From assembly GCF_003100395.1 (NCBI RefSeq), contig NZ_CP029210.1, forward strand, positions 3,224,001 through 3,288,000: a stretch of DNA of 64,000 nucleotides, read 5' to 3'. The notes under the pieces are model-generated. The model made no database searches and was not told the DNA's origin. It was given only the letters and a program-made list of their open reading frames with translations. Within the stretch, counting starts at the first letter, position 1; every line of letters starts with the position of its first letter. Source of the DNA: Aquabacterium olei. Lineage in GTDB: Bacteria > Pseudomonadota > Gammaproteobacteria > Burkholderiales > Burkholderiaceae_C. The position numbers and the translations under genes are program-made. This document shows, piece by piece, positions 1-64,000 of the stretch.

Positions 1-32
1 CGGAGTTCGTGTTCGTGAAGCTCGCGCTCTGA
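1..32 (+). CDS. 3' end of an upstream gene (partial)
   Basis: The frame ending in TGA at 30-32 reads EFVFVKLAL and stops 25 bases before the glycosyltransferase start. It is probably the C-terminus of a gene beginning outside the window in the same orientation. Nine residues are too few to assign a family. Confidence 0.4.
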   Translation, partial: EFVFVKLAL

Positions 33-57
33 GCGCCCCCACCGGACGAAAGCCCGC

Positions 58-1284
58 ATGCGCATCGCCATCTTCACCCACCCGCCCTTCATGAACTCGC
101 AGAGCATGCCGCGGTTCGCGCGCATGCTGGAAGAGGCTTACACCGCACGCGGTCACACCGTGAGCCTGCACTCGGCTGTGCCGGTGATGCGCCGCTGGAT
201 CACCCATCCCAAGCTCGCCAAGTGGGCGGGCTACGTCGACCAGTACCTGCTGTTCCCGCGGGCCTTCCGCAAGACGCTGCGGACCCTCCCACCGGACACC
301 TTGTTCGTGTTCTGCGACCAGGCGCTGGGCCCGTGGTGCCCGCTGGTGGCCGACCGGCCGCACGTGGTGCATGCACACGATCTGCTCGCGCTGCGATCGG
401 CACTGGGCGACATTCCCGAGAACCCGACGTCGGCCACGGGCAAGGCCTACCAGCGCTACATCCGGCAGGGCTTTCAGCAGGCACGGCGCTTCATCGCCAT
501 TTCCCGGCGCACGCAGGACGATCTGATCCGCTTCGCCGGCATTCCGCGTGAACGCATCAGCGTGGTTTACAACGATCTGAATCACCGCTTTGCCCCGATG
601 CCCGACGGCGAGGCGCGCGCTGTGCTGACCCGGGCGAACCTGCCGGCAGACAAGGGCAGCATGCTGCTGCATGTGGGCGGGGGCCAGTGGTACAAGAACC
701 GCGTCGGCATCGTGAGCCTGTATGCGGCGTATGCACGGCGCTGTGCACAGGCGGGCACGGCCCCGCTGCCGCTGCTCATGGTGGGCCCGCCTCCCTCCGG
801 GGCAGCGTTGCAGGCCGCGCTGGCTTCGGTGCCGGCCGGCGCGCACGTGATCTTCCGTCAGGGGCTGGACCAGCCTACCCTGGTGGCCGCTTACACACAG
901 GCTGCCGCTTTTCTGTTCCCGAGCCTGGCAGAAGGGTTCGGATGGCCCATCGTCGAGGCCCAGGCATGTGGCACGCTGACCCTGACCACCGACGAGGCTC
1001 CCATGAGCGAGGTGGGCGGGCCTTCTGCCTTCTACGTGCCCCGACTGCCTTACGGCGCCTCGGTGGGCCCGTGGGCTGAAACGGCGGCCGAAACCTTGAT
1101 CGGCATGCTGGCCCTGTCGGGGGCCGAGAGGGAACACCGCGTTCAACAGGCGCAAGCCTGGGCCAGCCAGTTCAACACGGGTGCCGCCATAGAAGGTTAT
1201 CTCGGGGTCTATATGGACGTGCTGCGCGAGGCTGGCTACCGCGACAACGCCGTGTCTCCCGACGGCGCGATCAAGCCCTGTTGA
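58..1284 (+). CDS. GT4-type glycosyltransferase family 1 protein
   Basis: A 408-residue cytosolic glycosyltransferase that would move a sugar from an NDP-sugar donor onto a glycan acceptor. The N-terminal half opens with a Rossmann strand (MRIAIFTHPP) and contains VVHAHD and FIAISRRTQDDL, typical of GT-B acceptor domains. The C-terminal donor domain carries LLHVGGGQWYKNR and the EGFGWPIVEAQACG stretch, which is the E-x7-E nucleotide-sugar motif of the GT4 family. Length fits the family. It probably ends a polysaccharide gene set lying to the left of the window. Its last 49 bases overlap the tail of the convergent LysR gene. The acceptor and sugar cannot be deduced. Confidence 0.85.
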   Translation: MRIAIFTHPPFMNSQSMPRFARMLEEAYTARGHTVSLHSAVPVMRRWITHPKLAKWAGYVDQYLLFPRAFRKTLRTLPPDTLFVFCDQALGPWCPLVADRPHVVHAHDLLALRSALGDIPENPTSATGKAYQRYIRQGFQQARRFIAISRRTQDDLIRFAGIPRERISVVYNDLNHRFAPMPDGEARAVLTRANLPADKGSMLLHVGGGQWYKNRVGIVSLYAAYARRCAQAGTAPLPLLMVGPPPSGAALQAALASVPAGAHVIFRQGLDQPTLVAAYTQAAAFLFPSLAEGFGWPIVEAQACGTLTLTTDEAPMSEVGGPSAFYVPRLPYGASVGPWAETAAETLIGMLALSGAEREHRVQQAQAWASQFNTGAAIEGYLGVYMDVLREAGYRDNAVSPDGAIKPC

Positions 1285-2183
1285 GGCCCTGCCTGCTGGG
1301 GCGCAAAGCGCATCAACAGGTCCACCATGTGCTCGGCAGCGGGGGTCAGCGGCAAGCCGGCCCGGTGGATCAAAACCATGTCGGGTGCTGGCAGCTCTTC
1401 ACGCACCGGGATGATTTGCAAGGTATCGGCGGTCAACGGGAAATCCGCCCATTGCCTGGGCAGCATCGCAAGCAGGTCTGTTTGCGTCAACGCGACCAGC
1501 AGAGACAGGGCGCTGCCGGCTTGCAGCATGACGCGAGGCGGGTCAAGTTGATAGCGTGCAAACAGGTGAGCCAGGTCTTCGCTGGCATTGTGGTCGATGG
1601 CGGTGGAAGCCCATTCCGCGCCCACCAGCTCATGCAGTGAGCCAGCTCCGGCATGCGGATGCCCCTTGCGGCCCACCACCGCACGGGTGTTGCGGAACAG
1701 GGTCTCGACCCGCAGCCCAGACGACGGTGCGATCCGCGGCGCCGCTCCCATGTAGAAGTCGATGCTGCCGTCACGCAAGCGTGACTCGATGTCCGGGAAG
1801 AGGCCCTCGATGAGGTGCAGCCGCACGCGCGGGTAACGCTGCCGGAACCGCGGCAAAGCGGCAGGCAGCAATCCGGCATGCGGCATGATGGACAAGGCCA
1901 CCGTCAGGCTGCCGCCGCCTTCGTCAAGGATCTGCGCCAGCTCGTCCTGTGCGCGCCGAGACTCGTTGACGATCAAGCTGGCCCTCAAATGAAACCGCTG
2001 CCCCGCCTGGGTCAGCGTCATGCCGGAGGCAGTTCGCTCGAACATCGGCGTGCCCAGCTCTTTTTCCAGCGCACGGACGCTGCGCGTGAGAACCGGCTGG
2101 TCGACCCCGAGATGGCGCGCCGCTGCGCGCAGGCTGCCATGTTCGACGATGGCCACGAGGTCGCGCAGCTGCGTGAGCTTCAT
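1236..2183 (-). CDS. LysR-type transcriptional regulator
   Basis: A 315-residue LysR-family regulator. The start was set at MKLTQLRDLVAIVEHGSL because the winged helix-turn-helix (about residues 3-62, with SLRAAARHLGVDQPVLTR) begins there; upstream codons in the frame look non-coding. A periplasmic-binding-like effector domain follows from about residue 90. It is transcribed away from the catabolic operon that begins at 2453, the usual LysR/target arrangement, so it probably senses an aromatic or acyl intermediate and activates that operon. Its 3' end overlaps the glycosyltransferase by 49 bases in a tail-to-tail arrangement. Confidence 0.9.
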   Translation of the reverse strand: MKLTQLRDLVAIVEHGSLRAAARHLGVDQPVLTRSVRALEKELGTPMFERTASGMTLTQAGQRFHLRASLIVNESRRAQDELAQILDEGGGSLTVALSIMPHAGLLPAALPRFRQRYPRVRLHLIEGLFPDIESRLRDGSIDFYMGAAPRIAPSSGLRVETLFRNTRAVVGRKGHPHAGAGSLHELVGAEWASTAIDHNASEDLAHLFARYQLDPPRVMLQAGSALSLLVALTQTDLLAMLPRQWADFPLTADTLQIIPVREELPAPDMVLIHRAGLPLTPAAEHMVDLLMRFAPQQAGPQQGLIAPSGDTALSR

Positions 2184-2452
2184 GAGGGTTGCACCTAGAT
2201 GATGAATGCGTATCGCTCGCTTGATTTTGTCATCTTCTGCCGTGACAGGGCCTTGCCTACATTGGTGACATCCGCTGCAGACGGATCCATTCAACCAGGA
2301 GACAACGCCGTGCCTTTCAACCGCTTCCGGGTTTTCACCACCTAGGGAAACAGGCCGGCGAAGCCCCCTCACCCTGACCACATTGGCCTGCCACCAGGTC
2401 GAGCCGCTGCATGGCGGACCACCTGAGTTCACTCATATCCAAGGACCTTCTC
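2184..2452. promoter_or_regulatory. Divergent control region between LysR gene and catabolic operon
   Basis: The 269-base gap between the LysR start and the SDR start should hold both promoters and the LysR operator. A widely spaced 6-base dyad (AGATGA at 2197-2202, TCATCT at 2230-2235) is visible, but I cannot call a confident T-N11-A site or sigma-70 hexamers. A good ribosome-binding site and an 11-codon open frame lie at 2297-2345 and are listed separately. The SDR has its own AAGGAC ribosome-binding sequence at 2441. Confidence 0.5.
2310..2345 (+). CDS. Possible 11-codon leader ORF or gene remnant
   Basis: A GTG codon at 2310 lies seven bases behind AGGAGA (2297-2302) and opens a frame reading MPFNRFRVFTT before TAG at 2343-2345. 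The ribosome-binding site is as good as those of the real genes nearby, but the product is too short for a family call. It may be a leader peptide for the catabolic operon, or the start of a gene whose remainder was deleted. There is no run of one codon type that would suggest classical attenuation. The call is speculative. Confidence 0.25.
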   Translation: MPFNRFRVFTT

Positions 2453-3223
2453 ATGACGATCGTATCTCCTCGCAAGAAAGCACTCGTGACCGGCGGTGCC
2501 ACGGGCATCGGCCGCAGCGCCGTGCTGGCCCTGGCCCGCGCCGGCTACGACATCGCCATCAACTACAGCGCCAGTGCAGCCAAGGCCCAACAAGTGGCGG
2601 CAGAGGCCGAGCAACTTGGCGCACGCACACTGCTGATCCAGTGCGACGTCAGCAACGATCCCGCGGTGCACCAGATGATGCACACGATTGGCGAGACGTT
2701 CGGCCACCTTGATGCGCTGGTGAACAACGCAGGCACAACCGCAAGCTGGAAGATGCGCGACCTCGACAGCCTGGACATGGCCGAGTGGGACCGCACGTTT
2801 GCCGTGAATGTGCGCGGCACGTTCCAGGTGACGCGCGCGGCCGCGCCGCTGCTGCGCAAAGGCACTCAACCGGCCATCGTCAACACGGCCAGCATCGTCG
2901 GCCTGCGTCCGGGCCCGCAACCGCCGGCCTATGCCGCCAGCAAGGCCGCAGTCGTCAACCTCACCAAGACGCTGGCCTGGAACCTGGGCCCGGATATCCG
3001 CGTGAATGCGGTGGCCCCGGGCTGGATGGAGGGGGAATGGATGGAGCGGATGCTGGGCGACAAGTACGACGACCTGATGGGCAAGCGCGCCAAGCAGACT
3101 CCGCTGCGCCGTTGCGTCACGGCAGACGACGTGGCCGAAGTGATGCTCAACCTGTTGACGGCCAACCGCTTCGTGACCGGCGAGGTGGTCGTGATCGACG
3201 GCGGCTTCACCGCATCGACCTGA
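2453..3223 (+). CDS. SDR family NAD(P)-dependent oxidoreductase
   Basis: A 256-residue classical short-chain dehydrogenase. The start ATG at 2453 follows AAGGAC and precedes the cofactor motif TGGATGIGR (TGxxxGxG, about residues 14-22). NNAG follows at about 90, the catalytic Ser lies in NTASIVG, the YAASK pair is the YxxxK, and FVTGEVVVIDGG closes the fold. In this operon the likely job is oxidation of a 3-hydroxyacyl-CoA, or of a ring alcohol, before thiolysis. It resembles FabG/PhaB-type reductases, so the reverse direction cannot be excluded from sequence. It is the first clear gene of the catabolic operon; the adenylase starts 42 bases downstream. Confidence 0.85.
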   Translation: MTIVSPRKKALVTGGATGIGRSAVLALARAGYDIAINYSASAAKAQQVAAEAEQLGARTLLIQCDVSNDPAVHQMMHTIGETFGHLDALVNNAGTTASWKMRDLDSLDMAEWDRTFAVNVRGTFQVTRAAAPLLRKGTQPAIVNTASIVGLRPGPQPPAYAASKAAVVNLTKTLAWNLGPDIRVNAVAPGWMEGEWMERMLGDKYDDLMGKRAKQTPLRRCVTADDVAEVMLNLLTANRFVTGEVVVIDGGFTAST

Positions 3224-3265
3224 TCGCCCAAGCGCCCCTCGACACCCTGGATAAAGGAGAGACCG

Positions 3266-4957
3266 ATGCTGGAAGGATTCGTGCCGTTCCCAGAGAACGC
3301 CGCAGCGCAATACCGTGCCAAGGGCTACTGGCAGGACCAGTCGCTGGCCGCCGAGTTCGACACCGTGTTCAAGCGATTCGCGCCCCGCACGGCGCTGATC
3401 GATGGCGACCGTCGCTATACCTACGCAGAGTTGGATGCGCAAAGCAGCAACCTCGCGCTGAACCTGCTGGACCTGGGCCTGAAGCCACTGGATCGCGTCG
3501 TGCCGATGCTGCCCAATGTGGCCGAGTTCGTGGTGCTGTACTTCGCGCTGCAGAAGATCGGCTGCATTCCCATCGCCGCGCTGGTCACGCACCGCTACGC
3601 GGAGCTCAGCCAGTTCGTGCGTCTGTCGCAAGCACGTTGCGTGGTCTACCCGAAGACGGTGCGCGAGGCCGGCAACACCTTTGCCTTCGCGCCCTTCGTG
3701 CAGCGCGTGCAGCAAGAGCAGCCCGTGCTGGAACACCGCCTGGTGCTGGGCGAGCCTGAAGCCGGCGAGGTGTCGCTCACCGCGCTGATTGCAAAGCCGG
3801 CCCGACGCCCGCTCTCGGACCTCGAGGGCATTGCCATTGCCCCCACCGACCCGTGCATCTTTCAGCTGTCAGGTGGCACAACGGGCATCCCCAAGCTGAT
3901 TCCGCGCACCAACAACGACTACGCCTACAACTCGAAGGTGGCCGCAGACGTCGCCGGCGTGGACGCCAGTTCGGTGCTGCTGCTGGTGCTGCCCATCGCG
4001 CACAACCTGCCGCTGGCCTGCCCCGGCATCCAGGGTTTCCTGTTCCGCGGGGCCACCGTGGTGCTACACGCCAACACCAAGCCGGTAGAGATGTTCGATC
4101 TCATTCAGCGCCATGGCGTTACCCACCTGAAGGTGGTGCCGGCCCTGCTGATTCGCCTGATCAACGCCCCCGAGATTGGCGACTTCAAGCTCGACTCGGT
4201 GCAGCAGATTCAAAGCGGGGGCCAACGCATGCAGCCCGAGGTGCGGCTGCGCACGCGCCAGTTGTTCAAGAACGCCTTCGTGCAGGAGAACTTTGGCATG
4301 AGCGAGGGCCTGCTGATGTTCGTGCGCCGGGGCGATCCTGAAGAAGTGCTGCTGGAAACGTGCGGCCGCCCGGTGTGCCCGGATGATGAGGTCAAGCTGA
4401 TCGACGACGAAGGCCGCGAAGTCCCGGACGGCGATGTGGGTGAGCTGGCCTGCCGTGGCCCGTACACGTTGCGTGGCTACTTCGGCGTTCCCGAGTACAA
4501 CGCGCGCCAATTCACGCCGGATGGCTTCTACCGTTCCGGCGACCTGATGCGCAAGCATCCCTCGGGCAACTACATCGTCGAGGGCCGCAAGAAGGACCTG
4601 ATCAACCGGGGTGGTGAAAAGATCAGCGCAGAAGAGGTGGAAAACCTCATCCTGATGCACCCGGCCGTGCAGAACGTTGCCTGCATCCCCATGCCCGACG
4701 CCGCCATGGGCGAAAAGATGTGCGCCTGTGTCGTCCTGCGCCAGGGCAAGAGCCTGACGCTGCCCGAACTGGTGGCCTTTCTGCAAACCCATGAAATCGC
4801 ACGCTTCAAGCTGCCCGAGCGGCTGGAGTCGATGGCCGACTTTCCCGTATCGACCTTTGGCAAGGTCAGCAAGAAGGCCCTGGGGGAATGGGTGACACAG
4901 CTGCTCTGCGAGGAAGCAGAGCGCCCGGCCCACGCCCCCACCCAGCAAGCCGCCTGA
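3266..4957 (+). CDS. EntE-like acyl/aryl adenylase (AMP-dependent CoA ligase)
   Basis: A 563-residue ANL-superfamily enzyme expected to activate a carboxylic acid with ATP and then form a thioester. The P-loop core SGGTTGIPKLIPRTNNDY (about residue 200) is almost the form seen in 2,3-dihydroxybenzoate and salicylate adenylases (EntE/DhbE). The N-terminal signature (RYTYAELD, PNVAEFVV) also fits that subgroup. YRSGDL, the GRKKDLINRGGEKIS hinge and the late Lys in FGKVSKKALG complete the family motifs. No carrier protein or non-ribosomal peptide gene is nearby. Between an SDR and a thiolase it more likely makes an aryl- or acyl-CoA for catabolism than a siderophore. The start follows AAGGAGAGACCG. 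Confidence 0.85.
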   Translation: MLEGFVPFPENAAAQYRAKGYWQDQSLAAEFDTVFKRFAPRTALIDGDRRYTYAELDAQSSNLALNLLDLGLKPLDRVVPMLPNVAEFVVLYFALQKIGCIPIAALVTHRYAELSQFVRLSQARCVVYPKTVREAGNTFAFAPFVQRVQQEQPVLEHRLVLGEPEAGEVSLTALIAKPARRPLSDLEGIAIAPTDPCIFQLSGGTTGIPKLIPRTNNDYAYNSKVAADVAGVDASSVLLLVLPIAHNLPLACPGIQGFLFRGATVVLHANTKPVEMFDLIQRHGVTHLKVVPALLIRLINAPEIGDFKLDSVQQIQSGGQRMQPEVRLRTRQLFKNAFVQENFGMSEGLLMFVRRGDPEEVLLETCGRPVCPDDEVKLIDDEGREVPDGDVGELACRGPYTLRGYFGVPEYNARQFTPDGFYRSGDLMRKHPSGNYIVEGRKKDLINRGGEKISAEEVENLILMHPAVQNVACIPMPDAAMGEKMCACVVLRQGKSLTLPELVAFLQTHEIARFKLPERLESMADFPVSTFGKVSKKALGEWVTQLLCEEAERPAHAPTQQAA

Positions 4958-4981
4958 CCTCAACCCAACGGAGACATTGCC

Positions 4982-5824
4982 ATGCGCATCATCGATCTGC
5001 ACTGCTATCCAGGCACACCGACCTGGATTGAATCTCAAGGGCCTTATCCCGCTGAACTGGCGCGCTATTGGAAGCGCGAATGGGTCGGCAAATCGGAGGA
5101 CGAGGTGGTGGCCGAGTTCACCGAGGCTGGCGTGCAAGCCTGCCTGGTGGCGCTCGATCTGGAGACCACCGTGGCGGCCCCGCCCTGCACCAACGAATAC
5201 GTGCACGGCATGTGGAAAAGGCACCCCGACCGCATCATCCAGTGCTGGGGGGCCGTGGAGCCCGCCAAGGGCGAGATTGCCATCCGTCAGGTGAAGAAGG
5301 CCGTTCAGGAGCTGGGATTCATCGGCTTCCACTTCCACCCCATCATGCAGCACTTCGCGGTGAACGACCGGCGCCACTACCCGCTGTTCGAGGAGATCAA
5401 CGCGCTGGGCGCGGCCGTGATGATCGACGTGGGCACCACCGGCATGGGGGCCGGCATGCCGGGCGGTCATGGCGCGCGCATCCGCCACGCGCACCCTGGT
5501 GCCATTGATGACCTGGCCGCCGACTTCCCCAACCTCAAGATCATCATGGCGCACCCTGGCTGGCCCTGGGTGGACGAGACCACGGCCGTGGCCCTGCACA
5601 AAGGCAACGTGTACTGGGAAATGTCGGGTTGGGCGCCCAAGTACTTTCCGGGCAACCTGAAGGTCGACATCCGCGGCCGCCTGCAGGACAAGATCATGTT
5701 CGGCAGCGACTATCCCAGCCTGCCTTACGACCGCATCCTGCGAGAATGGTCGGAGTTGGGCTACAGCGACGCCGTGATGGAAAAGGTCATGCACGGCAAC
5801 GCTGAGCGGGTGCTGGGCCTATGA
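4982..5824 (+). CDS. Amidohydrolase-2 family protein (ACMSD-like)
   Basis: A 280-residue TIM-barrel protein of the amidohydrolase-2 family, which includes ACMSD, resorcylate decarboxylases and several C-C or ester hydrolases. Visible motifs are GFHFHP in the middle, the strand-5/6 IIMAHPGWPW histidine, and MFGSDYPSLPYD carrying the late metal-binding or catalytic Asp. The usual N-terminal HxH metal pair is replaced by H-C-Y (DLHCYP, residues 5-10), so metal binding or chemistry may differ from characterised members. It overlaps the thiolase start by four bases (ATGA), indicating translational coupling. Decarboxylation or hydrolysis of a pathway intermediate is the best guess; the substrate is unknown. 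Confidence 0.75.
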   Translation: MRIIDLHCYPGTPTWIESQGPYPAELARYWKREWVGKSEDEVVAEFTEAGVQACLVALDLETTVAAPPCTNEYVHGMWKRHPDRIIQCWGAVEPAKGEIAIRQVKKAVQELGFIGFHFHPIMQHFAVNDRRHYPLFEEINALGAAVMIDVGTTGMGAGMPGGHGARIRHAHPGAIDDLAADFPNLKIIMAHPGWPWVDETTAVALHKGNVYWEMSGWAPKYFPGNLKVDIRGRLQDKIMFGSDYPSLPYDRILREWSELGYSDAVMEKVMHGNAERVLGL

Positions 5825-7032
5825 CCCGGCACGCCTACCTTTGCGACGGTGTGCGGACACCGATCGGACGCTACGGTGGTTCGCTGTCGGGCATCCGTGC
5901 CGACGACCTGGGCGCCCTCCCCATTCAGGCGCTGATGGCACGCCACCCCCGCCTCGACTGGGCCCAGCTTGACGAGGTCTACTATGGCTGCGTCAACCAG
6001 GCCGGCGAAGACAACCGCAACGTGGCGCGCATGAGCGCCTTGCTGGCAGGCCTGCCTGTGTCGGTGGCGGCAGCCACGGTCAACCGGCTGTGTGGCTCGG
6101 GGCTGGAGGCGCTGTCCGCAGCGTCACGCGGCATCGCACTGGGCCAAATCGATCTGGCGCTCGCCGGCGGGGTGGAAAGCATGAGCCGCGCCCCGTGGGT
6201 CATGTCCAAGCCCGGCAGCGCCTTCGATCGCCAACCGGAAGTGCATGACAGCACGATCGGCTGGCGTTTTGTGAACCCCCGCATGGCCGAACTGTACGGC
6301 GTGGAGGCCATGGGCGAAACCGCCGAGAACGTGGCCGAACGACACGGCATCGCACGGGCCGATCAGGACGCGTTCGCCTGGCGAAGCCAGCAGCGCGCCG
6401 CACGGGCCCAGGCAGACGGGTGGTTTGATGGCGAAACGGTCTCCGTGGCCCTGCCCCAGAAGCGGGGCGCAGCGCCCCGCTGGTTCACGCAGGACGAGCA
6501 TTTGCGGCCCGACACCACGCGGGACGACCTGGCACGGCTCCAACCTGCGTTCAGGCCGCAAGGCACTGTGACGGCAGGCAATGCCTCCGGCGTGAACGAT
6601 GGCGCAGCCGCCCTCCTCCTGGCCAGCGAGGCCGCCGTGCAGCGCCATGATCTGCAGCCGCTGGCACGGGTGGTGTGTGTTGCCACGGCAGGCGTTGAGC
6701 CCCGGATGATGGGCATCGGGCCCGTGCCGGCCGTGCAGCGGCTGCTGGCGCGCACCGGCCTGCGCATTGCCGATTTCGACGTCATCGAACTCAATGAGGC
6801 GTTCGCGGCGCAAGGTCTGGCCGTGTTGCGCGAACTGGGCCTGCCGGACGACAGCGACCACATCAACCCGCATGGCGGCGCCATCGCGCTGGGCCACCCG
6901 TTGGGCATGTCGGGGGCGCGGCTCGCGCTGACCGCAGCCCGACACCTGCAGAAAACGGGCGGCCGCCTGGCGCTGTGCACGATGTGCATCGGCGTAGGAC
7001 AAGGCATCGCCGTGGCGCTCGAACGCACTTGA
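5821..7032 (+). CDS. Acetyl-CoA acyltransferase, 3-oxoadipyl-CoA thiolase-like
   Basis: A 403-residue thiolase that would cleave a 3-oxoacyl-CoA with CoA to give acetyl-CoA and a shortened acyl-CoA. The nucleophilic Cys is in NRLCGSGLEAL (about residue 90), the His in NPHGGAIALGHPLGMSGAR, and the second Cys in CTMCIGVGQG near the C-terminus. Much of the chain (RTPIGRYGG, NQAGEDNRNVARM, TIGWRFVNP, TAGNASGVNDGAAAL) matches what I recall of PcaF/PaaJ 3-oxoadipyl-CoA thiolases. No pca or paa partner genes are here, so the substrate may be another aromatic-derived 3-oxoacyl-CoA. The start overlaps the amidohydrolase stop. Confidence 0.9.
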   Translation: MTRHAYLCDGVRTPIGRYGGSLSGIRADDLGALPIQALMARHPRLDWAQLDEVYYGCVNQAGEDNRNVARMSALLAGLPVSVAAATVNRLCGSGLEALSAASRGIALGQIDLALAGGVESMSRAPWVMSKPGSAFDRQPEVHDSTIGWRFVNPRMAELYGVEAMGETAENVAERHGIARADQDAFAWRSQQRAARAQADGWFDGETVSVALPQKRGAAPRWFTQDEHLRPDTTRDDLARLQPAFRPQGTVTAGNASGVNDGAAALLLASEAAVQRHDLQPLARVVCVATAGVEPRMMGIGPVPAVQRLLARTGLRIADFDVIELNEAFAAQGLAVLRELGLPDDSDHINPHGGAIALGHPLGMSGARLALTAARHLQKTGGRLALCTMCIGVGQGIAVALERT

Positions 7033-7043
7033 GGAGCAAGACC

Positions 7044-7844
7044 ATGACCTCTTCCATTCTGGTGGAGCGCCAGGGCCACGTGGCCATCCTGACGCTGAAC
7101 CGACCCGATACCCGCAACGCGCTCAGCGGCGACGACCTGTTCGGTGCGTTCGAGCGCCTCTTCGCGGAACTGAACGACGACCTGTCGATCCGGTGCGCCA
7201 TCCTCACCGGCTCGGGTGCGGCGTTCTGTTCAGGCGGCAACATCGCCGAGATGCGCGACCGGCAAGGCATGTTCGCAGGATCACCAGATCAGATTGTGAG
7301 CCAGTACCGAAACGGCATTCAGCGTATCCCGCTGGCCTTCCAGGCGCTTCAGGTTCCCATCATCGCGGCCGTCAATGGGCCGGCCATGGGGGCCGGCAAC
7401 GACCTGGCCTGCATGTGCGACATCCGCATTGCCTCGACACGCGCGTGCTTCGCGGAAAGCTTTGTCAAGGTCGGCATCGTGCCCGGCGATGGTGGCGCCT
7501 GGCTGCTGCCACGCGTGGTCGGAGCCAGCCGCGCCGCGGAAATGGCCTTCACCGGTGACACGGTCAATGCCGAGACGGCGCTGCGGATCGGCCTCGTGTC
7601 CAGCGTGGTGGAACCCGATGCGCTGATGCCCGAGGCCATGCGACTGGCTGAGCGGATCTCGGCCAACCCGCCACAGGTACTGCGCTGGACGAAGCAACTG
7701 CTCCAGCACGCCGCCCACGGCACGCTGGGCGAGGCGCTCCAACACGCCGGACGGTTCCAGGGGCTGGCCCATCAGACCGCCGACCACGCAGAGGCCGTCG
7801 CCAGCTTCTTCGAGAAGCGGCGGCCTGTTTTCACCGGTCACTGA
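7044..7844 (+). CDS. Crotonase-fold enoyl-CoA hydratase/isomerase-like protein
   Basis: A 266-residue crotonase-family protein, starting at ATG 7044 just after GAGGAGCAAG. The oxyanion-hole region GSGAAFCSGGNIAEM is present. The two glutamates that add water in enoyl-CoA hydratases are not: the GGGCELA position reads GAGNDLA, and the following loop is FAESFVKVGIVPGDGG without the QPE glutamate. Aspartates at these places recall isomerase, hydrolase or dehalogenase branches of the fold. The gene ends 11 bases before a second, canonical crotonase, so the pair probably does two different steps. Double-bond isomerisation, CoA-ester hydrolysis or retro-Claisen ring opening are all possible. Confidence 0.8.
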   Translation: MTSSILVERQGHVAILTLNRPDTRNALSGDDLFGAFERLFAELNDDLSIRCAILTGSGAAFCSGGNIAEMRDRQGMFAGSPDQIVSQYRNGIQRIPLAFQALQVPIIAAVNGPAMGAGNDLACMCDIRIASTRACFAESFVKVGIVPGDGGAWLLPRVVGASRAAEMAFTGDTVNAETALRIGLVSSVVEPDALMPEAMRLAERISANPPQVLRWTKQLLQHAAHGTLGEALQHAGRFQGLAHQTADHAEAVASFFEKRRPVFTGH

Positions 7845-7855
7845 GGCGGCCTGCC

Positions 7856-8635
7856 ATGTTGAACTCGGATGACGATGTCGTGCTGTCGCACGACCCCACA
7901 CCCGGCGTGCGGGTGCTGCGGCTGAATCGCCCTGCCGTGCTCAATGCACTGAACCTCGCTCTGCGCCAACGCCTGGCCGAGGCCTTTGCCGCGGCCGACA
8001 CCGACCCTGCTGTGCGCGTGGTGGTGCTTGCAGGTGGAGAGCGCGCTTTCTGTGCAGGGGCCGATCTGAACGAGTACGTCGATGCCTCGCCGACCGATAT
8101 CATCGGACGGGAGATGGACCGGCTGTGGGGCGCCATCAGCGCCTGTCGCAAGCCGGTGATCGCCGCGGTGCGCGGCCACGCTTTGGGCGGCGGCTGCGAA
8201 CTGGCCATGCACGCCGACCTGATCCTGGCCAGCGACCAGGCGAGCTTTGGTCAGCCCGAGGTGCTGCTGGGCCTGATGCCCGGCGGCGGGGCCACACAGC
8301 GGCTGACACGGGCCGTGGGCAAGTTCCAGGCGATGCGGCTGTTGTTGACCGGTGCGCGACTGACCGCCCCCGAGGCCCTCGCGCTGGGCCTCGTCAGTGA
8401 AGTGCACCCGGACGCCGAAGTGGAAGACCGGGCGCTCTCGATGGCTGCGGCCCTCGCCAAGGGGCCCCAACTCGCCCAGCAGTTCATCAAGGAAGCCGTG
8501 CTGCAGAGCATGGCCACGACGCTGGAGGTCGGGCTCCAGATGGAGCGCAAATCCTTCCAGCTGCTGTTTGCCACGAAAGACAAGACCACAGGGATCCGGG
8601 CGCGCCTTGGCAAGGTTCCGCCTGCGTTCGACTGA
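7856..8635 (+). CDS. Enoyl-CoA hydratase
   Basis: A 259-residue crotonase-family enzyme likely to hydrate an enoyl-CoA to the 3-hydroxyacyl-CoA. The oxyanion hole is in AFCAGADLNEY. Both catalytic glutamates are present, in GGGCELAMHADL and FGQPEVLLGLMPGGGATQRL. With the SDR and thiolase upstream it completes a hydration, oxidation and thiolysis sequence. It lies 11 bases after the divergent crotonase, in the same operon. Length is normal for the family. Confidence 0.88.
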   Translation: MLNSDDDVVLSHDPTPGVRVLRLNRPAVLNALNLALRQRLAEAFAAADTDPAVRVVVLAGGERAFCAGADLNEYVDASPTDIIGREMDRLWGAISACRKPVIAAVRGHALGGGCELAMHADLILASDQASFGQPEVLLGLMPGGGATQRLTRAVGKFQAMRLLLTGARLTAPEALALGLVSEVHPDAEVEDRALSMAAALAKGPQLAQQFIKEAVLQSMATTLEVGLQMERKSFQLLFATKDKTTGIRARLGKVPPAFD

Positions 8636-8660
8636 GGCGGGTTACCGCGTTTGCTTTGTC

Positions 8661-8675
8661 CCGGGCACTGCCCGG
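8661..8675. other. 15-base palindrome between hydratase and MFS genes
   Basis: CCGGGCA-C-TGCCCGG is a perfect dyad in the 97-base gap between the hydratase and the MFS carrier. In RNA it would form a 5-base stem with a 5-base loop and has no following T-tract, so it is a weak terminator at most. It could be an operator or a processing or stability hairpin. Confidence 0.35.
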
Positions 8676-8732
8676 ATCATCGGTCACAGAAAACCCGTCG
8701 CCACCGCGTGACAAGGGTCGGAGGAGCACAAG

Positions 8733-10019
8733 ATGAGACAGTCAGACAGAAGCCCCTGGTGGGTGGTGGTCGGCGCCCTGCTGGGCCTGACCGTGGGCAA
8801 CGGCCCGGTCATGCAATTCACGTTCGGGGTCTTCGTCAAGCCATTGACGGAAGCCTTCGAGACCGACCGAGGCACGGTCTCGGGCGCCTTGTTGATCGGT
8901 CTGGTGGCCACGGGCATCGCCACGCCCGTGATCGGCCGACTGGTCGACCGCCACGGCACGCGGCGCGTGGCCTTGCCCGCCATCGTGCTGTTTGCGCTGT
9001 GCATGATGGCGATCGGCTGGGTGGCCCAGTCACCGCTGTCACTGATGCTGGCTTATGGCGTGTGCGGCGTGGTGGCAGCCGGCCAGACCCCGCTGCCGTA
9101 CAGCAAGGCCATCGCCATGACGTTCGACCGCCACCGCGGGCTGGCACTCGGTGTGGCCACGGCGGGCGTCGGGCTGGGCACCATGCTGATGCCCATGCTG
9201 GCCCAGAAGCTGATCTCCGTGTGGGGATGGCGAGGCGCCTACATCGGACTGGGGGTCGTGACCTTGCTGGTGGCCTGGCCCGCGATGCGCTGGATGGTGT
9301 CTGCACCGCATGCCGTTCAGGGGCGCGCCAGCCACAAGGCGATGCCGGCACAAGCCGGCCTGAGCCGCGGCGAGGCCATGCGCACGGGCGCGTTCTGGCT
9401 CCTGGCTGTGTCCTTCTTTGCCGTGGCGCTGGCCGCCTCAGGCGTGGTGGCCCACATCGTGCCCATCATGACGGACCGCGGCGTCTCACCGGCGCAGGCG
9501 ACGTCAGCCATCAGCGCCGCCGGCCTGGCGCTCATCGTGGGGCGGCTTGCAGCCGGTTGGTTGCTGGACCGCCTGCATGGCCCGCTGGTGGCCCTGGTGT
9601 TCTTCAGCCTGCCGCTCATCGGCATTGGCATGCTGTTGTTCAGCACAAGTCCCGCACTGGGCGTGCCGGCGGCCGTGCTGGTGGGCTTGGGCCTCGGGGC
9701 CGAGGTGGATCTGATCGCCTTTCTGCAGTCTCGCTACCTGGGGTTGAAGGCCTTCGGCGAGTTGTACGGCTACCTGTTTGCGATCTTCATGCTGGGTTCG
9801 GGTTTGGGCCCATTCCTGATGGGACAGAGCTTTCGCCTGCAACAGAGCTACGACCCGGCATTGTGGCTGCTCAGCGGCGGCTTGGTGCTTGCGTGCCTCG
9901 CCATGATGCGCATGGGCCCCTACGCCTTTGGCGGCATCCCGGCCACCGAGCCGATGGCAGAAGACCCCGCGCCCTCCGAACGCGCTTCGGAAGCCGCCCC
10001 GACCACCCGCGCGGCCTGA
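8733..10019 (+). CDS. MFS transporter, monocarboxylate/oxalate-formate type
   Basis: A 428-residue inner-membrane carrier of the major facilitator superfamily with about 12 hydrophobic segments. The N-terminus (WWVVVGALLGLTVGNGPV followed by FGVFVKPLTEAF) resembles bacterial members of the monocarboxylate/oxalate-formate group, and RLVDRHGTRRVALPA is the loop 2-3 signature. It sits after the beta-oxidation genes and before a porin, so it probably imports the substrate or exports an acid intermediate. Its start follows GGTCGGAGGAGCACAAG. Confidence 0.85.
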   Translation: MRQSDRSPWWVVVGALLGLTVGNGPVMQFTFGVFVKPLTEAFETDRGTVSGALLIGLVATGIATPVIGRLVDRHGTRRVALPAIVLFALCMMAIGWVAQSPLSLMLAYGVCGVVAAGQTPLPYSKAIAMTFDRHRGLALGVATAGVGLGTMLMPMLAQKLISVWGWRGAYIGLGVVTLLVAWPAMRWMVSAPHAVQGRASHKAMPAQAGLSRGEAMRTGAFWLLAVSFFAVALAASGVVAHIVPIMTDRGVSPAQATSAISAAGLALIVGRLAAGWLLDRLHGPLVALVFFSLPLIGIGMLLFSTSPALGVPAAVLVGLGLGAEVDLIAFLQSRYLGLKAFGELYGYLFAIFMLGSGLGPFLMGQSFRLQQSYDPALWLLSGGLVLACLAMMRMGPYAFGGIPATEPMAEDPAPSERASEAAPTTRAA

Positions 10020-10065
10020 CGTCACGCGCGCCCAGATCGCGCGCCCCCCACACCACCACCTCGAT

Positions 10066-10084
10066 GCCCGGCCGCTGGCCGGGC
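10066..10084 (+). other. GC-rich stem-loop between MFS and porin genes
   Basis: GCCCGGCC and GGCCGGGC form a perfect 8-base stem around a GCT loop in the 98-base gap before the porin. No T-run follows directly, so it is not a classical terminator. It may slow transcription or protect an mRNA end between the cytosolic and the envelope parts of the operon. Confidence 0.4.
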
Positions 10085-10117
10085 CGGGGTGCCCGCTGCC
10101 CTTTTGCCTCGCACACC

Positions 10118-11188
10118 ATGCAGAACACCTTCACTTCATGCGCTTTGCGCATCCTTGCCACCTTCACCCTGACACTGTCCACCCTCTCCGTTTCGCAGGC
10201 CCAGGTCGGCAGCGCACTGGTGCTGTACGGCGCGGTCGACCTGTCGTTGACGCACGTCTCGAACACGAATGCCGCGGGCCAAGACACGACATCGATCGCC
10301 TCCGGCAGCTTCCTGCCTTCGGTGTGGGGCATCCGGGGTCAGGAAGACCTCGGCGGCGGCCTGCAGGCCTTCTTCAAACTGGAAAACAGCTTCAATGTCG
10401 ACACGGGGGCCGTCACCACCAACGCCTCCTTTTTCAACCGTTTTGCCCTGCTGGGATTGCGTACGCCCTATGGCACGGTCACCGCGGGCCGACTGGGCAG
10501 CATGCAGTTCGACTTCACGGCCATGGGTTACGACCTCACCATGCTCGACACTTACGGCATCGTGGCGCTCGGGGCCCTTCCGCCCGCGCTGTTCAAGATC
10601 AACAACGCGATCAAATACGAGAGCCCGACATGGGGAGGTTGGCGCGGCAGCCTCATGACGTCGAGCGGCCAGGAACTGCCGGAAGCCAGCGGGGCTGGGC
10701 GCTACAGCGGCGCAGCCATCGAGTATGCGCAAGGCGACTTCAAGGCCCGTGCGACACACGAGGTCACGCGCGGCAACCTCACCGGCACACTCGACCAGTC
10801 CGGCCTCACCGACAAGCGGACTTCGGTGGCTGCGCGCTGGAACATCGATGCCCTCTCGCTGTTTGCCGATTACGTGTCGGTCCAGGGCGACCTCCGCATC
10901 ACACCGCGCGGGCATGTCTGGCAAGGCGGCGTCGGATACCGCATCGCCCCCCGTTGGCAGTTGATCGGCGAGTTTGGCGTCTACCGCTACAGCGACTCGA
11001 ACGGCCGCCCGGCACTGGCGCACTTGATCGCGCAATATGACCTTTCAAAGCGGACCTTGCTCTATGGCTTCTGGACCAAGGTCAACAACCACGGAGGCAG
11101 CCAGGTCGGCGCGGCCTTTGCCACGTCGACGTCGAAGCCGGGACAGTCCCAGTCGGCCCTCGGCCTCGGTGTGTCGCACCGTTTCTGA
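10118..11188 (+). CDS. Gram-negative porin (Bordetella/Burkholderia type)
   Basis: A 356-residue outer-membrane porin. A signal peptide spans about residues 1-31, with cleavage expected after SVSQA. The mature protein begins with SALVLYGAVDLSL, the first strand of trimeric betaproteobacterial porins. SVWGIRGQEDLGGGLQAFF is the usual strand-loop motif, and the chain ends in GLGVSHRF, the terminal aromatic that BAM recognises. The start at 10118 was chosen because the signal peptide begins there. It would admit the aromatic or ester substrate to the periplasm, where the next gene's esterase acts. Confidence 0.88.
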   Translation: MQNTFTSCALRILATFTLTLSTLSVSQAQVGSALVLYGAVDLSLTHVSNTNAAGQDTTSIASGSFLPSVWGIRGQEDLGGGLQAFFKLENSFNVDTGAVTTNASFFNRFALLGLRTPYGTVTAGRLGSMQFDFTAMGYDLTMLDTYGIVALGALPPALFKINNAIKYESPTWGGWRGSLMTSSGQELPEASGAGRYSGAAIEYAQGDFKARATHEVTRGNLTGTLDQSGLTDKRTSVAARWNIDALSLFADYVSVQGDLRITPRGHVWQGGVGYRIAPRWQLIGEFGVYRYSDSNGRPALAHLIAQYDLSKRTLLYGFWTKVNNHGGSQVGAAFATSTSKPGQSQSALGLGVSHRF

Positions 11189-11196
11189 GGGTCGTC

Positions 11197-12756
11197 ATGA
11201 AGCGCTGCAACCCATACACCCGCCTCATGGTGTCCGCGGTCGCCGGTGCGCTGACCGCCCTTCCCGGGCTGGCCGGTGGGGCTTCCGGCTCAAGCGGTTC
11301 CTCGCCCCATCATGAGGCCACACCGATCACACTGCGTCTTGACGACGGCCTGGTGATCGGCCGTCGGGACGGAGACAGCGAGGCCTTTCTCGGCCTGCCC
11401 TATGCCCAACCGCCGGTGGGCGAAGCACGATGGCGGGCGCCGCGTGCTGCATCCCGCCTGCACGGCGTCCGGGATGCCCGGACACCGGGGCCCGTCTGTA
11501 TGCAGCCCATGGCACCACGCGGGCCCGAGGCCACCCTCGCACAACGCCCCATGTCGGAAGACTGCCTGACCCTCAACATCTGGCGTCCCCTGCAGCGGCA
11601 GCACCACGCCTTGCCCATCATGGTGTGGCTGCACGGTGGCGCCTTCCGGCTCGGCGCCGGCTCGCTCTATCTGTACAACGGCGCGGCCCTGGCCGCCAGG
11701 CAGGCCATCCTCGTCACGGTGAACTACCGGCTCGGGCCCTTTGGCTTCCTGGCCCACCCGGCACTGAATCGCGATGACGAACCCGGCGTCAACCACGGCC
11801 TGCTGGATCAGATCGCCGCGCTGCGCTGGATTCAAGACCATGCGCGCCAACTGGGCGGCGACCCGCAACGCATCACGCTGTTCGGCGAGTCGGCCGGCGG
11901 GGCCTCGGTGGGCTATCTGATGACGACACCGCTGGCCAAGGGCCTCTTTCACCGCGCCATCATCCAGTCTGGCGCGCTTGACCTGCCCGAGCGCACACGA
12001 CAACAAGGCGAACAGACCGCAGCACGCCTCCTCGCGCCGGTGGCCGGGCCAGCGCCCACCGCGGAAGACTTGCGCCAACTGCCAGCCCGGGTACTCATCG
12101 ATCTGCCCTGGCAACGACAGGACACGATGCCAATGGTGGATGGGCAGGTCGTCCGCAAGCCGATGCGTCAGGCGTTCCGCGATGGCGATGCCGCCCCGAT
12201 GCCCCTGCTGATCGGCAGCAACGATGCCGAGTCCGGCTTCTTCCCGCCGGCCTGGTCCCAGGCGGTCGTGCAGCAACTCGGTGACCGCTGGGCCGCGGTG
12301 CGTGCGCAAATGCCCCTGCCCCCTGCAGCAGGCGAGGCCGAACGCGCCCAGCGCCTTGCCACCGACGTCTTCGCCACCCTGCCCACCTGGCAGGTGGCCC
12401 AGGCGCACGCGGGCCAGGCGCCGGTGTACCTCTATCGCTATGGCCACGTCGCTGCCGCACAACGCGGTCACGCCGCTGGCGCCATTCACACGGCCGAGTT
12501 GCCGCTGCTCTTCACCCCGGAAGGCGTGGGACACCCTGCACGCGAAGACGCATTCGTGGCCGCCGCGCTGCAACGCTGGTGGACCCACTTTGCCCACAGC
12601 GGCCGCCCCACGCCCCGGCATGACCGCTGGCCCAGACTGACCGCCCATGCACCACGCCTGATGTGGATCGACGCGGCCGGAGGACAAGCCATCACGGTAC
12701 CGGACCGCACATGGCTGGACATCCTCGCGCTCCACCCCGACGTGCACGCCAACTGA
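11197..12756 (+). CDS. Exported type-B carboxylesterase
   Basis: A 519-residue alpha/beta-hydrolase of the carboxylesterase-B family. A hydrophobic segment (about residues 11-28) looks like a signal peptide, so action in the periplasm is expected. The Ser nucleophile is in LFGESAGGAS (about residue 231), EDCLTLNIW and the oxyanion WLHGGAF are present, and GAIHTAELPLLF carries the catalytic His. It begins eight bases after the porin stop. In context it probably frees an organic acid from an ester, which the following AAHS carrier then imports. The ester is unknown; hydroxycinnamate or benzoate esters are reasonable guesses. Confidence 0.85.
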   Translation: MKRCNPYTRLMVSAVAGALTALPGLAGGASGSSGSSPHHEATPITLRLDDGLVIGRRDGDSEAFLGLPYAQPPVGEARWRAPRAASRLHGVRDARTPGPVCMQPMAPRGPEATLAQRPMSEDCLTLNIWRPLQRQHHALPIMVWLHGGAFRLGAGSLYLYNGAALAARQAILVTVNYRLGPFGFLAHPALNRDDEPGVNHGLLDQIAALRWIQDHARQLGGDPQRITLFGESAGGASVGYLMTTPLAKGLFHRAIIQSGALDLPERTRQQGEQTAARLLAPVAGPAPTAEDLRQLPARVLIDLPWQRQDTMPMVDGQVVRKPMRQAFRDGDAAPMPLLIGSNDAESGFFPPAWSQAVVQQLGDRWAAVRAQMPLPPAAGEAERAQRLATDVFATLPTWQVAQAHAGQAPVYLYRYGHVAAAQRGHAAGAIHTAELPLLFTPEGVGHPAREDAFVAAALQRWWTHFAHSGRPTPRHDRWPRLTAHAPRLMWIDAAGGQAITVPDRTWLDILALHPDVHAN

Positions 12757-12790
12757 CCCCTCGCGCCCTTTCCGTCCCTCAGGAGCAACC

Positions 12791-14191
12791 GTGTCCTCTT
12801 CGCCTTCCCTCGACGTTCAGCAACTGCTCGATCGCAGTCCGTTCTCACGCTACCAGTGGCTCATCTTCGGATTGTGTTTCGTGGTGGTGTTGCTGGACGG
12901 CTTCGATACCGCGGCCATCGGCTACATCGCCCCATCCCTGATCAAAGACTGGGGCGTGAACAAACTGCAACTGGCTCCGGTCTTGAGCGCAGCCCTCTTC
13001 GGGTTGGCCGGCGGCGCCCTTTGTGCAGGCCCGCTGGCAGACCGGCTCGGACGCAAGAAAGTGCTTGTCGTGTCCGTGCTGCTGTTCGGCGCCGGCTGCC
13101 TGGCCTCCGGCTTCTCTGCCGACCTGGCCCAGCTCACCGTGCTGCGGTTCATCACCGGCTTTGGACTAGGCGCGGCCATGCCGAATGCGGTGACGCTGAT
13201 GAGCGAATACTGCCCCTCGGACCGCCGCGCAACCATCACCAATGCCATGTTCTGCGGCTTCCCCCTGGGGGCGGCCCTGGGTGGGTTTCTCGCATCCTGG
13301 ATGATCCCGCAATTCGGCTGGCGCAGCGTGCTGTACGCCGGTGGCGTGGCCCCGCTGTTGCTTGTCCTGGTGATGCTGCCCGCGCTGCCCGAATCCGTGC
13401 GACACATGGTGGCCCGCGGCGAAGCCGCCAACCGCATCCGGGCCGTGCTGCTGCGGATCAACGCCGCCATGGCCCGCGACGCGGCGTCCTTCGTCATGAG
13501 CGAACCGGCCAGCGTCACCCCCCAGACCACGCGCGGTCTGCGGCTCGTGCTGTCCAGACCGTATGCGCTGGGCTCGGTGGCACTCTGGCTCGCCTACTTC
13601 ATGGGCCTCATGATCTTCTACGCTTTGATCAACTGGATGCCTCTTCTCTTCAAGGATGCGGGCATCGACGCCCGGACGGCCACCCTCATCTCTGCGGTCT
13701 TCCCGCTGGGTGGCGTGGGCGCCGTGGCCGCAGGCTGGTTGATGGACCGCTACAACGCAGACCGCGTGATCATGGCAGGCTACCTCTGCACCGCAGCAGC
13801 CATCTGGGCCATCGGCCAGAGCACGGGTCAAGTGGGCATGCTGATGGCCGTGGTGTTCGTAGCGGGCGCGCTCATGAACACGACCCAGTCGTCCATGCCC
13901 GCCTTGGCGGCTGCGTTTTACCCGACCGCCGGCCGCGCCACCGGCGTGGCGTGGATGCTCGGCATCGGGCGCTTCGGCGGCATCGCGGGCTCGTTCCTGG
14001 TGGTCGAACTGCAGCGTCGTCAGTTGGGCTTCGAAGCGGTGTTCGCCGTGGTGGCCGTCCCCGGCCTGCTGGCTGCCGGCGCGGTGGCCCTCAAGCAGCG
14101 TGTGGCCCGCGCCGAGGCGGGTGCGTCAGCCGCTCAGGAGACACCGCCCGCGCCCACGGAAGGTCGGGCCGCCGGGGCCGGCTCTCCCTGA
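12791..14191 (+). CDS. MFS aromatic acid:H+ symporter (AAHS family)
   Basis: A 466-residue, 12-helix inner-membrane proton symporter. The helix-1 motif LLDGFDTAAIGYIAPSL is the DGFD signature of the PcaK/BenK/MhpT aromatic acid family. PLADRLGRKKVLV is the loop 2-3 motif, and LPESVRHM follows helix 6. The start is GTG at 12791 behind AGGAG. This carrier, with the EntE-like ligase, is the main reason to think that the operon handles an aromatic acid. It is the last gene of the run and meets the convergent nucleotidyltransferase five bases after its stop. Confidence 0.9.
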   Translation: MSSSPSLDVQQLLDRSPFSRYQWLIFGLCFVVVLLDGFDTAAIGYIAPSLIKDWGVNKLQLAPVLSAALFGLAGGALCAGPLADRLGRKKVLVVSVLLFGAGCLASGFSADLAQLTVLRFITGFGLGAAMPNAVTLMSEYCPSDRRATITNAMFCGFPLGAALGGFLASWMIPQFGWRSVLYAGGVAPLLLVLVMLPALPESVRHMVARGEAANRIRAVLLRINAAMARDAASFVMSEPASVTPQTTRGLRLVLSRPYALGSVALWLAYFMGLMIFYALINWMPLLFKDAGIDARTATLISAVFPLGGVGAVAAGWLMDRYNADRVIMAGYLCTAAAIWAIGQSTGQVGMLMAVVFVAGALMNTTQSSMPALAAAFYPTAGRATGVAWMLGIGRFGGIAGSFLVVELQRRQLGFEAVFAVVAVPGLLAAGAVALKQRVARAEAGASAAQETPPAPTEGRAAGAGSP

Positions 14192-14196
14192 CGCGG

Positions 14197-15300
14197 TCAG
14201 GCCCGCGCGTCGCCCCAGCGCAGCGCGGTGCCTTCCTCGCCCTGGTAGGTGGTGTGGCCGCCGCGGTCCACCACGTACAGCGGCGAGGCGATCACGTCGG
14301 TGAAGGTCGCACCCGCATTCAGTCGGGTGTAATCGAACAGCACACTGCGAACCAGGTGGCTGCCGGCACGCAGCTGGCACCCATTGCCCAGCCATGCCGG
14401 GCCTTCGATGGTGACACCGTCCTCGATGTCGCTGCCCGAACCGATGTAGACCGGGCCAGTGATGTTGACCTTGTCCCAGTTCACGCGTGTGTTCAGCCCC
14501 ACCCAGACGCCCGGGCGCACTTCCTTGCCCGGCATGCGCATGTCGGCGATCTCGCCTTTCAGCACGCGCTGCAGCACGGTCCAGTAGTCCGTCACCCGGC
14601 CGATGTCGATCCAGTGGAACGGGTGGCTCTGGGCAAAGAACGGCAGCCCCTGCTTCACGAGCAACGGGAACAGCTGGCTGCCGATGTCGAACTCGACACC
14701 ACGCGGCACCAGTTCGAGCACCGCCGGCTCGAAGATGTAGATGCCCGTACTGGCCAGATTGGACAGCGCCTCTTCGGGCTTGGGCTTTTCCTGGAAGGAC
14801 TGCACCCGGCCGTCGTCACCGGCCACCACGACGCCGTAGTTCTTCACCTCTTCGCGCGACACGGGCAGGGTCACGACCGTGGCCATGGCCTTCTTGGCAT
14901 GGTGCTCTTCGAGGGCGGCGGTGATGTCGAGGTCGATGATCGCGTCGCCGCACAGCACCAGCGTGGTGTCGTCGAAAAAGCCAGAGAAATCCTGGATGTG
15001 GCGCATGCCACCCGCAGAGCCCTTCGGCCGGGGCACGATTTCGCCATGCTCGCGCACGCCCTCGTACGAATAGCCGATCTCCACACCCCACCGGCTGCCG
15101 TCCCCGAAGTAGTTCTCGATCTTCCAGTGGTGGTAAGCCACGTTGATCATGATCTCGCGCACACCGTGGCGGGCCAGGTGCTCGATGATGTACTCAAGGA
15201 CCGGCTTGCCCAGGATGGGGATCATCGGTTTGGGCATGCCCTTGGTGAGTGGGCGGATCCGGGTCCCTTGACCGGCCGCCAGGATCATGGCTTTTGTCAT
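14197..15300 (-). CDS. NDP-sugar synthase (nucleotidyltransferase, left-handed beta-helix)
   Basis: A 367-residue enzyme expected to form an NDP-sugar from a sugar-1-phosphate and an NTP. The start was placed at MTKAMILAAGQGTRIRPLT, the nucleotide-binding loop of this family; MPKPMIPILGKPVLEY follows. LCGDAIIDLD is the metal-binding region. The C-terminal 120 residues have the hexapeptide-like turns (WVGLNTRV, YIGSGSDIEDG, WLGNGCQL) of a short left-handed beta-helix. Mannose-1-phosphate guanylyltransferase and glucose-1-phosphate uridylyl/thymidylyltransferase are both possible. It stands alone here, and no other sugar genes adjoin it. Confidence 0.85.
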   Translation of the reverse strand: MTKAMILAAGQGTRIRPLTKGMPKPMIPILGKPVLEYIIEHLARHGVREIMINVAYHHWKIENYFGDGSRWGVEIGYSYEGVREHGEIVPRPKGSAGGMRHIQDFSGFFDDTTLVLCGDAIIDLDITAALEEHHAKKAMATVVTLPVSREEVKNYGVVVAGDDGRVQSFQEKPKPEEALSNLASTGIYIFEPAVLELVPRGVEFDIGSQLFPLLVKQGLPFFAQSHPFHWIDIGRVTDYWTVLQRVLKGEIADMRMPGKEVRPGVWVGLNTRVNWDKVNITGPVYIGSGSDIEDGVTIEGPAWLGNGCQLRAGSHLVRSVLFDYTRLNAGATFTDVIASPLYVVDRGGHTTYQGEEGTALRWGDARA

Positions 15301-15446
15301 TTTTCGTTGATGTGTCGTAAGAGGCAGACCGCCCGATTGCACCACAAGGAGGATGACAGCCAAGCGACCGCCCCCCAAGAGGATGCCCCGTCACACCAGT
15401 TTGAAACCGCTGCGTTGCAGAAGTTGCACGGCGCAGGCCTGCCCCG

Positions 15447-16886
15447 TCAATTTGTCACGGGCAAATGGATGACAAAGCAACTGCCGCCACCCTGGCGGGC
15501 TTCGCATCGCACCTTGCCACCGTGCCGCTCGGCGATCTGCCTCACCAGGCTCAGACCTAGCCCCACGCCGCCCGCGTACTCGGCATGCCCGGGCAGCCGG
15601 TAGAAGGGCTCGAAGATGCGATCACGCTGCTCGGGTGGCACCCCGGGCCCCCGGTCGCAGACGCGCAGCTCGACAAACCGCGGCTGGGCATCCAGCTCGA
15701 GCTCGATCTCCGGACCGCCGTAGCGCCGGGCGTTCTCGAGCAGGTTGCGCACGGCACGGCGCAGCAGGCGCTCGTCGCCCGGATAAGGCTGGGCGGGCAC
15801 CTGCACCGGAGAGACCTCGGCATTGACACGGCGCGCCTCCTCGATGGCCAGCCCGAGCAGGTCGACCGGCTGGCGCTCGATGTCCGTGCGGGCATCGAGC
15901 CGGCTGGCCAGCAGCACCTCTTCGACCAACGCGTCGAGTTCGCGAATGTCCTGGTGGATCTCTTCCTTGATCTGCGCGGCGCGCTCGGGCGGCATGTCGG
16001 CCATGATGGACACGGCCATCTTCAGGCGGGCCAGCGGCGAACGCAGTTCGTGGCTGGCGTTGGCCAGCAGGCTGCGGTTGGCGGTGACCAGGTCTTCGAT
16101 GCGCTGCGCGGTGTCGTTGAAGCTGGCGGCCAGCGCGGCCACTTCGTCGCGCCCCTCCACGGTCACGCGGTGTTGCAGTTGCCCGGATCCGAACGCCTCC
16201 ACCCCGTCCCGCAGGGCTTTGAGCCGGCGGGTGAGCCGGTTGGCCACGGGCCATGCCCCGATGGCGACGGCAATGAACAACAACACCAGCGAGGTGATGA
16301 GCGCGGGCACGCCCTCCACCAACCACAAGGGCAGGAACGCAGGCGGGAAGTCGGACCACCAGCCGTGCGGCGCCCCTCGCGGCTCGACCGGGGGCGCACC
16401 CCGCGTGAACGGCGGCGGGCCTTCAGCGCCGTGGCCCATGCCGGGCGGAGGCGGTGGCCCCATCCCGCCGGGCAACACGCGCAAGCGCAACGAACCAGGG
16501 CGCAGCATCCACAAGGTGCGGCCGTCCGACAGACGGGATTGCTGCAGGCGGCCGCGCATGTCCGGCGCGCGCCGCAGGATGTCGGCGAGCAGGGGAGAGG
16601 TCGCCAGGCGCTCGCCACGGGCGTCGTCCAGCGCCATGGGCATGCGCAGTCGCTCCGACCAGTCCAGCAGCGCGTTGGCCTGCTCCTCGACCGGCGCCGT
16701 CACGGGCGGCAGGCTGTTCTCCAGCAGTTCGGCCCAGGCGGCCGCGCGCTCGGCGTGGAAGGCGCGCGTCTGCAGTTGTTCACGCTGGTGCTCGAGGTTG
16801 CGCTGCGCCAGCCAGCCTGACACCAGCGCAAAGATCAGCAGGACCGCGACGACGGCCAGGTAAATGCGCAGCGCGAGCGTCTTCAT
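15447..16886 (-). CDS. Sensor histidine kinase, CpxA/EnvZ-like
   Basis: A 479-residue inner-membrane sensor kinase. A membrane helix lies near residues 7-27. A periplasmic region to about residue 190 includes a Pro/Gly/Met stretch (GGMGPPPPPGMGHG), and a second helix follows near 195-215. HAMP comes next, then the H-box NASHELRSPLARLK with the phosphoacceptor His, the N-box RNLLENARRYGG, and the ATP-lid motifs DRGPGVP and GVGLGLSLVRQIAERHGG. It overlaps the response regulator by four bases, so they are one unit. With a Spy-like gene upstream, it most resembles an envelope-stress or metal sensor. Confidence 0.9.
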   Translation of the reverse strand: MKTLALRIYLAVVAVLLIFALVSGWLAQRNLEHQREQLQTRAFHAERAAAWAELLENSLPPVTAPVEEQANALLDWSERLRMPMALDDARGERLATSPLLADILRRAPDMRGRLQQSRLSDGRTLWMLRPGSLRLRVLPGGMGPPPPPGMGHGAEGPPPFTRGAPPVEPRGAPHGWWSDFPPAFLPLWLVEGVPALITSLVLLFIAVAIGAWPVANRLTRRLKALRDGVEAFGSGQLQHRVTVEGRDEVAALAASFNDTAQRIEDLVTANRSLLANASHELRSPLARLKMAVSIMADMPPERAAQIKEEIHQDIRELDALVEEVLLASRLDARTDIERQPVDLLGLAIEEARRVNAEVSPVQVPAQPYPGDERLLRRAVRNLLENARRYGGPEIELELDAQPRFVELRVCDRGPGVPPEQRDRIFEPFYRLPGHAEYAGGVGLGLSLVRQIAERHGGKVRCEARQGGGSCFVIHLPVTN

Positions 16887-17599
16887 CGGGCGTCGACGTC
16901 GGCGTCCTGCTTCTTCGCGAAGACGTAGCCCACGCCGCGCACGGTCAGGATGCGGCGCGGCTCCTTGGGCTCGTCCTCGATGGCGGCACGGATGCGCGAG
17001 ATGTGGACATCGATGGAGCGATCGAAGGCTTCCAGCGGGTGCCCTTTGAGCGCGTCCATGATCTGGTCACGGCTCAGCACGCGGCCGGGATGCTGGGCGA
17101 GCACCGACAGCAGGTCGAACTGATAGGACGTGAGGTCGCACGGTTTGCTGTCGAGGCGCACCTGGCGCAGGCCGGTGTCGATCTCGAGGCGGCCAAAGCG
17201 CCAGACATCGTTGTCGTCGGTCGCCGGGCCGGTGCGCCGCAGGAGGGCGCGCAGGCGGGCGAGCAGCTCGCGCGGCTCGAAGGGCTTGGGGAGGTAGTCG
17301 TCTGCCCCGATCTCCAACCCGACGATGCGGTCGGTGGGTTCGCCGCGCGCACTCAGCATCAGCAGCGGCAGGCTGCGTGTACGCGGCGAGGCACGCAACT
17401 CCCGGCACAGGTCCAGCCCGTCGCCGTCCGGCAGCATGAGATCGAGCACCAGGGCGTCGAAGGCCTGGCGCGCAATCAGTTCACGGCCAGCTGCCAGACT
17501 GGGGGCACACGACACGAGGTAGCCGTGGCTGCGCAGGTAGTCACCGACCATGGCACTGAGGCGAAGGTCGTCGTCAATCAGCAGGATGTGCTCGCTCAT
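16883..17599 (-). CDS. OmpR/PhoB-family response regulator, CpxR-like
   Basis: A receiver plus winged-helix regulator, partner of the adjacent kinase. MSEHILLIDDDLRL begins the receiver, with the acidic pair and the phospho-Asp in DALVLDLMLPDGDG; Lys lies in YLPKPFEPREL. The C-terminal DNA-binding domain carries VLSRDQIMDAL and RSIDVHISRIRAAI and ends near VRGVGYVFAK. Start choice: ATG 17599 fits the domain best (about 238 residues). An earlier GTG at 17629 would overlap the Spy-like stop as GTGA and could be used through coupling. It probably binds the CTTTACCCCC repeats upstream of the operon. Confidence 0.9.
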   Translation of the reverse strand: MSEHILLIDDDLRLSAMVGDYLRSHGYLVSCAPSLAAGRELIARQAFDALVLDLMLPDGDGLDLCRELRASPRTRSLPLLMLSARGEPTDRIVGLEIGADDYLPKPFEPRELLARLRALLRRTGPATDDNDVWRFGRLEIDTGLRQVRLDSKPCDLTSYQFDLLSVLAQHPGRVLSRDQIMDALKGHPLEAFDRSIDVHISRIRAAIEDEPKEPRRILTVRGVGYVFAKKQDADVDAR

Positions 17600-17625
17600 G
17601 TCCGGCATTGTCGCGCGCTCCATGC

Positions 17626-18267
17626 TCACCGTGCGTCAGGGCGCTCCGCGCCGTCGCGGCCGTGATGCCGGTGATGCATGCGGTCGCCGCCGCGACGGTC
17701 CATGCGCGCCTGCACTTCCTTGGCAAAGGTGGCGCGCTGCTCGGGCGTCAGCACCTTGGCGATGTCGACCGCGGCCTGCAGCATGCGCTGGCTGACCTGA
17801 TCGTGATGGGCGTGCAGTTGCTGGCGAAGCTTCTCCGCGCCGGCCGCATCGACCTGGGGCTGGGCGAGCAGCGCCAGCATCGCACGGTAAGGGTGTGCCG
17901 GCTGGCCGTCTGCCCCTGGCGGCAGCTTGCTGTGCAGCGTCTGCATGTCAGCACGCGCCTTGTCGGCGATCTCGCGGATCTGCTTGCGCTGAGGGTCGGT
18001 GGCCCTCACGGTATCGAGCATGCGGTCCAGGCCGCGGCCTTCGAAGGGCATGCCCATCATCATGCCGCCATGGCCATACCCGTGCCCATGCGGCATCGTG
18101 GCCTGAGCCGCAGGCGCATTGGCGCCGCCCGTGTTGCCAGGCGAGGCCGCCCAGGCGTTCGCCGACCAGACAGTGAGGGCCGTGGCGCCGGCGAGCAGCA
18201 TGCCCAGGGCCCAGCCCTGGCGGCCAAGGGGTTGGCTGGCATGCGCGGTGCGAGAGGAATTCGTCAT
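17626..18267 (-). CDS. Spy/CpxP-like periplasmic protein, His/Met-rich
   Basis: A 213-residue exported protein; the start ATG at 18267 follows CCAGGAGAAGCAG. A signal segment spans about residues 17-39 and ends near ANAWAA. The mature part has GHGYGHGGMMMGM and a C-terminal MHHRHHGRDG, likely metal ligands. It also has the paired helical motif of the Spy/CpxP family, with LTPEQRATFAKEV as the LTxxQ element. Family members are periplasmic chaperones or negative modulators of a Cpx-type kinase. It is first in an operon with the response regulator and kinase, suggesting feedback and perhaps copper or zinc sensing. Confidence 0.8.
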   Translation of the reverse strand: MTNSSRTAHASQPLGRQGWALGMLLAGATALTVWSANAWAASPGNTGGANAPAAQATMPHGHGYGHGGMMMGMPFEGRGLDRMLDTVRATDPQRKQIREIADKARADMQTLHSKLPPGADGQPAHPYRAMLALLAQPQVDAAGAEKLRQQLHAHHDQVSQRMLQAAVDIAKVLTPEQRATFAKEVQARMDRRGGDRMHHRHHGRDGAERPDAR

Positions 18268-18320
18268 CTGCTTCTCCTGGTTGAAAGCCGTTGTGGCCTG
18301 TGAAGAAGAGGATGCGCTGC

Positions 18321-18352
18321 GGGGGTAAAGCGGCTGTGGCCCGGGGGTAAAG
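18321..18352 (-). promoter_or_regulatory. Direct repeat, probable response-regulator binding site
   Basis: GGGGGTAAAG occurs at 18321-18330 and again at 18343-18352, exactly 22 bases apart (two helical turns). On the coding strand of the Spy-like gene these read CTTTACCCCC and lie 54-85 bases upstream of its start. Two in-phase direct repeats containing GTAAA recall OmpR-family and CpxR sites. Autoregulation by the operon's own regulator is inferred. Confidence 0.5.
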
Positions 18353-18389
18353 ATCTGTGAAAGCCGCTCACACCCGAACGCCAAAACAG

Positions 18390-18422
18390 AAAAGCCCGCT
18401 GCCTTTCGGCAAACGGGCTTTT
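18390..18422 (-). terminator. Rho-independent terminator after tRNA-Ser
   Basis: Arms AAAAGCCCG and CGGGCTTTT enclose a smaller TGCC/GGCA hairpin. The structure begins just past the 3' end of the tRNA gene on the minus strand and gives a U-run there. Because both arms carry A/T runs it may also stop plus-strand transcription. Confidence 0.85.
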
Positions 18423-18425
18423 GTA

Positions 18426-18516
<91 letters not shown>

Positions 18517-18598
18517 TGAAAACGGTGCATCCGTGGTCAACGGCGTAGACCGCGACTATAGCAGGTTTTTCACCCGCCTCACCTGCTCGCGCGTTGCA

Positions 18599-19960
<1,362 letters not shown>

Positions 19961-20947
19961 TCAGGCCTGGCCCCGTTCGGAAGGCAGCGGGCGATCGAGG
20001 CCGGTGCCGCCCAGGCCTTTGGGCAGCGGGAAGCGCACGTGCTCTTCCACGCCCTGCATGCGGCGCACCGAAACCGCGCCCAGCGCCTTGAGCTGGCCGA
20101 TGACGCGCTGCACGAGCACGTCAGGCGCCGAGGCGCCGGCCGTGAGCCCGACGCGCGGGCGGCCCTCGAACCAGCTGGACTGCAGGTCTTCCGGGCAGTC
20201 GACCATGTAGGCGGGCGTGCCCAGGCGCTCGGCGAGTTCCCGCAGGCGGTTGCTGTTGGAGCTGGTCGGGCTGCCCACCACGACCACCACATCGACCTGC
20301 GGCGCCATGATCTTCACGGCGTCCTGACGGTTCTGGGTGGCGTAGCAGATGTCCTGCTGCTTGGGCTCGCGGATGTGCGGAAAGCGCTGCTTGATGGCGT
20401 TCAGGATGCCCGCCGCGTCGTCCACCGACAGCGTGGTCTGGGTGACCACAGCCAGCTTCTCGGGGTTGTGCACCTGCACGCGGGCCACGTCGTCGATGTC
20501 TTCGACGAGGTAGATGCCGTCGGACAACTGGCCCATGGTGCCTTCGACCTCGGGGTGCCCCTTGTGGCCGATCATCAGGAACTCGTAGCCCTCACGGCGC
20601 AGCTTGGCCACCTCGATGTGCACCTTGGTGACCAGCGGGCAGGTGGCGTCGAAGATGCTGAAGCCGCGGCGCTCGGCCTCCTGGCGCACTTCCTGGCTGA
20701 CGCCGTGGGCGCTGAAGATCAGCGTGGCGCCCGCGGGCACCTCGGCCAGATCCTCGATGAAGATGGCGCCCTTGGCCTTCAGGTCGTTGACGACGTAGGT
20801 GTTGTGGACGATTTCGTGGCGCACGTAGATGGGCGCGCCGAACTGGGCCAGCGCCCGCTCGACGATCTCGATGGCGCGGTCGACCCCCGCGCAGAAGCCG
20901 CGGGGCTCGGCCAGCAGGACGTCCTGCACGTGGGGCGTCAGAGGCAC
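19961..20947 (-). CDS. ispH: 4-hydroxy-3-methylbut-2-enyl diphosphate reductase
   Basis: A 328-residue iron-sulfur enzyme, the last step of the MEP isoprenoid pathway, giving IPP and DMAPP. The three cluster cysteines are visible in [25 protein letters not shown] and [22 protein letters not shown] and [10 protein letters not shown] are conserved substrate-binding loops. The start codon appears to be GTG at 20947, ten bases after the fkpB stop, with GAGGG upstream; a second GTG six codons later is a possible alternative. The fkpB-ispH order is also found in E. coli. Confidence 0.96.
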
Positions 20948-20957
20948 GGGGCGGCCC

Positions 20958-21413
20958 TCACAACACGCCGATCAGCTGCACCTCGAAGGTGACGGGCTGG
21001 CCGGCCAGGGGGTGGTTGAAGTCGAACAGCGCCCACTCGTCGGTGGTCTCGCGCACGACGCCGGCAAACGAGCCGCTGCCATCGGGCGTGGGGAACTGCA
21101 CCACGTCGCCGACATTCCAGGTCTCGTCCGGGTCGCCCAGCTGGCGCAGCAGCGACAGCGCCACCTTCTGCACCATCTCCGGGTTGCGCGGGCCGAAGGC
21201 TTCGCCAGGCTCGAGCTCGATGACGGTACGGGTGCCTTCGATCAGGCCCACCAGGCGGGCTTCCAGGGCAGGCGACAGTTCGTTGGAGCCGATCGACAGC
21301 GTGGCCGGCTTGTCGTTGAAGGTGTTGACCAGGTCTTCGCCATCCGGCCCGGCCAGACGGTAGTGCAGGGTCAGGAAGGAGCCGGGTTGAACGGTGGGCG
21401 CAGCAGAGGTCAT
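20958..21413 (-). CDS. fkpB: FKBP-type peptidyl-prolyl isomerase (SlpA/FkpB-like)
   Basis: A 151-residue cytosolic prolyl isomerase of the FKBP class with an inserted IF/chaperone flap. The start is [39 protein letters not shown] and the flap region [14 protein letters not shown] followed by [13 protein letters not shown] [16 protein letters not shown] are characteristic of SlpA/SlyD proteins. It lacks the His-rich tail of SlyD. It is translated ahead of ispH in the same operon and diverges from radC. Confidence 0.92.
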
Positions 21414-21547
21414 GGTCAGGACCGCCTTGAAGACGGGCGGGTTCCGTGGAGGCAGGAAAAGCATGATTTTGCCGCAGTCCACCAATCAGGAGGATGGGCG
21501 GGTTGATCGGCGCTGCCGACAATCGCCCGCAAAAACAGGAAGACACG

Positions 21548-22216
21548 ATGAAGGACCTGCCTGCCGCGATGCGGCCACGGGAGAAACTGCTGGCGCTCGG
21601 CCCCGGCGCGCTGGCCGACGCCGAGTTGCTGGCCTTGTTGCTGCGCACCGGCATGAAGGGGCTGGGCGTGCTGCAACTGGCCGAGAAACTGCTGGCCGAG
21701 CTGGGCGGCTTTGCCGGCCTGCTGCACGCCGAACCGGCCCGGCTCAAGGGCCTGAAGGGCCTGGGCCCGGCCAAGCGCGCCGAGCTGCTGGCCGTGATGG
21801 AGATGGCCCGCCGCGGCCTGAGTGGCACCCTGCAGGCGCAGCCGGTGTTCAACTCGCCCCAGGCGGTGAAGGACTACCTCCAGATGCGGCTGGGCGCCCT
21901 GCCCCACGAGGTGTTTGCCGTGGTGTTTCTGGATGCGCAGCATCGGCTGCTGGCCTGCGAGGAGCTTTTCAGGGGCTCACTCACGCAGACGTCGGTGTAC
22001 CCCAGAGAGGTCGTCAAGCGCACGCTGGCGCTCAACGCAGGCAGCGTGATCCTGGCGCACAACCACCCGTCGGGCGTGCTCGAACCTTCACGTGCCGACG
22101 AGCTGCTGACGCAGACACTCAAGAGCAGCCTGAACCTCATCGACGTCAAGGTGCTGGACCACGTGGTGGTGGGCCGAGGCGGGGCGCTGTCGTTCGCCGA
22201 GCGCGGCCTGATCTGA
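21548..22216 (+). CDS. radC: RadC/JAB-domain DNA repair family protein
   Basis: A 222-residue RadC protein. The start ATG at 21548 precedes [15 protein letters not shown]. An N-terminal helix-hairpin-helix ([18 protein letters not shown]) is followed by the MPN/JAB metal-binding domain with the AHNHPSG motif and a downstream Asp (PSRADELL). Despite its name, a repair role is not established for the family; the JAB fold suggests a metal-dependent hydrolase. It is transcribed away from the fkpB-ispH operon. Confidence 0.92.
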
Positions 22217-22293
22217 GCCCGCCCTCGATGCTGGGGCGACTCCCGATGCGACGCGCCCCGGAACAGCCTGCATCTTGAGTTAGGCTTGACCCC

Positions 22294-23010
22294 GTGAAAA
22301 ACGGGACCAAGCCCCCCTCTCAGGCCCCCTCGTCCACGCCGCTGCGCGACTTTGCCGACCTTAAGAAGGCATTGAAGCAGGCGGCGAAGGAAACGGCCGC
22401 CCGCCTCGAACGCGAACGCGCCGAACGCGCGCAGCGCGAGGCCGCACAACGCCGTCACGAGGCCGAAGCCGAGCTGTTCAAGCGCTCGGTGGGGCAGGTC
22501 AACCGGCTGCCGGACACGGGCCGCATTCTGGGAGGCGGCCCCCGCCCCGAGCCCGTGCCGGCCAGCAAGCAGCAGGACGAGCAGGCCGTGCTCAAGGAGT
22601 CGCTGTCCGACGAGTTCGACGTCGAGAGCCTGCTGGAAACCGACGCATCGCTGTCATGGCGGCGCACCGAGATCGGCATCGACGTTGTGCGCAAACTGCG
22701 CCGCGGTGTGTGGGCCCTGCAAGGCGAGCTCGATCTGCACGGACTGCGCACCGATGAGGCGCGTGAGCGGCTGGTCGGTTTCCTGCGCGAGGCCCAGACC
22801 AAAGGATGGCGCTGTGTGCGCGTCGTGCATGGCAAGGGTCTGGGCTCACCGGGCCGCCAGCCCGTGCTCAAGGACAAGGTGCACCGCTGGCTTGTCCAGA
22901 GCGAACGGGTGCTAGCCTTCGTGCAGGCACGGGCCGATGAAGGCGGTCATGGTGCGGTGGTGGTGCTGCTGCAATCCACCAGCAAGCCGGGTGCACCCGG
23001 CGGGGGCTGA
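22294..23010 (+). CDS. Smr-domain protein
   Basis: A 238-residue protein with a GTG start at 22294. The N-terminal third (about residues 20-65) is a highly charged Arg/Glu/Ala helix, probably coiled coil. The C-terminal Smr domain has GELDLHGLRTDEAR and VRVVHGKGLGS, the LDxHG and HGxG motifs of the family. Stand-alone Smr proteins of this kind (SmrA/YdaL type) are candidate endonucleases acting on DNA or RNA. It lies 77 bases downstream of radC in the same direction and converges with the globin gene 12 bases on. Confidence 0.88.
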   Translation: MKNGTKPPSQAPSSTPLRDFADLKKALKQAAKETAARLERERAERAQREAAQRRHEAEAELFKRSVGQVNRLPDTGRILGGGPRPEPVPASKQQDEQAVLKESLSDEFDVESLLETDASLSWRRTEIGIDVVRKLRRGVWALQGELDLHGLRTDEARERLVGFLREAQTKGWRCVRVVHGKGLGSPGRQPVLKDKVHRWLVQSERVLAFVQARADEGGHGAVVVLLQSTSKPGAPGGG

Positions 23011-23022
23011 ACCCGCCCGGCG

Positions 23023-23439
23023 TCAGACGCCCTGGTTGCGCATCCAGTCGGCGGTCTGGAAGAAGGCCTTCTGCAGACGCGGCACCAGGTCGGCTTCGAC
23101 CCCGATGTCGGCCATGGCCTGGTCCATGCATCCCACCCACTGGTCGCGCTCGCGGATGCCGATGGGGAACGGCATGTGGCGCGCACGCAGGCGGGGATGG
23201 CCGAAGCGCTCGATGTAGTGGTTCGGGCCGCCGAGCCAGCCGCTGAGGAACCAGTAGAGCTTGTCACGGGCCTCGTCCAGCGTGCTGCCGTGCACGGCAC
23301 GGAGTTCGCGGTAGGCCGGCTCCAGGTCCATCAGGTCGTAGAAACGGTCGACCAGTTCGCGCACGCGTGCATCGCCGCCCAGCAGCTCGTAGGCCGTGGG
23401 CTGGCTCAGGTCATCGGTATCGGTATCGCTTGCAGACAT
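23023..23439 (-). CDS. Group II truncated haemoglobin
   Basis: A 138-residue 2-on-2 globin. YELLGGDARVRELVDRFYDLM covers the A/B helices with the distal Tyr, LYWFLSGWLGGPNHYIERFGHPRLRARH includes the proximal His region, and the late Trp in ADWMRNQG is typical of group II (TrHbO-like) proteins. These bind O2 or NO and are thought to act in redox or nitrosative stress. It is alone between Smr and the FlhG-like gene. Confidence 0.9.
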   Translation of the reverse strand: MSASDTDTDDLSQPTAYELLGGDARVRELVDRFYDLMDLEPAYRELRAVHGSTLDEARDKLYWFLSGWLGGPNHYIERFGHPRLRARHMPFPIGIRERDQWVGCMDQAMADIGVEADLVPRLQKAFFQTADWMRNQGV

Positions 23440-23475
23440 GGGGCGGCACTCTAGCAGGCGGGCCTGCGCCCAGGG

Positions 23476-24288
23476 TCAGCGCGGCGAAGCCAGCCGCGCC
23501 GCCACCTGCAGGATGCCCTGTGCGGCCGCACTGCCCGGGTGCAGCTCGAGCAGCAGCGAGCGCTTGCGCACGGCTTCGCGCACCGCCGAATCGAGCGGGA
23601 TGTCGCCCAGCAGCTGCAGGCGCGGGGGCACCCCCTTGGGGCCCTGCACGAAGCGCTCGACCACCTGCTGAAGCTGATTGCAGATCGCACGACCGTCTCC
23701 GGGCCGGCCCACCTGGTTCACCACCAGGTGCAGCACTTCCCGGCCCTGCTGGGCCGACAGCACCTTGATGGTCGCGTAGGCGTCGGTCAGGGAGGTGGGC
23801 TCGGGCGTGGCCACGACGACCACGTCCTGCGCCATCGAGACGGCATGCAGCACGACGTCGGAGATGCCGGCGCCGGTGTCGATCAGGATGACGTCGAAGC
23901 GCGGCTTGACCGCCTCGAAGATGCCTTGCAGCTGGTCACGCACTTCGGGCGTGAGGCGCGAATACTCGACCAGACCCGATCCGGCCAGCAGCACCGAGAA
24001 CCCGCCCGGCGCAGGCAGGATGGCCTCTTCCAGCTGCGCCTTGCCGGTGAAGACGTCGTGGAGCGTGATCTTCGGATAGAGGTTGAGGACCACATCGAGG
24101 TTGGCCAGGCCCAGGTCGGCATCCAGCACGAGCACCTTGAGTCCCTGCCGGCTGAGGGCCGCCGCCAGGTTGGCGCTGACAAAGGTCTTGCCGACACCGC
24201 CCTTGCCGCTGGTGATGGCCAGCGTGCGGGCAATGCGTGCAGACGCGGTGGGTTTCGGAGGAGCGGAGGCGGACATGGACACCATCAT
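23476..24288 (-). CDS. MinD/ParA-family ATPase, FlhG/FleN-like
   Basis: A 270-residue P-loop ATPase of the SIMIBI class. The deviant Walker A is ITSGKGGVGKTFVSANLA (about residues 27-44). VLVLDADLGLANLDVVL is the switch I strand with the LGLANLD form common to FlhG/YlxH proteins, and ILIDTGAGIS is Walker B. FlhG proteins set flagellar number and placement; chemotaxis genes start 1 kb away, which supports that role. There is no obvious C-terminal membrane-targeting amphipathic helix. Its start overlaps the diguanylate cyclase stop (ATGA), so the two are coupled; a later ATG at 24276 is possible. Confidence 0.82.
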   Translation of the reverse strand: MMVSMSASAPPKPTASARIARTLAITSGKGGVGKTFVSANLAAALSRQGLKVLVLDADLGLANLDVVLNLYPKITLHDVFTGKAQLEEAILPAPGGFSVLLAGSGLVEYSRLTPEVRDQLQGIFEAVKPRFDVILIDTGAGISDVVLHAVSMAQDVVVVATPEPTSLTDAYATIKVLSAQQGREVLHLVVNQVGRPGDGRAICNQLQQVVERFVQGPKGVPPRLQLLGDIPLDSAVREAVRKRSLLLELHPGSAAAQGILQVAARLASPR

Positions 24289-25085
24289 TCGGTGGTTTTC
24301 GGCAGGTCATCGGGCAGACCTGAGGCCAAAAACGGGTCAGATTGCGCAAGGCCGCTGAACAACAGGCCTTTTTCCTCGGCGCTCACCACCGTCAGGGGCG
24401 GCATATCGAGGCAGGTACGGTTGCGGCCCTCGGTCTTGGCGCGGTAAAGCTGCTGGTCGGCGCGCTCGGACCACAGCACCGCTGAGGAGCGGACCCACTG
24501 CGGCGCAAACGCCCCGCCGATGCTGACGGTGACGGACAGCTGCTGGCCGCCGATGACGGCGACGGGGCAGACCTGCACCCGCTTGCGGATGCGTTCGGCG
24601 ACGGTCTGACCGAACGCCGGCGGGCAGTTGGGCAGGATGATCGCGAACTCTTCACCGCCCAGCCGCGCCACAAGGTCCATCGGGCGCACACAGTCCTGCA
24701 GGCACGCAGCCACGGACTGGATCACCATGTCACCGGCGGCATGCCCGTGGCAGTCGTTGACCTTCTTGAAGTGGTCGATGTCGGCGATGAGCAGCAAGGC
24801 CGGTTCGCCAACGCGCGCGACGCGGTCGATCTCACGGGCGATCGCGGCCTCGAACTGCCGGCGGTTGGCCAGCCCCGTGAGGGCATCGCGGCTCGACAGA
24901 TCACACAGTCCGTCGATGACGGCCTGCATCCATTCGGCCGAACCGGGCAGCAACCCGGCAGGTGGCACCCATCCGGCCTGGCTCAGCAAGCTGAGCGCCA
25001 TCTCCAGGCGCAGTTCGGCCACACCCTCGGCGAGGGGCACGGCAACAGGTGTTTCGAGATCCAGGGTGGCGATGGCAGACCCCAT
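24285..25085 (-). CDS. Diguanylate cyclase (GGDEF domain)
   Basis: A 266-residue soluble protein that should make cyclic di-GMP from two GTP. The GGDEF domain begins near DALTGLANRRQFEAAI (about residue 68). IADIDHFKKVND holds the metal Asp and the phosphate-binding region, and the active motif is LGGEEFAII. An RPMD sits exactly five residues before GGEEF, which is the RxxD inhibitory site, so product feedback is expected. The N-terminal 60 residues match no sensor domain that I recognise. It is coupled to the FlhG-like ATPase, suggesting a link between c-di-GMP and flagella. Confidence 0.9.
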   Translation of the reverse strand: MGSAIATLDLETPVAVPLAEGVAELRLEMALSLLSQAGWVPPAGLLPGSAEWMQAVIDGLCDLSSRDALTGLANRRQFEAAIAREIDRVARVGEPALLLIADIDHFKKVNDCHGHAAGDMVIQSVAACLQDCVRPMDLVARLGGEEFAIILPNCPPAFGQTVAERIRKRVQVCPVAVIGGQQLSVTVSIGGAFAPQWVRSSAVLWSERADQQLYRAKTEGRNRTCLDMPPLTVVSAEEKGLLFSGLAQSDPFLASGLPDDLPKTTE

Positions 25086-25199
25086 GAGGCTGGTAAAGCT
25101 GGGTTCCAGTCTAGCAGTTGCACCATGCGCAAGCCGTTGAATAAGCGCCCTTTCCTGTGCGAGCTTGCACGTTTCATGGGGTATGCGACCAAGGCAAGC

Positions 25200-25227
25200 T
25201 CAAGGATCGCCACATCCCGGCCGATAA
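25200..25227 (+). promoter_or_regulatory. Sigma-28 (FliA) promoter upstream of cheR
   Basis: GCCGATAA at 25220-25227 is identical to the flagellar sigma-28 -10 element. A TCAAG at 25200-25204 resembles the TAAAG -35 element at a spacing one base longer than the E. coli consensus. It points towards cheR, 41 bases before its start. Confidence 0.75.
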
Positions 25228-25267
25228 ACCTAGGCGGCCGTTTGCCGTCGCCAACCGTCTGCCTGTC

Positions 25268-26107
25268 ATGCAACCCATTGCGCCTGACCTGTCCCCCGCT
25301 CTCAATGACCGGGAGTTCGAGTTCCACCCCCGGGACTTCGCCCGGGTGCGGGCGCTGATCTACGAACGGGCCGGCATCAGCCTGCACGAAGGCAAGCAGG
25401 CGATGGTCTACAGCCGGCTGTCGCGCCGGCTGCGCGAAACCGGCCACCAGTCGTTCGAGAGCTACCTGCGGTGGCTGGAAAGCCACACCGGCAGCGAGTG
25501 GCAGGAGTTCGTGAACTGCCTCACGACCAACCTGACCAGCTTCTTCCGCGAGGAGCACCACTTCCATGCACTGGCCGAGTGGCTCAAGGCCCGCGGCTCG
25601 ACGCCCACGCGCATCTGGTGCTGCGCCGCCTCGACGGGCGAGGAACCCTATTCGCTGGCCATGACCGTGGCCGAGTCGCTGGGCCTGCACGCGCCGGTGA
25701 AGATCCTGTGCAGCGACATCGACACCAATGTGCTGACCACCGCCTCGCGTGCGGTGTACACGGCCGACGCCCGTGGCCTGAGCCCGCAGCGGCTGCGCAA
25801 CTTCTTTCTGCGCGGCAAGGGCGCCAACGAAGGCAGCATCCGCGTCAAGCCGGAACTGGCTCGCATGGTGGAGTTCCGGCCTTTCAACCTGATGCAGACG
25901 AGCTGGCAGCTCGGCGAGCCCTTCGACATCGTGTTCTGCCGCAACGTGATGATCTACTTCGATGGCCCGACCCAGCGCAAGGTGCTTGAGCGCATCCACG
26001 GCGTGATGAAGCCGAAGGGCCTGCTGTTCGTGGGTCACTCGGAAAACTTCACCGATTCCCGCGACCTCTTCCACTTGCGCGGCAAGACGGTCTATGACAG
26101 GGTCTGA
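25268..26107 (+). CDS. cheR: Chemotaxis protein methyltransferase CheR
   Basis: A 279-residue SAM-dependent methyltransferase that methylates glutamates of chemoreceptors. The start ATG at 25268 (MQPIAPDLSPALNDREFEF) precedes the N-terminal helical domain. LTTNLTSFFREEHHF, WCCAASTGEEPYSLAMT (SAM-binding motif I), CSDIDTNVL and FDIVFCRNVMIYF are all standard CheR landmarks. It is the first gene of a cheR-cheD-cheB set and has a sigma-28-type promoter. No CheR-linked TPR tail is present. Confidence 0.96.
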   Translation: MQPIAPDLSPALNDREFEFHPRDFARVRALIYERAGISLHEGKQAMVYSRLSRRLRETGHQSFESYLRWLESHTGSEWQEFVNCLTTNLTSFFREEHHFHALAEWLKARGSTPTRIWCCAASTGEEPYSLAMTVAESLGLHAPVKILCSDIDTNVLTTASRAVYTADARGLSPQRLRNFFLRGKGANEGSIRVKPELARMVEFRPFNLMQTSWQLGEPFDIVFCRNVMIYFDGPTQRKVLERIHGVMKPKGLLFVGHSENFTDSRDLFHLRGKTVYDRV

Positions 26108-26134
26108 CGGACAGGCTGGAGACAAGGACAAGCG

Positions 26135-26836
26135 ATGATCAGCACCACCCCGATGGGCGCACGCCCCGGCACCCCGCCGCCAGCCCGACTGCAGCAGAGT
26201 CCGATGGGACAACGCAGCGACCGGCTGGACCGGCTGAAGGCCCGCATCCCGAAGCCGGGCGAGGCCTCGTTCTTCTTCTACGACGCGCACTTCAAGGCCG
26301 AGGCGGTCAAGATCCTGCCCGGTGAGTACTTCGTGTACGACGAGGACCTGCTGATCATGACGACGCTGGGGTCGTGCATCGCCGTGTGCCTGTGGGACCG
26401 GCAGGCCAAGGTCGGCGGCATGAACCACTTCATGCTGCCCGACAACGGTGGCGGGGCCAGCGACTCGGGCCGCTATGGCTCGTTCGCGATGGAACTGCTG
26501 ATCAACGAGATGATGAAGAAGGGCGCGTCGCGGATGACGATGGAAGCCAAGGTGTTCGGCGGCGGCGCCGTGATCACCGGCATGAACACCATCAACGTCG
26601 GCGAGCGCAACACGGCCTTCGTGATGGACTACCTCAAGACCGAACGCATTCCGGTGGTCTCGAAGGACGTGCTCGACATCTACCCGCGCAAGGTGTGCTT
26701 CCTGCCTTTCAGCGGCAAGGCCATGGTGAAACGCCTGGCGCCGAGCAACCCCGAGGCCATCATCCAGCAGGAGCGCCTGGCTGCGCAGAAGGTCACGCCT
26801 GTGGCCAGCAACGGCGGCTCCATCGACCTTTTCTGA
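26135..26836 (+). CDS. cheD: Chemoreceptor glutamine deamidase CheD
   Basis: A 233-residue CheD protein that deamidates receptor glutamines. The catalytic Cys is in TTLGSCIAVCLWD and the His in GGMNHFMLPDNGG; a third conserved region is EAKVFGGGAVI. The N-terminal 45 residues are a Pro/Arg/Gln-rich extension beyond the usual CheD core. It sits 27 bases after cheR and 18 before cheB, so the three adaptation enzymes are co-expressed. Confidence 0.95.
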   Translation: MISTTPMGARPGTPPPARLQQSPMGQRSDRLDRLKARIPKPGEASFFFYDAHFKAEAVKILPGEYFVYDEDLLIMTTLGSCIAVCLWDRQAKVGGMNHFMLPDNGGGASDSGRYGSFAMELLINEMMKKGASRMTMEAKVFGGGAVITGMNTINVGERNTAFVMDYLKTERIPVVSKDVLDIYPRKVCFLPFSGKAMVKRLAPSNPEAIIQQERLAAQKVTPVASNGGSIDLF

Positions 26837-26854
26837 GCCCACGGAGACAAGAAC

Positions 26855-27991
26855 ATGGCCAAGATCCGCGTGGTGGTGGTGGACGATTCCGCCCTGGTCC
26901 GCAGCATGCTGACCGAGATCATCAACCGTCAGCCCGACATGACCTGCATCGGCGCGGCCAGCGACCCCTTCGTCGCGCGCGAGATGATCCGCAACCTCAA
27001 TCCGGACGTGATCACGCTGGACGTCGAAATGCCGCGCATGGATGGCATCGACTTCCTGTCCAAGCTGATGCGTCTGCGTCCGATGCCGGTCGTGATGGTG
27101 TCGACGCTGACCGAGCGCGGCGCCGAGGTGACCCTCAAGGCACTGGAGCTGGGCGCGATCGACTTCGTCGCCAAACCGAAGATCGGTGTGGCCGATGGCC
27201 TGCGGCAGCTCGCCGACGACATCACGGACAAGGTCCGCATCGCGGCCAAGGCCCGCATCAGCCGACTGCCCCCCACCACGGCCGCCGCCGCAGCGGCAGC
27301 GGCGCACCCGGCCCATACGCCGAGCGCGGAGCACCGCGCCGCCAACGCGCCGCGACCGGCCGCGTCCACCGGCTCGCCGCTGGGCAGGCTGTCGACCGAG
27401 AAGATCCTCTTCATCGGCGCATCCACGGGGGGCACCGAGGCCACCAAGGAAGTGCTGACCTCGCTGCCAGCCGACTTCCCGGCCGTGATGATCACGCAGC
27501 ACATGCCGCCGGGCTTCACCCGCAGCTATGCCGCGCGGCTCGATGGCCTGTGCCGCATCCGCGTCAAGGAAGCGACCGATGGTGAGCGCGTGCTGCCCGG
27601 TCATGCCTACATCGCGCCGGGCGGTCTGCACCTCAGCGTCGAGCGCTCGGGCGCCAACTACATCGCACGCGTGCAGGATGGCGAGCCGGTGAACCGGCAC
27701 AAGCCCAGCGTCGAGGTGCTGTTCAAGTCGGCGGCCCGCGTGGCCGGGCCCAACGCCATCGGCGTGATGCTGACCGGCATGGGTGCCGACGGCGCCCGCG
27801 CCATGCGCGAGATGCGCGACGCCGGCGCCTACTGCCTGGCGCAGGACGAGGCGAGCTGCGTGGTGTTCGGCATGCCGCGCGAGGCCATTGCGGCCGGCGC
27901 CGTGCAGGATGTGATGCCGCTCGTGAAGATCGGCCCGCACCTGGTGGAGCACCTGCGCGCCACGGTGGGCCACGCGCTCAGCCGCGTCTGA
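26855..27991 (+). CDS. cheB: Protein-glutamate methylesterase/deamidase CheB
   Basis: A 378-residue response-regulator esterase that reverses CheR methylation. The receiver begins [14 protein letters not shown], with the phospho-Asp in [14 protein letters not shown] linker of about 50 residues contains an unusually Ala-rich run (positions about 142-150) plus Pro and His. The catalytic domain has the Ser in [11 protein letters not shown], the His in [10 protein letters not shown] and the Asp in [11 protein letters not shown]. It ends 18 bases before the convergent patatin gene. No cheA or receptor gene is in the window, so the rest of the chemotaxis set lies elsewhere. Confidence 0.96.
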
Positions 27992-28009
27992 GCCTCGGCC
28001 TGGCTTCGG

Positions 28010-30367
28010 TCAAGGCCGGCCCACGAACACCATCAAGGTGGGCCCGACGGCCGGGCTGTGCAGCACCGCCGCATAGACCGGCCCCACCACCGTATCCCGG
28101 CCGAGGTACAGGCTGGCGCCGATGCGCTTGCGGCCCTGCCAGAACTGCTCGGGCCGATCCCACGCATTGCCAGCCTCGACACTGGTGCCTGCAAACAGCC
28201 CGCGCGTGAAGCCAGGCCCCGGCAGCCGTACCTGGTACACCGCGCGCACCAGCCCCACCTGCTGGCCACTGACCTGGTAGGTGCCATAGCCCGAGAGCTG
28301 CTGGAAGCCACCCAGGCCGTAGCGGGGCGCCAGCGGCATCACGCCGTCGGACAGGCCGAGGCGGCCGCCCAGGTTCAGGGTGTGGTCGCCCCATGACTGC
28401 ACCCACTGGCCTTGCGCATGCAGGTGCCGCACGAAACCGTCCTCGCCCGGTTGGCCATCGCGCTGGCGGCTGTGGGCCCACGTCGCTGCCGCCTCGATGC
28501 GCCAGCCGCGGGTCGGAAAGAAGGCATGGTCGAGCTGGTCGAACACCGCGCGCAGACGCAGGCCCTGCTCGCGCCAGCGCGCCACGCCATCGGGCAACAG
28601 GCTGCGCAGCAACCCACCGTCGGCCGCCAGCGTCACCCGGTCACGCCGCACCTCGTCGACCAGCCCCAGGCGAATCTCGCCCAGTTCGCGCCAGTTGGCC
28701 CCAATGTCGAGGTGGACGGCCGTGCGGGCGCGGTCCACCCGCGCCGAGACGTCGCGGTCCGGATCGGCATAGAAATCCACCCGCTCGCGCTGGTGCGTGC
28801 CCTGCACGGCCACGAAGCCGCTGAGCCCGTCCGGCAGACGCCAGTCCATCGGCCGGTACCACTCGCTGCTCAGGCCCGGCGCCGAGCCGATGCGCACGGC
28901 GTTGCGCCATTCGCTGCCGTGCGCATCCAGCCAGTGCCGGTTGTGCACGAGCTTGAGGTTGAAGGCGCTGCGACCGCGGTTGTCGGCCACGAAGTCGACG
29001 CCCATCTGCAGGTAGTTCGGCCCCCAGGGCTTGTCTTCCAGGTCGAAGACCAGGCCCTCGCGCCCGGATTCATCGCGCACCAGCCGGTAGTCGGTGCGCA
29101 GGTAGTCACCCGAGGCGGCCAACACCGTGGTGTCGCGCTCGGCCTTGGCGAGCTCGAACACCTGACCGGGCTGCGTGGCCAGGATGTCGGAGCGATTGGC
29201 CGGCTTGGTGCGCTCCGTGCCTTCGAAACGCACGAACTGCAGCGGCACGGGCGGCGCGATGCGCTGCTGGCGCGCCGCCAGCCACGCCGCATAGTCCGAC
29301 TCGCTCACTTTCAGATCCTGCATGCGCAGCACCAGCGCCTCGGCCTGCAGTTCCCCCAACAGCATGAACTCGCGGGCGCGCTCGAAGTCAGCCGAGGTGA
29401 GGCCGTCCAGCTTGGGCGCGATCAGCACGTCGTCCGGGCCCAGCGTGCGCAGGCTGGCCTGCACGTTCTGCTCGGTCAGGATGTTGATCATCTGCGCCGT
29501 CACACCCGTGAACGACGACAGCGTGTCGCGCGGGCCCAGCGGCGTGCCGATGTTGACGACGATGAGGCGCTGGGCGCCCATGGCACGCGCCACGTCGACC
29601 GGGGTGTTGTTGACCAGGCCGCCATCGCCCAGGATGCGACCATCGACCTCGACGGGCGCGAAGATGCCCGGCACGGACATGCTCGAACGCAATGCCGTGG
29701 CCAGATCACCCTGGCGCAGGATCACGGGCTGCCCGGTCTCCATGTCGGTGGCCACCGCGCGGAAGGGCGTGGGCAACTGGTCGAAATCCTGCGTGAGCCG
29801 CGCCGGCAGCGTCAGGCGACGCAGACGCGACTCCAACCCGCGGCTGGACACCGAGCCGATCGGCGCCTTGATGCCGTCCATGCCGATGCCCACCTCGACC
29901 ACCGGCGAGACCTCGAAGTCCTGCTCCTTGCGGCGCTGGTTCAGGTTCTGCCGATCGACGCGCGAGGCAAACACCGTGTTCCAGTCGAGCGCGCGCACCT
30001 CGGCCTCGACGGTGCGGGCGTCCATGCCGCTGGCGTAGAGCCCACCGACGATGGCGCCCATCGACGTGCCCGCAATGACATCGACCGGGATGCGCTCACG
30101 CTCGAGCACCTTGAGCACGCCCACGTGGGCCAGCCCGCGCGCACCGCCGCCAGACAGCACCAGGCCGATGCGTGGGCGCGGTGCCACCATGTCGGTGGAA
30201 GCCGGCAGCACGGCGGGCGCCGGCGACGCCGCGAGGGCCGACGCCGTCAGCGCCGAGGCCATGCCCACCCACAGTCCGCCGCACAGGACGGCGGCACATC
30301 CCCCTACCCGCCTGGGTATCGCATGCAAGAAACGGGCGCAGAAACGGCCATGAACCAACTCGATCAT
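28010..30367 (-). CDS. Patatin-like phospholipase with outer-membrane barrel (PlpD-type)
   Basis: A 785-residue protein with a signal segment (about residues 20-48). A patatin domain follows, with the oxyanion loop SGGGARGLAH, nucleophile GTSMG and catalytic Asp in LGDGGLVNN. A POTRA-like region (about 370-450) precedes a C-terminal 16-strand BamA/Omp85-type barrel ending in VMVFVGRP-like residues. This is the layout of PlpD, the type Vd autotransporter of Pseudomonas, whose patatin domain is a lipase. It would act at the cell surface or in the periplasm on phospholipids. It is divergent from the DUF3149 gene. Confidence 0.85.
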   Translation of the reverse strand: MIELVHGRFCARFLHAIPRRVGGCAAVLCGGLWVGMASALTASALAASPAPAVLPASTDMVAPRPRIGLVLSGGGARGLAHVGVLKVLERERIPVDVIAGTSMGAIVGGLYASGMDARTVEAEVRALDWNTVFASRVDRQNLNQRRKEQDFEVSPVVEVGIGMDGIKAPIGSVSSRGLESRLRRLTLPARLTQDFDQLPTPFRAVATDMETGQPVILRQGDLATALRSSMSVPGIFAPVEVDGRILGDGGLVNNTPVDVARAMGAQRLIVVNIGTPLGPRDTLSSFTGVTAQMINILTEQNVQASLRTLGPDDVLIAPKLDGLTSADFERAREFMLLGELQAEALVLRMQDLKVSESDYAAWLAARQQRIAPPVPLQFVRFEGTERTKPANRSDILATQPGQVFELAKAERDTTVLAASGDYLRTDYRLVRDESGREGLVFDLEDKPWGPNYLQMGVDFVADNRGRSAFNLKLVHNRHWLDAHGSEWRNAVRIGSAPGLSSEWYRPMDWRLPDGLSGFVAVQGTHQRERVDFYADPDRDVSARVDRARTAVHLDIGANWRELGEIRLGLVDEVRRDRVTLAADGGLLRSLLPDGVARWREQGLRLRAVFDQLDHAFFPTRGWRIEAAATWAHSRQRDGQPGEDGFVRHLHAQGQWVQSWGDHTLNLGGRLGLSDGVMPLAPRYGLGGFQQLSGYGTYQVSGQQVGLVRAVYQVRLPGPGFTRGLFAGTSVEAGNAWDRPEQFWQGRKRIGASLYLGRDTVVGPVYAAVLHSPAVGPTLMVFVGRP

Positions 30368-30426
30368 GCAAGAGATTGTGCCGCGTCAAATCCCCCGGCA
30401 GGGCACGCCGGAGGGCGGTCGGCCGC

Positions 30427-30440
30427 TTGACCTAAATCAG
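30427..30440 (+). promoter_or_regulatory. FNR/ANR-like box upstream of DUF3149 gene
   Basis: TTGAC-CTAA-ATCAG matches the FNR-family consensus TTGAT-N4-ATCAA at eight of ten positions. A TGATAG at 30465-30470 could be the -10 element; the box would then be centred about 43 bases before the transcript start, close to the usual activating position (-41.5). Oxygen- or NO-responsive control of the micro-protein and the downstream RNA is inferred. Confidence 0.5.
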
Positions 30441-30511
30441 AGCCGCGCGACCCGATCAGCGGTCTGATAGCACCTGAGGACACCAACAGCACTGCTGATA
30501 AGGAGAAAGCG

Positions 30512-30679
30512 ATGCAAGCCTGGGTTGATTTTTTCACCACCGACTACGGCCTGATGAGTGCTGCAGTGATCGCTTTCATGTTCGTCATGCTGGGCTACAT
30601 CGCCTGGTATGTCGCCAAGCATGTGCGTGAAGACACCGAGCGGCACGACCGCCTGGTGAGAGAAGCTCGGGGCGGCTGA
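30512..30679 (+). CDS. DUF3149-type single-span membrane micro-protein
   Basis: A 55-residue protein with a good AAGGAGAAAGCG ribosome-binding site directly before ATG 30512. It begins MQAWVDFFTTDYGLMSAA, has one hydrophobic helix (about residues 15-35, ending GYIAWYVAKH), and then a charged cytosolic tail (REDTERHDRLVREARGG). This matches the small DUF3149 family that I associate with betaproteobacteria; its function is unknown. The stop codon lies in the loop of the first of a series of hairpins that continue to a terminator. It is divergent from the PlpD-like gene. Confidence 0.8.
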   Translation: MQAWVDFFTTDYGLMSAAVIAFMFVMLGYIAWYVAKHVREDTERHDRLVREARGG

Positions 30680-30875
30680 GGGGCCGACCCGTGCGAGCCG
30701 GCTGAGGGGCCGGCTTGTGGGTCAGGACAGCTGAGGGGCTGGCCTGACCTCACGGAAGAGCTGAGGGGCTCGACCGTGGAAGCAGGACCGGTCTCGAGAA
30801 CCGGCTTGGGGGGATGTGCACGAGAGGGGTGCACAGCCATCTGCGAGGGCCGCACCATGTGCGGCCCTTTTTTTT
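30668..30875 (+). ncRNA. Candidate structured RNA: tandem hairpins with UGAGGG loops
   Basis: Four consecutive hairpins at 30668-30691, 30693-30718, 30721-30748 and 30751-30778 each have a hexaloop UGAGGG closed by a C-G pair. The upper stems are CGGC/GCCG, CGGC/GCCG, CAGC/GCUG and GAGC/GCUC. Three of the four have a purine mismatch below the upper stem, then a lower stem of unrelated sequence that still pairs perfectly. Two further hairpins follow: 30788-30804, and 30815-30835 with a 7-base stem and loop GAGAGGG. A strong terminator ends the run. Different stems with an invariant loop argue for a selected RNA structure. It may be the 3' part of the DUF3149 mRNA or a released sRNA. I do not recognise it as a known RNA family; the loops contain GAGGG, not the GGA core of CsrA sites. 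Confidence 0.6.
30847..30875 (+). terminator. Rho-independent terminator of DUF3149/hairpin RNA
   Basis: GGGCCGCAC and GTGCGGCCC form a 9-base perfect stem around CAT, followed by eight T residues. It is the clearest terminator in the window and sets the 3' end of the plus-strand transcript before groEL. Confidence 0.95.
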
Positions 30876-30894
30876 CGGCCGTGCGTCGCCCATG

Positions 30895-30924
30895 AAAAAG
30901 GCCACCTCCGAAGAGGTGGCCTTT
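30895..30924 (-). terminator. Rho-independent terminator of groES-groEL
   Basis: AAAGGCCACCTC and GAGGTGGCCTTT form a 12-base stem around CGAA, 29 bases past the groEL stop. On the minus strand it is followed by a U-run. Confidence 0.92.
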
Positions 30925-30952
30925 GACTGAGGCTGTGAAGCGCCTGGCTGGA

Positions 30953-32608
<1,656 letters not shown>

Positions 32609-32647
32609 TCAGTGTGATGGGGGTGGGATGCCTGTGGCGGTGGTCGC

Positions 32648-32938
32648 TTACTGAGCGACGACGGCGAACAGGTCTTCTTCGCGCATGACCAGCAGCTCTT
32701 CGCCGTCGACCTTGACGGTCTGGCCCGAGTACTTGCCGAACAGGACGCGGTCACCCACTTGCACGTTCAGGGCAACGAATTCGCCCTTGTCATTGCGCTT
32801 GCCCGGGCCGACGGCCAGCACTTCGCCCTGGTCGGGCTTCTCGGCGGCGTTGTCAGGGATGATGATGCCCAGGGCGGTCTTGGTTTCTTGTTCCAGACGC
32901 TTGACGATCACGCGATCGTGCAGGGGACGCAGCTTCAT
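32648..32938 (-). CDS. groS: Co-chaperonin GroES (10 kDa subunit)
   Basis: A 96-residue GroES that caps the GroEL cage. The start was placed at [18 protein letters not shown], the conserved N-terminus. The mobile loop ([18 protein letters not shown]) and [20 protein letters not shown] are present. It is the first gene of the operon, with an untranslated leader of roughly 150 bases between the promoter and the start. Confidence 0.97.
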
Positions 32939-33018
32939 GGTTTCTCCAGTCTCTTGAGACATCGGTTGGGACAATGCGGCTCTGAGCGGTTCGCCGCTGC
33001 AGAGCCTGTTTTTGCATC

Positions 33019-33034
33019 ATGCGGAAAACCGCAT
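33019..33034 (-). other. Hairpin in the groES 5' leader
   Basis: ATGCGG-AAAA-CCGCAT is a perfect 6-base inverted repeat inside the region transcribed ahead of groES, about 80 bases before its start. It could be a leader stem-loop affecting mRNA stability. Its arms resemble the TATGC/GCATA dyads near sbp and metY, but the spacing differs. Confidence 0.4.
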
Positions 33035-33071
33035 GCCGCCACCGGCGCCCAGTGTCGTCCAGACGACGCTG

Positions 33072-33098
33072 TTAGCACTCAAGGGTAGCGAGTGCTAA
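33072..33098 (-). promoter_or_regulatory. CIRCE element (HrcA operator)
   Basis: TTAGCACTC-N9-GAGTGCTAA is a perfect match to the CIRCE consensus, the operator of the heat-shock repressor HrcA. It begins three bases downstream of the -10 hexamer of the groES promoter, where bound repressor would block transcription. hrcA itself is not in the window. Confidence 0.97.
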
Positions 33099-33100
33099 TG

Positions 33101-33128
33101 ATTATAGGGACGGCGCATGACATTTCAA
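33101..33128 (-). promoter_or_regulatory. Sigma-70 promoter of groES-groEL
   Basis: On the minus strand TTGAAA (33128-33123) and TATAAT (33106-33101) are separated by 16 bases. The -10 is perfect and the CIRCE element follows immediately. No sigma-32 element was recognised, so HrcA relief seems the main heat response. Confidence 0.9.
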
Positions 33129-33228
33129 GAGGGCCCGAAGCCCCTCCCGGGGCGGGGTCATCGGAGGCGGCAGCTCACGCCCGGGCCAGCGGCAACAAAA
33201 AGCCGACCCGGGCTTCGCCCACTGCACA

Positions 33229-34170
33229 TCACGCCGCCGTCAGTTCGGTGGCCTGGCGCACGGCCTGCTCGACCACCTCGCGGGTCAGCGGCGGCGCAAA
33301 GGTCTCGATGAAGGCATAGGCGTAGCCACGCAGGAAGGCGCCCTTGCGGAAGGCCAGCCGGGTCATGTTGACCTCGAACAGGTGGCCGGCATCGATGGCC
33401 CGCAGGTTGCGATCCCGGTCGGCGTCGTAGGCGATGGAGGCCACGATGCCCACCCCCATGCCGAGCTCGACATAGGTCTTGATCACGTCGGCGTCCATGG
33501 CGGACAGCACGATGCTGGGCTTGATGCCCGCACGGGCAAAGGCTTCGTCGATGTGCGAACGGCCCGTGTAGCCCTCGTCGTACGTCACCATCGGGTAGCG
33601 CGACAGACGCTCGAGCGTCAGCGGCTGGCCATCGAACAGCGGGTGGTCGGGCGGGGCCACCACGGTGTGGGTCCAGCGGTAGCACGGCAGCGTGATGAGC
33701 TGCTCGTACTGTGTCAGCGCCTCGGTCGCGATGCCGATGTCGGCCTCGCCGCTGATCAGCATCTGCGCGATCTGACGCGGCGAGCCCTGGTGCAGGCTGA
33801 GCGTGACCTGCGGGAACAGCTGGCGGAAATCCTTGACTGCCGATGGCAGTGCGTAGCGCGCCTGCGAGTGGGTGGCGGCCAGCGACAAGGGGCCCGCGTC
33901 ATGCGAGGCGAAGTCACGCGAGACCTGGCGCAGGTTCTCGGCATCGAGCAGCAGCCGCTCGATGATGGGCAGCAAGCTGGTGCCCGGCTCGGTCAGCCCC
34001 GTCAGCCGCTTGCCGGCCCGCATGAACAGCGTGACCCCGAGCTCGTCTTCCAGTTCGCGGATCTGCCGGCTCACGCCGGGCTGGGAGGTGTGCAGTGCCG
34101 CCGCCACCTCGGTGAGGTTGAAGCCGCGGCGCACCGCCTCGCGCACCGAACGCAGTTGCTGGAAATTCAT
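33229..34170 (-). CDS. cysB: LysR-type sulfur regulator CysB/Cbl
   Basis: A 313-residue LysR regulator. MNFQQLRSVREAVRRGFNLTEVA and ALHTSQPGVSRQIRELEDELG are the CysB-type helix-turn-helix. The effector domain contains LPCYRWTHTVV, YDEGYTGRSHID and ELGMGVGIVASIAYD, all characteristic of CysB, which senses sulfur status through acetylserine, thiosulfate or sulfate. It follows cysA by 30 bases at the end of the sulfate-transport operon, so the activator and its target are transcribed together. Confidence 0.93.
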   Translation of the reverse strand: MNFQQLRSVREAVRRGFNLTEVAAALHTSQPGVSRQIRELEDELGVTLFMRAGKRLTGLTEPGTSLLPIIERLLLDAENLRQVSRDFASHDAGPLSLAATHSQARYALPSAVKDFRQLFPQVTLSLHQGSPRQIAQMLISGEADIGIATEALTQYEQLITLPCYRWTHTVVAPPDHPLFDGQPLTLERLSRYPMVTYDEGYTGRSHIDEAFARAGIKPSIVLSAMDADVIKTYVELGMGVGIVASIAYDADRDRNLRAIDAGHLFEVNMTRLAFRKGAFLRGYAYAFIETFAPPLTREVVEQAVRQATELTAA

Positions 34171-34200
34171 TGTTCTTCTCCCTTGCCGTGTCGGCCGCTG

Positions 34201-35274
34201 TCAGATGACCACGTGCTCGTCCGACACCGTGGGCTCGCCGTCCTCACCGAAGCGGCGCACGCGGCGCGGCTTCAGGTAGGCACGCTCACCCGCGCGCAGC
34301 ACGCCGCTGTCGCGCAGCGCGGCGTACTCGTCCCGGCTGAGTTCGACCTCGATCTCGCCCGAAGCGCCGCTGCCCTCGTCAGGCCGGAAAGCCAGGCGGG
34401 TGTTGGGGCCCACCGTCAGCACGTCGATCAGCGTGGCGGCCACGGCGCCCTCCTCCGCGCGCGCCAGCACCTGGATCTCGTGGGGGCGGACATAGCTCAC
34501 GGCCGGCGGCGTCGTGGTCTGGCCCGGCTTGTGGTCCCGGCCATGGAACAGGTTCACATCGCCCAGGAACTGCAGCACGAAGGGCGTGGCCGGGTGGTCG
34601 TACACCTCGTCCGGCGGGCCCACCTGTTCGATGCGGCCCTGGTTCATCACCACGATGCGGTCGGCCACTTCCATGGCCTCTTCCTGGTCGTGCGTGACGA
34701 ACACGCTGGTGATGTGCATCTCGTCGTGCAGGCGGCGCAGCCAGCGGCGCAGTTCCTTGCGCACCTTGGCATCGAGCGCGCCGAAGGGCTCGTCGAGCAG
34801 CAGCACCTTGGGCTCGACCGCCAGCGCACGGGCCAGCGCAATGCGCTGCCGCTGGCCACCCGAGAGCTGGTGCGGGTAGCGGTCGGCGATCCAGTCGAGC
34901 TGCACCAGCTTGAGCAGTTCCATCACCTTGCTGCGGATGGCTTCTTCCGAGGGCCGCGTGGCACGCGGGCGCACACGCAAGCCGAAGGCCACGTTCTCGA
35001 AGATGGTCATGTGGCCGAACAGCGCGTAGTGCTGGAACACGAAACCGACCTGGCGTTCGCGCACGGCGACGTGGGTGGCATCTTCGCCGTTGAACAGCAC
35101 CGAGCCGCTGTCGGGCGTTTCCAGCCCGGCGATGATGCGCAGCAGCGAGGTCTTGCCCGAGCCCGACGGGCCCAGCAGCGCAACCAGTTCGCCGGAGGGA
35201 ATGTCCAGGCTCAGGTTGTCACACACGGTGACGTTGCCAAAGCGTTTGACGAGGTTTCTGACTTCAATGCTCAT
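34201..35274 (-). CDS. cysA: Sulfate/thiosulfate ABC transporter ATPase CysA
   Basis: A 357-residue ABC ATPase energising sulfate and thiosulfate uptake. The start at [20 protein letters not shown] overlaps the cysW stop (ATGA). Walker A is [11 protein letters not shown], the Q-loop is [11 protein letters not shown], the signature is [15 protein letters not shown] and Walker B is [14 protein letters not shown]-terminal TOBE-like regulatory region follows from about residue 240. Order sbp-cysT-cysW-cysA-cysB is a standard betaproteobacterial arrangement. Confidence 0.96.
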
Positions 35275-36146
35275 GCTGCGGCTCCGGTGTCCTGCGCCTG
35301 GGCGGCCTGCTGGCGCACCCGACGTTCGACCAGGTATTTGAGGACCAGTGTGACCAGCGCCAGGCCCGCAAGCAGCGAGGCCACGGCGAACGAGGCGGCG
35401 AACTGGTATTCGTTGTAGAGGATCTCGATGTGCAGGGGCAGCGTGTTGGTCTGCCCTCGGATGTGGCCCGACACGACCGACACCGCGCCGAACTCGCCCA
35501 TGGCGCGAGCGTTGCAGAGGATGACGCCGTACAGCAGGGCCCACTTCACGTTGGGCAGCGTGACCTTCCAGAAGGTCTGCAGGCCGGAGGCGCCCAGCAC
35601 GCGGGCGGCCTCTTCCTGCTCCTGACCCTGGGCCTGCATCAGCGGGATCAGTTCACGCGCCACGAAGGGAAAGGTCACGAAGATGGTGGCCAGCACGATG
35701 CCGGGCACCGCGAAGATCACCTTCAGGTCGTTGTCCTGCAGCCATTCACCGAACCAGCCCTGCAGGCCGAACACCAGCACGTAGATCAGGCCGGCGATCA
35801 CCGGGCTGACCGAGAACGGCAGGTCGATCAATGTCAGCAGCACGCTCTTGCCACGGAAGTCGAACTTCGCGATGGCCCAGGCGGCCGACACACCGAACAC
35901 CAGGTTCAGCGGCACCGAGATGGCCGCGGCGATGAGCGTGAGCTTCATCGCCGAGACGGCGTCGGCCTCGGTGATGGACGCCACATAGACGTCCCAGCCC
36001 TTTTTGAAGGCCTCGAAGAACACCGAGACCAGCGGCAGGAACAGGAACAGCGACAGGAAGATCAGTGCCACGCTGATCAGCGTCCAACGCACCCAGGCGG
36101 GCTCGCGGGTGGCCTGGGCCAGGCGGGGGGGGGCAATCGAACTCAT
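35271..36146 (-). CDS. cysW: Sulfate ABC transporter permease CysW
   Basis: A 291-residue inner-membrane permease with six hydrophobic segments; the start is [11 protein letters not shown]. The EAA-type loop that contacts CysA is [22 protein letters not shown] (read in two parts: [10 protein letters not shown] and TFWKVTLPN). [14 protein letters not shown] and [10 protein letters not shown] are typical CysW sequence. Codons 5-8 contain a run of nine C residues (36133-36125), a possible slippage site. It follows cysT by 13 bases and overlaps cysA by four. Confidence 0.95.
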
Positions 36147-36159
36147 GATGCGAGGCCTT

Positions 36160-37002
36160 TCACTTGCCCTGACGCGCACGCGCCCAGGCCTGCAGCCCGT
36201 TGATGGCGAGCAGCATCAGGAAGGACATCACCAGCATGACGACCGCGATCGCGGTGGCCCCGGCGTAGTCGTACTGCTCGAGCTTGGTGATGATGAGCAG
36301 CGGCGTGATCTCGGACACCATGGGCATGTTGCCGGCGATGAAGATGATGGAGCCGTACTCGCCCAGCGCGCGGGCAAAGGCCAGCGCAAAGCCGGTCAGC
36401 AGCGCGGGCATGAGCGTCGGGAAGATGACCTGGGCGAAGGTCTGCCAGCGGCTGGCGCCCAGCGTGGCGGCGGCTTCTTCGAGTTCGCTGGCCAGGTCTT
36501 CCAGGATGGGCTGCACCGTGCGCACCACAAAGGGCAGGCCGATGAAGGTCATGGCCACGAAGACACCGATGGGCGTGAACGCCACCTTCACGCCCAGTGG
36601 TTCAAGGTGCTTGCCGATCCAGCCGTTGGCGGCGTACAGGCCCGTCAGCGTGATGCCAGCCACGGCGGTAGGCAGCGCAAACGGCAGGTCGACCAGGGCA
36701 TCGACGATGCGGCGTCCGAAGAAGTCATAGCGCACCAGCACCCAGGCCACGAGCAGCCCGAACACGCCATTGACGATGGCCGCCAGCAGCGACGCACCGA
36801 ACGTGAGCTTGTAGGACGCCACCACGCGGGGCGAGGCCACCGCATCGACGAACTGGGGCCAGGTCAGGTCCATCGTGCGCAGGAACGCCGCCGACAGCGG
36901 GATCAGCACGATCAGGCACAGGTAGAACAGCGTCAGGCCCAGCGACAGGTCGAAGCCGGGCAAGACACTGCGCCTGCGCAGCAGGGTCTTGGAAAAGATC
37001 AT
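36160..37002 (-). CDS. cysT: Sulfate ABC transporter permease CysT (CysU)
   Basis: A 280-residue permease forming the channel with CysW. It begins [20 protein letters not shown], has six or seven membrane segments, and carries the coupling loop [33 protein letters not shown] and [14 protein letters not shown] are CysT hallmarks. It lies 30 bases after sbp in the operon. Confidence 0.95.
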
Positions 37003-37032
37003 GGGATGAGCCAGGTACTGCGGGGGGCCGGA

Positions 37033-38058
37033 TCAGCGACCGGCGCGGCCGGCGGCGATGATCTGGTCGTAGGTGGCACCGTCGTTGAAGTGCTCGGCCT
37101 GCGCCCTCTTCCAGCCGCCGAACACCTCGTCGACGGTGAAGGTCGGGATCTGCAGGAAGGCGGCCTTGTACTGCGCCAGCACCTTGTCCGAGCGTGGACG
37201 CATGTTGTGCTTGGCGGCAATCGCCTGGCCTTCATCCGACCACAGGTACTTCAGATAGGCCTCGGCCTGCTTGCGCGTGCCCTTCTTGTCGACCACCTTG
37301 TCAACCACGCTGACCGGGTTCTCGGCCAGGATGGTGTGCTTGGGGTAGACCACCTGGTAGTCGCCACCGAACTCGCTGCGGATCAGCGGCACTTCGCTTT
37401 CGAAGGTCACCAGGGCATCGCCGATCTGGCGCTGCGCAAAGGTGGTGGTGGCGGCACGGCCACCGCCGTCGAACACCGGCACGTTGGCGAACAGACGCTG
37501 CACCAGGTCACGCGCCTGCTTCGGGTTGCCGCCCGACTTGATCACCGAGCCCCAGGCAGCCAGGTAGGTGTAGCGGCCGTTGCCCGAGGTCTTGGGATTG
37601 GGGATGACGACCGAGACGCCCGGCTTGACCAGGTCGGCCCAGTCCTTGATCTGCTTGGGGTTGCCCTTGCGCACCAGGATCACGGTGACCGAGGTGGTCG
37701 GTGCGCTGTTGTTGGGCAGGCGCTTGGCCCAGTCGGCCGGCACCAGGCCACCGCGCTCGGCCAGGATGTCGATGTCGTTGGCCTGGTTCATGGTGATCAC
37801 ATCGGCGGCCAGACCGGCCACGACCGAGCCGGCCTGCTTGCTGGAGCCGCCATGCGACTGGTTGAGCGTCAGCGTTTCACCGGTGGTCTGCTTCCAATGG
37901 CGGGCAAAGGCGGCGTTGTAGTCCTTGTAGAACTCGCGGGTGACGTCGTAGCTCACGTTGAGCAGGGTGACGTCGGCGTGGGCCGTGCTCAGGGCGGTGA
38001 CGCCCACGGCAAGGCCGAGGAGCACACGAGCGAGAAAAGGCTTCTGAGAAAAACGCAT
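37033..38058 (-). CDS. sbp: Periplasmic sulfate-binding protein
   Basis: A 341-residue exported binding protein for sulfate or thiosulfate. The signal peptide covers residues 1-28 (MRFSQKPFLARVLLGLAVG start, cut after STAHA). The mature protein starts VTLLNVSYDVTREFY, with NQSHGGSSKQ and the anion-binding PNPKTSGNGRYTYLAAWG, the signatures of Sbp/CysP. First gene of the cys operon. A TTATGC-N7-GCAT dyad about 80 bases upstream is a likely regulator site. Confidence 0.96.
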   Translation of the reverse strand: MRFSQKPFLARVLLGLAVGVTALSTAHADVTLLNVSYDVTREFYKDYNAAFARHWKQTTGETLTLNQSHGGSSKQAGSVVAGLAADVITMNQANDIDILAERGGLVPADWAKRLPNNSAPTTSVTVILVRKGNPKQIKDWADLVKPGVSVVIPNPKTSGNGRYTYLAAWGSVIKSGGNPKQARDLVQRLFANVPVFDGGGRAATTTFAQRQIGDALVTFESEVPLIRSEFGGDYQVVYPKHTILAENPVSVVDKVVDKKGTRKQAEAYLKYLWSDEGQAIAAKHNMRPRSDKVLAQYKAAFLQIPTFTVDEVFGGWKRAQAEHFNDGATYDQIIAAGRAGR

Positions 38059-38138
38059 GACGGAGTCCCTTCTGGATGCAAGTGGCGAATGTTAGGGACC
38101 GCATGATCGGCAGAGAAGGACAGTTTTGGCAACTTCAT

Positions 38139-38155
38139 ATGCAGAAACCGCATAA
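38139..38155 (-). promoter_or_regulatory. Candidate CysB-type operator upstream of sbp
   Basis: On the minus strand TTATGC-GGTTTCT-GCAT forms a 17-base site with dyad TATGC-N7-GCATA, about 80 bases before the sbp start. A site with the same arms and spacing lies ahead of metY. A dyad with an odd-length gap suits a LysR-type protein, and cysB ends the operon, so CysB is the natural candidate; this is inferred. Confidence 0.5.
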
Positions 38156-38207
38156 CAAGCAAGGACGGTGAACACCCGGCCAGTTGTGCCGGTTTTCCTC
38201 GTCTCAT

Positions 38208-38223
38208 ATACTGGTGGGGGTAT
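38208..38223 (+). promoter_or_regulatory. Operator-like dyad over a TATACT -10 before yeeE
   Basis: ATAC-N8-GTAT spans 38208-38223 and overlaps TATACT at 38207-38212, which would serve as a -10 for the YeeE/YedE pair. The G-rich middle, read on the other strand as ATACCCCC, is reminiscent of CsoR/CstR-type sites, which in some bacteria sense persulfides. No such regulator gene is in view. A 23-base gap separates the dyad from the first ATG. Confidence 0.35.
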
Positions 38224-38245
38224 TAAACGAATCCAGGATCGCCTC

Positions 38246-38677
38246 ATGTCCTCCTCCCTTTTTCCTTTGCTCGGCGGCCTGCTGATCGGCGGCGCCTCGG
38301 TGTTGCTGCTGGTGGGGTTGGGTCGCATCGCCGGCATCAGTGGCATCACTTTCGGCCTGCTGGAGCGCGCCAACTGGCAGGCCGGCCCCGGATGGCGTCT
38401 GGCGTTTGTGGCCGGGCTGGTCGGCGCGGGATGGCTGTGGCAGCAGGGCACGGGAGCGCCACTGGCACCCGCGCGCGAGATGCACCTTCCCCTGCTGGTG
38501 ATCAGCGGGCTGCTGGTGGGCTGGGGCACGTCACTGGGCAGCGGCTGCACCAGCGGGCACGGGGTGTGCGGCCTGGGGCGGCTGTCGCTGCGCTCGCTGG
38601 CGGCCGTGCTGACCTTCATGGGCACGGGGGCCGTGACGGTGTTCGTGATGCGCCACGTGGTTGGCGCCGGCTATTGA
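38246..38677 (+). CDS. YeeE/YedE family half-transporter, first subunit
   Basis: A 143-residue inner-membrane protein with four hydrophobic segments. The start ATG at 38246 (MSSSLFPLLGGLLIGGA) was preferred over an upstream frame extension that crosses the promoter. The conserved cysteine motif GSGCTSGHGVCGLGRLS marks the YeeE/YedE (DUF395) family, whose full-length members import thiosulfate and whose two-part versions are linked with sulfide or persulfide handling. Its partner begins 14 bases downstream. Position between the sulfate transporter and metY supports a sulfur role. Confidence 0.85.
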   Translation: MSSSLFPLLGGLLIGGASVLLLVGLGRIAGISGITFGLLERANWQAGPGWRLAFVAGLVGAGWLWQQGTGAPLAPAREMHLPLLVISGLLVGWGTSLGSGCTSGHGVCGLGRLSLRSLAAVLTFMGTGAVTVFVMRHVVGAGY

Positions 38678-38691
38678 AGGGAGATCACCTC

Positions 38692-39165
38692 ATGTCTGCA
38701 CACACTGCATCCGATCGCAACGCCGTCTGCATGATGGACCGTTGCCGCACCCGCGCGGGCATCGGCATCGCCCTCCTGGCCGGCCTCGTGTTCGGAGCGG
38801 GCCTGATCCTGTCGGGCATGACCGATCCGACCGTGGTGCTCGGCTTCCTCGATGTGGCGGGCGTGTGGAACCCCAGCCTGGCCTTCGTGATGGGCGGGGC
38901 TGTGGGCGTGACGCTGGTGGGCTTCCGCCTCGTGGCGCGGCGGCCCGCGCCCTTGTGTGACGTGCAGTTTCACCTGCCGCAGAAGCGGACGCTGGACGCC
39001 CGACTGCTGATCGGCGCAGCCCTGTTCGGCGTGGGCTGGGGGCTGTCGGGCTACTGCCCGGGGCCGGCGCTGACCGGCCTGCTGGCAGGCAACGCCGAGG
39101 CCGGCATCGTGGTGGCCGCGATGCTGGCCGGGGCCTGGCTGCAGCGCCGGACGAATCGGGGCTGA
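38692..39165 (+). CDS. YeeE/YedE family half-transporter, second subunit
   Basis: A 157-residue membrane protein starting MSAHTASDRN at 38692 behind AAGGGAGA. It carries the second family motif, GWGLSGYCPGPALTGLL, with the conserved Cys, and GLVFGAGLILSGMTDPTVVLGFLD (in parts: FGAGLILSGM, VVLGFLD). Together with the upstream gene it reconstitutes a full YeeE-like transporter as two peptides. It converges with metY 18 bases on. Confidence 0.85.
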   Translation: MSAHTASDRNAVCMMDRCRTRAGIGIALLAGLVFGAGLILSGMTDPTVVLGFLDVAGVWNPSLAFVMGGAVGVTLVGFRLVARRPAPLCDVQFHLPQKRTLDARLLIGAALFGVGWGLSGYCPGPALTGLLAGNAEAGIVVAAMLAGAWLQRRTNRG

Positions 39166-39183
39166 GCCAGGCTTCGGGGCCGA

Positions 39184-40470
39184 TCAGGCCTGCGCGAGCG
39201 CCTGATCCAGGTCGGCAAGCAGGTCGGCAATGTGCTCGATGCCCACGCACAGGCGCACGGTGTCTTCCGTCACACCGGCCCTGGCCAGTTCTTCGGGCGA
39301 CAGCTGACGGTGGGTGGTCGACGCCGGGTGCGTGGCCAGCGAGCGCACGTCCCCGATGTTCACCAGACGGGTGAAGAGCTTGAGGCCGTCCAGGAACCGG
39401 GCGCCCCCCTCACGGCCACCCGGCACACCGAAAGTCAGCAGGCCGGAGGCGCTGCCGCTCAGGTACTTCTTGGCCAGCGCATGCTCGGGGTGGTCTTCCA
39501 AGCCTGCGTAGTTGACCCATGCCACGCGCGGATGGTCCTTCAGGAACTGGGCCACCTTCTTGGTGTTCTCGTTGATGCGGTCCATGCGCAGGCTCAGCGT
39601 CTCGATGCCCTGCAGGATCAGGAAGGCGTTGAAGGGCGAGATCGCTGCACCGGTGTTGCGCAGCGGCACCACGCGGGCGCGGCCGATGTAGGCCGCCGGG
39701 CCCAGGGCTTCGGTGTAGACCACGCCGTGGTAGCTGGGGTCCGGCTCGTTGAGGCGCTTGAAGCGGGCCTTGTGCTGGGCCCACGGGAACTTGCCGGAGT
39801 CGACGATGGCGCCGCCCAGGCTGGTGCCATGGCCACCGAGGTACTTGGTGAGCGAGTGCACCACGATGTCGGCGCCGTGCTCGATCGGGCGGCACAGGTA
39901 GGGCGACGGCACGGTGTTGTCGACGATCAGCGGCACGCCGTTGCGGTGGGCGATCTCGGCGATCTTTTCCAGGTCGGTCACGTTGCCGGCCGGGTTGCCC
40001 AGCGATTCGACAAAGATGGCCTTGGTGCGCTCATCGATCAACGCTTCGAAGCTGGCCGGGTCCCGGTGGTCGGCAAAGCGGGTGGTGATGCCGTACTGCG
40101 GCAGGGTGTGGGCCAGCAGGTTGAAGGTGCCGCCATACAGGGCGGTCGATGACACGATGTTGTCACCGGCCTCGGTGATGGTCTGGATGGCGTACGTGAT
40201 GGCCGCCTGCCCCGAGGCCAGGGCCAGGGCGCCGATGCCGCCTTCCAGCGCCGCGACGCGCTGCTCCAGCACATCGGTGGTGGGGTTCATGATGCGGGTG
40301 TAGATGTTGCCCGGCACCTTCAGGTCGAACAGGTCGGCACCGTGCTGCGCGCTGTCGAAGGCGTACGCGACCGTCTGGTAGATGGGCACGGCCACGGCCT
40401 TGGTGGTCGGGTCGGGCGAGTAGCCGGCGTGCACTGACAGGGTTTCGAATTTCCAGTTCGGGTTCGACAT
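39184..40470 (-). CDS. metY: O-acetylhomoserine aminocarboxypropyltransferase
   Basis: A 428-residue PLP-dependent Cys/Met-metabolism enzyme that makes homocysteine from O-acetylhomoserine and sulfide. The start at [20 protein letters not shown] was chosen on the conserved N-terminus. [22 protein letters not shown] binds phosphate (in parts [11 protein letters not shown] and [11 protein letters not shown]). The Schiff-base Lys is in [20 protein letters not shown] (about residue 210). [13 protein letters not shown] is the C-terminal substrate loop. The insertions typical of MetY rather than cystathionine synthases are present. It has its own upstream dyad like that of sbp. Confidence 0.92.
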
Positions 40471-40555
40471 CGTGTTCCTCTTGTTGGTCTGGGGTCTGCT
40501 GAACGCAGACGCACACACTAAGCCGTCAGCTCGACAAAGCCAAGTGGGGGAACTG

Positions 40556-40581
40556 ATGCGCGTCATGCGGGTTGCGCATAA
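40556..40581 (-). promoter_or_regulatory. Operator candidate upstream of metY
   Basis: Two overlapping dyads lie here. ATGCGC-N12-GCGCAT spans 40556-40579. On the minus strand TTATGC-GCAACCC-GCAT (40581-40565) has the same arms and spacing as the site upstream of sbp. It is about 95 bases before the metY start. Shared sulfur control by a LysR-type protein is inferred. No SAM riboswitch was recognised in the leader. Confidence 0.5.
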
Positions 40582-40615
40582 GCCGCAGCGGCTCGCACGA
40601 CGGCGGGCGCCTTGC

Positions 40616-41503
40616 TCAGCGCAGGTGCCGCTCGAAGAACGCCAGCGTGCGCTGCCAGGCCACCCGGGCGGCCGCCTCGTCATAGCGCGGCGTGGTGTCG
40701 TTGTGGAAGCCGTGCTGTGTGCCGGGGTAGATGTGGGCCTCGTGGCGCACCCCGGAGCGCTTCAGCGCCGCCTCGTAGGCAGGCCAGCCGGCATTGATGC
40801 GCTCGTCCTGCTCGGCGTAGTGGATGAGCAGCGGCGCCTGGATGCGCGCCACCTCTTCTGCAGCGGGCTGCCCCCCATAGAACGGCACGGCGGCATCCAG
40901 CTCGGGCAGTTGCACTGCCAGGTGGTTGGCGATGGCGCCGCCGTAGCAGAAGCCGACCGCCCCGGTCTTGCCGTTGCCATCCGGATGCGCCTTCAGCCAG
41001 CGCGCAGCCGCGACAAAATCCGCTCGGGCGCGCGCCGGATCGAGCTTCTGGAAGAGCTCTCGCGCCTTGTCTTCGTCACCGGGGTAGCCGCCCAGCGAAG
41101 ACAACGCATCCGGTGCGAAGGCAATGAAATTTGCCAGCGCGAGCCGGCGTGCCACGTCCGCGATGTGCGGGTTGAGACCACGGTTCTCGTGCACGACGAG
41201 CACGGTGGGCAGCTTTCCCTGCACGCGTGCGGGCTTCACCAGGTAACCGCGCACGGTGCCATGGCCCTGCGGCGACGGGATCTCGACCAACGAGGCGACG
41301 ATTCGCGCATCGTCCGGGGCCACCTGCTGCGCGTGCGCGAAGTTGGGTGCCAGTTGCGCCAGCAGCATCTCGGCCGAGACCGCTGCGGTGGTGTACTTGC
41401 CCGCGCCCTGCAGGAAGCCGCGGCGGTCGAGCTGGCCGTGGACATACTGGTCGAACAGGCGCAGCACTTCGGGGGCGAAGTCTCGGGCGGTCAGTCGGGA
41501 CAT
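40616..41503 (-). CDS. Dienelactone hydrolase family protein, probably Tat-exported
   Basis: A 295-residue alpha/beta-hydrolase. The start MSRLTARDFAPEVLRLFDQY fits a short helical N-terminus, and QLDRRGFLQGAGKYTTAAV (about residues 26-44) is a twin-arginine-type signal set back from the start. The Cys nucleophile is in GFCYGGAIAN, the Asp in AEQDERI and the His in GTQHGFHND, the Cys-Asp-His triad of dienelactone hydrolases. VVHENRGLNPHIADVARRLA is the usual N-terminal core. The substrate is unknown; no ring-cleavage genes adjoin it. It sits between metY and the ccm operon. Confidence 0.88.
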   Translation of the reverse strand: MSRLTARDFAPEVLRLFDQYVHGQLDRRGFLQGAGKYTTAAVSAEMLLAQLAPNFAHAQQVAPDDARIVASLVEIPSPQGHGTVRGYLVKPARVQGKLPTVLVVHENRGLNPHIADVARRLALANFIAFAPDALSSLGGYPGDEDKARELFQKLDPARARADFVAAARWLKAHPDGNGKTGAVGFCYGGAIANHLAVQLPELDAAVPFYGGQPAAEEVARIQAPLLIHYAEQDERINAGWPAYEAALKRSGVRHEAHIYPGTQHGFHNDTTPRYDEAAARVAWQRTLAFFERHLR

Positions 41504-41591
41504 GGTCTCTCCTGGGTGGGATAGGGGGATCGGCGGTGACAGTCTGGCAGGTTGAGAAGCGCCCTGACTGGCACAGGGATTCAGGTTCACG

Positions 41592-42293
41592 TCATCGTGC
41601 GGGCCGGGGCGCCACATCGCGTGCAGCGAGGTCACGCGCCCTGTCGATCTGCGCGCGGATGCGGTCCTGCACTTCGGCGTCGGCCGGCGCACGGGCCAGC
41701 AAGGCTTCCCAACGGGCGATCGCCCGGGCGTGGTCTCCCCGCTCGAGCGCGGCACTGCCCAACAGGGCCTGCGCCTGTACGTGGTCGGGATCGAGTTTCA
41801 GCGCCCGCTCCAGCACCTGCTCCGGTTCACCGCTGAGCCGTTGTCCGCGAGCCATGCCCAGCGTCACCGCGTACTCGGTGAGCTGGTCCGCACCGGGCGG
41901 CACCAGCTGGAACAGCCGCTGCCAGGCCGCCACGGCGTCGTCGAAGCGCTGCAGCGTCTCGTACGAGCGAATCAGCTTGCGCCAACCTTCCACATCGTCC
42001 GGCTGCTGCTTCAGGCGGGCCGCCAGGCGCTGCACCATGGCTTCGATCTGGGCCGGGCCCACCTGTCCCGCATCGGACGGTGCGGCGGCGGCCCGCTCAT
42101 GCGGCACGCGCACGGACCACATGCCCGGCTGCCCCAGCGCCAGATACCCCACAACCGCGCCCGACAGCAGGGCGCCCGACACGGCCACGCCCGCGCCGCG
42201 CGCAACATGCCACCACGGGCGCAACACGGCGATCACCGGCACCGAGGCCAGGGCCAGTGCGCCGGACAGGAAGACGGCATCCGACGGGTTCAT
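41592..42293 (-). CDS. ccmI: Cytochrome c maturation TPR protein CcmI
   Basis: A 233-residue membrane-anchored TPR protein. Two hydrophobic stretches (about residues 5-24 and 33-52) are followed by a periplasmic part with repeat-like helices (IEAMVQRLAARLKQQPDD, DAVAAWQRLFQLVP, ALLGSAALERGDHARAIARW). CcmI holds apocytochrome c for haem ligation. Its start overlaps the ccmH stop (ATGA), and it is the last gene of the ccm operon. Confidence 0.85.
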   Translation of the reverse strand: MNPSDAVFLSGALALASVPVIAVLRPWWHVARGAGVAVSGALLSGAVVGYLALGQPGMWSVRVPHERAAAAPSDAGQVGPAQIEAMVQRLAARLKQQPDDVEGWRKLIRSYETLQRFDDAVAAWQRLFQLVPPGADQLTEYAVTLGMARGQRLSGEPEQVLERALKLDPDHVQAQALLGSAALERGDHARAIARWEALLARAPADAEVQDRIRAQIDRARDLAARDVAPRPAR

Positions 42294-42802
42294 GCCGGTC
42301 TCCCGCGACGGGGGTGCAACGAGCCCGCCTCATGCTCGAGGTGCGTGGGCGCCGCGGCGGTCGCCTCGGCGAGGTCCTCATCGCGCAGCCTTCGGGCGCG
42401 CACCGCCAGCGCCAGCCCAGCCAGCGCCAGCAACAGCATCACCACCGGCCCGCCCCACAGGGCCAGGGTGGCCGCTTGCAAGGGCGGGCGGTACAGCACA
42501 AAGGCACCATAACGCTGGACCATGAAGTCACGCACCTGCTGGTCGCTCGCGCCGGCCGCCACCTGGCTGCGCACGACCTCGCGCAACTGCACCGCCAGCG
42601 GCGCGTGCGAGTCCGCCACGCTCTGGTTCTGGCAGACCAGGCAACGCAACTCCGCCGCCAGCGCGTGCACCCGGTCTTCGAGCACCGTATCGGAGCCGGC
42701 CGCGTGCGGTGCGGCCCCATCCGGCACCTCGGCCGCGCGGGCACCGGGGATCCCGTTCAGGATCAGGGCCAACAGGCCGGTACAGACAAGGCGGTCACGC
42801 AC
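42290..42802 (-). CDS. ccmH: Cytochrome c maturation thiol oxidoreductase CcmH
   Basis: A 170-residue exported, membrane-tethered protein that keeps apocytochrome cysteines reduced. The LRCLVCQNQSVADS motif holds the redox pair. A signal segment precedes it and a C-terminal membrane helix follows (about residues 115-135). The start seems to be GTG at 42802, overlapping the dsbE stop by eight bases. Confidence 0.92.
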   Translation of the reverse strand: MRDRLVCTGLLALILNGIPGARAAEVPDGAAPHAAGSDTVLEDRVHALAAELRCLVCQNQSVADSHAPLAVQLREVVRSQVAAGASDQQVRDFMVQRYGAFVLYRPPLQAATLALWGGPVVMLLLALAGLALAVRARRLRDEDLAEATAAAPTHLEHEAGSLHPRRGRPA

Positions 42803-43346
42803 GTTGCAACTCCCGGATCAGCGGCAACAGGGTCTGCTGCCAGTCGGCCTCGCTCAACGGCCCGGTGAACTTGTGGCGAATCCGCCCACGCTTGTCGATG
42901 ACAAAGGTTTCCGGCACGGCGACCACGCCGAACTCGATCCCCACGCGCCCCTCGTTGTCGGACACCGTGACCACATAGGGGTTGCCATGCTCGACCAGCC
43001 AGGCACGGGCGCGGCCCGGGTCGTCCTGATAGTTCAGGCCAACCAGCGCGATCCCGCTGGCCTGAGCGCGGGCGACCAGAACGGGGTGTTCGTGCAGGCA
43101 GCTGGTGCACCAGGAGGCCCACACATTGAGCAGCCACACCTGGCCCTTAAGGTCCGCGGGCTGGAACGACGCGTTTTCGGTGCGTACCGACGTCAGCACG
43201 GGGGCGGTAAAGGCGGGCACATCGTGCCCGACCAGCGCAGAGGGCAACACCGCCGGGTCGGCGCCCTCGGCCTGATGACGCAGACCCAGCGCCAGGGTGG
43301 CAACGATCGCGGCGAACAAGGCCAGCGGCAGAACAAAGCGGCTCAT
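42795..43346 (-). CDS. dsbE: Thiol:disulfide interchange protein DsbE/CcmG
   Basis: A 183-residue membrane-anchored thioredoxin-like protein in cytochrome c assembly. One N-terminal helix (MSRFVLPLALFAAIVATLAL), then a thioredoxin fold with active site WASWCTSCLHEHPVL and the cis-Pro region VAVPETFVIDKRG. It passes reductant to CcmH and apocytochrome. It overlaps ccmF by four bases. Confidence 0.94.
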   Translation of the reverse strand: MSRFVLPLALFAAIVATLALGLRHQAEGADPAVLPSALVGHDVPAFTAPVLTSVRTENASFQPADLKGQVWLLNVWASWCTSCLHEHPVLVARAQASGIALVGLNYQDDPGRARAWLVEHGNPYVVTVSDNEGRVGIEFGVVAVPETFVIDKRGRIRHKFTGPLSEADWQQTLLPLIRELQRA

Positions 43347-45388
43347 GCGCGCCCTCCCTTCAGATTTCTCACCAGGGGCGATGGCACCCCGACACGGGCA
43401 TCCGGCACCGGCTGTGTCAGGCTTTCAGGCTCACTGGATGAGCGAGTTCGATGCCGTCGGTACCGGGCATCGCACGCCGACAAGACGCCCCCGAAAGCGA
43501 TGATCAGCACCCCGGACCAGACCCAGCTCATGAAGGGCTTGACCTGCACGCGCACCCCCCAGGCGCCGTCGGGGCCGGTATCGGCCAGCGACACATACAA
43601 GTCGCGCGTCCAGCCGCGGTCGATGGCGGCCTCCGTCATGGGCATGCGCTGTACCACGTACAGGCGCTTTTCGGGGTACAGGGTCGTCAGCCGCTGCCCG
43701 CCCCGTGACACCTCGAAGGTGGCCCGTGCAGCGACATAGTTCGGCCCTTGCGCGCGTTGAAGGTCCTGGAAGGCAAAGCGGTAGTCGCCGACCTGCACGG
43801 CCTGCCCCACCTGCAGGCTGGCGTCCTGAACGTGATCCAGCCCGCGTGCCAGCGTCACGCCGGCCACGAACACACCGACACCCAGGTGTGCCACCACCAT
43901 GCCCCACCAGGCGGCCGGGATGTGCGCCACGGCACGGGGCCAGCTCTCTGCTGCCACGCCCTGCACGCGGCGCGCCACCAGGTGCACGGTGCCCACACCA
44001 ATCCACACGGCCAGCAAGAGTCCGGCGGCCACCCCGGCTGACAGCCGTGCCCAGAAACCGGCGGCCAGCAGGGTCACTGCCGCGGCCGTCAGCAACACCG
44101 GCCAGGCCCCGCGCAGGCGAATCCACAGTGCGCCCCCTGTGTCGCGCCTCCAGTTCACGAACGGCCCCAGCGCCAGCAGCCCCAGCAGCGGCAGCATCAA
44201 GGGCACGAACACGGCCTCGAAATACGGCGGCCCGACAGAGATGCGCACGCCCGTGATGGCATCCAGAGCCAGTGGATACAGGGTGCCCAAGAGGATGGTG
44301 GCAGCGCTGACCAGCAGAAAGACGTTGTTGAGCAGCAGCGCTGTCTCGCGCGAGAGCAAATCGAATCGCCCACCCAACCCGATGCGAGGCGCACGCCACG
44401 CATACAGCGCCAGGGAGCCGCCGATGACGATGACCAGGAAGGCGAGGATGTAGAGGCCGCGTCGGGGATCGCTCGCAAAGGCATGCACCGAGGTCAGCAC
44501 GCCCGAGCGGACCAGAAAGGTGCCCAGCAGCGACAGCGAGAACGCGAGGATGGCCAGCAGCACCGTCCAGCTCTTGAAGCTGCCGCGCTGCTCGCTCACC
44601 GCGAGCGAGTGCAGCAGGGCAGTGGCCACCAGCCAGGGCATGAAGGAGGCGTTCTCGACCGCATCCCAGAACCACCAGCCGCCCCACCCCAGCTCGTAAT
44701 AGGCCCAGAAGCTGCCCAGCTGGATGCCCAGCGTCAGAAAGCTCCAGGCAGCGAGCGTCCATGGGCGCGACCAGCGGGCCCATTCGGCGTCCAGCCGGCC
44801 GCTGATCAGTGCCGCGATGGCGAACGCAAACGCCACCGAGAGCCCGACGTAGCCCATGTAGAGCAGCGGCGGGTGAAAGATCATGCCCGGGTCCTGCAGC
44901 AGCGGGTTCAGATCCTGTCCCTCCAGCGGCGCTGGCAGCGCGCGGTCGAACGGGTTGGATGTGAACAGCGTGAAGCTGAGGAAGCCGATGCTGACGAGGC
45001 CGAGCACGGCGAGCACGCGGGCCAGCGTGTCGGGAGACAGACGCCGGCTGAAGATGGCCACCGCCAGCGTCCAGCCGGACAGCATGAGTTGCCACAACAA
45101 CAACGAGCCCTCGTGGCCACCCCAGGTCGCGGCCACCCGCAAGGGCCAGGGCAGCAGGCCGTTGGCGTGCTGGCTGACATAGGCCACCGACCAGTCCATC
45201 TGCACGAACGCGGCCACCAGCAGCCCGAACGCCGCGCCCACCAGCACGAACTGCGCCGCGGCCAGAGGCCGGGCGAGCGCCATCCAGTGTGCGCGCCCGG
45301 TCTGCGCCCCCCATAGGGGCACGCTGCCCAGCAACAAGGCCACGCCCAGCGCCAGCATGAGCGCCCACTGTCCCCACTCGGCCGTCAT
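43343..45388 (-). CDS. ccmF: Haem lyase CcmF
   Basis: A 681-residue multi-spanning membrane protein that attaches haem to apocytochrome c. The start was placed at MTAEWGQWALMLALGVALL. The WWD signature GWGGWWFWDAVENASFMPW lies near residue 230. GGHEGSLLLW and SVHAFASDPRRGLYIL are conserved CcmF loops. It is preceded by ccmE with four bases between the genes and is coupled to dsbE. Confidence 0.95.
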   Translation of the reverse strand: MTAEWGQWALMLALGVALLLGSVPLWGAQTGRAHWMALARPLAAAQFVLVGAAFGLLVAAFVQMDWSVAYVSQHANGLLPWPLRVAATWGGHEGSLLLWQLMLSGWTLAVAIFSRRLSPDTLARVLAVLGLVSIGFLSFTLFTSNPFDRALPAPLEGQDLNPLLQDPGMIFHPPLLYMGYVGLSVAFAFAIAALISGRLDAEWARWSRPWTLAAWSFLTLGIQLGSFWAYYELGWGGWWFWDAVENASFMPWLVATALLHSLAVSEQRGSFKSWTVLLAILAFSLSLLGTFLVRSGVLTSVHAFASDPRRGLYILAFLVIVIGGSLALYAWRAPRIGLGGRFDLLSRETALLLNNVFLLVSAATILLGTLYPLALDAITGVRISVGPPYFEAVFVPLMLPLLGLLALGPFVNWRRDTGGALWIRLRGAWPVLLTAAAVTLLAAGFWARLSAGVAAGLLLAVWIGVGTVHLVARRVQGVAAESWPRAVAHIPAAWWGMVVAHLGVGVFVAGVTLARGLDHVQDASLQVGQAVQVGDYRFAFQDLQRAQGPNYVAARATFEVSRGGQRLTTLYPEKRLYVVQRMPMTEAAIDRGWTRDLYVSLADTGPDGAWGVRVQVKPFMSWVWSGVLIIAFGGVLSACDARYRRHRTRSSSEPESLTQPVPDARVGVPSPLVRNLKGGRA

Positions 45389-45392
45389 CGGC

Positions 45393-45839
45393 TCACCTTT
45401 CCTTCGCGCCCAGCGGAGCCCGGGCCTGCTCGAGTGCCCTGGCCGCTTCGGGCGGCATGTAGTTCTCGTCGTGCTTGGCCAGCACCTCGTCGGCCGCAAA
45501 CCGGCCGTCGGCCTGCAAGCGGCCCTGCGCGACCACGCCCTTGCCCTCCTTGAAGAGATCGGGCAGCAGCCCGGCGTATTGCACTTCCACCCGTTGCACC
45601 GCGTCGGTCACCACAAAGCGGTGGCCCAGGCCATTGGCTTCCCGGCGGTGGCTGCCTGCCTCGACCATGCCGCCAATGCGGAAGCTGCGGCCCACGGGCG
45701 CCTCGCCCCGGCTGATCTGCGAGGGCGTGAAGAAGAACACCAGGTTCTGCTGAAACGCCTGCAGCACAAAGAAGACCGCCAGCCCGAGCACGGCGACACC
45801 GCCGAGCGCCAGGGCCAGACGCTGCTGTCGCGGCTTCAT
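45393..45839 (-). CDS. ccmE: Haem chaperone CcmE
   Basis: A 148-residue periplasmic haem carrier tethered by an N-terminal helix ([19 protein letters not shown]). The beta-barrel contains [11 protein letters not shown] and VVAQGRL, and the haem-binding His is in [12 protein letters not shown], the His-type CcmE motif. Start ATG 45839 overlaps ccmD by four bases. Confidence 0.94.
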
Positions 45840-46039
45840 GGCGCAGACTCCACGTGAGCCGGGCCTTCGGCGGCCTCGTCCTGCCAGCTCGCCCGCACGG
45901 CATTGCGCAGGCGGCGATCGGCGTGGCGCAACAGCACCGCCTCGATGCCCAGTGCCAGCGCCACCGCGCCAAACGATCCCCACACATACCGCCCGTAGCC
46001 ACCCATGTCGATGAAGGCATTCCAGCTCGTCCAGTTCAT
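45836..46039 (-). CDS. ccmD: Haem exporter subunit CcmD
   Basis: A 67-residue single-span membrane protein ([20 protein letters not shown], helix to about residue 37, then a charged tail). CcmD helps to release holo-CcmE from CcmABC. It overlaps ccmC and ccmE by four bases on each side. It lies inside a much longer open frame, but only this part fits the family. Confidence 0.85.
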
Positions 46040-46839
46040 CGCGCCACTCCGGTCTGGTGAGGCGCGAGCAGCGCCCGAACCCAGGCGGCGTCGGCCTCGC
46101 GCTGCAGGATGAGCGTGCGAAGACGCTGCAACACCACCGCAACGGCCCAGGCCCACAGCGCCACGGTGCACAGCAGCATGCCCGCGAGCATGGGGGCGGC
46201 CATCGTGGGCGCCGATCTGAAACTCACCGACGCGCCCTGGTGCAAGGTGTTCCACCACTGCACGGAGAAATAGATGACCGGGACATTGACCACGCCGACC
46301 AGGGTCAGCAAGGCACCTGCCCGGTCGCCACGAAGTGGATCGTCGATGGCCGACTGCAGCGCCATCACGCCGAGGTAGAGGAACAGGAGAATGAGTTCGG
46401 AGGTCAGGCGGGCATCCCAGACCCACCAGGTGCCCCAGGTGGGCTGGCCCCACAAGGCGCCGGTCCACAGGGCCAGGAAGGTGAACAGCGCGCCGGTGGG
46501 CGCGATGGCGCGCGCCAGCAGCGACGACACCCGGGTGTTGAAGACCCAGCCCACCGCTGACCAGAAGGCCATGGCCACGTACAGCACCATCGACAGCCAG
46601 GCCGCCGGCACGTGCACGAAGATGATGCGATACGCCTCGCCCTGCTGGTGGTCGGTGGGCGCGACCAGCAGGCCCACATACAGGCCGATGACCGCCGTGA
46701 CAGCGGCCAGCGCGATGGCCCAAGGGCGAAGTTGCCCGGCCAGGCGAAAGGCAGCCGGGGGCGAGGCAAAGCGCCAGAGGCCCCGGGTGGCCGCGGCCCC
46801 GTCGGGTTGCCGATGTCGCAACCAGGTGGTCGTGCTCAT
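46036..46839 (-). CDS. ccmC: Haem exporter permease CcmC
   Basis: A 267-residue membrane protein with six helices that loads haem on CcmE. WWD signature: [31 protein letters not shown] and [19 protein letters not shown] hold the conserved haem-ligand histidines. It begins 30 bases after the ccmB stop. Confidence 0.95.
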
Positions 46840-46869
46840 TGCAGATCCTTGTCGATCACGGTGTCCGCC

Positions 46870-47538
46870 TCATCCCACCGACACCTTCAGGCTGTGCGCC
46901 GCAGCCCAGGGGGCGACAACCAGCGTGAAGGCCAGCAAGGCGGCCAGAAGATAGAAATGGGCAGCCAGGCCCTGGCCACTGCCATGGGCCACCACGGAGC
47001 CAGCGCCGAAGATCAGCACCGGCACCAGCAGCGGCAACACCAGCAGGTTGACCAGCACACCGCCGCCCTGCAGGCCCAGCGTGAGGGCCGCTCCGATGGC
47101 GCCCACCAGGCTCAGCACCGGGGTGCCGAGCGCGAGGCTGCCCGTCAGCACCGCGATGGCCGGCGTCGGCAGGTCGTACTGCAGCGCCAGCAGCGGCGAC
47201 AACAGCACCAGCGGCAGGCCGCTGACGAGCCAGTGCGCCACGACCTTGGACAGCACGATGAGGCTCAGCGGCTCGGGTGAGAGCAGCAACTGCTCGAGCG
47301 TGCCGTCGGCATGGTCCAGCGCAAACAGGCGACCCAGCGACAGCGTGGACGACAGGAGCGCGGCCACCCACAGGATGCCGGGGGCCATGCCGCGCAGCGT
47401 GTCGCGCTCGGGGCTGACCGCCAGCGGGAAGAGGCTGGCCGCCACGAGAAAGAAGCTCAACGTGGTCCACACATCGGATCGGCGGCGAAAGGCGAGCTGC
47501 AGGTCCCGGTGGAGCACGGTCAGAAAGACCCGCCCCAT
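46870..47538 (-). CDS. ccmB: Haem exporter permease CcmB
   Basis: A 222-residue integral membrane protein with six hydrophobic segments, partner of CcmA. Landmarks are LHRDLQLAFRRRSD, LFALDHADGTLEQLLLSPEP and the C-terminal PWAAAHSLKVSVG. The start overlaps the ccmA stop by one base (TGATG). Confidence 0.93.
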   Translation of the reverse strand: MGRVFLTVLHRDLQLAFRRRSDVWTTLSFFLVAASLFPLAVSPERDTLRGMAPGILWVAALLSSTLSLGRLFALDHADGTLEQLLLSPEPLSLIVLSKVVAHWLVSGLPLVLLSPLLALQYDLPTPAIAVLTGSLALGTPVLSLVGAIGAALTLGLQGGGVLVNLLVLPLLVPVLIFGAGSVVAHGSGQGLAAHFYLLAALLAFTLVVAPWAAAHSLKVSVG

Positions 47539-48185
47539 CAGGCTGCCTCCCGCATCGTCGGCACCCCGAGCCGGATCGTGTGATGGCGGCGGGCCACGAT
47601 CCTGCGCGGCTGGTGCGTGGTGTAAGCCAGCACCGCCCCCTGATCCAGACGTTCGGTCAGCACCTCGGCCAGCACCTCGCCTGAAGCCTCATCCAGCGCA
47701 TTGAAGGGCTCGTCGAGCAACAGCACGCCGGGGGCCGAGGTGAGTGCCAGCCGCGCCAGCACCGCACGCCGGCGTTGGCCCTGCGAGAGGGCCCGCGCAG
47801 GCAGATGGGTGCGGGTGGCCAGCCCGAAGCGCGTCAGCGCACGGCGCACACCGTCGTCGGACACGCGCAGGCCCGCCACGTGGGCCGCCACTTTCAGATT
47901 TTCTGCCGCACTCAGATCGTCCTTCAGCGCGGGCGCGTGGCCGATGTAGCTCACGGCATGAGCGGGTCGAGCCACCTGGCCCTGCGCCGGCTCGGCCAGC
48001 CCGGCCAGGATGCGCAGCAGCGTCGTTTTGCCGGCGCCGTTGGGCCCGGCGATGAAGAGCGCCTCTCCCGCAGCCAGATGCAGGTTCAAACCGGCAAAGA
48101 GCAGGCGGCCGGCGGGGCCGGCCCCCAGGTTTGTGGCGCTGAGCCAGGCTGCATCGTGGGCAGTGGAATCCGGGGTCGACAACAT
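47538..48185 (-). CDS. ccmA: Haem exporter ATPase CcmA
   Basis: A 215-residue ABC ATPase for CcmABC. The start was set at MLSTPDSTAHDAAW; an in-frame extension of 12 codons upstream (MVGGGG) lacks family resemblance. Walker A is GPNGAGKTTLL, the signature is LSQGQRRRAVLAR and Walker B is [12 protein letters not shown]. It is the first gene of an ccmABCDEF-dsbE-ccmHI operon whose members overlap or nearly touch. Confidence 0.94.
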   Translation of the reverse strand: MLSTPDSTAHDAAWLSATNLGAGPAGRLLFAGLNLHLAAGEALFIAGPNGAGKTTLLRILAGLAEPAQGQVARPAHAVSYIGHAPALKDDLSAAENLKVAAHVAGLRVSDDGVRRALTRFGLATRTHLPARALSQGQRRRAVLARLALTSAPGVLLLDEPFNALDEASGEVLAEVLTERLDQGAVLAYTTHQPRRIVARRHHTIRLGVPTMREAA

Positions 48186-48257
48186 GGAAAGCACTCTATC
48201 GACGCCACCGCCGCCAACCAACGAAGGAAAAAGCGCTTGCTTATGACGGGAAAGGCT

Positions 48258-49505
48258 TCAGCCCTTGCGAGCGGACTTCGGCCCGTCCTTGGGCGCTTCC
48301 TTGGGTGCCTCGCTGGCGCGCACACGCTCGCCGGCCTGGACGGTATCGGGCGGGTTCAGCACCACCGCCTCGTCTGCCGACAGACCCTCGATGACCTCGA
48401 CAGAGCGCCCCAGGTCGCGCCCCAACTTCACGGGTCTCAGGCTCAATGACTGATCCTCGTTCAGCACCGCCACCCGGGGTCCGTCCTGACGGAATTGCAC
48501 CGCGGTGGGCGGCACAAACAGCGTCGGGCCAGCCCCGGCCAGCTCGAGGCCGACCTCGACGTACCCGCCCGGCTTGAGCTGGCCGCCCGCATTCGGGACT
48601 TCCACTTCCACCTGGGCGGAGCGCGTGGCCGCGTCGATCCCCCCTGCCACCCGGCGCACCATGCCTGCCAGCTTCAGCGGAGGCCGCTCGAGCAGGCGGA
48701 GCGATACGGACTGCCCCACCTTCACGCCATCAAGGTGACTTTGAGGCACCGCCACGGTCAGCCGCAGCACGTCATCCTGTGCCAGGTAGTAGAGCTCGCG
48801 GTTCGCGGTCGCACTGCCTGCCGCCACCAACGCTCCGACCTCGACATGGCGGCGCACCACCACGGCATCGAACGGCGCGACGATGCGACCGAATTGCTGC
48901 AGGGCTTCCAGCCGCTGGACACTGGCACGGGCCGCAGCCAGATCGGCCTGTGCAGCCTGAAAGGCGGACCGGCGCTCGTCGAGTTCCTGCTGCGAGACGG
49001 CGTTGCTGCCCCGCAGGCTCTCCCATCGCGCCAGCGACGTCCGGGTCAGCTCCAGGCGCGCCTGAATCTGCTGCAGGGTGGCCCGGGTCTGGGCCAGGTC
49101 CTGATCGACCTCCGGCGTGTCGATCAGGGCCAGCACCTCGCCCTGCTTCACGCGGTCGCCGATGTCCTTCTTCCACGCCTTCACATACCCGTTGGTGCGC
49201 GCGTGGATCGCGGCCTCCTGCCGCCCTCTCAGCGTCGCGGGCAGGGTCAGCGTGCGTTCGCCGCGCGCCACCTCGGGCCGGATGAACAGCACGGAGCGCA
49301 CGGCTGCGGCCTCGGTGCCCGCGCGAACCGCCCTCGCCTGCTCGGCATTCACCCAGGTGCGTGCGCCACCGGCCAGGAGCAACACAGCCAGCATCCCCCA
49401 GCCCCACGGCGCCACGCGGGCTCGGGGCACCTGGCGTGTTTCGTCGGCTGGGACAGGCTCGGGCTCCTCGACCGGAAAGCCTTCTGGATTCAGTTGTGCG
49501 TTCAT
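48258..49505 (-). CDS. RND efflux periplasmic adaptor subunit
   Basis: A 415-residue membrane-fusion protein. One N-terminal helix (about residues 34-51) anchors it. A lipoyl-like half (HARTNGYVKAWKKDIGDRVKQG) comes next, then a long helical hairpin (about residues 135-200, QTRATLQQIQARLELTRTSL and ASVQRLEALQQFG), then beta-barrel and membrane-proximal domains. The C-terminus is Lys/Pro/Ala-rich. It overlaps the pump gene by four bases and lies downstream of it, the reverse of the common adaptor-first order. No outer-membrane factor gene is present. Confidence 0.92.
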   Translation of the reverse strand: MNAQLNPEGFPVEEPEPVPADETRQVPRARVAPWGWGMLAVLLLAGGARTWVNAEQARAVRAGTEAAAVRSVLFIRPEVARGERTLTLPATLRGRQEAAIHARTNGYVKAWKKDIGDRVKQGEVLALIDTPEVDQDLAQTRATLQQIQARLELTRTSLARWESLRGSNAVSQQELDERRSAFQAAQADLAAARASVQRLEALQQFGRIVAPFDAVVVRRHVEVGALVAAGSATANRELYYLAQDDVLRLTVAVPQSHLDGVKVGQSVSLRLLERPPLKLAGMVRRVAGGIDAATRSAQVEVEVPNAGGQLKPGGYVEVGLELAGAGPTLFVPPTAVQFRQDGPRVAVLNEDQSLSLRPVKLGRDLGRSVEVIEGLSADEAVVLNPPDTVQAGERVRASEAPKEAPKDGPKSARKG

Positions 49506-52500
49506 GACAGCGGGAAGGGTTGGGCAACAGCCAGGCCATTGCGGCGGTGCGCACGGGCCCGTCGCCGTGCATGGACGCCGGCGAACACCAGCGGAACAAA
49601 GGCGAGGGTGGACAGGGTGGCCGCCGCAAGCCCGCCGATCACGGCCCGCCCGAGCGGGGCGTTCTGCTCGCCGCCCTCCCCCTGGCCCAGGGCCATCGGC
49701 ACCATGCCGATCACCATGGCAAGCGCGGTCATCAGCACCGGACGCAGGCGCGTGGCACCGGCCTCGCGGGCCGCGGTGATGGCATCCGCACCTTCGGCCA
49801 GGCGCTCACGTGCAAAGGACACCACCAGGATGCTGTTCGCCGTGGCGACGCCCACGGTCATGATCGCCCCGGTCAGCGCGGGCACCGACAGAGGCGTTCC
49901 CGTCAGGTAAAGCATCCAGGCGATGCCCGCCAGGGCAGCCGGCAGGCCACTGAGGATGACAGCGGGATCCAGCCAGGACTGGAAGTGCACCACCAGCAGC
50001 AGGTAAACCAGCAGCACGGCCACCAGCAGACCCGCAGCCAGCGCGTTGTAGGCGGTCTTCAGGGTCTCGACCTGACCCCGCACCGTGATCTCCGAGCCGC
50101 GCGGCAACTGGCCGCGCACGCCATCGATCAACGCGGCAATCTCGGCATAGGTGCTGCCCAGATCACGGCCATCGACGCTGACATGGATGTCGAGCACGTT
50201 GGCAATGTTGTAGTGCGAGACGTTGCCTTGCAGGCTGGTCGGCCTCACCTGCACCACGCTGCCCAACAATTGCGGCTCGCGCGCGTCCCCTCCACCCGAC
50301 CCGTTGATCGGCAGACTGAGCATGGCCCCCAGACTGTCCACCTGCTGTTGCGGCACCTGCACAGCCACGTTGTACACGGTGCCATTGACTGGGTTGAGCC
50401 AGTAAGTGGGCGCGGTTTGAAAGCTCGAACTCATGGACACCATGACGTTCTGCGCCACATCTCTCGCCACCAGGCCCGTCTGGGCCAGCGCAGCGCGGTC
50501 CATCTCGAGCGCCAGCGCGCGCCGGTTGAAGCGCTGATGCAAGGTGACATCGACAGCGCCCGGCACCTTGCGGATCCGGTTGATCAACGTCGTCGCCACA
50601 GCAAGGTTCTCTTCGGTCTTGTTGCCCTGGATCTGGATGTCGATGGGCGCACTCAGCCCGAAGTTGAGCGTCTGGCTGACCATGTCGGCCGGCTGGAAGT
50701 AGAACTCGTTGCCGGGAAACCGCTGGGGCAGCGTGCGCCTCAGCTCGCGGATGTAGCCGGCGGTCTTGCGCAGCCCCGGCTGCAGGCTCACGAGGATCTC
50801 GGCGTCGCTGCTGTCGAACGTGCCGTTGTTGCTGTAGAGCGTGTTGAACGGCGAATAGGGCCCGCCCACGATGTCGACCAGACCCAGCAGTTCCTCGCGG
50901 GGGATCACCTGCCGGATGTGGGCCTCGACCTGGTCGATGAAGGCCGGCATTTCTTCGATGCGTGTGCCGAGCGGCGCCCGCACGTGCAACCGGATCTGAG
51001 ACGCATCGACGACCGGAAAGAAGTCGCGGCCGAGCACGGCAAACAGGCCGCACGAGGCCAGGGCCAGGGTGAGGAAGGCCGCACCGTACCGAAGGCGGTG
51101 GTGCAGCAGTCCCGCCAGTTGAGCCGCATAGGCGCGCCGCGCCCGCTCGAACGCGGCTTCAAAGCCATGGTGGACCGACAGCAAGACCGTGCCAAGACGG
51201 CCAGGCGGCAGGGCACGCTCCCGGTGGCGCATCAGGTACATCACCAGGGTGGGCACCAGCGTGCGCGACAGCACATAGGAAGCCAACATGGCGAACACCA
51301 CCGCCAGCGCCAACGGTTTGAACAGTTGCCCTGCCACGCCGGGCAGGAACAGCATCGGCACGAAGACGATGCAGATGCACAGTGTCGCCACCAGGGCCGG
51401 CCCGGCAATCTCGGCCGCGCCGTCGAGGATGGCCGCCTGCGGGGCCTTGCCCATGTGCAGGTGCCGCTCGACGTTCTCGATCTCCACGGTGGCGTCGTCC
51501 ACCAGGATGCCGACCGCCAGCGCGAGCCCGCCGAGCGTCATGATGTTGATGGTCTCGCCGATCAGGTGCAGCACGATCAGCGACACGAGGATGGACAGCG
51601 GGATGGACACCGCAATGATGGCGGTGCTGCGCCAGTTGCCCAGAAAGAGCAGCAGCAGGGCGGCCGTGAGGCAGCCGGCGATGAGCGCTTCGTGCAGCAC
51701 CGACTGGATGGCCGCGTCCACGAACACCGACTGGTCAGCGAGCGGTGTCACCGTGATGTCCTCGGGCAGGCTCTGCAGATAACGTGGCAACTCCTCCCGA
51801 ATCTGGCGAATGATGTCCAGCGTCGAGGCCGAACCGTTCTTCAGCACCGTCATCAGCAGGCCGCGTTCGCCATCGCGGCGCACCACGTTGGTCTGCGGCT
51901 GGAAACCATCCTTGACCTGGGCCACGTCGCGCACGAACACGGTGTTGCCATTGACGGTGGTGATCGGGATGTCGCCCAGCGCCTGCATGCTCGATGGCGA
52001 GCCATTGAGCTGGACGGCCACCTCCTGGCTGCCGATCCGCGCCGAGCCGGAAGGCAGGGTCAGGTTCTGCACGCTCAGTGCGTTGACCACGTCCACCGCC
52101 GTGAGCCCGCGCGCCACCAGAGCCGGCCCATTGAGGTCGATCGACACCTGGCGGAAGCGCCCGCCGTACGGCGCCGTCACGGCCACGCCGGGCACGGTGA
52201 TGAGCCTGGTTCGCAGGACGTTGAAGGCCTGCTCGTTGAGCTCCTGTTCGCTGCGAACGGGGCTGCTGATGCCGAGCTGCAGGATCGGCAGGTCGGTCGC
52301 GCTGTACTTGATGATCGTCGGCGGCGTGGCCCCTGCCGGCAGCGAGCGCAAGGCAGCCTGCGTGCTGGACACCACCTGCGCAATGGCCGTGGCCTGGTCG
52401 ACCTGCGGCTGGAAGAACACCTTGATGACACCGAGACCGGCCATGGTCTGGGACTCGGTGTGCGCCATGTCGCCGACCGAGTTGGCCAGGTTGCGCTCGA

Positions 52501-52699
52501 TCGGCGTGATGATGCGGTCGGTCATCTCCTTCGCGTTGAGCCCGTTGTAGCTCATCAGAATGGCCACGACGGGCACGTCGATCTTGGGAAAGACATCGAC
52601 GGGCGCCTTGCGCAGCAGCAGCGGCGCGGCCAGCACAATGAGCAGCGCACCGACGAGGAAGGTATAGGGGCGGCGCAGCGCGAGTCGGACGATCCACAT
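49502..52699 (-). CDS. RND efflux transporter permease (AcrB/MdtB-like)
   Basis: A 1065-residue proton-driven inner-membrane pump. Twelve helices with two large periplasmic loops are expected. The helix-4 acidic pair is in LAVGILVDDATVEIENVERH (about residue 405), and PVDVFPKIDVPVVAI, GAAEIAGPALVATLCICIVF and a late TLSTLAFVPLVFA are typical HAE1 stretches. Substrates cannot be told. A 10-base-stem hairpin separates it from the cytochrome operon upstream, so it may have its own promoter or receive read-through. Confidence 0.93.
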   Translation of the reverse strand: MWIVRLALRRPYTFLVGALLIVLAAPLLLRKAPVDVFPKIDVPVVAILMSYNGLNAKEMTDRIITPIERNLANSVGDMAHTESQTMAGLGVIKVFFQPQVDQATAIAQVVSSTQAALRSLPAGATPPTIIKYSATDLPILQLGISSPVRSEQELNEQAFNVLRTRLITVPGVAVTAPYGGRFRQVSIDLNGPALVARGLTAVDVVNALSVQNLTLPSGSARIGSQEVAVQLNGSPSSMQALGDIPITTVNGNTVFVRDVAQVKDGFQPQTNVVRRDGERGLLMTVLKNGSASTLDIIRQIREELPRYLQSLPEDITVTPLADQSVFVDAAIQSVLHEALIAGCLTAALLLLFLGNWRSTAIIAVSIPLSILVSLIVLHLIGETINIMTLGGLALAVGILVDDATVEIENVERHLHMGKAPQAAILDGAAEIAGPALVATLCICIVFVPMLFLPGVAGQLFKPLALAVVFAMLASYVLSRTLVPTLVMYLMRHRERALPPGRLGTVLLSVHHGFEAAFERARRAYAAQLAGLLHHRLRYGAAFLTLALASCGLFAVLGRDFFPVVDASQIRLHVRAPLGTRIEEMPAFIDQVEAHIRQVIPREELLGLVDIVGGPYSPFNTLYSNNGTFDSSDAEILVSLQPGLRKTAGYIRELRRTLPQRFPGNEFYFQPADMVSQTLNFGLSAPIDIQIQGNKTEENLAVATTLINRIRKVPGAVDVTLHQRFNRRALALEMDRAALAQTGLVARDVAQNVMVSMSSSFQTAPTYWLNPVNGTVYNVAVQVPQQQVDSLGAMLSLPINGSGGGDAREPQLLGSVVQVRPTSLQGNVSHYNIANVLDIHVSVDGRDLGSTYAEIAALIDGVRGQLPRGSEITVRGQVETLKTAYNALAAGLLVAVLLVYLLLVVHFQSWLDPAVILSGLPAALAGIAWMLYLTGTPLSVPALTGAIMTVGVATANSILVVSFARERLAEGADAITAAREAGATRLRPVLMTALAMVIGMVPMALGQGEGGEQNAPLGRAVIGGLAAATLSTLAFVPLVFAGVHARRRARAHRRNGLAVAQPFPLS

Positions 52700-52744
52700 G
52701 GGGCGGGCGGCGGGAAGGCAGAAAGAGAATGCGTGAGCCGAGGC

Positions 52745-52768
52745 GGCGGGTGTCCGCAGACACCCGCC
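52745..52768. other. Perfect 10-base-stem hairpin after the DUF1554-like gene
   Basis: GGCGGGTGTC and GACACCCGCC pair around CGCA, just past the stop of the DUF1554-like gene. No U-run follows on either strand, so it may be a weak or Rho-assisted stop, or an mRNA 3'-end stabiliser between the cytochrome operon and the RND pump. Confidence 0.6.
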
Positions 52769-52776
52769 CGCTGTGC

Positions 52777-53508
52777 TTACCTAGCGGCAAAGCAGTAGAA
52801 GTAGCCGGCCCCGCCGGTGCTCACCAGCTTCGCCTGACTGCAACCGCGGCTCGCATGGGCCGAGTTCCACGACAGCGCCGTGTGCACGCCCCCGGTGCGA
52901 TCGAAGTGCCCGACCTGGACGGCCCCGTCCTCCGCACTGCTCGTGTAGTTCTTGCAGGTGCGGTCCGAGGTGTCGTTGACGAAGGCCCGCCCGTCCGGAT
53001 GAGAACCGGTCAGGATGTCGTGCTCGTTCGGCGTGTCGCCAGCCCGCTTCACCGGCTGGCCCTGCTCGGTCAGTGCCGTCGACCAGTTGATGGCGTTGCC
53101 GATGCGCGCGTCCTCCAGGTTGTCACCGTGCAGGTGTGCCACGTCGCGGGCGATCAGTGCGCCCTTCACGTTGAACCACGGACCGGTGCCGATGCGGTCA
53201 CGCGCATGGACGGCCGGCTTGCCGTCCCACGACTGCGTGCTCAGGTAGGCCCGCCAGGTGCGGTTACCGGCACCGACCGCGGCCGCAAGCTTCTGGCAGT
53301 GCGCATCCGCGCCAGCCAGGCCGCCCAGATCCGCACCCTTGCCGGAGCCGACGCTGGTGACAAAGAAGCTGAAGGGCCCGACCTCCCGGTTGGCCGGCTG
53401 CGGGGCAGCGGCCGGCGCTGCGGCAGTCTGGGATTGCACGGCGGCGCTCGTCAGCATGAGCAGGCCCACGAACGACGCTGCGGCGATGGACTGAATGGTG
53501 TGCTTCAT
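52777..53508 (-). CDS. Exported DUF1554-like (lectin-type) protein
   Basis: A 243-residue secreted protein. The signal peptide covers about residues 1-27, cut near AVQSQTAAA. The mature part has FFVTSVGSGKGADLGGLAGA, then DAHCQKLAAAVGAGNRTWRA with the first Cys, further Cys in RTCKNYTSS and GCSQAKLV, and a C-terminal GAGYFYCFAAR. The layout resembles the DUF1554 or endostatin/C-type-lectin-like fold that I recall from leptospiral lipoproteins. Four cysteines could form two disulfides. It is the last gene of the cytochrome/DUF1501 operon, five bases after cytochrome c'. A binding or recognition role is a guess. Confidence 0.65.
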   Translation of the reverse strand: MKHTIQSIAAASFVGLLMLTSAAVQSQTAAAPAAAPQPANREVGPFSFFVTSVGSGKGADLGGLAGADAHCQKLAAAVGAGNRTWRAYLSTQSWDGKPAVHARDRIGTGPWFNVKGALIARDVAHLHGDNLEDARIGNAINWSTALTEQGQPVKRAGDTPNEHDILTGSHPDGRAFVNDTSDRTCKNYTSSAEDGAVQVGHFDRTGGVHTALSWNSAHASRGCSQAKLVSTGGAGYFYCFAAR

Positions 53509-53513
53509 GGTGT

Positions 53514-54002
53514 TCAGTCCTTCTTGCGGTAGTCGTCGTGGCAGGCCTTGCAGGTGCCTTGCAGCTTCGCCAGCTGGGCCTTCACTTGCCCCACATCGCC
53601 TGCGGCCGCCACACGGGACAGCTCATTGGCTTCCTTGTTGAACGATGCGGCCACCTCGCCGGCCTTCTTGTCGGTGAACAGCTCGGGTTTGACGGCCGTC
53701 TCCCGCCACCCCTTGCCGGTTTCCGTGCCCGGCGCATAGAGCGCGCCCAGTCCGGAGTTGGCCAGGGCGGCAATCGCGTTGGCCGCCTTGATCACGTCGT
53801 CCTTGTTGTACGTGCCGTCCACGTTGGCCTTCACGCGGCCAGTGTTCCAGGCAATCACCTGGTAGGCCGACTGACGCCACTTGATCAGCTGCTCGGGTTT
53901 GGGGGCCTGCTGCGCGTGGGCGGCCTGGGCGGCCAGCAGGGCGGCCAGCACGGTGGACGCCGTGGCGCCCAGAACGGCGGCAAAGCGCTTGCGGTTCTTC
54001 AT
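53514..54002 (-). CDS. Cytochrome c' (c-prime)
   Basis: A 162-residue periplasmic cytochrome. Signal peptide about residues 1-30 (ends AAHAQ). The mature chain is a four-helix bundle with the haem motif CKACHDDYRKKD at the extreme C-terminus, which defines class II cytochromes c'. The family binds NO or CO at a five-coordinate haem and is linked with NO protection. Here it sits 42 bases after a peroxiredoxin gene, in an operon of exported redox proteins. Maturation requires the Ccm system encoded 6 kb away. Confidence 0.9.
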   Translation of the reverse strand: MKNRKRFAAVLGATASTVLAALLAAQAAHAQQAPKPEQLIKWRQSAYQVIAWNTGRVKANVDGTYNKDDVIKAANAIAALANSGLGALYAPGTETGKGWRETAVKPELFTDKKAGEVAASFNKEANELSRVAAAGDVGQVKAQLAKLQGTCKACHDDYRKKD

Positions 54003-54044
54003 GGTCTTCCTTGTGATGGGTTGGAGATGGGATGAAAGGGATGC

Positions 54045-54644
54045 TCAGGACTTGCGCCCTTTGGTGGCAGCCAGTTGCTGGACGATTTCCAGTGCCTTGC
54101 GCACGTTCTGGTCTGGCGACACGCCACCGACCGTGGCGGCCACGCGGCCATCCGGCGTGACGACGAAGGTCGTGCGTTCGGTGCGCGCATGGTCGATCTC
54201 GATGCCGCGGGTGTCCTTGCGCCCGGCGGGCACTTCGGTGACCGGCAGATCGAACGCACGGGCGACCTTGCCGTCCGCATCCGACGCCACCGGGATCTTT
54301 CCAGCACAGAACTGGGGATCGGCCGAGAAATCGTTCAGGCGCGCGATGCTGTCGAGCGACACGCCGACGATCGACGCACCCGCCGCGGCGAACTTCTCGA
54401 CGTTCTGGGCAAACAGGTGAGCCTGCACGTTGCAGCCATTGGTGAAGGCCGAAGGATAGAAATAGACGACGACCGGTCCTTTGCGCAACGCGTCCTTGAG
54501 CGCGTAGTGAAAGGGCTTTCCCGCTTGTGACGCCTGAAGGCGGAAGTCAGGGGCGATGTCCCCCTCCTTGAGCGCGGCGTGGGCGGGCCACGCGAGCCAG
54601 GCGGCAGAAAGGGCCAGCACGGCGCCGGCGACAGATTTGTTCAT
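54045..54644 (-). CDS. Exported peroxiredoxin (AhpC/TSA family)
   Basis: A 199-residue thiol peroxidase with a signal peptide (about residues 1-23, ending WPAHA). The peroxidatic Cys is in YPSAFTNGCNVQAH, which fits the PxxxTxxC pattern, and a second Cys lies in DPQFCAGKIPV. Periplasmic peroxiredoxins are less common than cytosolic ones. Its place between a dihaem cytochrome (four-base overlap) and cytochrome c' suggests peroxide handling tied to the redox chemistry of this operon. Confidence 0.88.
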   Translation of the reverse strand: MNKSVAGAVLALSAAWLAWPAHAALKEGDIAPDFRLQASQAGKPFHYALKDALRKGPVVVYFYPSAFTNGCNVQAHLFAQNVEKFAAAGASIVGVSLDSIARLNDFSADPQFCAGKIPVASDADGKVARAFDLPVTEVPAGRKDTRGIEIDHARTERTTFVVTPDGRVAATVGGVSPDQNVRKALEIVQQLAATKGRKS

Positions 54645-55381
54645 GGTGTGGTGTTTCCTCGTTGATCGGAATGGGCTGACAGCCCCGACAGGTGAGAGGC
54701 CAGGGCCTCGATCTCGGTGTCGGTCAGGGGGCGGATTGCATCGCTCATCACGCCGCCCGGACTGTTACGGCGATCGCCGCTACGCCAGTTGCGTAACTGC
54801 TGATCGAGATAGCGCCACTCCTGCCCGCCAAGGACGGGCGACAGCGGCTGAGCTCGCTGCCCCTCGCCTCTTGGGCCGTGGCACGCTGCGCAGGCAGGTA
54901 CGCCCCGAACTGAATCGCCCTGTTCGTACAGCCGGCGTCCGAGCTCGCTGACGTCGCGGGCGTCCCCCCGCATGGACGGCAGCGACGCGAAGTACGCAGC
55001 AATGTCGGCCGCGTCCTCGTCGGTGATGCTGCGAGCCATGATGGCCATCTGGTCGTGCTTGCGCGCACCCGAACGGAAGTCCTGAATCTGCTTGACGATG
55101 TAGGCGGCCTGCTGCCCGGCCAGCCGCGCGAACTTGCCTTCGGGCCCGTTGCTGTGGCCCTGGCCCTGCCCGTCTGCGCCATGGCATTCGATGCAGCGCT
55201 CGGCGTCCGCCTTGCCTTGCCCTAGCGCTGCGTCACCGGGTCGCGGCATGGTGGGCGAAGCCTGGCTGGGTCCACCCTTGCGGCCCTGTGTACCGGCTGC
55301 CAGCGAGCCCAGCGGGATGGCAGCCAGCAGACACAGCAACACGCCGATGCAGGCGTTCTTTGAGGACTTCCGCTGGCCCAT
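54641..55381 (-). CDS. Dihaem cytochrome c (c4-like)
   Basis: A 246-residue exported protein starting MGQRKSSKNACIGVLLCLLA, with the signal segment cleaved near GSLAA. Two similar c-type domains follow: AERCIECHGADGQGQGHSN (about residue 60) and PACAACHGPRGEGQ (about residue 160), each with a downstream Met-containing segment (DQMAIMA and GGVMSDAI). This duplicated layout matches cytochrome c4-type electron carriers. The start overlaps the upstream monohaem gene by one base. It could pass electrons from the DUF1549/1553 protein to an oxidase. Confidence 0.88.
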   Translation of the reverse strand: MGQRKSSKNACIGVLLCLLAAIPLGSLAAGTQGRKGGPSQASPTMPRPGDAALGQGKADAERCIECHGADGQGQGHSNGPEGKFARLAGQQAAYIVKQIQDFRSGARKHDQMAIMARSITDEDAADIAAYFASLPSMRGDARDVSELGRRLYEQGDSVRGVPACAACHGPRGEGQRAQPLSPVLGGQEWRYLDQQLRNWRSGDRRNSPGGVMSDAIRPLTDTEIEALASHLSGLSAHSDQRGNTTP

Positions 55382-55767
55382 CAGGACTGCTTGTAGAACG
55401 TGTGGCAGGCGCGGCAGGTGCGCGACAGCTCTGTGGCAGAGCCCGAGGCGCCCCCAAAGTCCTGCGCGCCCACCTGCTGCTGGATCTTCTCGGTCAGCTG
55501 CAGGCTTTTGCGCGAGAGCGCCAGGCCGTCCGGTGCTTCCGGCTTGGCCAGGTAGTGCTTCTCCACCGTCTGGAACAGGGTGTGCAGTTCCTCGGCATCC
55601 TTCGCAGAGGCACCGGCATCGCGCAGCGCGATGTTCGATGCCAGGCTCTTGTTGGCGTCCTCCACGTTCTGCATCAGGTCCATGTCCAGCGCGGCATCGG
55701 CCGCGCGGGCCAGCCCGATTGCGAAGCACAGCACTCCCAGCGGGATCAGGGCAGACAGCTTGCGCAT
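55381..55767 (-). CDS. Small monohaem cytochrome, C-terminal CxxCH
   Basis: A 128-residue exported protein (signal about residues 1-22, ending GLARA). It is mostly helical with a single haem motif CRACHTFYKQS at the very end, a class II placement like cytochrome c' although the rest of the chain is shorter and different. No methionine ligand region is obvious. It overlaps both neighbours by one base (TGATG), so it is tightly coupled to the DUF1501 gene and the dihaem cytochrome. Confidence 0.8.
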   Translation of the reverse strand: MRKLSALIPLGVLCFAIGLARAADAALDMDLMQNVEDANKSLASNIALRDAGASAKDAEELHTLFQTVEKHYLAKPEAPDGLALSRKSLQLTEKIQQQVGAQDFGGASGSATELSRTCRACHTFYKQS

Positions 55768-57218
55768 CAGGCCAGGATGTCCTTGATGACCTTGCCGTAC
55801 ACCACCGTGGGGCGCTCGGATCGGCCGTTGTGGATGAAGGTCGTCTTCAGGTGGTCGAGCCCCATCAGGTGCAGCACGGTGGCATGCAGGTCATAGGTGT
55901 CGACCGACTTCTCCTTGTCGGCCACCTGCAGCCCGACGTCATCGGTCTCGCCGTAGGTGAAGCCCGCCTTGAGGCCCCCTCCGGCCAGCCACTGTGTATA
56001 GCCCCAGGGGTTGTGATCGCGGCCGCTCCCGCTTTCGCCCCAAGAGGTCCGGCCGAACTCCGAGGTCCACACCACCAGCGTGGTGTCCAGCAGACCGCGC
56101 TCCTTCAGGTCGTGCAGCAGGCCGGCAATCGGCTTGTCGACCATGCGCGCCATCACGGCGTGGTTCTGATCCAGCTCGCTGTGTGCGTCCCAGCTCTGGC
56201 GGTCGATGTCCGCGCCTTCAGGGAAGCCGGAGACCACCTGCACGAAGCGCACGCCGTTCTCCACCAGGCGGCGGGCCCGCAACAGCACCTCGCCATAACT
56301 CTGGCTGGTCTTGTCATTCAAGCCATACAGCTCCTTGGTGGCGGCCGTTTCCTTGCTGATGTCCACGGCCTTCGGGGCGGCCGTCTGCATGCGGTCGGCC
56401 AGCTCGTATGACTGCAGGCGGGCCCGCAGCTCGGTGTCGCTCGGGTACCGATCGGCGCCGATGTTGTTCAGACGCTTGAGCAGGTCCAGCGAAGCGCGCT
56501 GCTGCGCGGGGCTGCGCAGGTCGGGTCGGTTCAGGTAGAGGATGGGGTTCTCGCCCGGTCGGAAGGCCGTGCCCTGGTACACCGCCGGCAGGAAGCCAGA
56601 GGCCCAGTTCACCGAGCCGGCCGACGGCTCGCGGTCGCCGTTGTAGAGCACCACGTACGGCGGCAGATCCGGGTTGGCCGAGCCCAGTGCATACGTGATC
56701 CAGGCACCCAGCGACGGCCGCCCCGGGTTGAGGTCACCCGTGTTGAGCTTCAGGATCGAGATATCGTGCGTGGCGCCCACGGTCGTGCTCGACTTGATGA
56801 AGGTGAGCTTGTCGGCGTGCTGAGCCAGGTTGGGCAGCAGGTTCGAGAACCAGGCGCCGCTCTCCCCATACTGCTTCCAGGTGCGCTCCTTCGACACGAA
56901 GAGCTTGCCCACCCCGCCTTGCGTGCTGGTCTTGATGCCCTTGAGGAAGGAAGCCGGCACCGGCTCGCCAGCCAGGCGCTGCAACTCCGGCTTGTAGTCG
57001 TACAGATCGAGCGTCGAGGGCGCGCCGTTCTGATGCAGCCAGATCACCGACTTGATCTTGCCCGGAAAGTGCGGCGACTTCAGTGCCAGCGGGTCGGCCA
57101 GCTCGGCCGCGGTGGCTGCACCGATGTAGCCGATCCCGGGAAGAAAGCCGCCGAGGGCTGCACCACCGAGGCCCAGGCCGGCCTGGCGCAGGAAGGCGCG
57201 ACGTTGTTCGTTGTTCAT
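55767..57218 (-). CDS. DUF1501 protein (alkaline-phosphatase/sulfatase-like), Tat-exported
   Basis: A 483-residue protein with a twin-arginine signal (NNEQRRAFLRQAGLGLGG). The fold family is DUF1501, related to the alkaline phosphatase/sulfatase superfamily. Visible motifs are SVIWLHQNGAPSTLDLYDYK, STTVGATHDISI, QSWDAHSELDQNH, LVVWTSEFGRTSWGESGSG plus RDHNPWGYTQWLAGGGLK, and DTYDLHATVLHLMGLDH. The Asp, Glu and His of the last three are the likely metal ligands. Such proteins are abundant in Planctomycetes and nearly always paired with DUF1549/DUF1553 cytochromes, as here (48 bases downstream of one). The reaction is not known; hydrolysis of a phospho- or sulfo-ester is suggested by fold. Confidence 0.85.
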   Translation of the reverse strand: MNNEQRRAFLRQAGLGLGGAALGGFLPGIGYIGAATAAELADPLALKSPHFPGKIKSVIWLHQNGAPSTLDLYDYKPELQRLAGEPVPASFLKGIKTSTQGGVGKLFVSKERTWKQYGESGAWFSNLLPNLAQHADKLTFIKSSTTVGATHDISILKLNTGDLNPGRPSLGAWITYALGSANPDLPPYVVLYNGDREPSAGSVNWASGFLPAVYQGTAFRPGENPILYLNRPDLRSPAQQRASLDLLKRLNNIGADRYPSDTELRARLQSYELADRMQTAAPKAVDISKETAATKELYGLNDKTSQSYGEVLLRARRLVENGVRFVQVVSGFPEGADIDRQSWDAHSELDQNHAVMARMVDKPIAGLLHDLKERGLLDTTLVVWTSEFGRTSWGESGSGRDHNPWGYTQWLAGGGLKAGFTYGETDDVGLQVADKEKSVDTYDLHATVLHLMGLDHLKTTFIHNGRSERPTVVYGKVIKDILA

Positions 57219-57266
57219 GCTCTGATTCCTTGTCTGGATGAGGGTTCGTCAGCCGGATGGGTCCGG

Positions 57267-59630
57267 TCAGAAGCGATAGGCAAAGTCGTTGGCGTTCGCG
57301 ACGGTGTGCACAAGGTCCACGAAGGCCGCTGACTTGATGGGGTCGTAGCCCTTGGTGTTCTTCAGGCCCCACGGCACTGCCACCTCGAACTTGCCCTCGG
57401 CGACCTTCTGACGGATGGCAATCTGCTGATCGGCGAGGAACTGCTTGAGCGCAGCGCGCTCGGTCTTGTTGGGCTCCCGGGCAAACAGGATCTGGTAGAC
57501 CCGATTGAGCTGTGCATCCTCGTTCGCCCCGGCCTCGTTGATCACGCGGCCCGCCAACGCCTGGCTCCAGTCAAAGACAATCTCGCTGTTGAACAGGGTC
57601 AGGGCCTGCAGCGGCGTGGTCGTCACATCCCGCTTGTGATGCGGGTTGTTGGGGTTGGCCGGATCGAAGTTCTGCGTGATCGGGTACGGGAAGCTGCGAC
57701 GCGTGAACACATAGAGGCTGCGGCGGTGCCAGTCCTCCTGGTCATCGGACACGGTCCATGCACGGTTGCCCGCGAAATCCTGCGACTTGCCGACGTCGTT
57801 GCCACGCTTGAGCACCGGCGGGAACACGGACGGTCCTCCCACCTTGTCGACCAGCAGGCCCGACGCGTACAGCAACGAGTCGCGGATCTCTTCGGCTTCC
57901 AGGCGCTTGCGCGGATAGACAGCCAAGAGCTTGTTCTCGGGGTCGAGCTTCGCGACGTCCTTGCGCTCGTCAGACGACTGGCGATAGGTGGACGACAACA
58001 GGATCTCGCGGTGCAGCTTCTTGATGCTCCAGCCGTCGCCGACGAACTTCGAGGCCAGGTGGTCCAGCAGCTCAGGGTGGGTCGGCTTCTGGCCCGCACG
58101 ACCGAAGTCGGCCACCGTGGGCACGATGCCCTTGTCGAAGTACTGGGCCCAGACCCGGTTCACGTAGACGCGTGCCGTGAGCGGGTTGTTGTCGGCGCTC
58201 AACCATTGAGCCAGCACCGCGCGGCGACCGGAAGAATGGGCCAGCGGCGTTATGGGCACTTCACCCTTGCCGCCCCACAGCGCCGGGATGCCAGGGTTCA
58301 CGGCCTCCAGTGGCTTCTCGTGGATGCCTGTGAAGCGCACGTGGGTGGGCGGCACCTCCTTGCTGGTCAGCTCCAGCGCGGTCGTCAGGGTGCCACTGCC
58401 CTTGGACGGCTTGAGCTTGTCGAACTGCTTGAGCTGCTCCTGCAGGCCCTTGTACTCCTTCCACAGGGCAACGTGGTCCTCCTTGTAGTCCGCACGCGTC
58501 TTCTCTTCTGCGGTGTCACGCAGGTAGCTGACGATCTCGTTGTCGGACGCCACGGCCTGCTTGCGCCAGTTCACCCACTTGTCGAGTGGCGTCCACTCGG
58601 CTTCGGGCTTGAAGATGGCGGCACGGCTGTCATCGAGGTAGCGCTCGTTGTAGTACTTGCGACCAGCCTCGCGCACCTGATCGAGGATGGCCTTCTGACG
58701 CGCCCGGATGTCCTTCGTGGCCTCGTTGTAGACGGCCAGCTGCTTCTGATAGGCCCGGTCGAACTCGGTTTCCGTGCCCTTGGCCAGCGGTGCCTTCTCG
58801 TTGAAGGCCGTGTTGGCGAAGAAGGCCTGCAGCTGGAAGTACTCCTTCTGGCTGACGCGGTCCGACTTGTGGTTGTGGCACCGGGCGCAACCGATGGTCT
58901 GCGCCAGGAAGACCTCGCCGACCAGATCCGTCATGTCGGTCTCGATCTGGTACTTCCGCTGAATGAGGTCACGCGAGTTGTAGTTGTCGGGGTAGCCCGC
59001 CAGAAAGCCTGTTGCAATGCGGGCCTGCTGGTCCTCCGGCCACAGCTCGTCACCGGCCAGCTGCTCCTGGATGAAGCGGTTGTAGGGCTTGTCGCTGTTG
59101 AAGGCGTTGATGACGTAGTCGCGATAGCGCCAGTTGTTGGGCCGCGTGTTGTCGTTCTGAAAGCCGGTGCTGTCCGCGTAGCGGGCCAGGTCCAGCCAAC
59201 GACGAGCCTGGCGTTCCCCGAAGTGATGGGATGCCAGCAGACGGTCCACCAGCTTCTCGTAAGCCTGAGGCGACTTGTCGTTGACGAAGGCCTTGACCTC
59301 CTCCGGCGTGGGCAGCAAGCCCCATGCATCGAGCGTGGCACGGCGGATGAAGGTGGCCCGATCGGCTTCGGGCGATGGCTTGAGCCCGGCGGTTTCCTGC
59401 TGGGCGAGCACAAAGGCATCGATGGGTGAACGCACCCACCGCGCGTTCTGCACGGTCGGCACGGAAGGCGTCTTGAGAGGCTGATACGGGCTCCAGCGAC
59501 CGGTGGCCGCGGCCGGTTTCGCGGCGCTGGCCGACACCGGATTCGTGCCCGCCGAGGGCGTGGGCTCGGCCGCCTGCAAGGAAACAGCCGCGAGCCCGAC
59601 TGCGGCGGAGACAAGCCATCTGTTATTCAT
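57267..59630 (-). CDS. DUF1549/DUF1553 (PSCyt2-PSD1) cytochrome c protein
   Basis: A 787-residue exported protein; the start ATG at 59630 follows GGAGGCTCTGGAA. Signal peptide about residues 1-21. DUF1549 covers about residues 60-270, with FIRRATLDAWGLLPTPEEV, QARRWLDLARYADSTGFQND and the haem motif GCARCHNHKSDRVSQ near residue 248. A charged helical middle follows. DUF1553 spans the C-terminal half, with NPLTARVYVNRVWAQYFDKG, SSTYRQSSDE and TTTPLQALTLFNS. This domain pair was defined in Planctomycetes and its function is unknown. It heads a seven-gene operon behind a sigma-54-type promoter. Confidence 0.88.
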   Translation of the reverse strand: MNNRWLVSAAVGLAAVSLQAAEPTPSAGTNPVSASAAKPAAATGRWSPYQPLKTPSVPTVQNARWVRSPIDAFVLAQQETAGLKPSPEADRATFIRRATLDAWGLLPTPEEVKAFVNDKSPQAYEKLVDRLLASHHFGERQARRWLDLARYADSTGFQNDNTRPNNWRYRDYVINAFNSDKPYNRFIQEQLAGDELWPEDQQARIATGFLAGYPDNYNSRDLIQRKYQIETDMTDLVGEVFLAQTIGCARCHNHKSDRVSQKEYFQLQAFFANTAFNEKAPLAKGTETEFDRAYQKQLAVYNEATKDIRARQKAILDQVREAGRKYYNERYLDDSRAAIFKPEAEWTPLDKWVNWRKQAVASDNEIVSYLRDTAEEKTRADYKEDHVALWKEYKGLQEQLKQFDKLKPSKGSGTLTTALELTSKEVPPTHVRFTGIHEKPLEAVNPGIPALWGGKGEVPITPLAHSSGRRAVLAQWLSADNNPLTARVYVNRVWAQYFDKGIVPTVADFGRAGQKPTHPELLDHLASKFVGDGWSIKKLHREILLSSTYRQSSDERKDVAKLDPENKLLAVYPRKRLEAEEIRDSLLYASGLLVDKVGGPSVFPPVLKRGNDVGKSQDFAGNRAWTVSDDQEDWHRRSLYVFTRRSFPYPITQNFDPANPNNPHHKRDVTTTPLQALTLFNSEIVFDWSQALAGRVINEAGANEDAQLNRVYQILFAREPNKTERAALKQFLADQQIAIRQKVAEGKFEVAVPWGLKNTKGYDPIKSAAFVDLVHTVANANDFAYRF

Positions 59631-59774
59631 TTCCAGAGCCTCCATTTGCGATACGCGGAAAATTCATTTGCTTGCTTTCCTTGGATATATGAAACCACAA
59701 CGAAATACCTGAAAGGGCCTCGTTGCCGACGTTCCGGGAAAGGTGCCAGGGGACAGCGAGGGATGGCGGCATAG

Positions 59775-59790
59775 CGCAACTTGCGTGCCA
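59775..59790 (-). promoter_or_regulatory. Sigma-54 promoter of the DUF1553/DUF1501/cytochrome operon
   Basis: On the minus strand TGGCACG-CAAG-TTGCG matches the RpoN consensus TGGCACG-N4-TTGCW through the TTGC; only the final base differs. The GG (-24) and GC (-12) are separated by ten bases. The predicted transcript begins near 59764 and leaves a leader of about 130 bases before the DUF1553 start. Confidence 0.85.
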
Positions 59791-59817
59791 CCCGCAGCGT
59801 CAACCCGATCGACAAGC

Positions 59818-59862
59818 AAAAATCACCCAAATCATTGATATGAAAGGATATTTGTGATTTTT
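59818..59862. repeat. Inverted repeat with 9-base arms in the divergent region
   Basis: AAAAATCAC (59818-59826) and GTGATTTTT (59854-59862) are perfect inverted copies 27 bases apart. They lie about 30-75 bases upstream of the minus-strand sigma-54 promoter, and an IHF consensus lies between them. They may bind an activator or mark an architectural site. Confidence 0.6.
59828..59840 (-). promoter_or_regulatory. IHF binding site
   Basis: On the minus strand TATCAA-TGAT-TTG agrees at every position with the IHF consensus WATCAA-N4-TTR. IHF bends DNA between enhancer and sigma-54 promoter, so its presence beside two such promoters is consistent. Confidence 0.65.
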
Positions 59863-59941
59863 CTATGCTTATCCGAACCGCAACGAAAGGAGGGCCACCT
59901 CGCCCACCCGATTCCATGCGGTGATTCCTCAACACCCCGCT

Positions 59942-59962
59942 GCACGAAAACCAACAACGTGC
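59942..59962. promoter_or_regulatory. Candidate enhancer dyad (UAS)
   Basis: GCACG-N11-CGTGC is a 21-base inverted repeat roughly 60-75 bases upstream of the plus-strand sigma-54 promoter. A sigma-54 activator needs such an upstream site, but this one matches no specific activator consensus that I know; the spacing is longer than for NtrC. Confidence 0.35.
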
Positions 59963-60017
59963 TTCACAGAAATCAACACAAGGCGCCTCAGATACTGCCT
60001 CGACATCAAAAAAAGGC

Positions 60018-60033
60018 TGGCACAAACCCTGCG
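60018..60033 (+). promoter_or_regulatory. Sigma-54 promoter of the porin/ABC-transporter operon
   Basis: TGGCAC-AAACC-CTGCG carries GG at 60019-60020 and GC at 60031-60032 with the required ten bases between them; the -12 block reads CTGC rather than TTGC. The transcript would start near 60044, about 40 bases before the porin GTG. Confidence 0.78.
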
Positions 60034-60082
60034 TAAAGCTCGGCTCCAGATATTCAGAATTCCTTGAAGCAGGAGCCATTTA

Positions 60083-61576
60083 GTGTCCTTTCAGAAAAAA
60101 TCTCAGGTGGCCCTCGCAGCCTTGCTCGCGCTGTCCGGCGCCGCCGTCCACGCGCAGTCCAACGCCAGCGAGGTCCAGTCCCTGAAGAACACGGTCGAAG
60201 AACTGCGGCGCCAGGTGGAAGAGCTGCGCGGGCTGGTCCGGTCGCAGGCAGCCGCCCCCGCCACGGCGAGCCCGGTCGAAGGCGAATCACAGGAAAGCAT
60301 CGACGCCCGGACCGCGGCATCCAAGGCCGACATCCAGGGCCTCCGCACCGACCTCGAGAACTACAAGTACGACCAGTCCCGCCTGCAGGAACGCAACATC
60401 CCCAGCGTCACGCGCAACACCCGCCTGGGCGGCACCGTCACGCTGGGCTATGAAACCCGCAACCCGGCTTATGCCGCGGGTGACTCGCAGACCACCGCCG
60501 CCAGCACGGCGAACCCCGCCGAGCCGCGTGACAACGGGTTCCGGGCGCCAACCGCCACGCTGAACCTGACCGGCAACCTCTACCGCGACTACGCCGAGGG
60601 CCGCAACCTCACCTACCGGTTGGCCCTCAACATCGGCACCACCGGCACCAACGCGACGAGCAATTCGCAGGTCAACCTGACGGACGCCTACATCCGCTAC
60701 AGCTACGAGCCCGCGACCGGCAACCTCGAGGACCGCCTCGGCACCATCACGCTGGGTCAGCAGCCGGTGCCCTTCGGCCTCGACGCGCCCGCGCTCGACC
60801 CCGAAGTGCGCGCCGTGATCAACAGCGCACTGTTCGTCAATGGACTGGACCTGGGCACGCGCCAGATCGGTCTGCTCGTGCAGGGTGACTTCGACCCCTA
60901 CGTCGACTTCACCAACAACTACCGCGCCCCCCTGCTGGGCTACGCGCTGGGCTACTTCAACGGCAACGGCCCCAACAAGAACGACAACAACGCCTCGCGC
61001 GACTGGTTGGCGCGCCTGGTCTTCACCTTGCCGGTCGACTACACGAGCTGGTTCCGTCAGCTGCAGATCGGCGCGAGCTACTACAAGCGTTCACCCACCG
61101 TGGCACGCACCAGCACGGCCACCACCGGCTTCACCGGCGAGAACGACATCACCGGCATCGACGTGAACTGGACGCACCTGCCCTTCTCGATCTCGTACGA
61201 ATGGGCCCGCGGCAAGGGGCAGATCACGCCCACCGCCGTCGATCCGGATGGCAACAAGCGGGGTGTGGGCCAGTACATCAACCTGGGCTACACGTGGGGC
61301 GAGCAGTTCCTCAACAGCTCGAAGCAGCAAGGCAAGTTCGATGACTACTGGCCGCAGTCCTATCAGGCCTTCGTGCGCTACGACACCTTCGATCCGAACG
61401 ACAACGCCCGCGTGGTCAATGACAAGCAGACCCGCACCACGCTGGGCCTGAACGTCTTCTTCGCCGAGACGACCCGCTTCCAGATCAACTACTTCAAGGA
61501 TCGCAACGAAGCGGGCACCAGCGCCCAGCCCAAGCGCGCCACCGGCCTGCAGGCGCAGTTCGTCGCCGGCTTCTGA
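60083..61576 (+). CDS. OprO/OprP-like porin with N-terminal coiled coil
   Basis: A 497-residue outer-membrane protein. The start is GTG at 60083 behind AGGAG. Signal peptide about residues 1-24 (cut after AVHAQ). A short coiled coil (about residues 30-52, SLKNTVEELRRQVEELRGLV) precedes the barrel, as in trimeric anion-selective porins of the phosphate/pyrophosphate type. LGTITLGQQPVPFGLDAPA and a terminal GLQAQFVAGF are consistent with that family. Its link to an ABC importer suggests that it admits the anionic substrate of that importer rather than phosphate. Confidence 0.85.
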   Translation: MSFQKKSQVALAALLALSGAAVHAQSNASEVQSLKNTVEELRRQVEELRGLVRSQAAAPATASPVEGESQESIDARTAASKADIQGLRTDLENYKYDQSRLQERNIPSVTRNTRLGGTVTLGYETRNPAYAAGDSQTTAASTANPAEPRDNGFRAPTATLNLTGNLYRDYAEGRNLTYRLALNIGTTGTNATSNSQVNLTDAYIRYSYEPATGNLEDRLGTITLGQQPVPFGLDAPALDPEVRAVINSALFVNGLDLGTRQIGLLVQGDFDPYVDFTNNYRAPLLGYALGYFNGNGPNKNDNNASRDWLARLVFTLPVDYTSWFRQLQIGASYYKRSPTVARTSTATTGFTGENDITGIDVNWTHLPFSISYEWARGKGQITPTAVDPDGNKRGVGQYINLGYTWGEQFLNSSKQQGKFDDYWPQSYQAFVRYDTFDPNDNARVVNDKQTRTTLGLNVFFAETTRFQINYFKDRNEAGTSAQPKRATGLQAQFVAGF

Positions 61577-61608
61577 TCCCCACTGACATCCACAGGAGTG
61601 TTCCCCTC

Positions 61609-62706
61609 ATGAAACGTCGCACCTTCAGCGCCGCACTGGCCTCGGGCCTGGCCGCACCGGCCCTCATCGGCCTGACCACCGGCACCGCCCGGGCGCAATC
61701 CGGCGGCAAGCCCGCCACCATCCGCATCGGCTTCCCCGGCGCCGGCACGGCAGGCCGGCCCCTGCCCTCTTCCGGCTTCACGGCCAACGTCGTGTTCCGC
61801 GGCGAACTGGAGCAGGAGTTCGCAGCCGACGGCATCAAGATCGAATGGAAGTACTACGTCGGCGCCGGGCCGGCACTCAACGAGGCCTATGCCAACGGCC
61901 TGCTCGACTTCTGCTTCGGCCACGGCGACCTGCCGTTGATCGTGGGCCGCTCCACCGGGCTCAAGCACAAGATCCTGCTGTCGTCCGGTCGCGGCGGCGA
62001 CACCTACTTCGTGGTGCCTGCGTCCTCCAGCGCGAAGAGCATCAAGGACCTGGAGGGCAAGATCCTGTCGTGCCAGAAGGGCACCGCCGGGCAACTGCGG
62101 CTCTACCGCTTCCTGGCCCACCACGGCTACAAGGAACCGGAGAAGCAGTTCCGCATCATCAGCCAGATCACCGACGACCGTCGCGCCTCGCTGGCCACCG
62201 GCAACATCGCCGGCGCACTCGACACGCCCTTTGGCCTGGAGGCCCGCGGCATCGCCCGCACGCTGGACCAGATCTTCGACGACCCCTTCCAGAACGTGCC
62301 GGGCTCGGTGTGGGTGGGCGAGGCCTTCGAGCAGCGCCATCCCGACCTGGTGCAGCGCATCGTCAACCGACTGGTCAAGACCGCGCACTGGAGTTCGCAG
62401 GAAGCCAACCGGGAAACGCAGTACCAGCTGTGGACCCGCGCAGGCGACAACACCTACATCGACAACAAGCGGGTGTGGGACCGCACAAAGGACCTGCGCA
62501 ACCGGATCACCCCCCTGCTGGACGAGTACTACACCGCCTCCATCCAGCGCTCGGTGAACGAGATCAAGGGCCACCGCCTGTCGCGCCGCGACGTGAGCCT
62601 GGACGGCTGGATCGAGCCCAAGTACCTGAACCACGCGCTGCGCGAACAGAAGCTCGAGACGTACTGGCCCACCCAGGACGCCAACGGCAAGTTCATCCGC
62701 ACCTGA
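61609..62706 (+). CDS. ABC transporter substrate-binding protein, SsuA/NMT1-like
   Basis: A 365-residue periplasmic binding protein. MKRRTFSAALASGLAAPALIG is a Tat- or Sec-type signal ending near ARAQS. The mature part has the type II binding fold of the sulfonate/nitrate/taurine group: RIGFPGAG, VGAGPALNEAYANGLLDFCF, then GHGDLPLIVGRSTGL and LEGKILSCQKGTAGQLRLY. It is larger than SsuA or TauA (about 320), with extra sequence at the C-terminus. Substrate could be an organosulfonate, sulfate ester, nitrate or a related N/S compound. Confidence 0.85.
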   Translation: MKRRTFSAALASGLAAPALIGLTTGTARAQSGGKPATIRIGFPGAGTAGRPLPSSGFTANVVFRGELEQEFAADGIKIEWKYYVGAGPALNEAYANGLLDFCFGHGDLPLIVGRSTGLKHKILLSSGRGGDTYFVVPASSSAKSIKDLEGKILSCQKGTAGQLRLYRFLAHHGYKEPEKQFRIISQITDDRRASLATGNIAGALDTPFGLEARGIARTLDQIFDDPFQNVPGSVWVGEAFEQRHPDLVQRIVNRLVKTAHWSSQEANRETQYQLWTRAGDNTYIDNKRVWDRTKDLRNRITPLLDEYYTASIQRSVNEIKGHRLSRRDVSLDGWIEPKYLNHALREQKLETYWPTQDANGKFIRT

Positions 62707-62733
62707 CCCCCGCGACCCGAGAAGGAACCCACC

Positions 62734-63609
62734 ATGGCCGTGTCCACCGACGACCTTGCAATCTTTCCGCCGGAGGGAGCACTGCCCGCCACACCGGCAT
62801 CGACGCGCCGGTCACCGTCGCGTGTCGCGGGGGGGTTGGCCTGGCTGGCCAGCACCCTCGGTACCGTGGCGCTCGGCCTCATCCTGCCGGCCGCGCTGTT
62901 CGCCCTGTGGTGGACGGCCGCCGACCGCCACTGGATCGCCGAGCAGATCCTGCCGTCGCCGGCGTTCGTGTGGGAATCGCTCGGCATCGTGTGGGACAGC
63001 GGCGAGCTGCTGGGCCACGTCGGCCACAGCGCCCGACGTGCCGCGCTGAGCCTGTTGATCGGTGGCGGGGCCGGGCTGGTGCTGGGCTTTGCCATGGGCC
63101 TGTCCGAGCGGATCAGGGCCTATGTGTGGCCCAGCTTCAATGCACTCGCGCAGCTGCCGGTGCTCGGCTGGATCCCGCTGCTCATCATCTTCATCGGCAT
63201 CGAAGAAGGCCTGAAGCTGACGGCCATCTCGATCGCGGTGGTCGTGCCGGTCGCGCTCAGCACGCTCAATGGCATCGCCAACATTCCGGCGGCGCTGCTC
63301 GAGGTCGGGCGCGTCTACCGCTTCAGCGCATGGCAGACCCTGGGTCGCATCGTGCTGCCGGCCACCACGCCAGCCTTGTTCACGGGCTTGCGTCAGGGCG
63401 TGATGCAGGCATGGCTCACCACGATCTTCGTCGAGCTGTTGTCCTCCAGCGAGGGGCTGGGGTTCTTCATGTCCTACAGCCGCTCGCTCAGCCAGATCGA
63501 CATGGTGATCGTCTCCATGCTGGCCATCGGCGTGCTGGGCCTCGCCATCGAACTCACCTTGCGGCTGGTCGAATCCCGGCTGCAAGGCTGGCGCCGCAAC
63601 GCCTTCTGA
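62734..63609 (+). CDS. ABC transporter permease, SsuC-like
   Basis: A 291-residue permease with about six membrane helices (the first at about residues 38-61). The domain motif ALLEVGRVYRFSAWQTLGRIVLP (in parts: ALLEVGRVYRF and TLGRIVLPATTP) is the coupling loop for the ATPase. PSFNALAQLPVLGWIPLLII is typical of the sulfonate/nitrate permease family. It lies 27 bases after the binding protein and 26 before a second, similar permease. Confidence 0.88.
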   Translation: MAVSTDDLAIFPPEGALPATPASTRRSPSRVAGGLAWLASTLGTVALGLILPAALFALWWTAADRHWIAEQILPSPAFVWESLGIVWDSGELLGHVGHSARRAALSLLIGGGAGLVLGFAMGLSERIRAYVWPSFNALAQLPVLGWIPLLIIFIGIEEGLKLTAISIAVVVPVALSTLNGIANIPAALLEVGRVYRFSAWQTLGRIVLPATTPALFTGLRQGVMQAWLTTIFVELLSSSEGLGFFMSYSRSLSQIDMVIVSMLAIGVLGLAIELTLRLVESRLQGWRRNAF

Positions 63610-63635
63610 ACCCGACCTGACCGGAACGCTTCACC

Positions 63636-64000
63636 ATGTCTCTGCCTTCCAAACGACCTGACTGGCGCGGCTGGGTGCTGCCTGCTACTTTCATCGCGCT
63701 GTGGTTCACCGCCACGCAGCTGCACTGGGTGAACACCCGGCTCATCGTGCCGCCCGCAGGCGTGGTGACCACCGCGTTCACCGAATTGCAGAAGCCCGAT
63801 TTCCATGTCGGCGTGGCGCTCAGCCTGTGGCGAGATCTCTCCGGCTTTGCAATCGGCGCACTGGCCGGGGTGGCCGTCGGCACCCTGATCGGCGTGTCCC
63901 GCCTGGCCGACAAGCTCATTGGCCCGACCTTCCACACGGCCCGCCAGATCTCGCTGTTCGCATGGCTGCCCTTGCTCTCGGCCATCCTCGGCACCGGGGA
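63636..64000 (+). CDS. Second SsuC-like ABC permease (truncated by window end)
   Basis: The frame starts MSLPSKRPDWRGWVLPATF at 63636 and remains open to the window edge (121 codons). LIVPPAGVVTTAFTEL, VALSLWRDLSGFAIGALAGV and LFAWLPLLSAILGTG resemble the N-terminal half of an SsuC/TauC permease. It differs clearly from the preceding permease, so a heterodimeric channel is expected. The ATPase gene should follow outside the window. Confidence 0.85.
   Translation, partial: MSLPSKRPDWRGWVLPATFIALWFTATQLHWVNTRLIVPPAGVVTTAFTELQKPDFHVGVALSLWRDLSGFAIGALAGVAVGTLIGVSRLADKLIGPTFHTARQISLFAWLPLLSAILGTG

What the first reader, a model, noticed from the sequence alone, without database searches (positions are those of the whole stretch)
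52777..59630. Seven-gene exported redox operon built around DUF1549/DUF1553 and DUF1501
The set DUF1549/1553 cytochrome, DUF1501, monohaem cytochrome, dihaem cytochrome, peroxiredoxin, cytochrome c' and DUF1554-like protein is tightly spaced, mostly overlapping or within 50 bases. Every product carries an export signal, and five CxxCH sites are present. The first two families are hallmarks of Planctomycetes with no known reaction. Here they come with dedicated electron carriers and peroxide/NO protection, which suggests an oxidative step that makes reactive by-products. I know of no described pathway with this composition.
Basis: partly seen in the sequence, partly recalled or inferred. Interest (0 to 1): 0.85.

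Follow-up and report, generated by a model that had tools for sequence, protein, structure and literature searches.

The report
Sulfur-starvation periplasmic cytochrome gene module
A conserved set of exported haem proteins and enzymes of unknown function in water and soil bacteria sits among sulfur-uptake genes and looks as if it is switched on when sulfur is scarce, giving a first testable role for two large mystery protein families.

Summary
In detail: seven exported genes (DUF1549/DUF1553, DUF1501, two cytochromes, peroxiredoxin, cytochrome c', protein G) lie tightly spaced at 52777-59645 with five CxxCH motifs. Adjacency is not chance: in 43 related loci DUF1553, DUF1501 and peroxiredoxin occur in 43, the monohaem cytochrome in 42, the dihaem in 39, cytochrome c' in 36.

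The main correction: the operon belongs to sulfur nutrition. CysB, a sulfate importer and O-acetylhomoserine sulfhydrylase lie on one side; an SsuA-like importer, sulfate-binding protein and a regulator 55% identical to an annotated SfnR on the other. Core sulfur genes are near 15 of 35 module loci (0 of 40 control regions) and within about 30 kb in 10 of 10 genomes read further. A sigma54 promoter precedes the operon in 28 of 33 loci (controls 17 of 637). In the genus the regulator, and nearly always the importer, track the operon.

DUF1501 models as an alkaline-phosphatase/sulfatase fold but lacks the formylglycine motif. I read the module as a sigma54-controlled, cytochrome-linked periplasmic system that frees sulfur from an organosulfur compound under sulfur limitation. 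Substrate, chemistry and induction are unproven.

The parts
57267..59645 (-). A: DUF1549 (PSCyt2, one haem c motif CARCH at residue 253) + DUF1553 (PSD1) protein, 792 aa
   Evidence: only PSD1 match in the genome
55767..57218 (-). B: DUF1501 protein, twin-arginine pattern by eye, modelled alkaline-phosphatase-superfamily fold, no Cys
55381..55767 (-). C: monohaem cytochrome (C-terminal CRACH), no Pfam match
54641..55381 (-). D: dihaem cytochrome c
54045..54644 (-). E: exported peroxiredoxin with PxxxTxxC motif
53514..54002 (-). F: cytochrome c'
52777..53508 (-). G: exported protein weakly similar to the LenA/LenB endostatin-like family; no Pfam match
49502..52699 (-). RND efflux pump; a homologue lies in 12 of the 43 related loci
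48258..49505 (-). membrane fusion protein of the RND pump
41592..48185 (-). cytochrome c maturation set ccmABCDEFGH/I; the genome has a second ccmF elsewhere (47% identical)
   Evidence: CcmD and the CcmH/CycH TPR protein by Pfam, the rest by eye and homology
40616..41503 (-). YghX/dienelactone-hydrolase-like exported hydrolase (443 bits, curated cut-off 460); in relatives a homologue lies between E/D and F
39184..40470 (-). O-acetylhomoserine sulfhydrylase (sulfur assimilation)
38267..39165 (+). YeeE/YedE-type pair, by eye (first protein: weak match to thiosulfate transporter TsuA)
34201..38058 (-). sulfate ABC importer: sulfate-binding protein (NCBIfam, over cut-off), two permeases and ATPase (by eye)
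33229..34170 (-). CysB-family regulator (481 bits, cut-off 402)
59776..59790 (-). sigma54 -24/-12 promoter TGGCACGCAAGTTGC reading into A; the only 10/10 match in the window
60018..60032 (+). sigma54 -24/-12 promoter (9/10) reading into the porin
59919..59978 (.). candidate regulator sites: three half-sites (T/C)CAACA exactly 22 bp apart
60083..61576 (+). phosphate-selective-type porin (Porin_O_P)
61609..62706 (+). SsuA-like ABC substrate-binding protein (78.8 bits, curated cut-off 163.5)
62734..63609 (+). ABC permease, Ssu/Tau/Sao type (below cut-offs)
63636..64000 (+). second ABC permease (continues to 64412; beyond the window follow ATPase 64461-65273, rhodanese-like protein 65309-65812, cytochrome b561 65823-66596, sulfate-binding protein 66693-67721, SfnR-like regulator 67888-69144 on -)

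Best explanation
The operon is the enzymatic core of a sulfur-scavenging module. Under sulfur limitation an SfnR-like enhancer-binding protein with sigma54-RNA polymerase turns on divergent promoters. An organosulfur compound enters the periplasm through a porin or, in other lineages, a TonB receptor. There the haem-bearing DUF1549/1553 protein, with the alkaline-phosphatase-fold DUF1501 hydrolase, releases the sulfur as an anion. Electrons pass through the mono- and dihaem cytochromes c to cytochrome b561 or the respiratory chain. Lactonase-type hydrolases (SMP-30, YghX/DLH, metallo-beta-lactamase fold) handle the oxidised organic part, and the peroxiredoxin guards against peroxide. The sulfur anion is taken up by the SsuA-like, Sbp/CysTWA or YeeE/YedE importers for cysteine and methionine synthesis. 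Shown by sequence: gene content, conservation, co-occurrence, sigma54 promoter, sulfur neighbourhood, DUF1501 fold class (modest model). Inferred: induction by sulfur limitation, the reaction, the electron route and the roles of the hydrolases. The substrate is unknown; a sulfated or sulfonated sugar-like molecule is my guess, because relatives of the pair lie in polysaccharide-utilisation regions.
Against: 20 of 35 loci show no core sulfur gene within about 10 kb, Massilia and Methylibium among them. No expression data. The SBP is below the SsuA cut-off, and no monooxygenase of the known organosulfur systems was recognised in the module (the genome has two Bac_luciferase genes elsewhere; TauD was not searched). 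The rhodanese-like protein has no Cys after residue 30 in 23 of 23 and no Pfam match, so it is no proof of sulfur chemistry. DUF1501-DUF1553 relatives in Saccharobesus and Catenovulum lie with glycoside hydrolases or a fucose permease, not with annotated sulfur genes. Three further regulator homologues (L074-L076) have, by eye, no sulfur gene beside them, and a regulator homologue occurs in 1 of 40 controls. The model of A has no known fold and low confidence. A scan of 10 genomes for paired regulator sites showed no wider sulfur regulon. Loci are related to each other, so Fisher values overstate independence; the sulfur queries were themselves taken from the window and module loci.
Confidence: 0.6

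Rival explanations
1. A carbohydrate- or lactone-oxidising pathway for carbon: the DUF1549/1553 protein oxidises a sugar-like substrate with cytochrome c as acceptor, SMP-30/DLH open the lactone, and the sulfur genes are neighbours through regulation or island location only.
For: SMP-30 in 22 of 43 and DLH in 18 of 43 loci; relatives of the pair on plasmids of algal polysaccharide degraders lie beside GH88, GH43, GH115, GH98 or FucP genes; PSCyt genes in Verrucomicrobia linked to carbohydrate modules (PMC5615132, passages).
Against: SfnR-like regulator, CysB, sulfate importers and encapsulin/cysteine-desulfurase genes recur in differing arrangements, core sulfur genes in 0 of 40 controls; I recognised no glycoside hydrolase among the module neighbours that I read by eye.
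Confidence: 0.2
2. A periplasmic redox and peroxide/NO defence set that is induced by sulfur starvation because thiol and Fe-S supply fails; it does not process an organosulfur substrate.
For: Peroxiredoxin and cytochrome c' are conserved; sulfur starvation induces LsfA and Ohr in P. aeruginosa (PMC12581299, passages).
Against: Does not explain co-inheritance with the importer, the porin or TonB receptor, or the lactonase-type hydrolases.
Confidence: 0.1
3. Uptake and redox processing of a metal chelate or haem-like ligand through the TonB receptor, with the sulfur genes coincidental.
For: TonB receptor in 16 of 43 loci; the one scanned has best hits, below cut-off, to siderophore and haem receptor models; TonB-ExbBD genes near in Massilia, Pelomonas and L021.
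Against: Porin plus SsuA-like importer stand in its place in Aquabacterium and others; sulfur neighbourhood and SfnR-like regulator.
Confidence: 0.06
4. Chance adjacency of unrelated exported genes.
For: None found.
Against: A, B, E in 43 of 43 and C in 42 of 43 loci, among them Burkholderiales, Nitrosomonadales, Magnetospirillum and Cellvibrionaceae records.
Confidence: 0.02

Closest known systems
Planctomycete-type PSCyt2/PSD1 (DUF1549/DUF1553) + DUF1501 gene pairs
   Same: Same two kinds of protein side by side; also on plasmids of Singulisphaera, Haliscomenobacter, Catenovulum and Saccharobesus
   Different: Here one copy in the genome, with a fixed set of cytochromes and peroxiredoxin and a sigma54/SfnR-like sulfur setting; in Verrucomicrobia PSCyt genes can be numerous and often neighbour sulfatase genes (PMC5615132, passages)
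Sulfate-starvation-induced organosulfur systems (Ssu, Tau, Msu/Sfn; their enzymes recalled, in part from the PMC13352529 abstract)
   Same: SsuA/TauC-like importer, SfnR-like sigma54 regulator, CysB and sulfate-uptake neighbours, a peroxiredoxin
   Different: No flavin or iron/2-oxoglutarate monooxygenase recognised in the module; exported haem proteins instead
Alkaline phosphatase superfamily (sulfatases, NPP, PafA)
   Same: DUF1501 model matches this fold; a profile search of PDB sequences lists four sulfatases first, weakly, E 0.009-0.23
   Different: No Cys and no formylglycine motif; the usual Asp-His ligand motif seems replaced by Glu-Phe (by eye; the usual motif is recalled)
Family 2A encapsulin-cysteine desulfurase operon
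   Same: Encapsulin gene near the module in 4 of 43 loci (Derxia, Nitrosomonadales) and in further flanks of two genomes of the window's genus; upregulated in sulfur starvation in S. elongatus (PMC8346489, passages)
   Different: A neighbour, not a part; not recognised in the window

Membership tests
PSCyt2/PSD1 and DUF1501 families | Pfam PF07583, PF07587, PF07394 above curated cut-off | tested here: met
   276.2, 308 and 441.5 bits against 29.8, 28.5 and 27
Alkaline phosphatase superfamily (protein B) | superfamily fold | tested here: met
Alkaline phosphatase superfamily (protein B) | complete two-metal ligand set and nucleophile | tested here: inconclusive
   alignment only: invariant D344, H346, E387, D401, H402; H445 is Q in some rows shown
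Type I (formylglycine) sulfatase | C/S-x-P-x-R motif (recalled) | tested here: not met
   no C/S-x-P-x-R in B; CxPxR in 0 of 45 aligned sequences
SfnR (protein beyond the window, 67888-69144) | homology to annotated SfnR | tested here: met
   203 of 366 aligned positions identical (55%) to P0340, named SfnR by NCBI; the name is annotation, not experiment
SfnR (protein beyond the window, 67888-69144) | control by CysB and of sulfur genes | not testable with these tools
   needs expression or binding data
Sigma54 regulon | -24/-12 promoter | tested here: met
   10/10 in window; at least 9/10 in 28 of 33 loci against 17 of 637 control genes
Sulfate-starvation-induced system | induction on sulfate limitation | not testable with these tools
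   needs expression data
SsuABC importer | NCBIfam SsuA-family cut-off for the binding protein | tested here: not met
   78.8 bits, cut-off 163.5: SsuA-like, not filed as a member
Rhodanese (65309-65812) | catalytic cysteine | tested here: not met
   0 of 23 have a Cys after residue 30; no Pfam match

The most novel reading that the evidence does not exclude
The DUF1549/1553-DUF1501 pair is a new class of cytochrome c-linked periplasmic desulfurising (or desulfating) enzyme that needs neither a flavin/2-oxoglutarate monooxygenase nor a formylglycine sulfatase: oxidation of a carbon next to the sulfur group labilises it, and the alkaline-phosphatase-fold partner and lactonases finish the release. 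The many copies in Planctomycetes and Verrucomicrobia would then do the same to sulfated glycans.
Probability: 0.2. Interest if true: 0.92.

Novelty: new variant of a known kind. Interest (0 to 1): 0.74.

Why it matters
DUF1501, DUF1549 and DUF1553 are large families (more than 7,700 proteins scored below E 1e-20 in each, both capped) that Pfam calls of unknown function; [quoted passage not shown] Here they stand in one copy in the genome, in a group with cultured members, with a recognisable promoter, regulator and a predicted inducing condition, so one growth-and-transcript experiment could give them a role. If right, it adds an exported haem-based route to bacterial sulfur scavenging.

Tried and rejected
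NO or peroxide detoxification as the main role: kept only as a rival. Rhodanese-like protein as evidence for sulfur transfer: dropped, no Cys in 23 of 23. Protein A fold: AlphaFold model pLDDT 65.5 and no PDB match better than E 1.2; the alignment was shallow (41 homologues, 64-86% identical), so this says little. Sequence profile of A against PDB chains: one chance-level hit, E 0.26. Candidate regulator sites: dyads TGTTGA-N4-TCAACA about 22-23 bp apart lie upstream of A (30 hits within 600 nt in 33 loci, 26 elsewhere in the same loci), but the motif was derived from these sequences, and 13 of the 33 loci have none near A. The out-of-sample support is that all 10 'elsewhere' hits in Massilia L027, L030 and L033 fall in the two gaps before TonB-receptor and TonB genes. 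A pattern scan of 10 genomes gave 11 pairs against 0 for the reversed control; 4 lie in module loci, 7 elsewhere with no sulfur gene recognised by eye; the window's own genome gave none. Of nine SfnR-type loci of other genomes (L068-L076) one had a single weak hit. Sigma70 and terminator scans gave nothing clear of shuffles. Catabolic cluster at window 2411-14191 as the pathway for the organic half: similar genes in 1 of 20 flank regions (Derxia), 0 of 43 module loci, 0 of 40 controls, so left aside. Plasmid carriage of the module: 5 plasmid records match A, best 54.8% identical. A published function: none found (open-licence papers only).
Full report
What is there. The seven ORFs exist as described, on the minus strand, with overlaps or gaps of at most 48 nt, and carry five CxxCH motifs. 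Pfam confirms DUF1549 + DUF1553, DUF1501, cytochrome c domains in D, an AhpC/TSA peroxiredoxin and a cytochrome c'. The monohaem cytochrome C and protein G match no Pfam family; G has a weak LenA/LenB match, so 'DUF1554-like' is not confirmed.

Larger unit. Downstream on the same strand follow an RND pump and its fusion protein, a ccm cytochrome-maturation set, a YghX/dienelactone-hydrolase-like exported hydrolase and O-acetylhomoserine sulfhydrylase; beyond a YeeE/YedE-type pair on the other strand lie a sulfate ABC importer and a CysB-family regulator (genes without a named model were read by eye). The genome has another ccmF, 47% identical, so this ccm set is one of two. Divergently lie a porin, an SsuA-like binding protein, two permeases and, beyond the window, an ATPase, a rhodanese-like exported protein, cytochrome b561, a sulfate-binding protein and a sigma54 activator. 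'Rhodanese-like' is my reading by eye; there is no Pfam match.

Conservation. One scan of the species-genome collection with six peptide patterns of A gave 35 named loci, from Aquabacterium, Massilia, Derxia, Methylibium, Pelomonas, Albitalea, Nitrosomonadales, Magnetospirillum and Cellvibrionaceae among others. In many relatives an exported SMP-30-type lactonase and/or the YghX-type hydrolase sits between E/D and F: SMP-30 in 22 of 43, DLH in 18 of 43 loci. A metallo-beta-lactamase-fold protein or homologue occurs at L024, L035 and L084. Outer-membrane entry: porin in 19 and SsuA-like SBP in 18 of 43, TonB receptor in 16 of 43 at 40% identity or more. PSD1 is rare around it: 2 of 398 Pseudomonadota genomes and 8 of 399 of the order (7 over cut-off), own genome included in both.

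Sulfur link. With ten sulfur-assimilation queries, taken from the window and module loci, 15 of 35 module loci of at least 19 kb hold at least one; the eight shorter loci hold none; 0 of 40 control regions of 20 kb, from the window's genome and twelve other module-bearing genomes, do. Arrangements differ: Sbp/CysT/CysB; encapsulin 2A with cysteine-desulfurase cargo and CysE; CysK; OAH sulfhydrylase. NCBIfam confirms encapsulin and cargo in Derxia. Control positions are round coordinates that I chose, and many loci share ancestry, so I give no weight to exact p-values.

Regulation. The window's only 10/10 match to TGGCACN5TTGC ends 130 nt before A (59776-59790), and a 9/10 match 50 nt before the porin (60018-60032); the window has 8 matches of at least 9/10 in all, both strands. 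Sites of at least 9/10 stand before A in 28 of 33 loci, before the porin in 13 of 18 (at least 8/10 in 18 of 18), and in 17 of 637 control gene upstreams. The activator at 67888-69144 is 55% identical to a Pseudomonas protein named SfnR by NCBI. Among 299 Pseudomonadota genomes, matches at E 1e-110 or better outside the own genome are in six genomes of one family (at most six candidates scored per genome). Neighbours that I scanned in two of these loci are DszC/SfnB-like, below the curated cut-offs; the second copies (L074-L076) have no sulfur gene beside them by eye. SfnR is titled CysB-regulated and sigma54-dependent in the reference list of PMC13352529 (abstract, outline and passages seen). 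Upstream of the promoter are three half-sites 22 bp apart in the window and dyads 22-23 bp apart in several relatives.

Co-inheritance. In the 42 genomes of the genus, PSD1 is in 19. The SBP is in 17 of these and 0 of 23 others; the two PSD1 genomes without it are G021 and G025, whose contigs match the TonB-receptor loci L020 and L022 by length. The rhodanese-like protein is in 19 of 19 and 1 of 23, the activator in 19 of 19 and 1 of 23.

Literature. Searches with DUF1549, DUF1553, DUF1501, PSCyt2 and sulfur terms found no function for this operon. PSCyt genes near sulfatase genes are reported in Verrucomicrobia (PMC5615132, passages). DUF1501-DUF1800 pairs near chitin synthases are another context (PMC5122149, passages). 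Peroxiredoxin LsfA is induced in sulfur starvation (PMC12581299, passages).

Noticed in passing
65309-65812 in extended numbering (L066:2309-2812): Exported rhodanese-like protein without any Cys after residue 30 in 23 of 23 homologues; co-occurs with PSD1 in 19 of 19 genus genomes. Role unknown, perhaps a scaffold or sensor.
   Followed up: partly
window 41592-48185: One of two cytochrome c maturation sets in the genome; in Derxia (L155) such a set follows the rhodanese-like gene and cytochrome b561 on one strand.
   Followed up: partly
window 2411-14191: CoA-ligase/amidohydrolase/thiolase/enoyl-CoA hydratase catabolic cluster; four of nine query genes recur 10-30 kb from the module in Derxia (L156).
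   Followed up: partly
L101, L102, L103 at position 1501: Paired TGTTGA site at the same place in three Massilia genomes, away from the module, near genes of no evident sulfur role.
   Followed up: no
L089:11977-12743 and L090:5518-6268: Two tandem copies of the Pfam-less monohaem cytochrome C where the dihaem cytochrome D is missing, suggesting that one replaces the other.
   Followed up: no
L051 (G017:C7:50453-52807): PSD1 reading frame in one genus member matched with one internal TAA.
   Followed up: no
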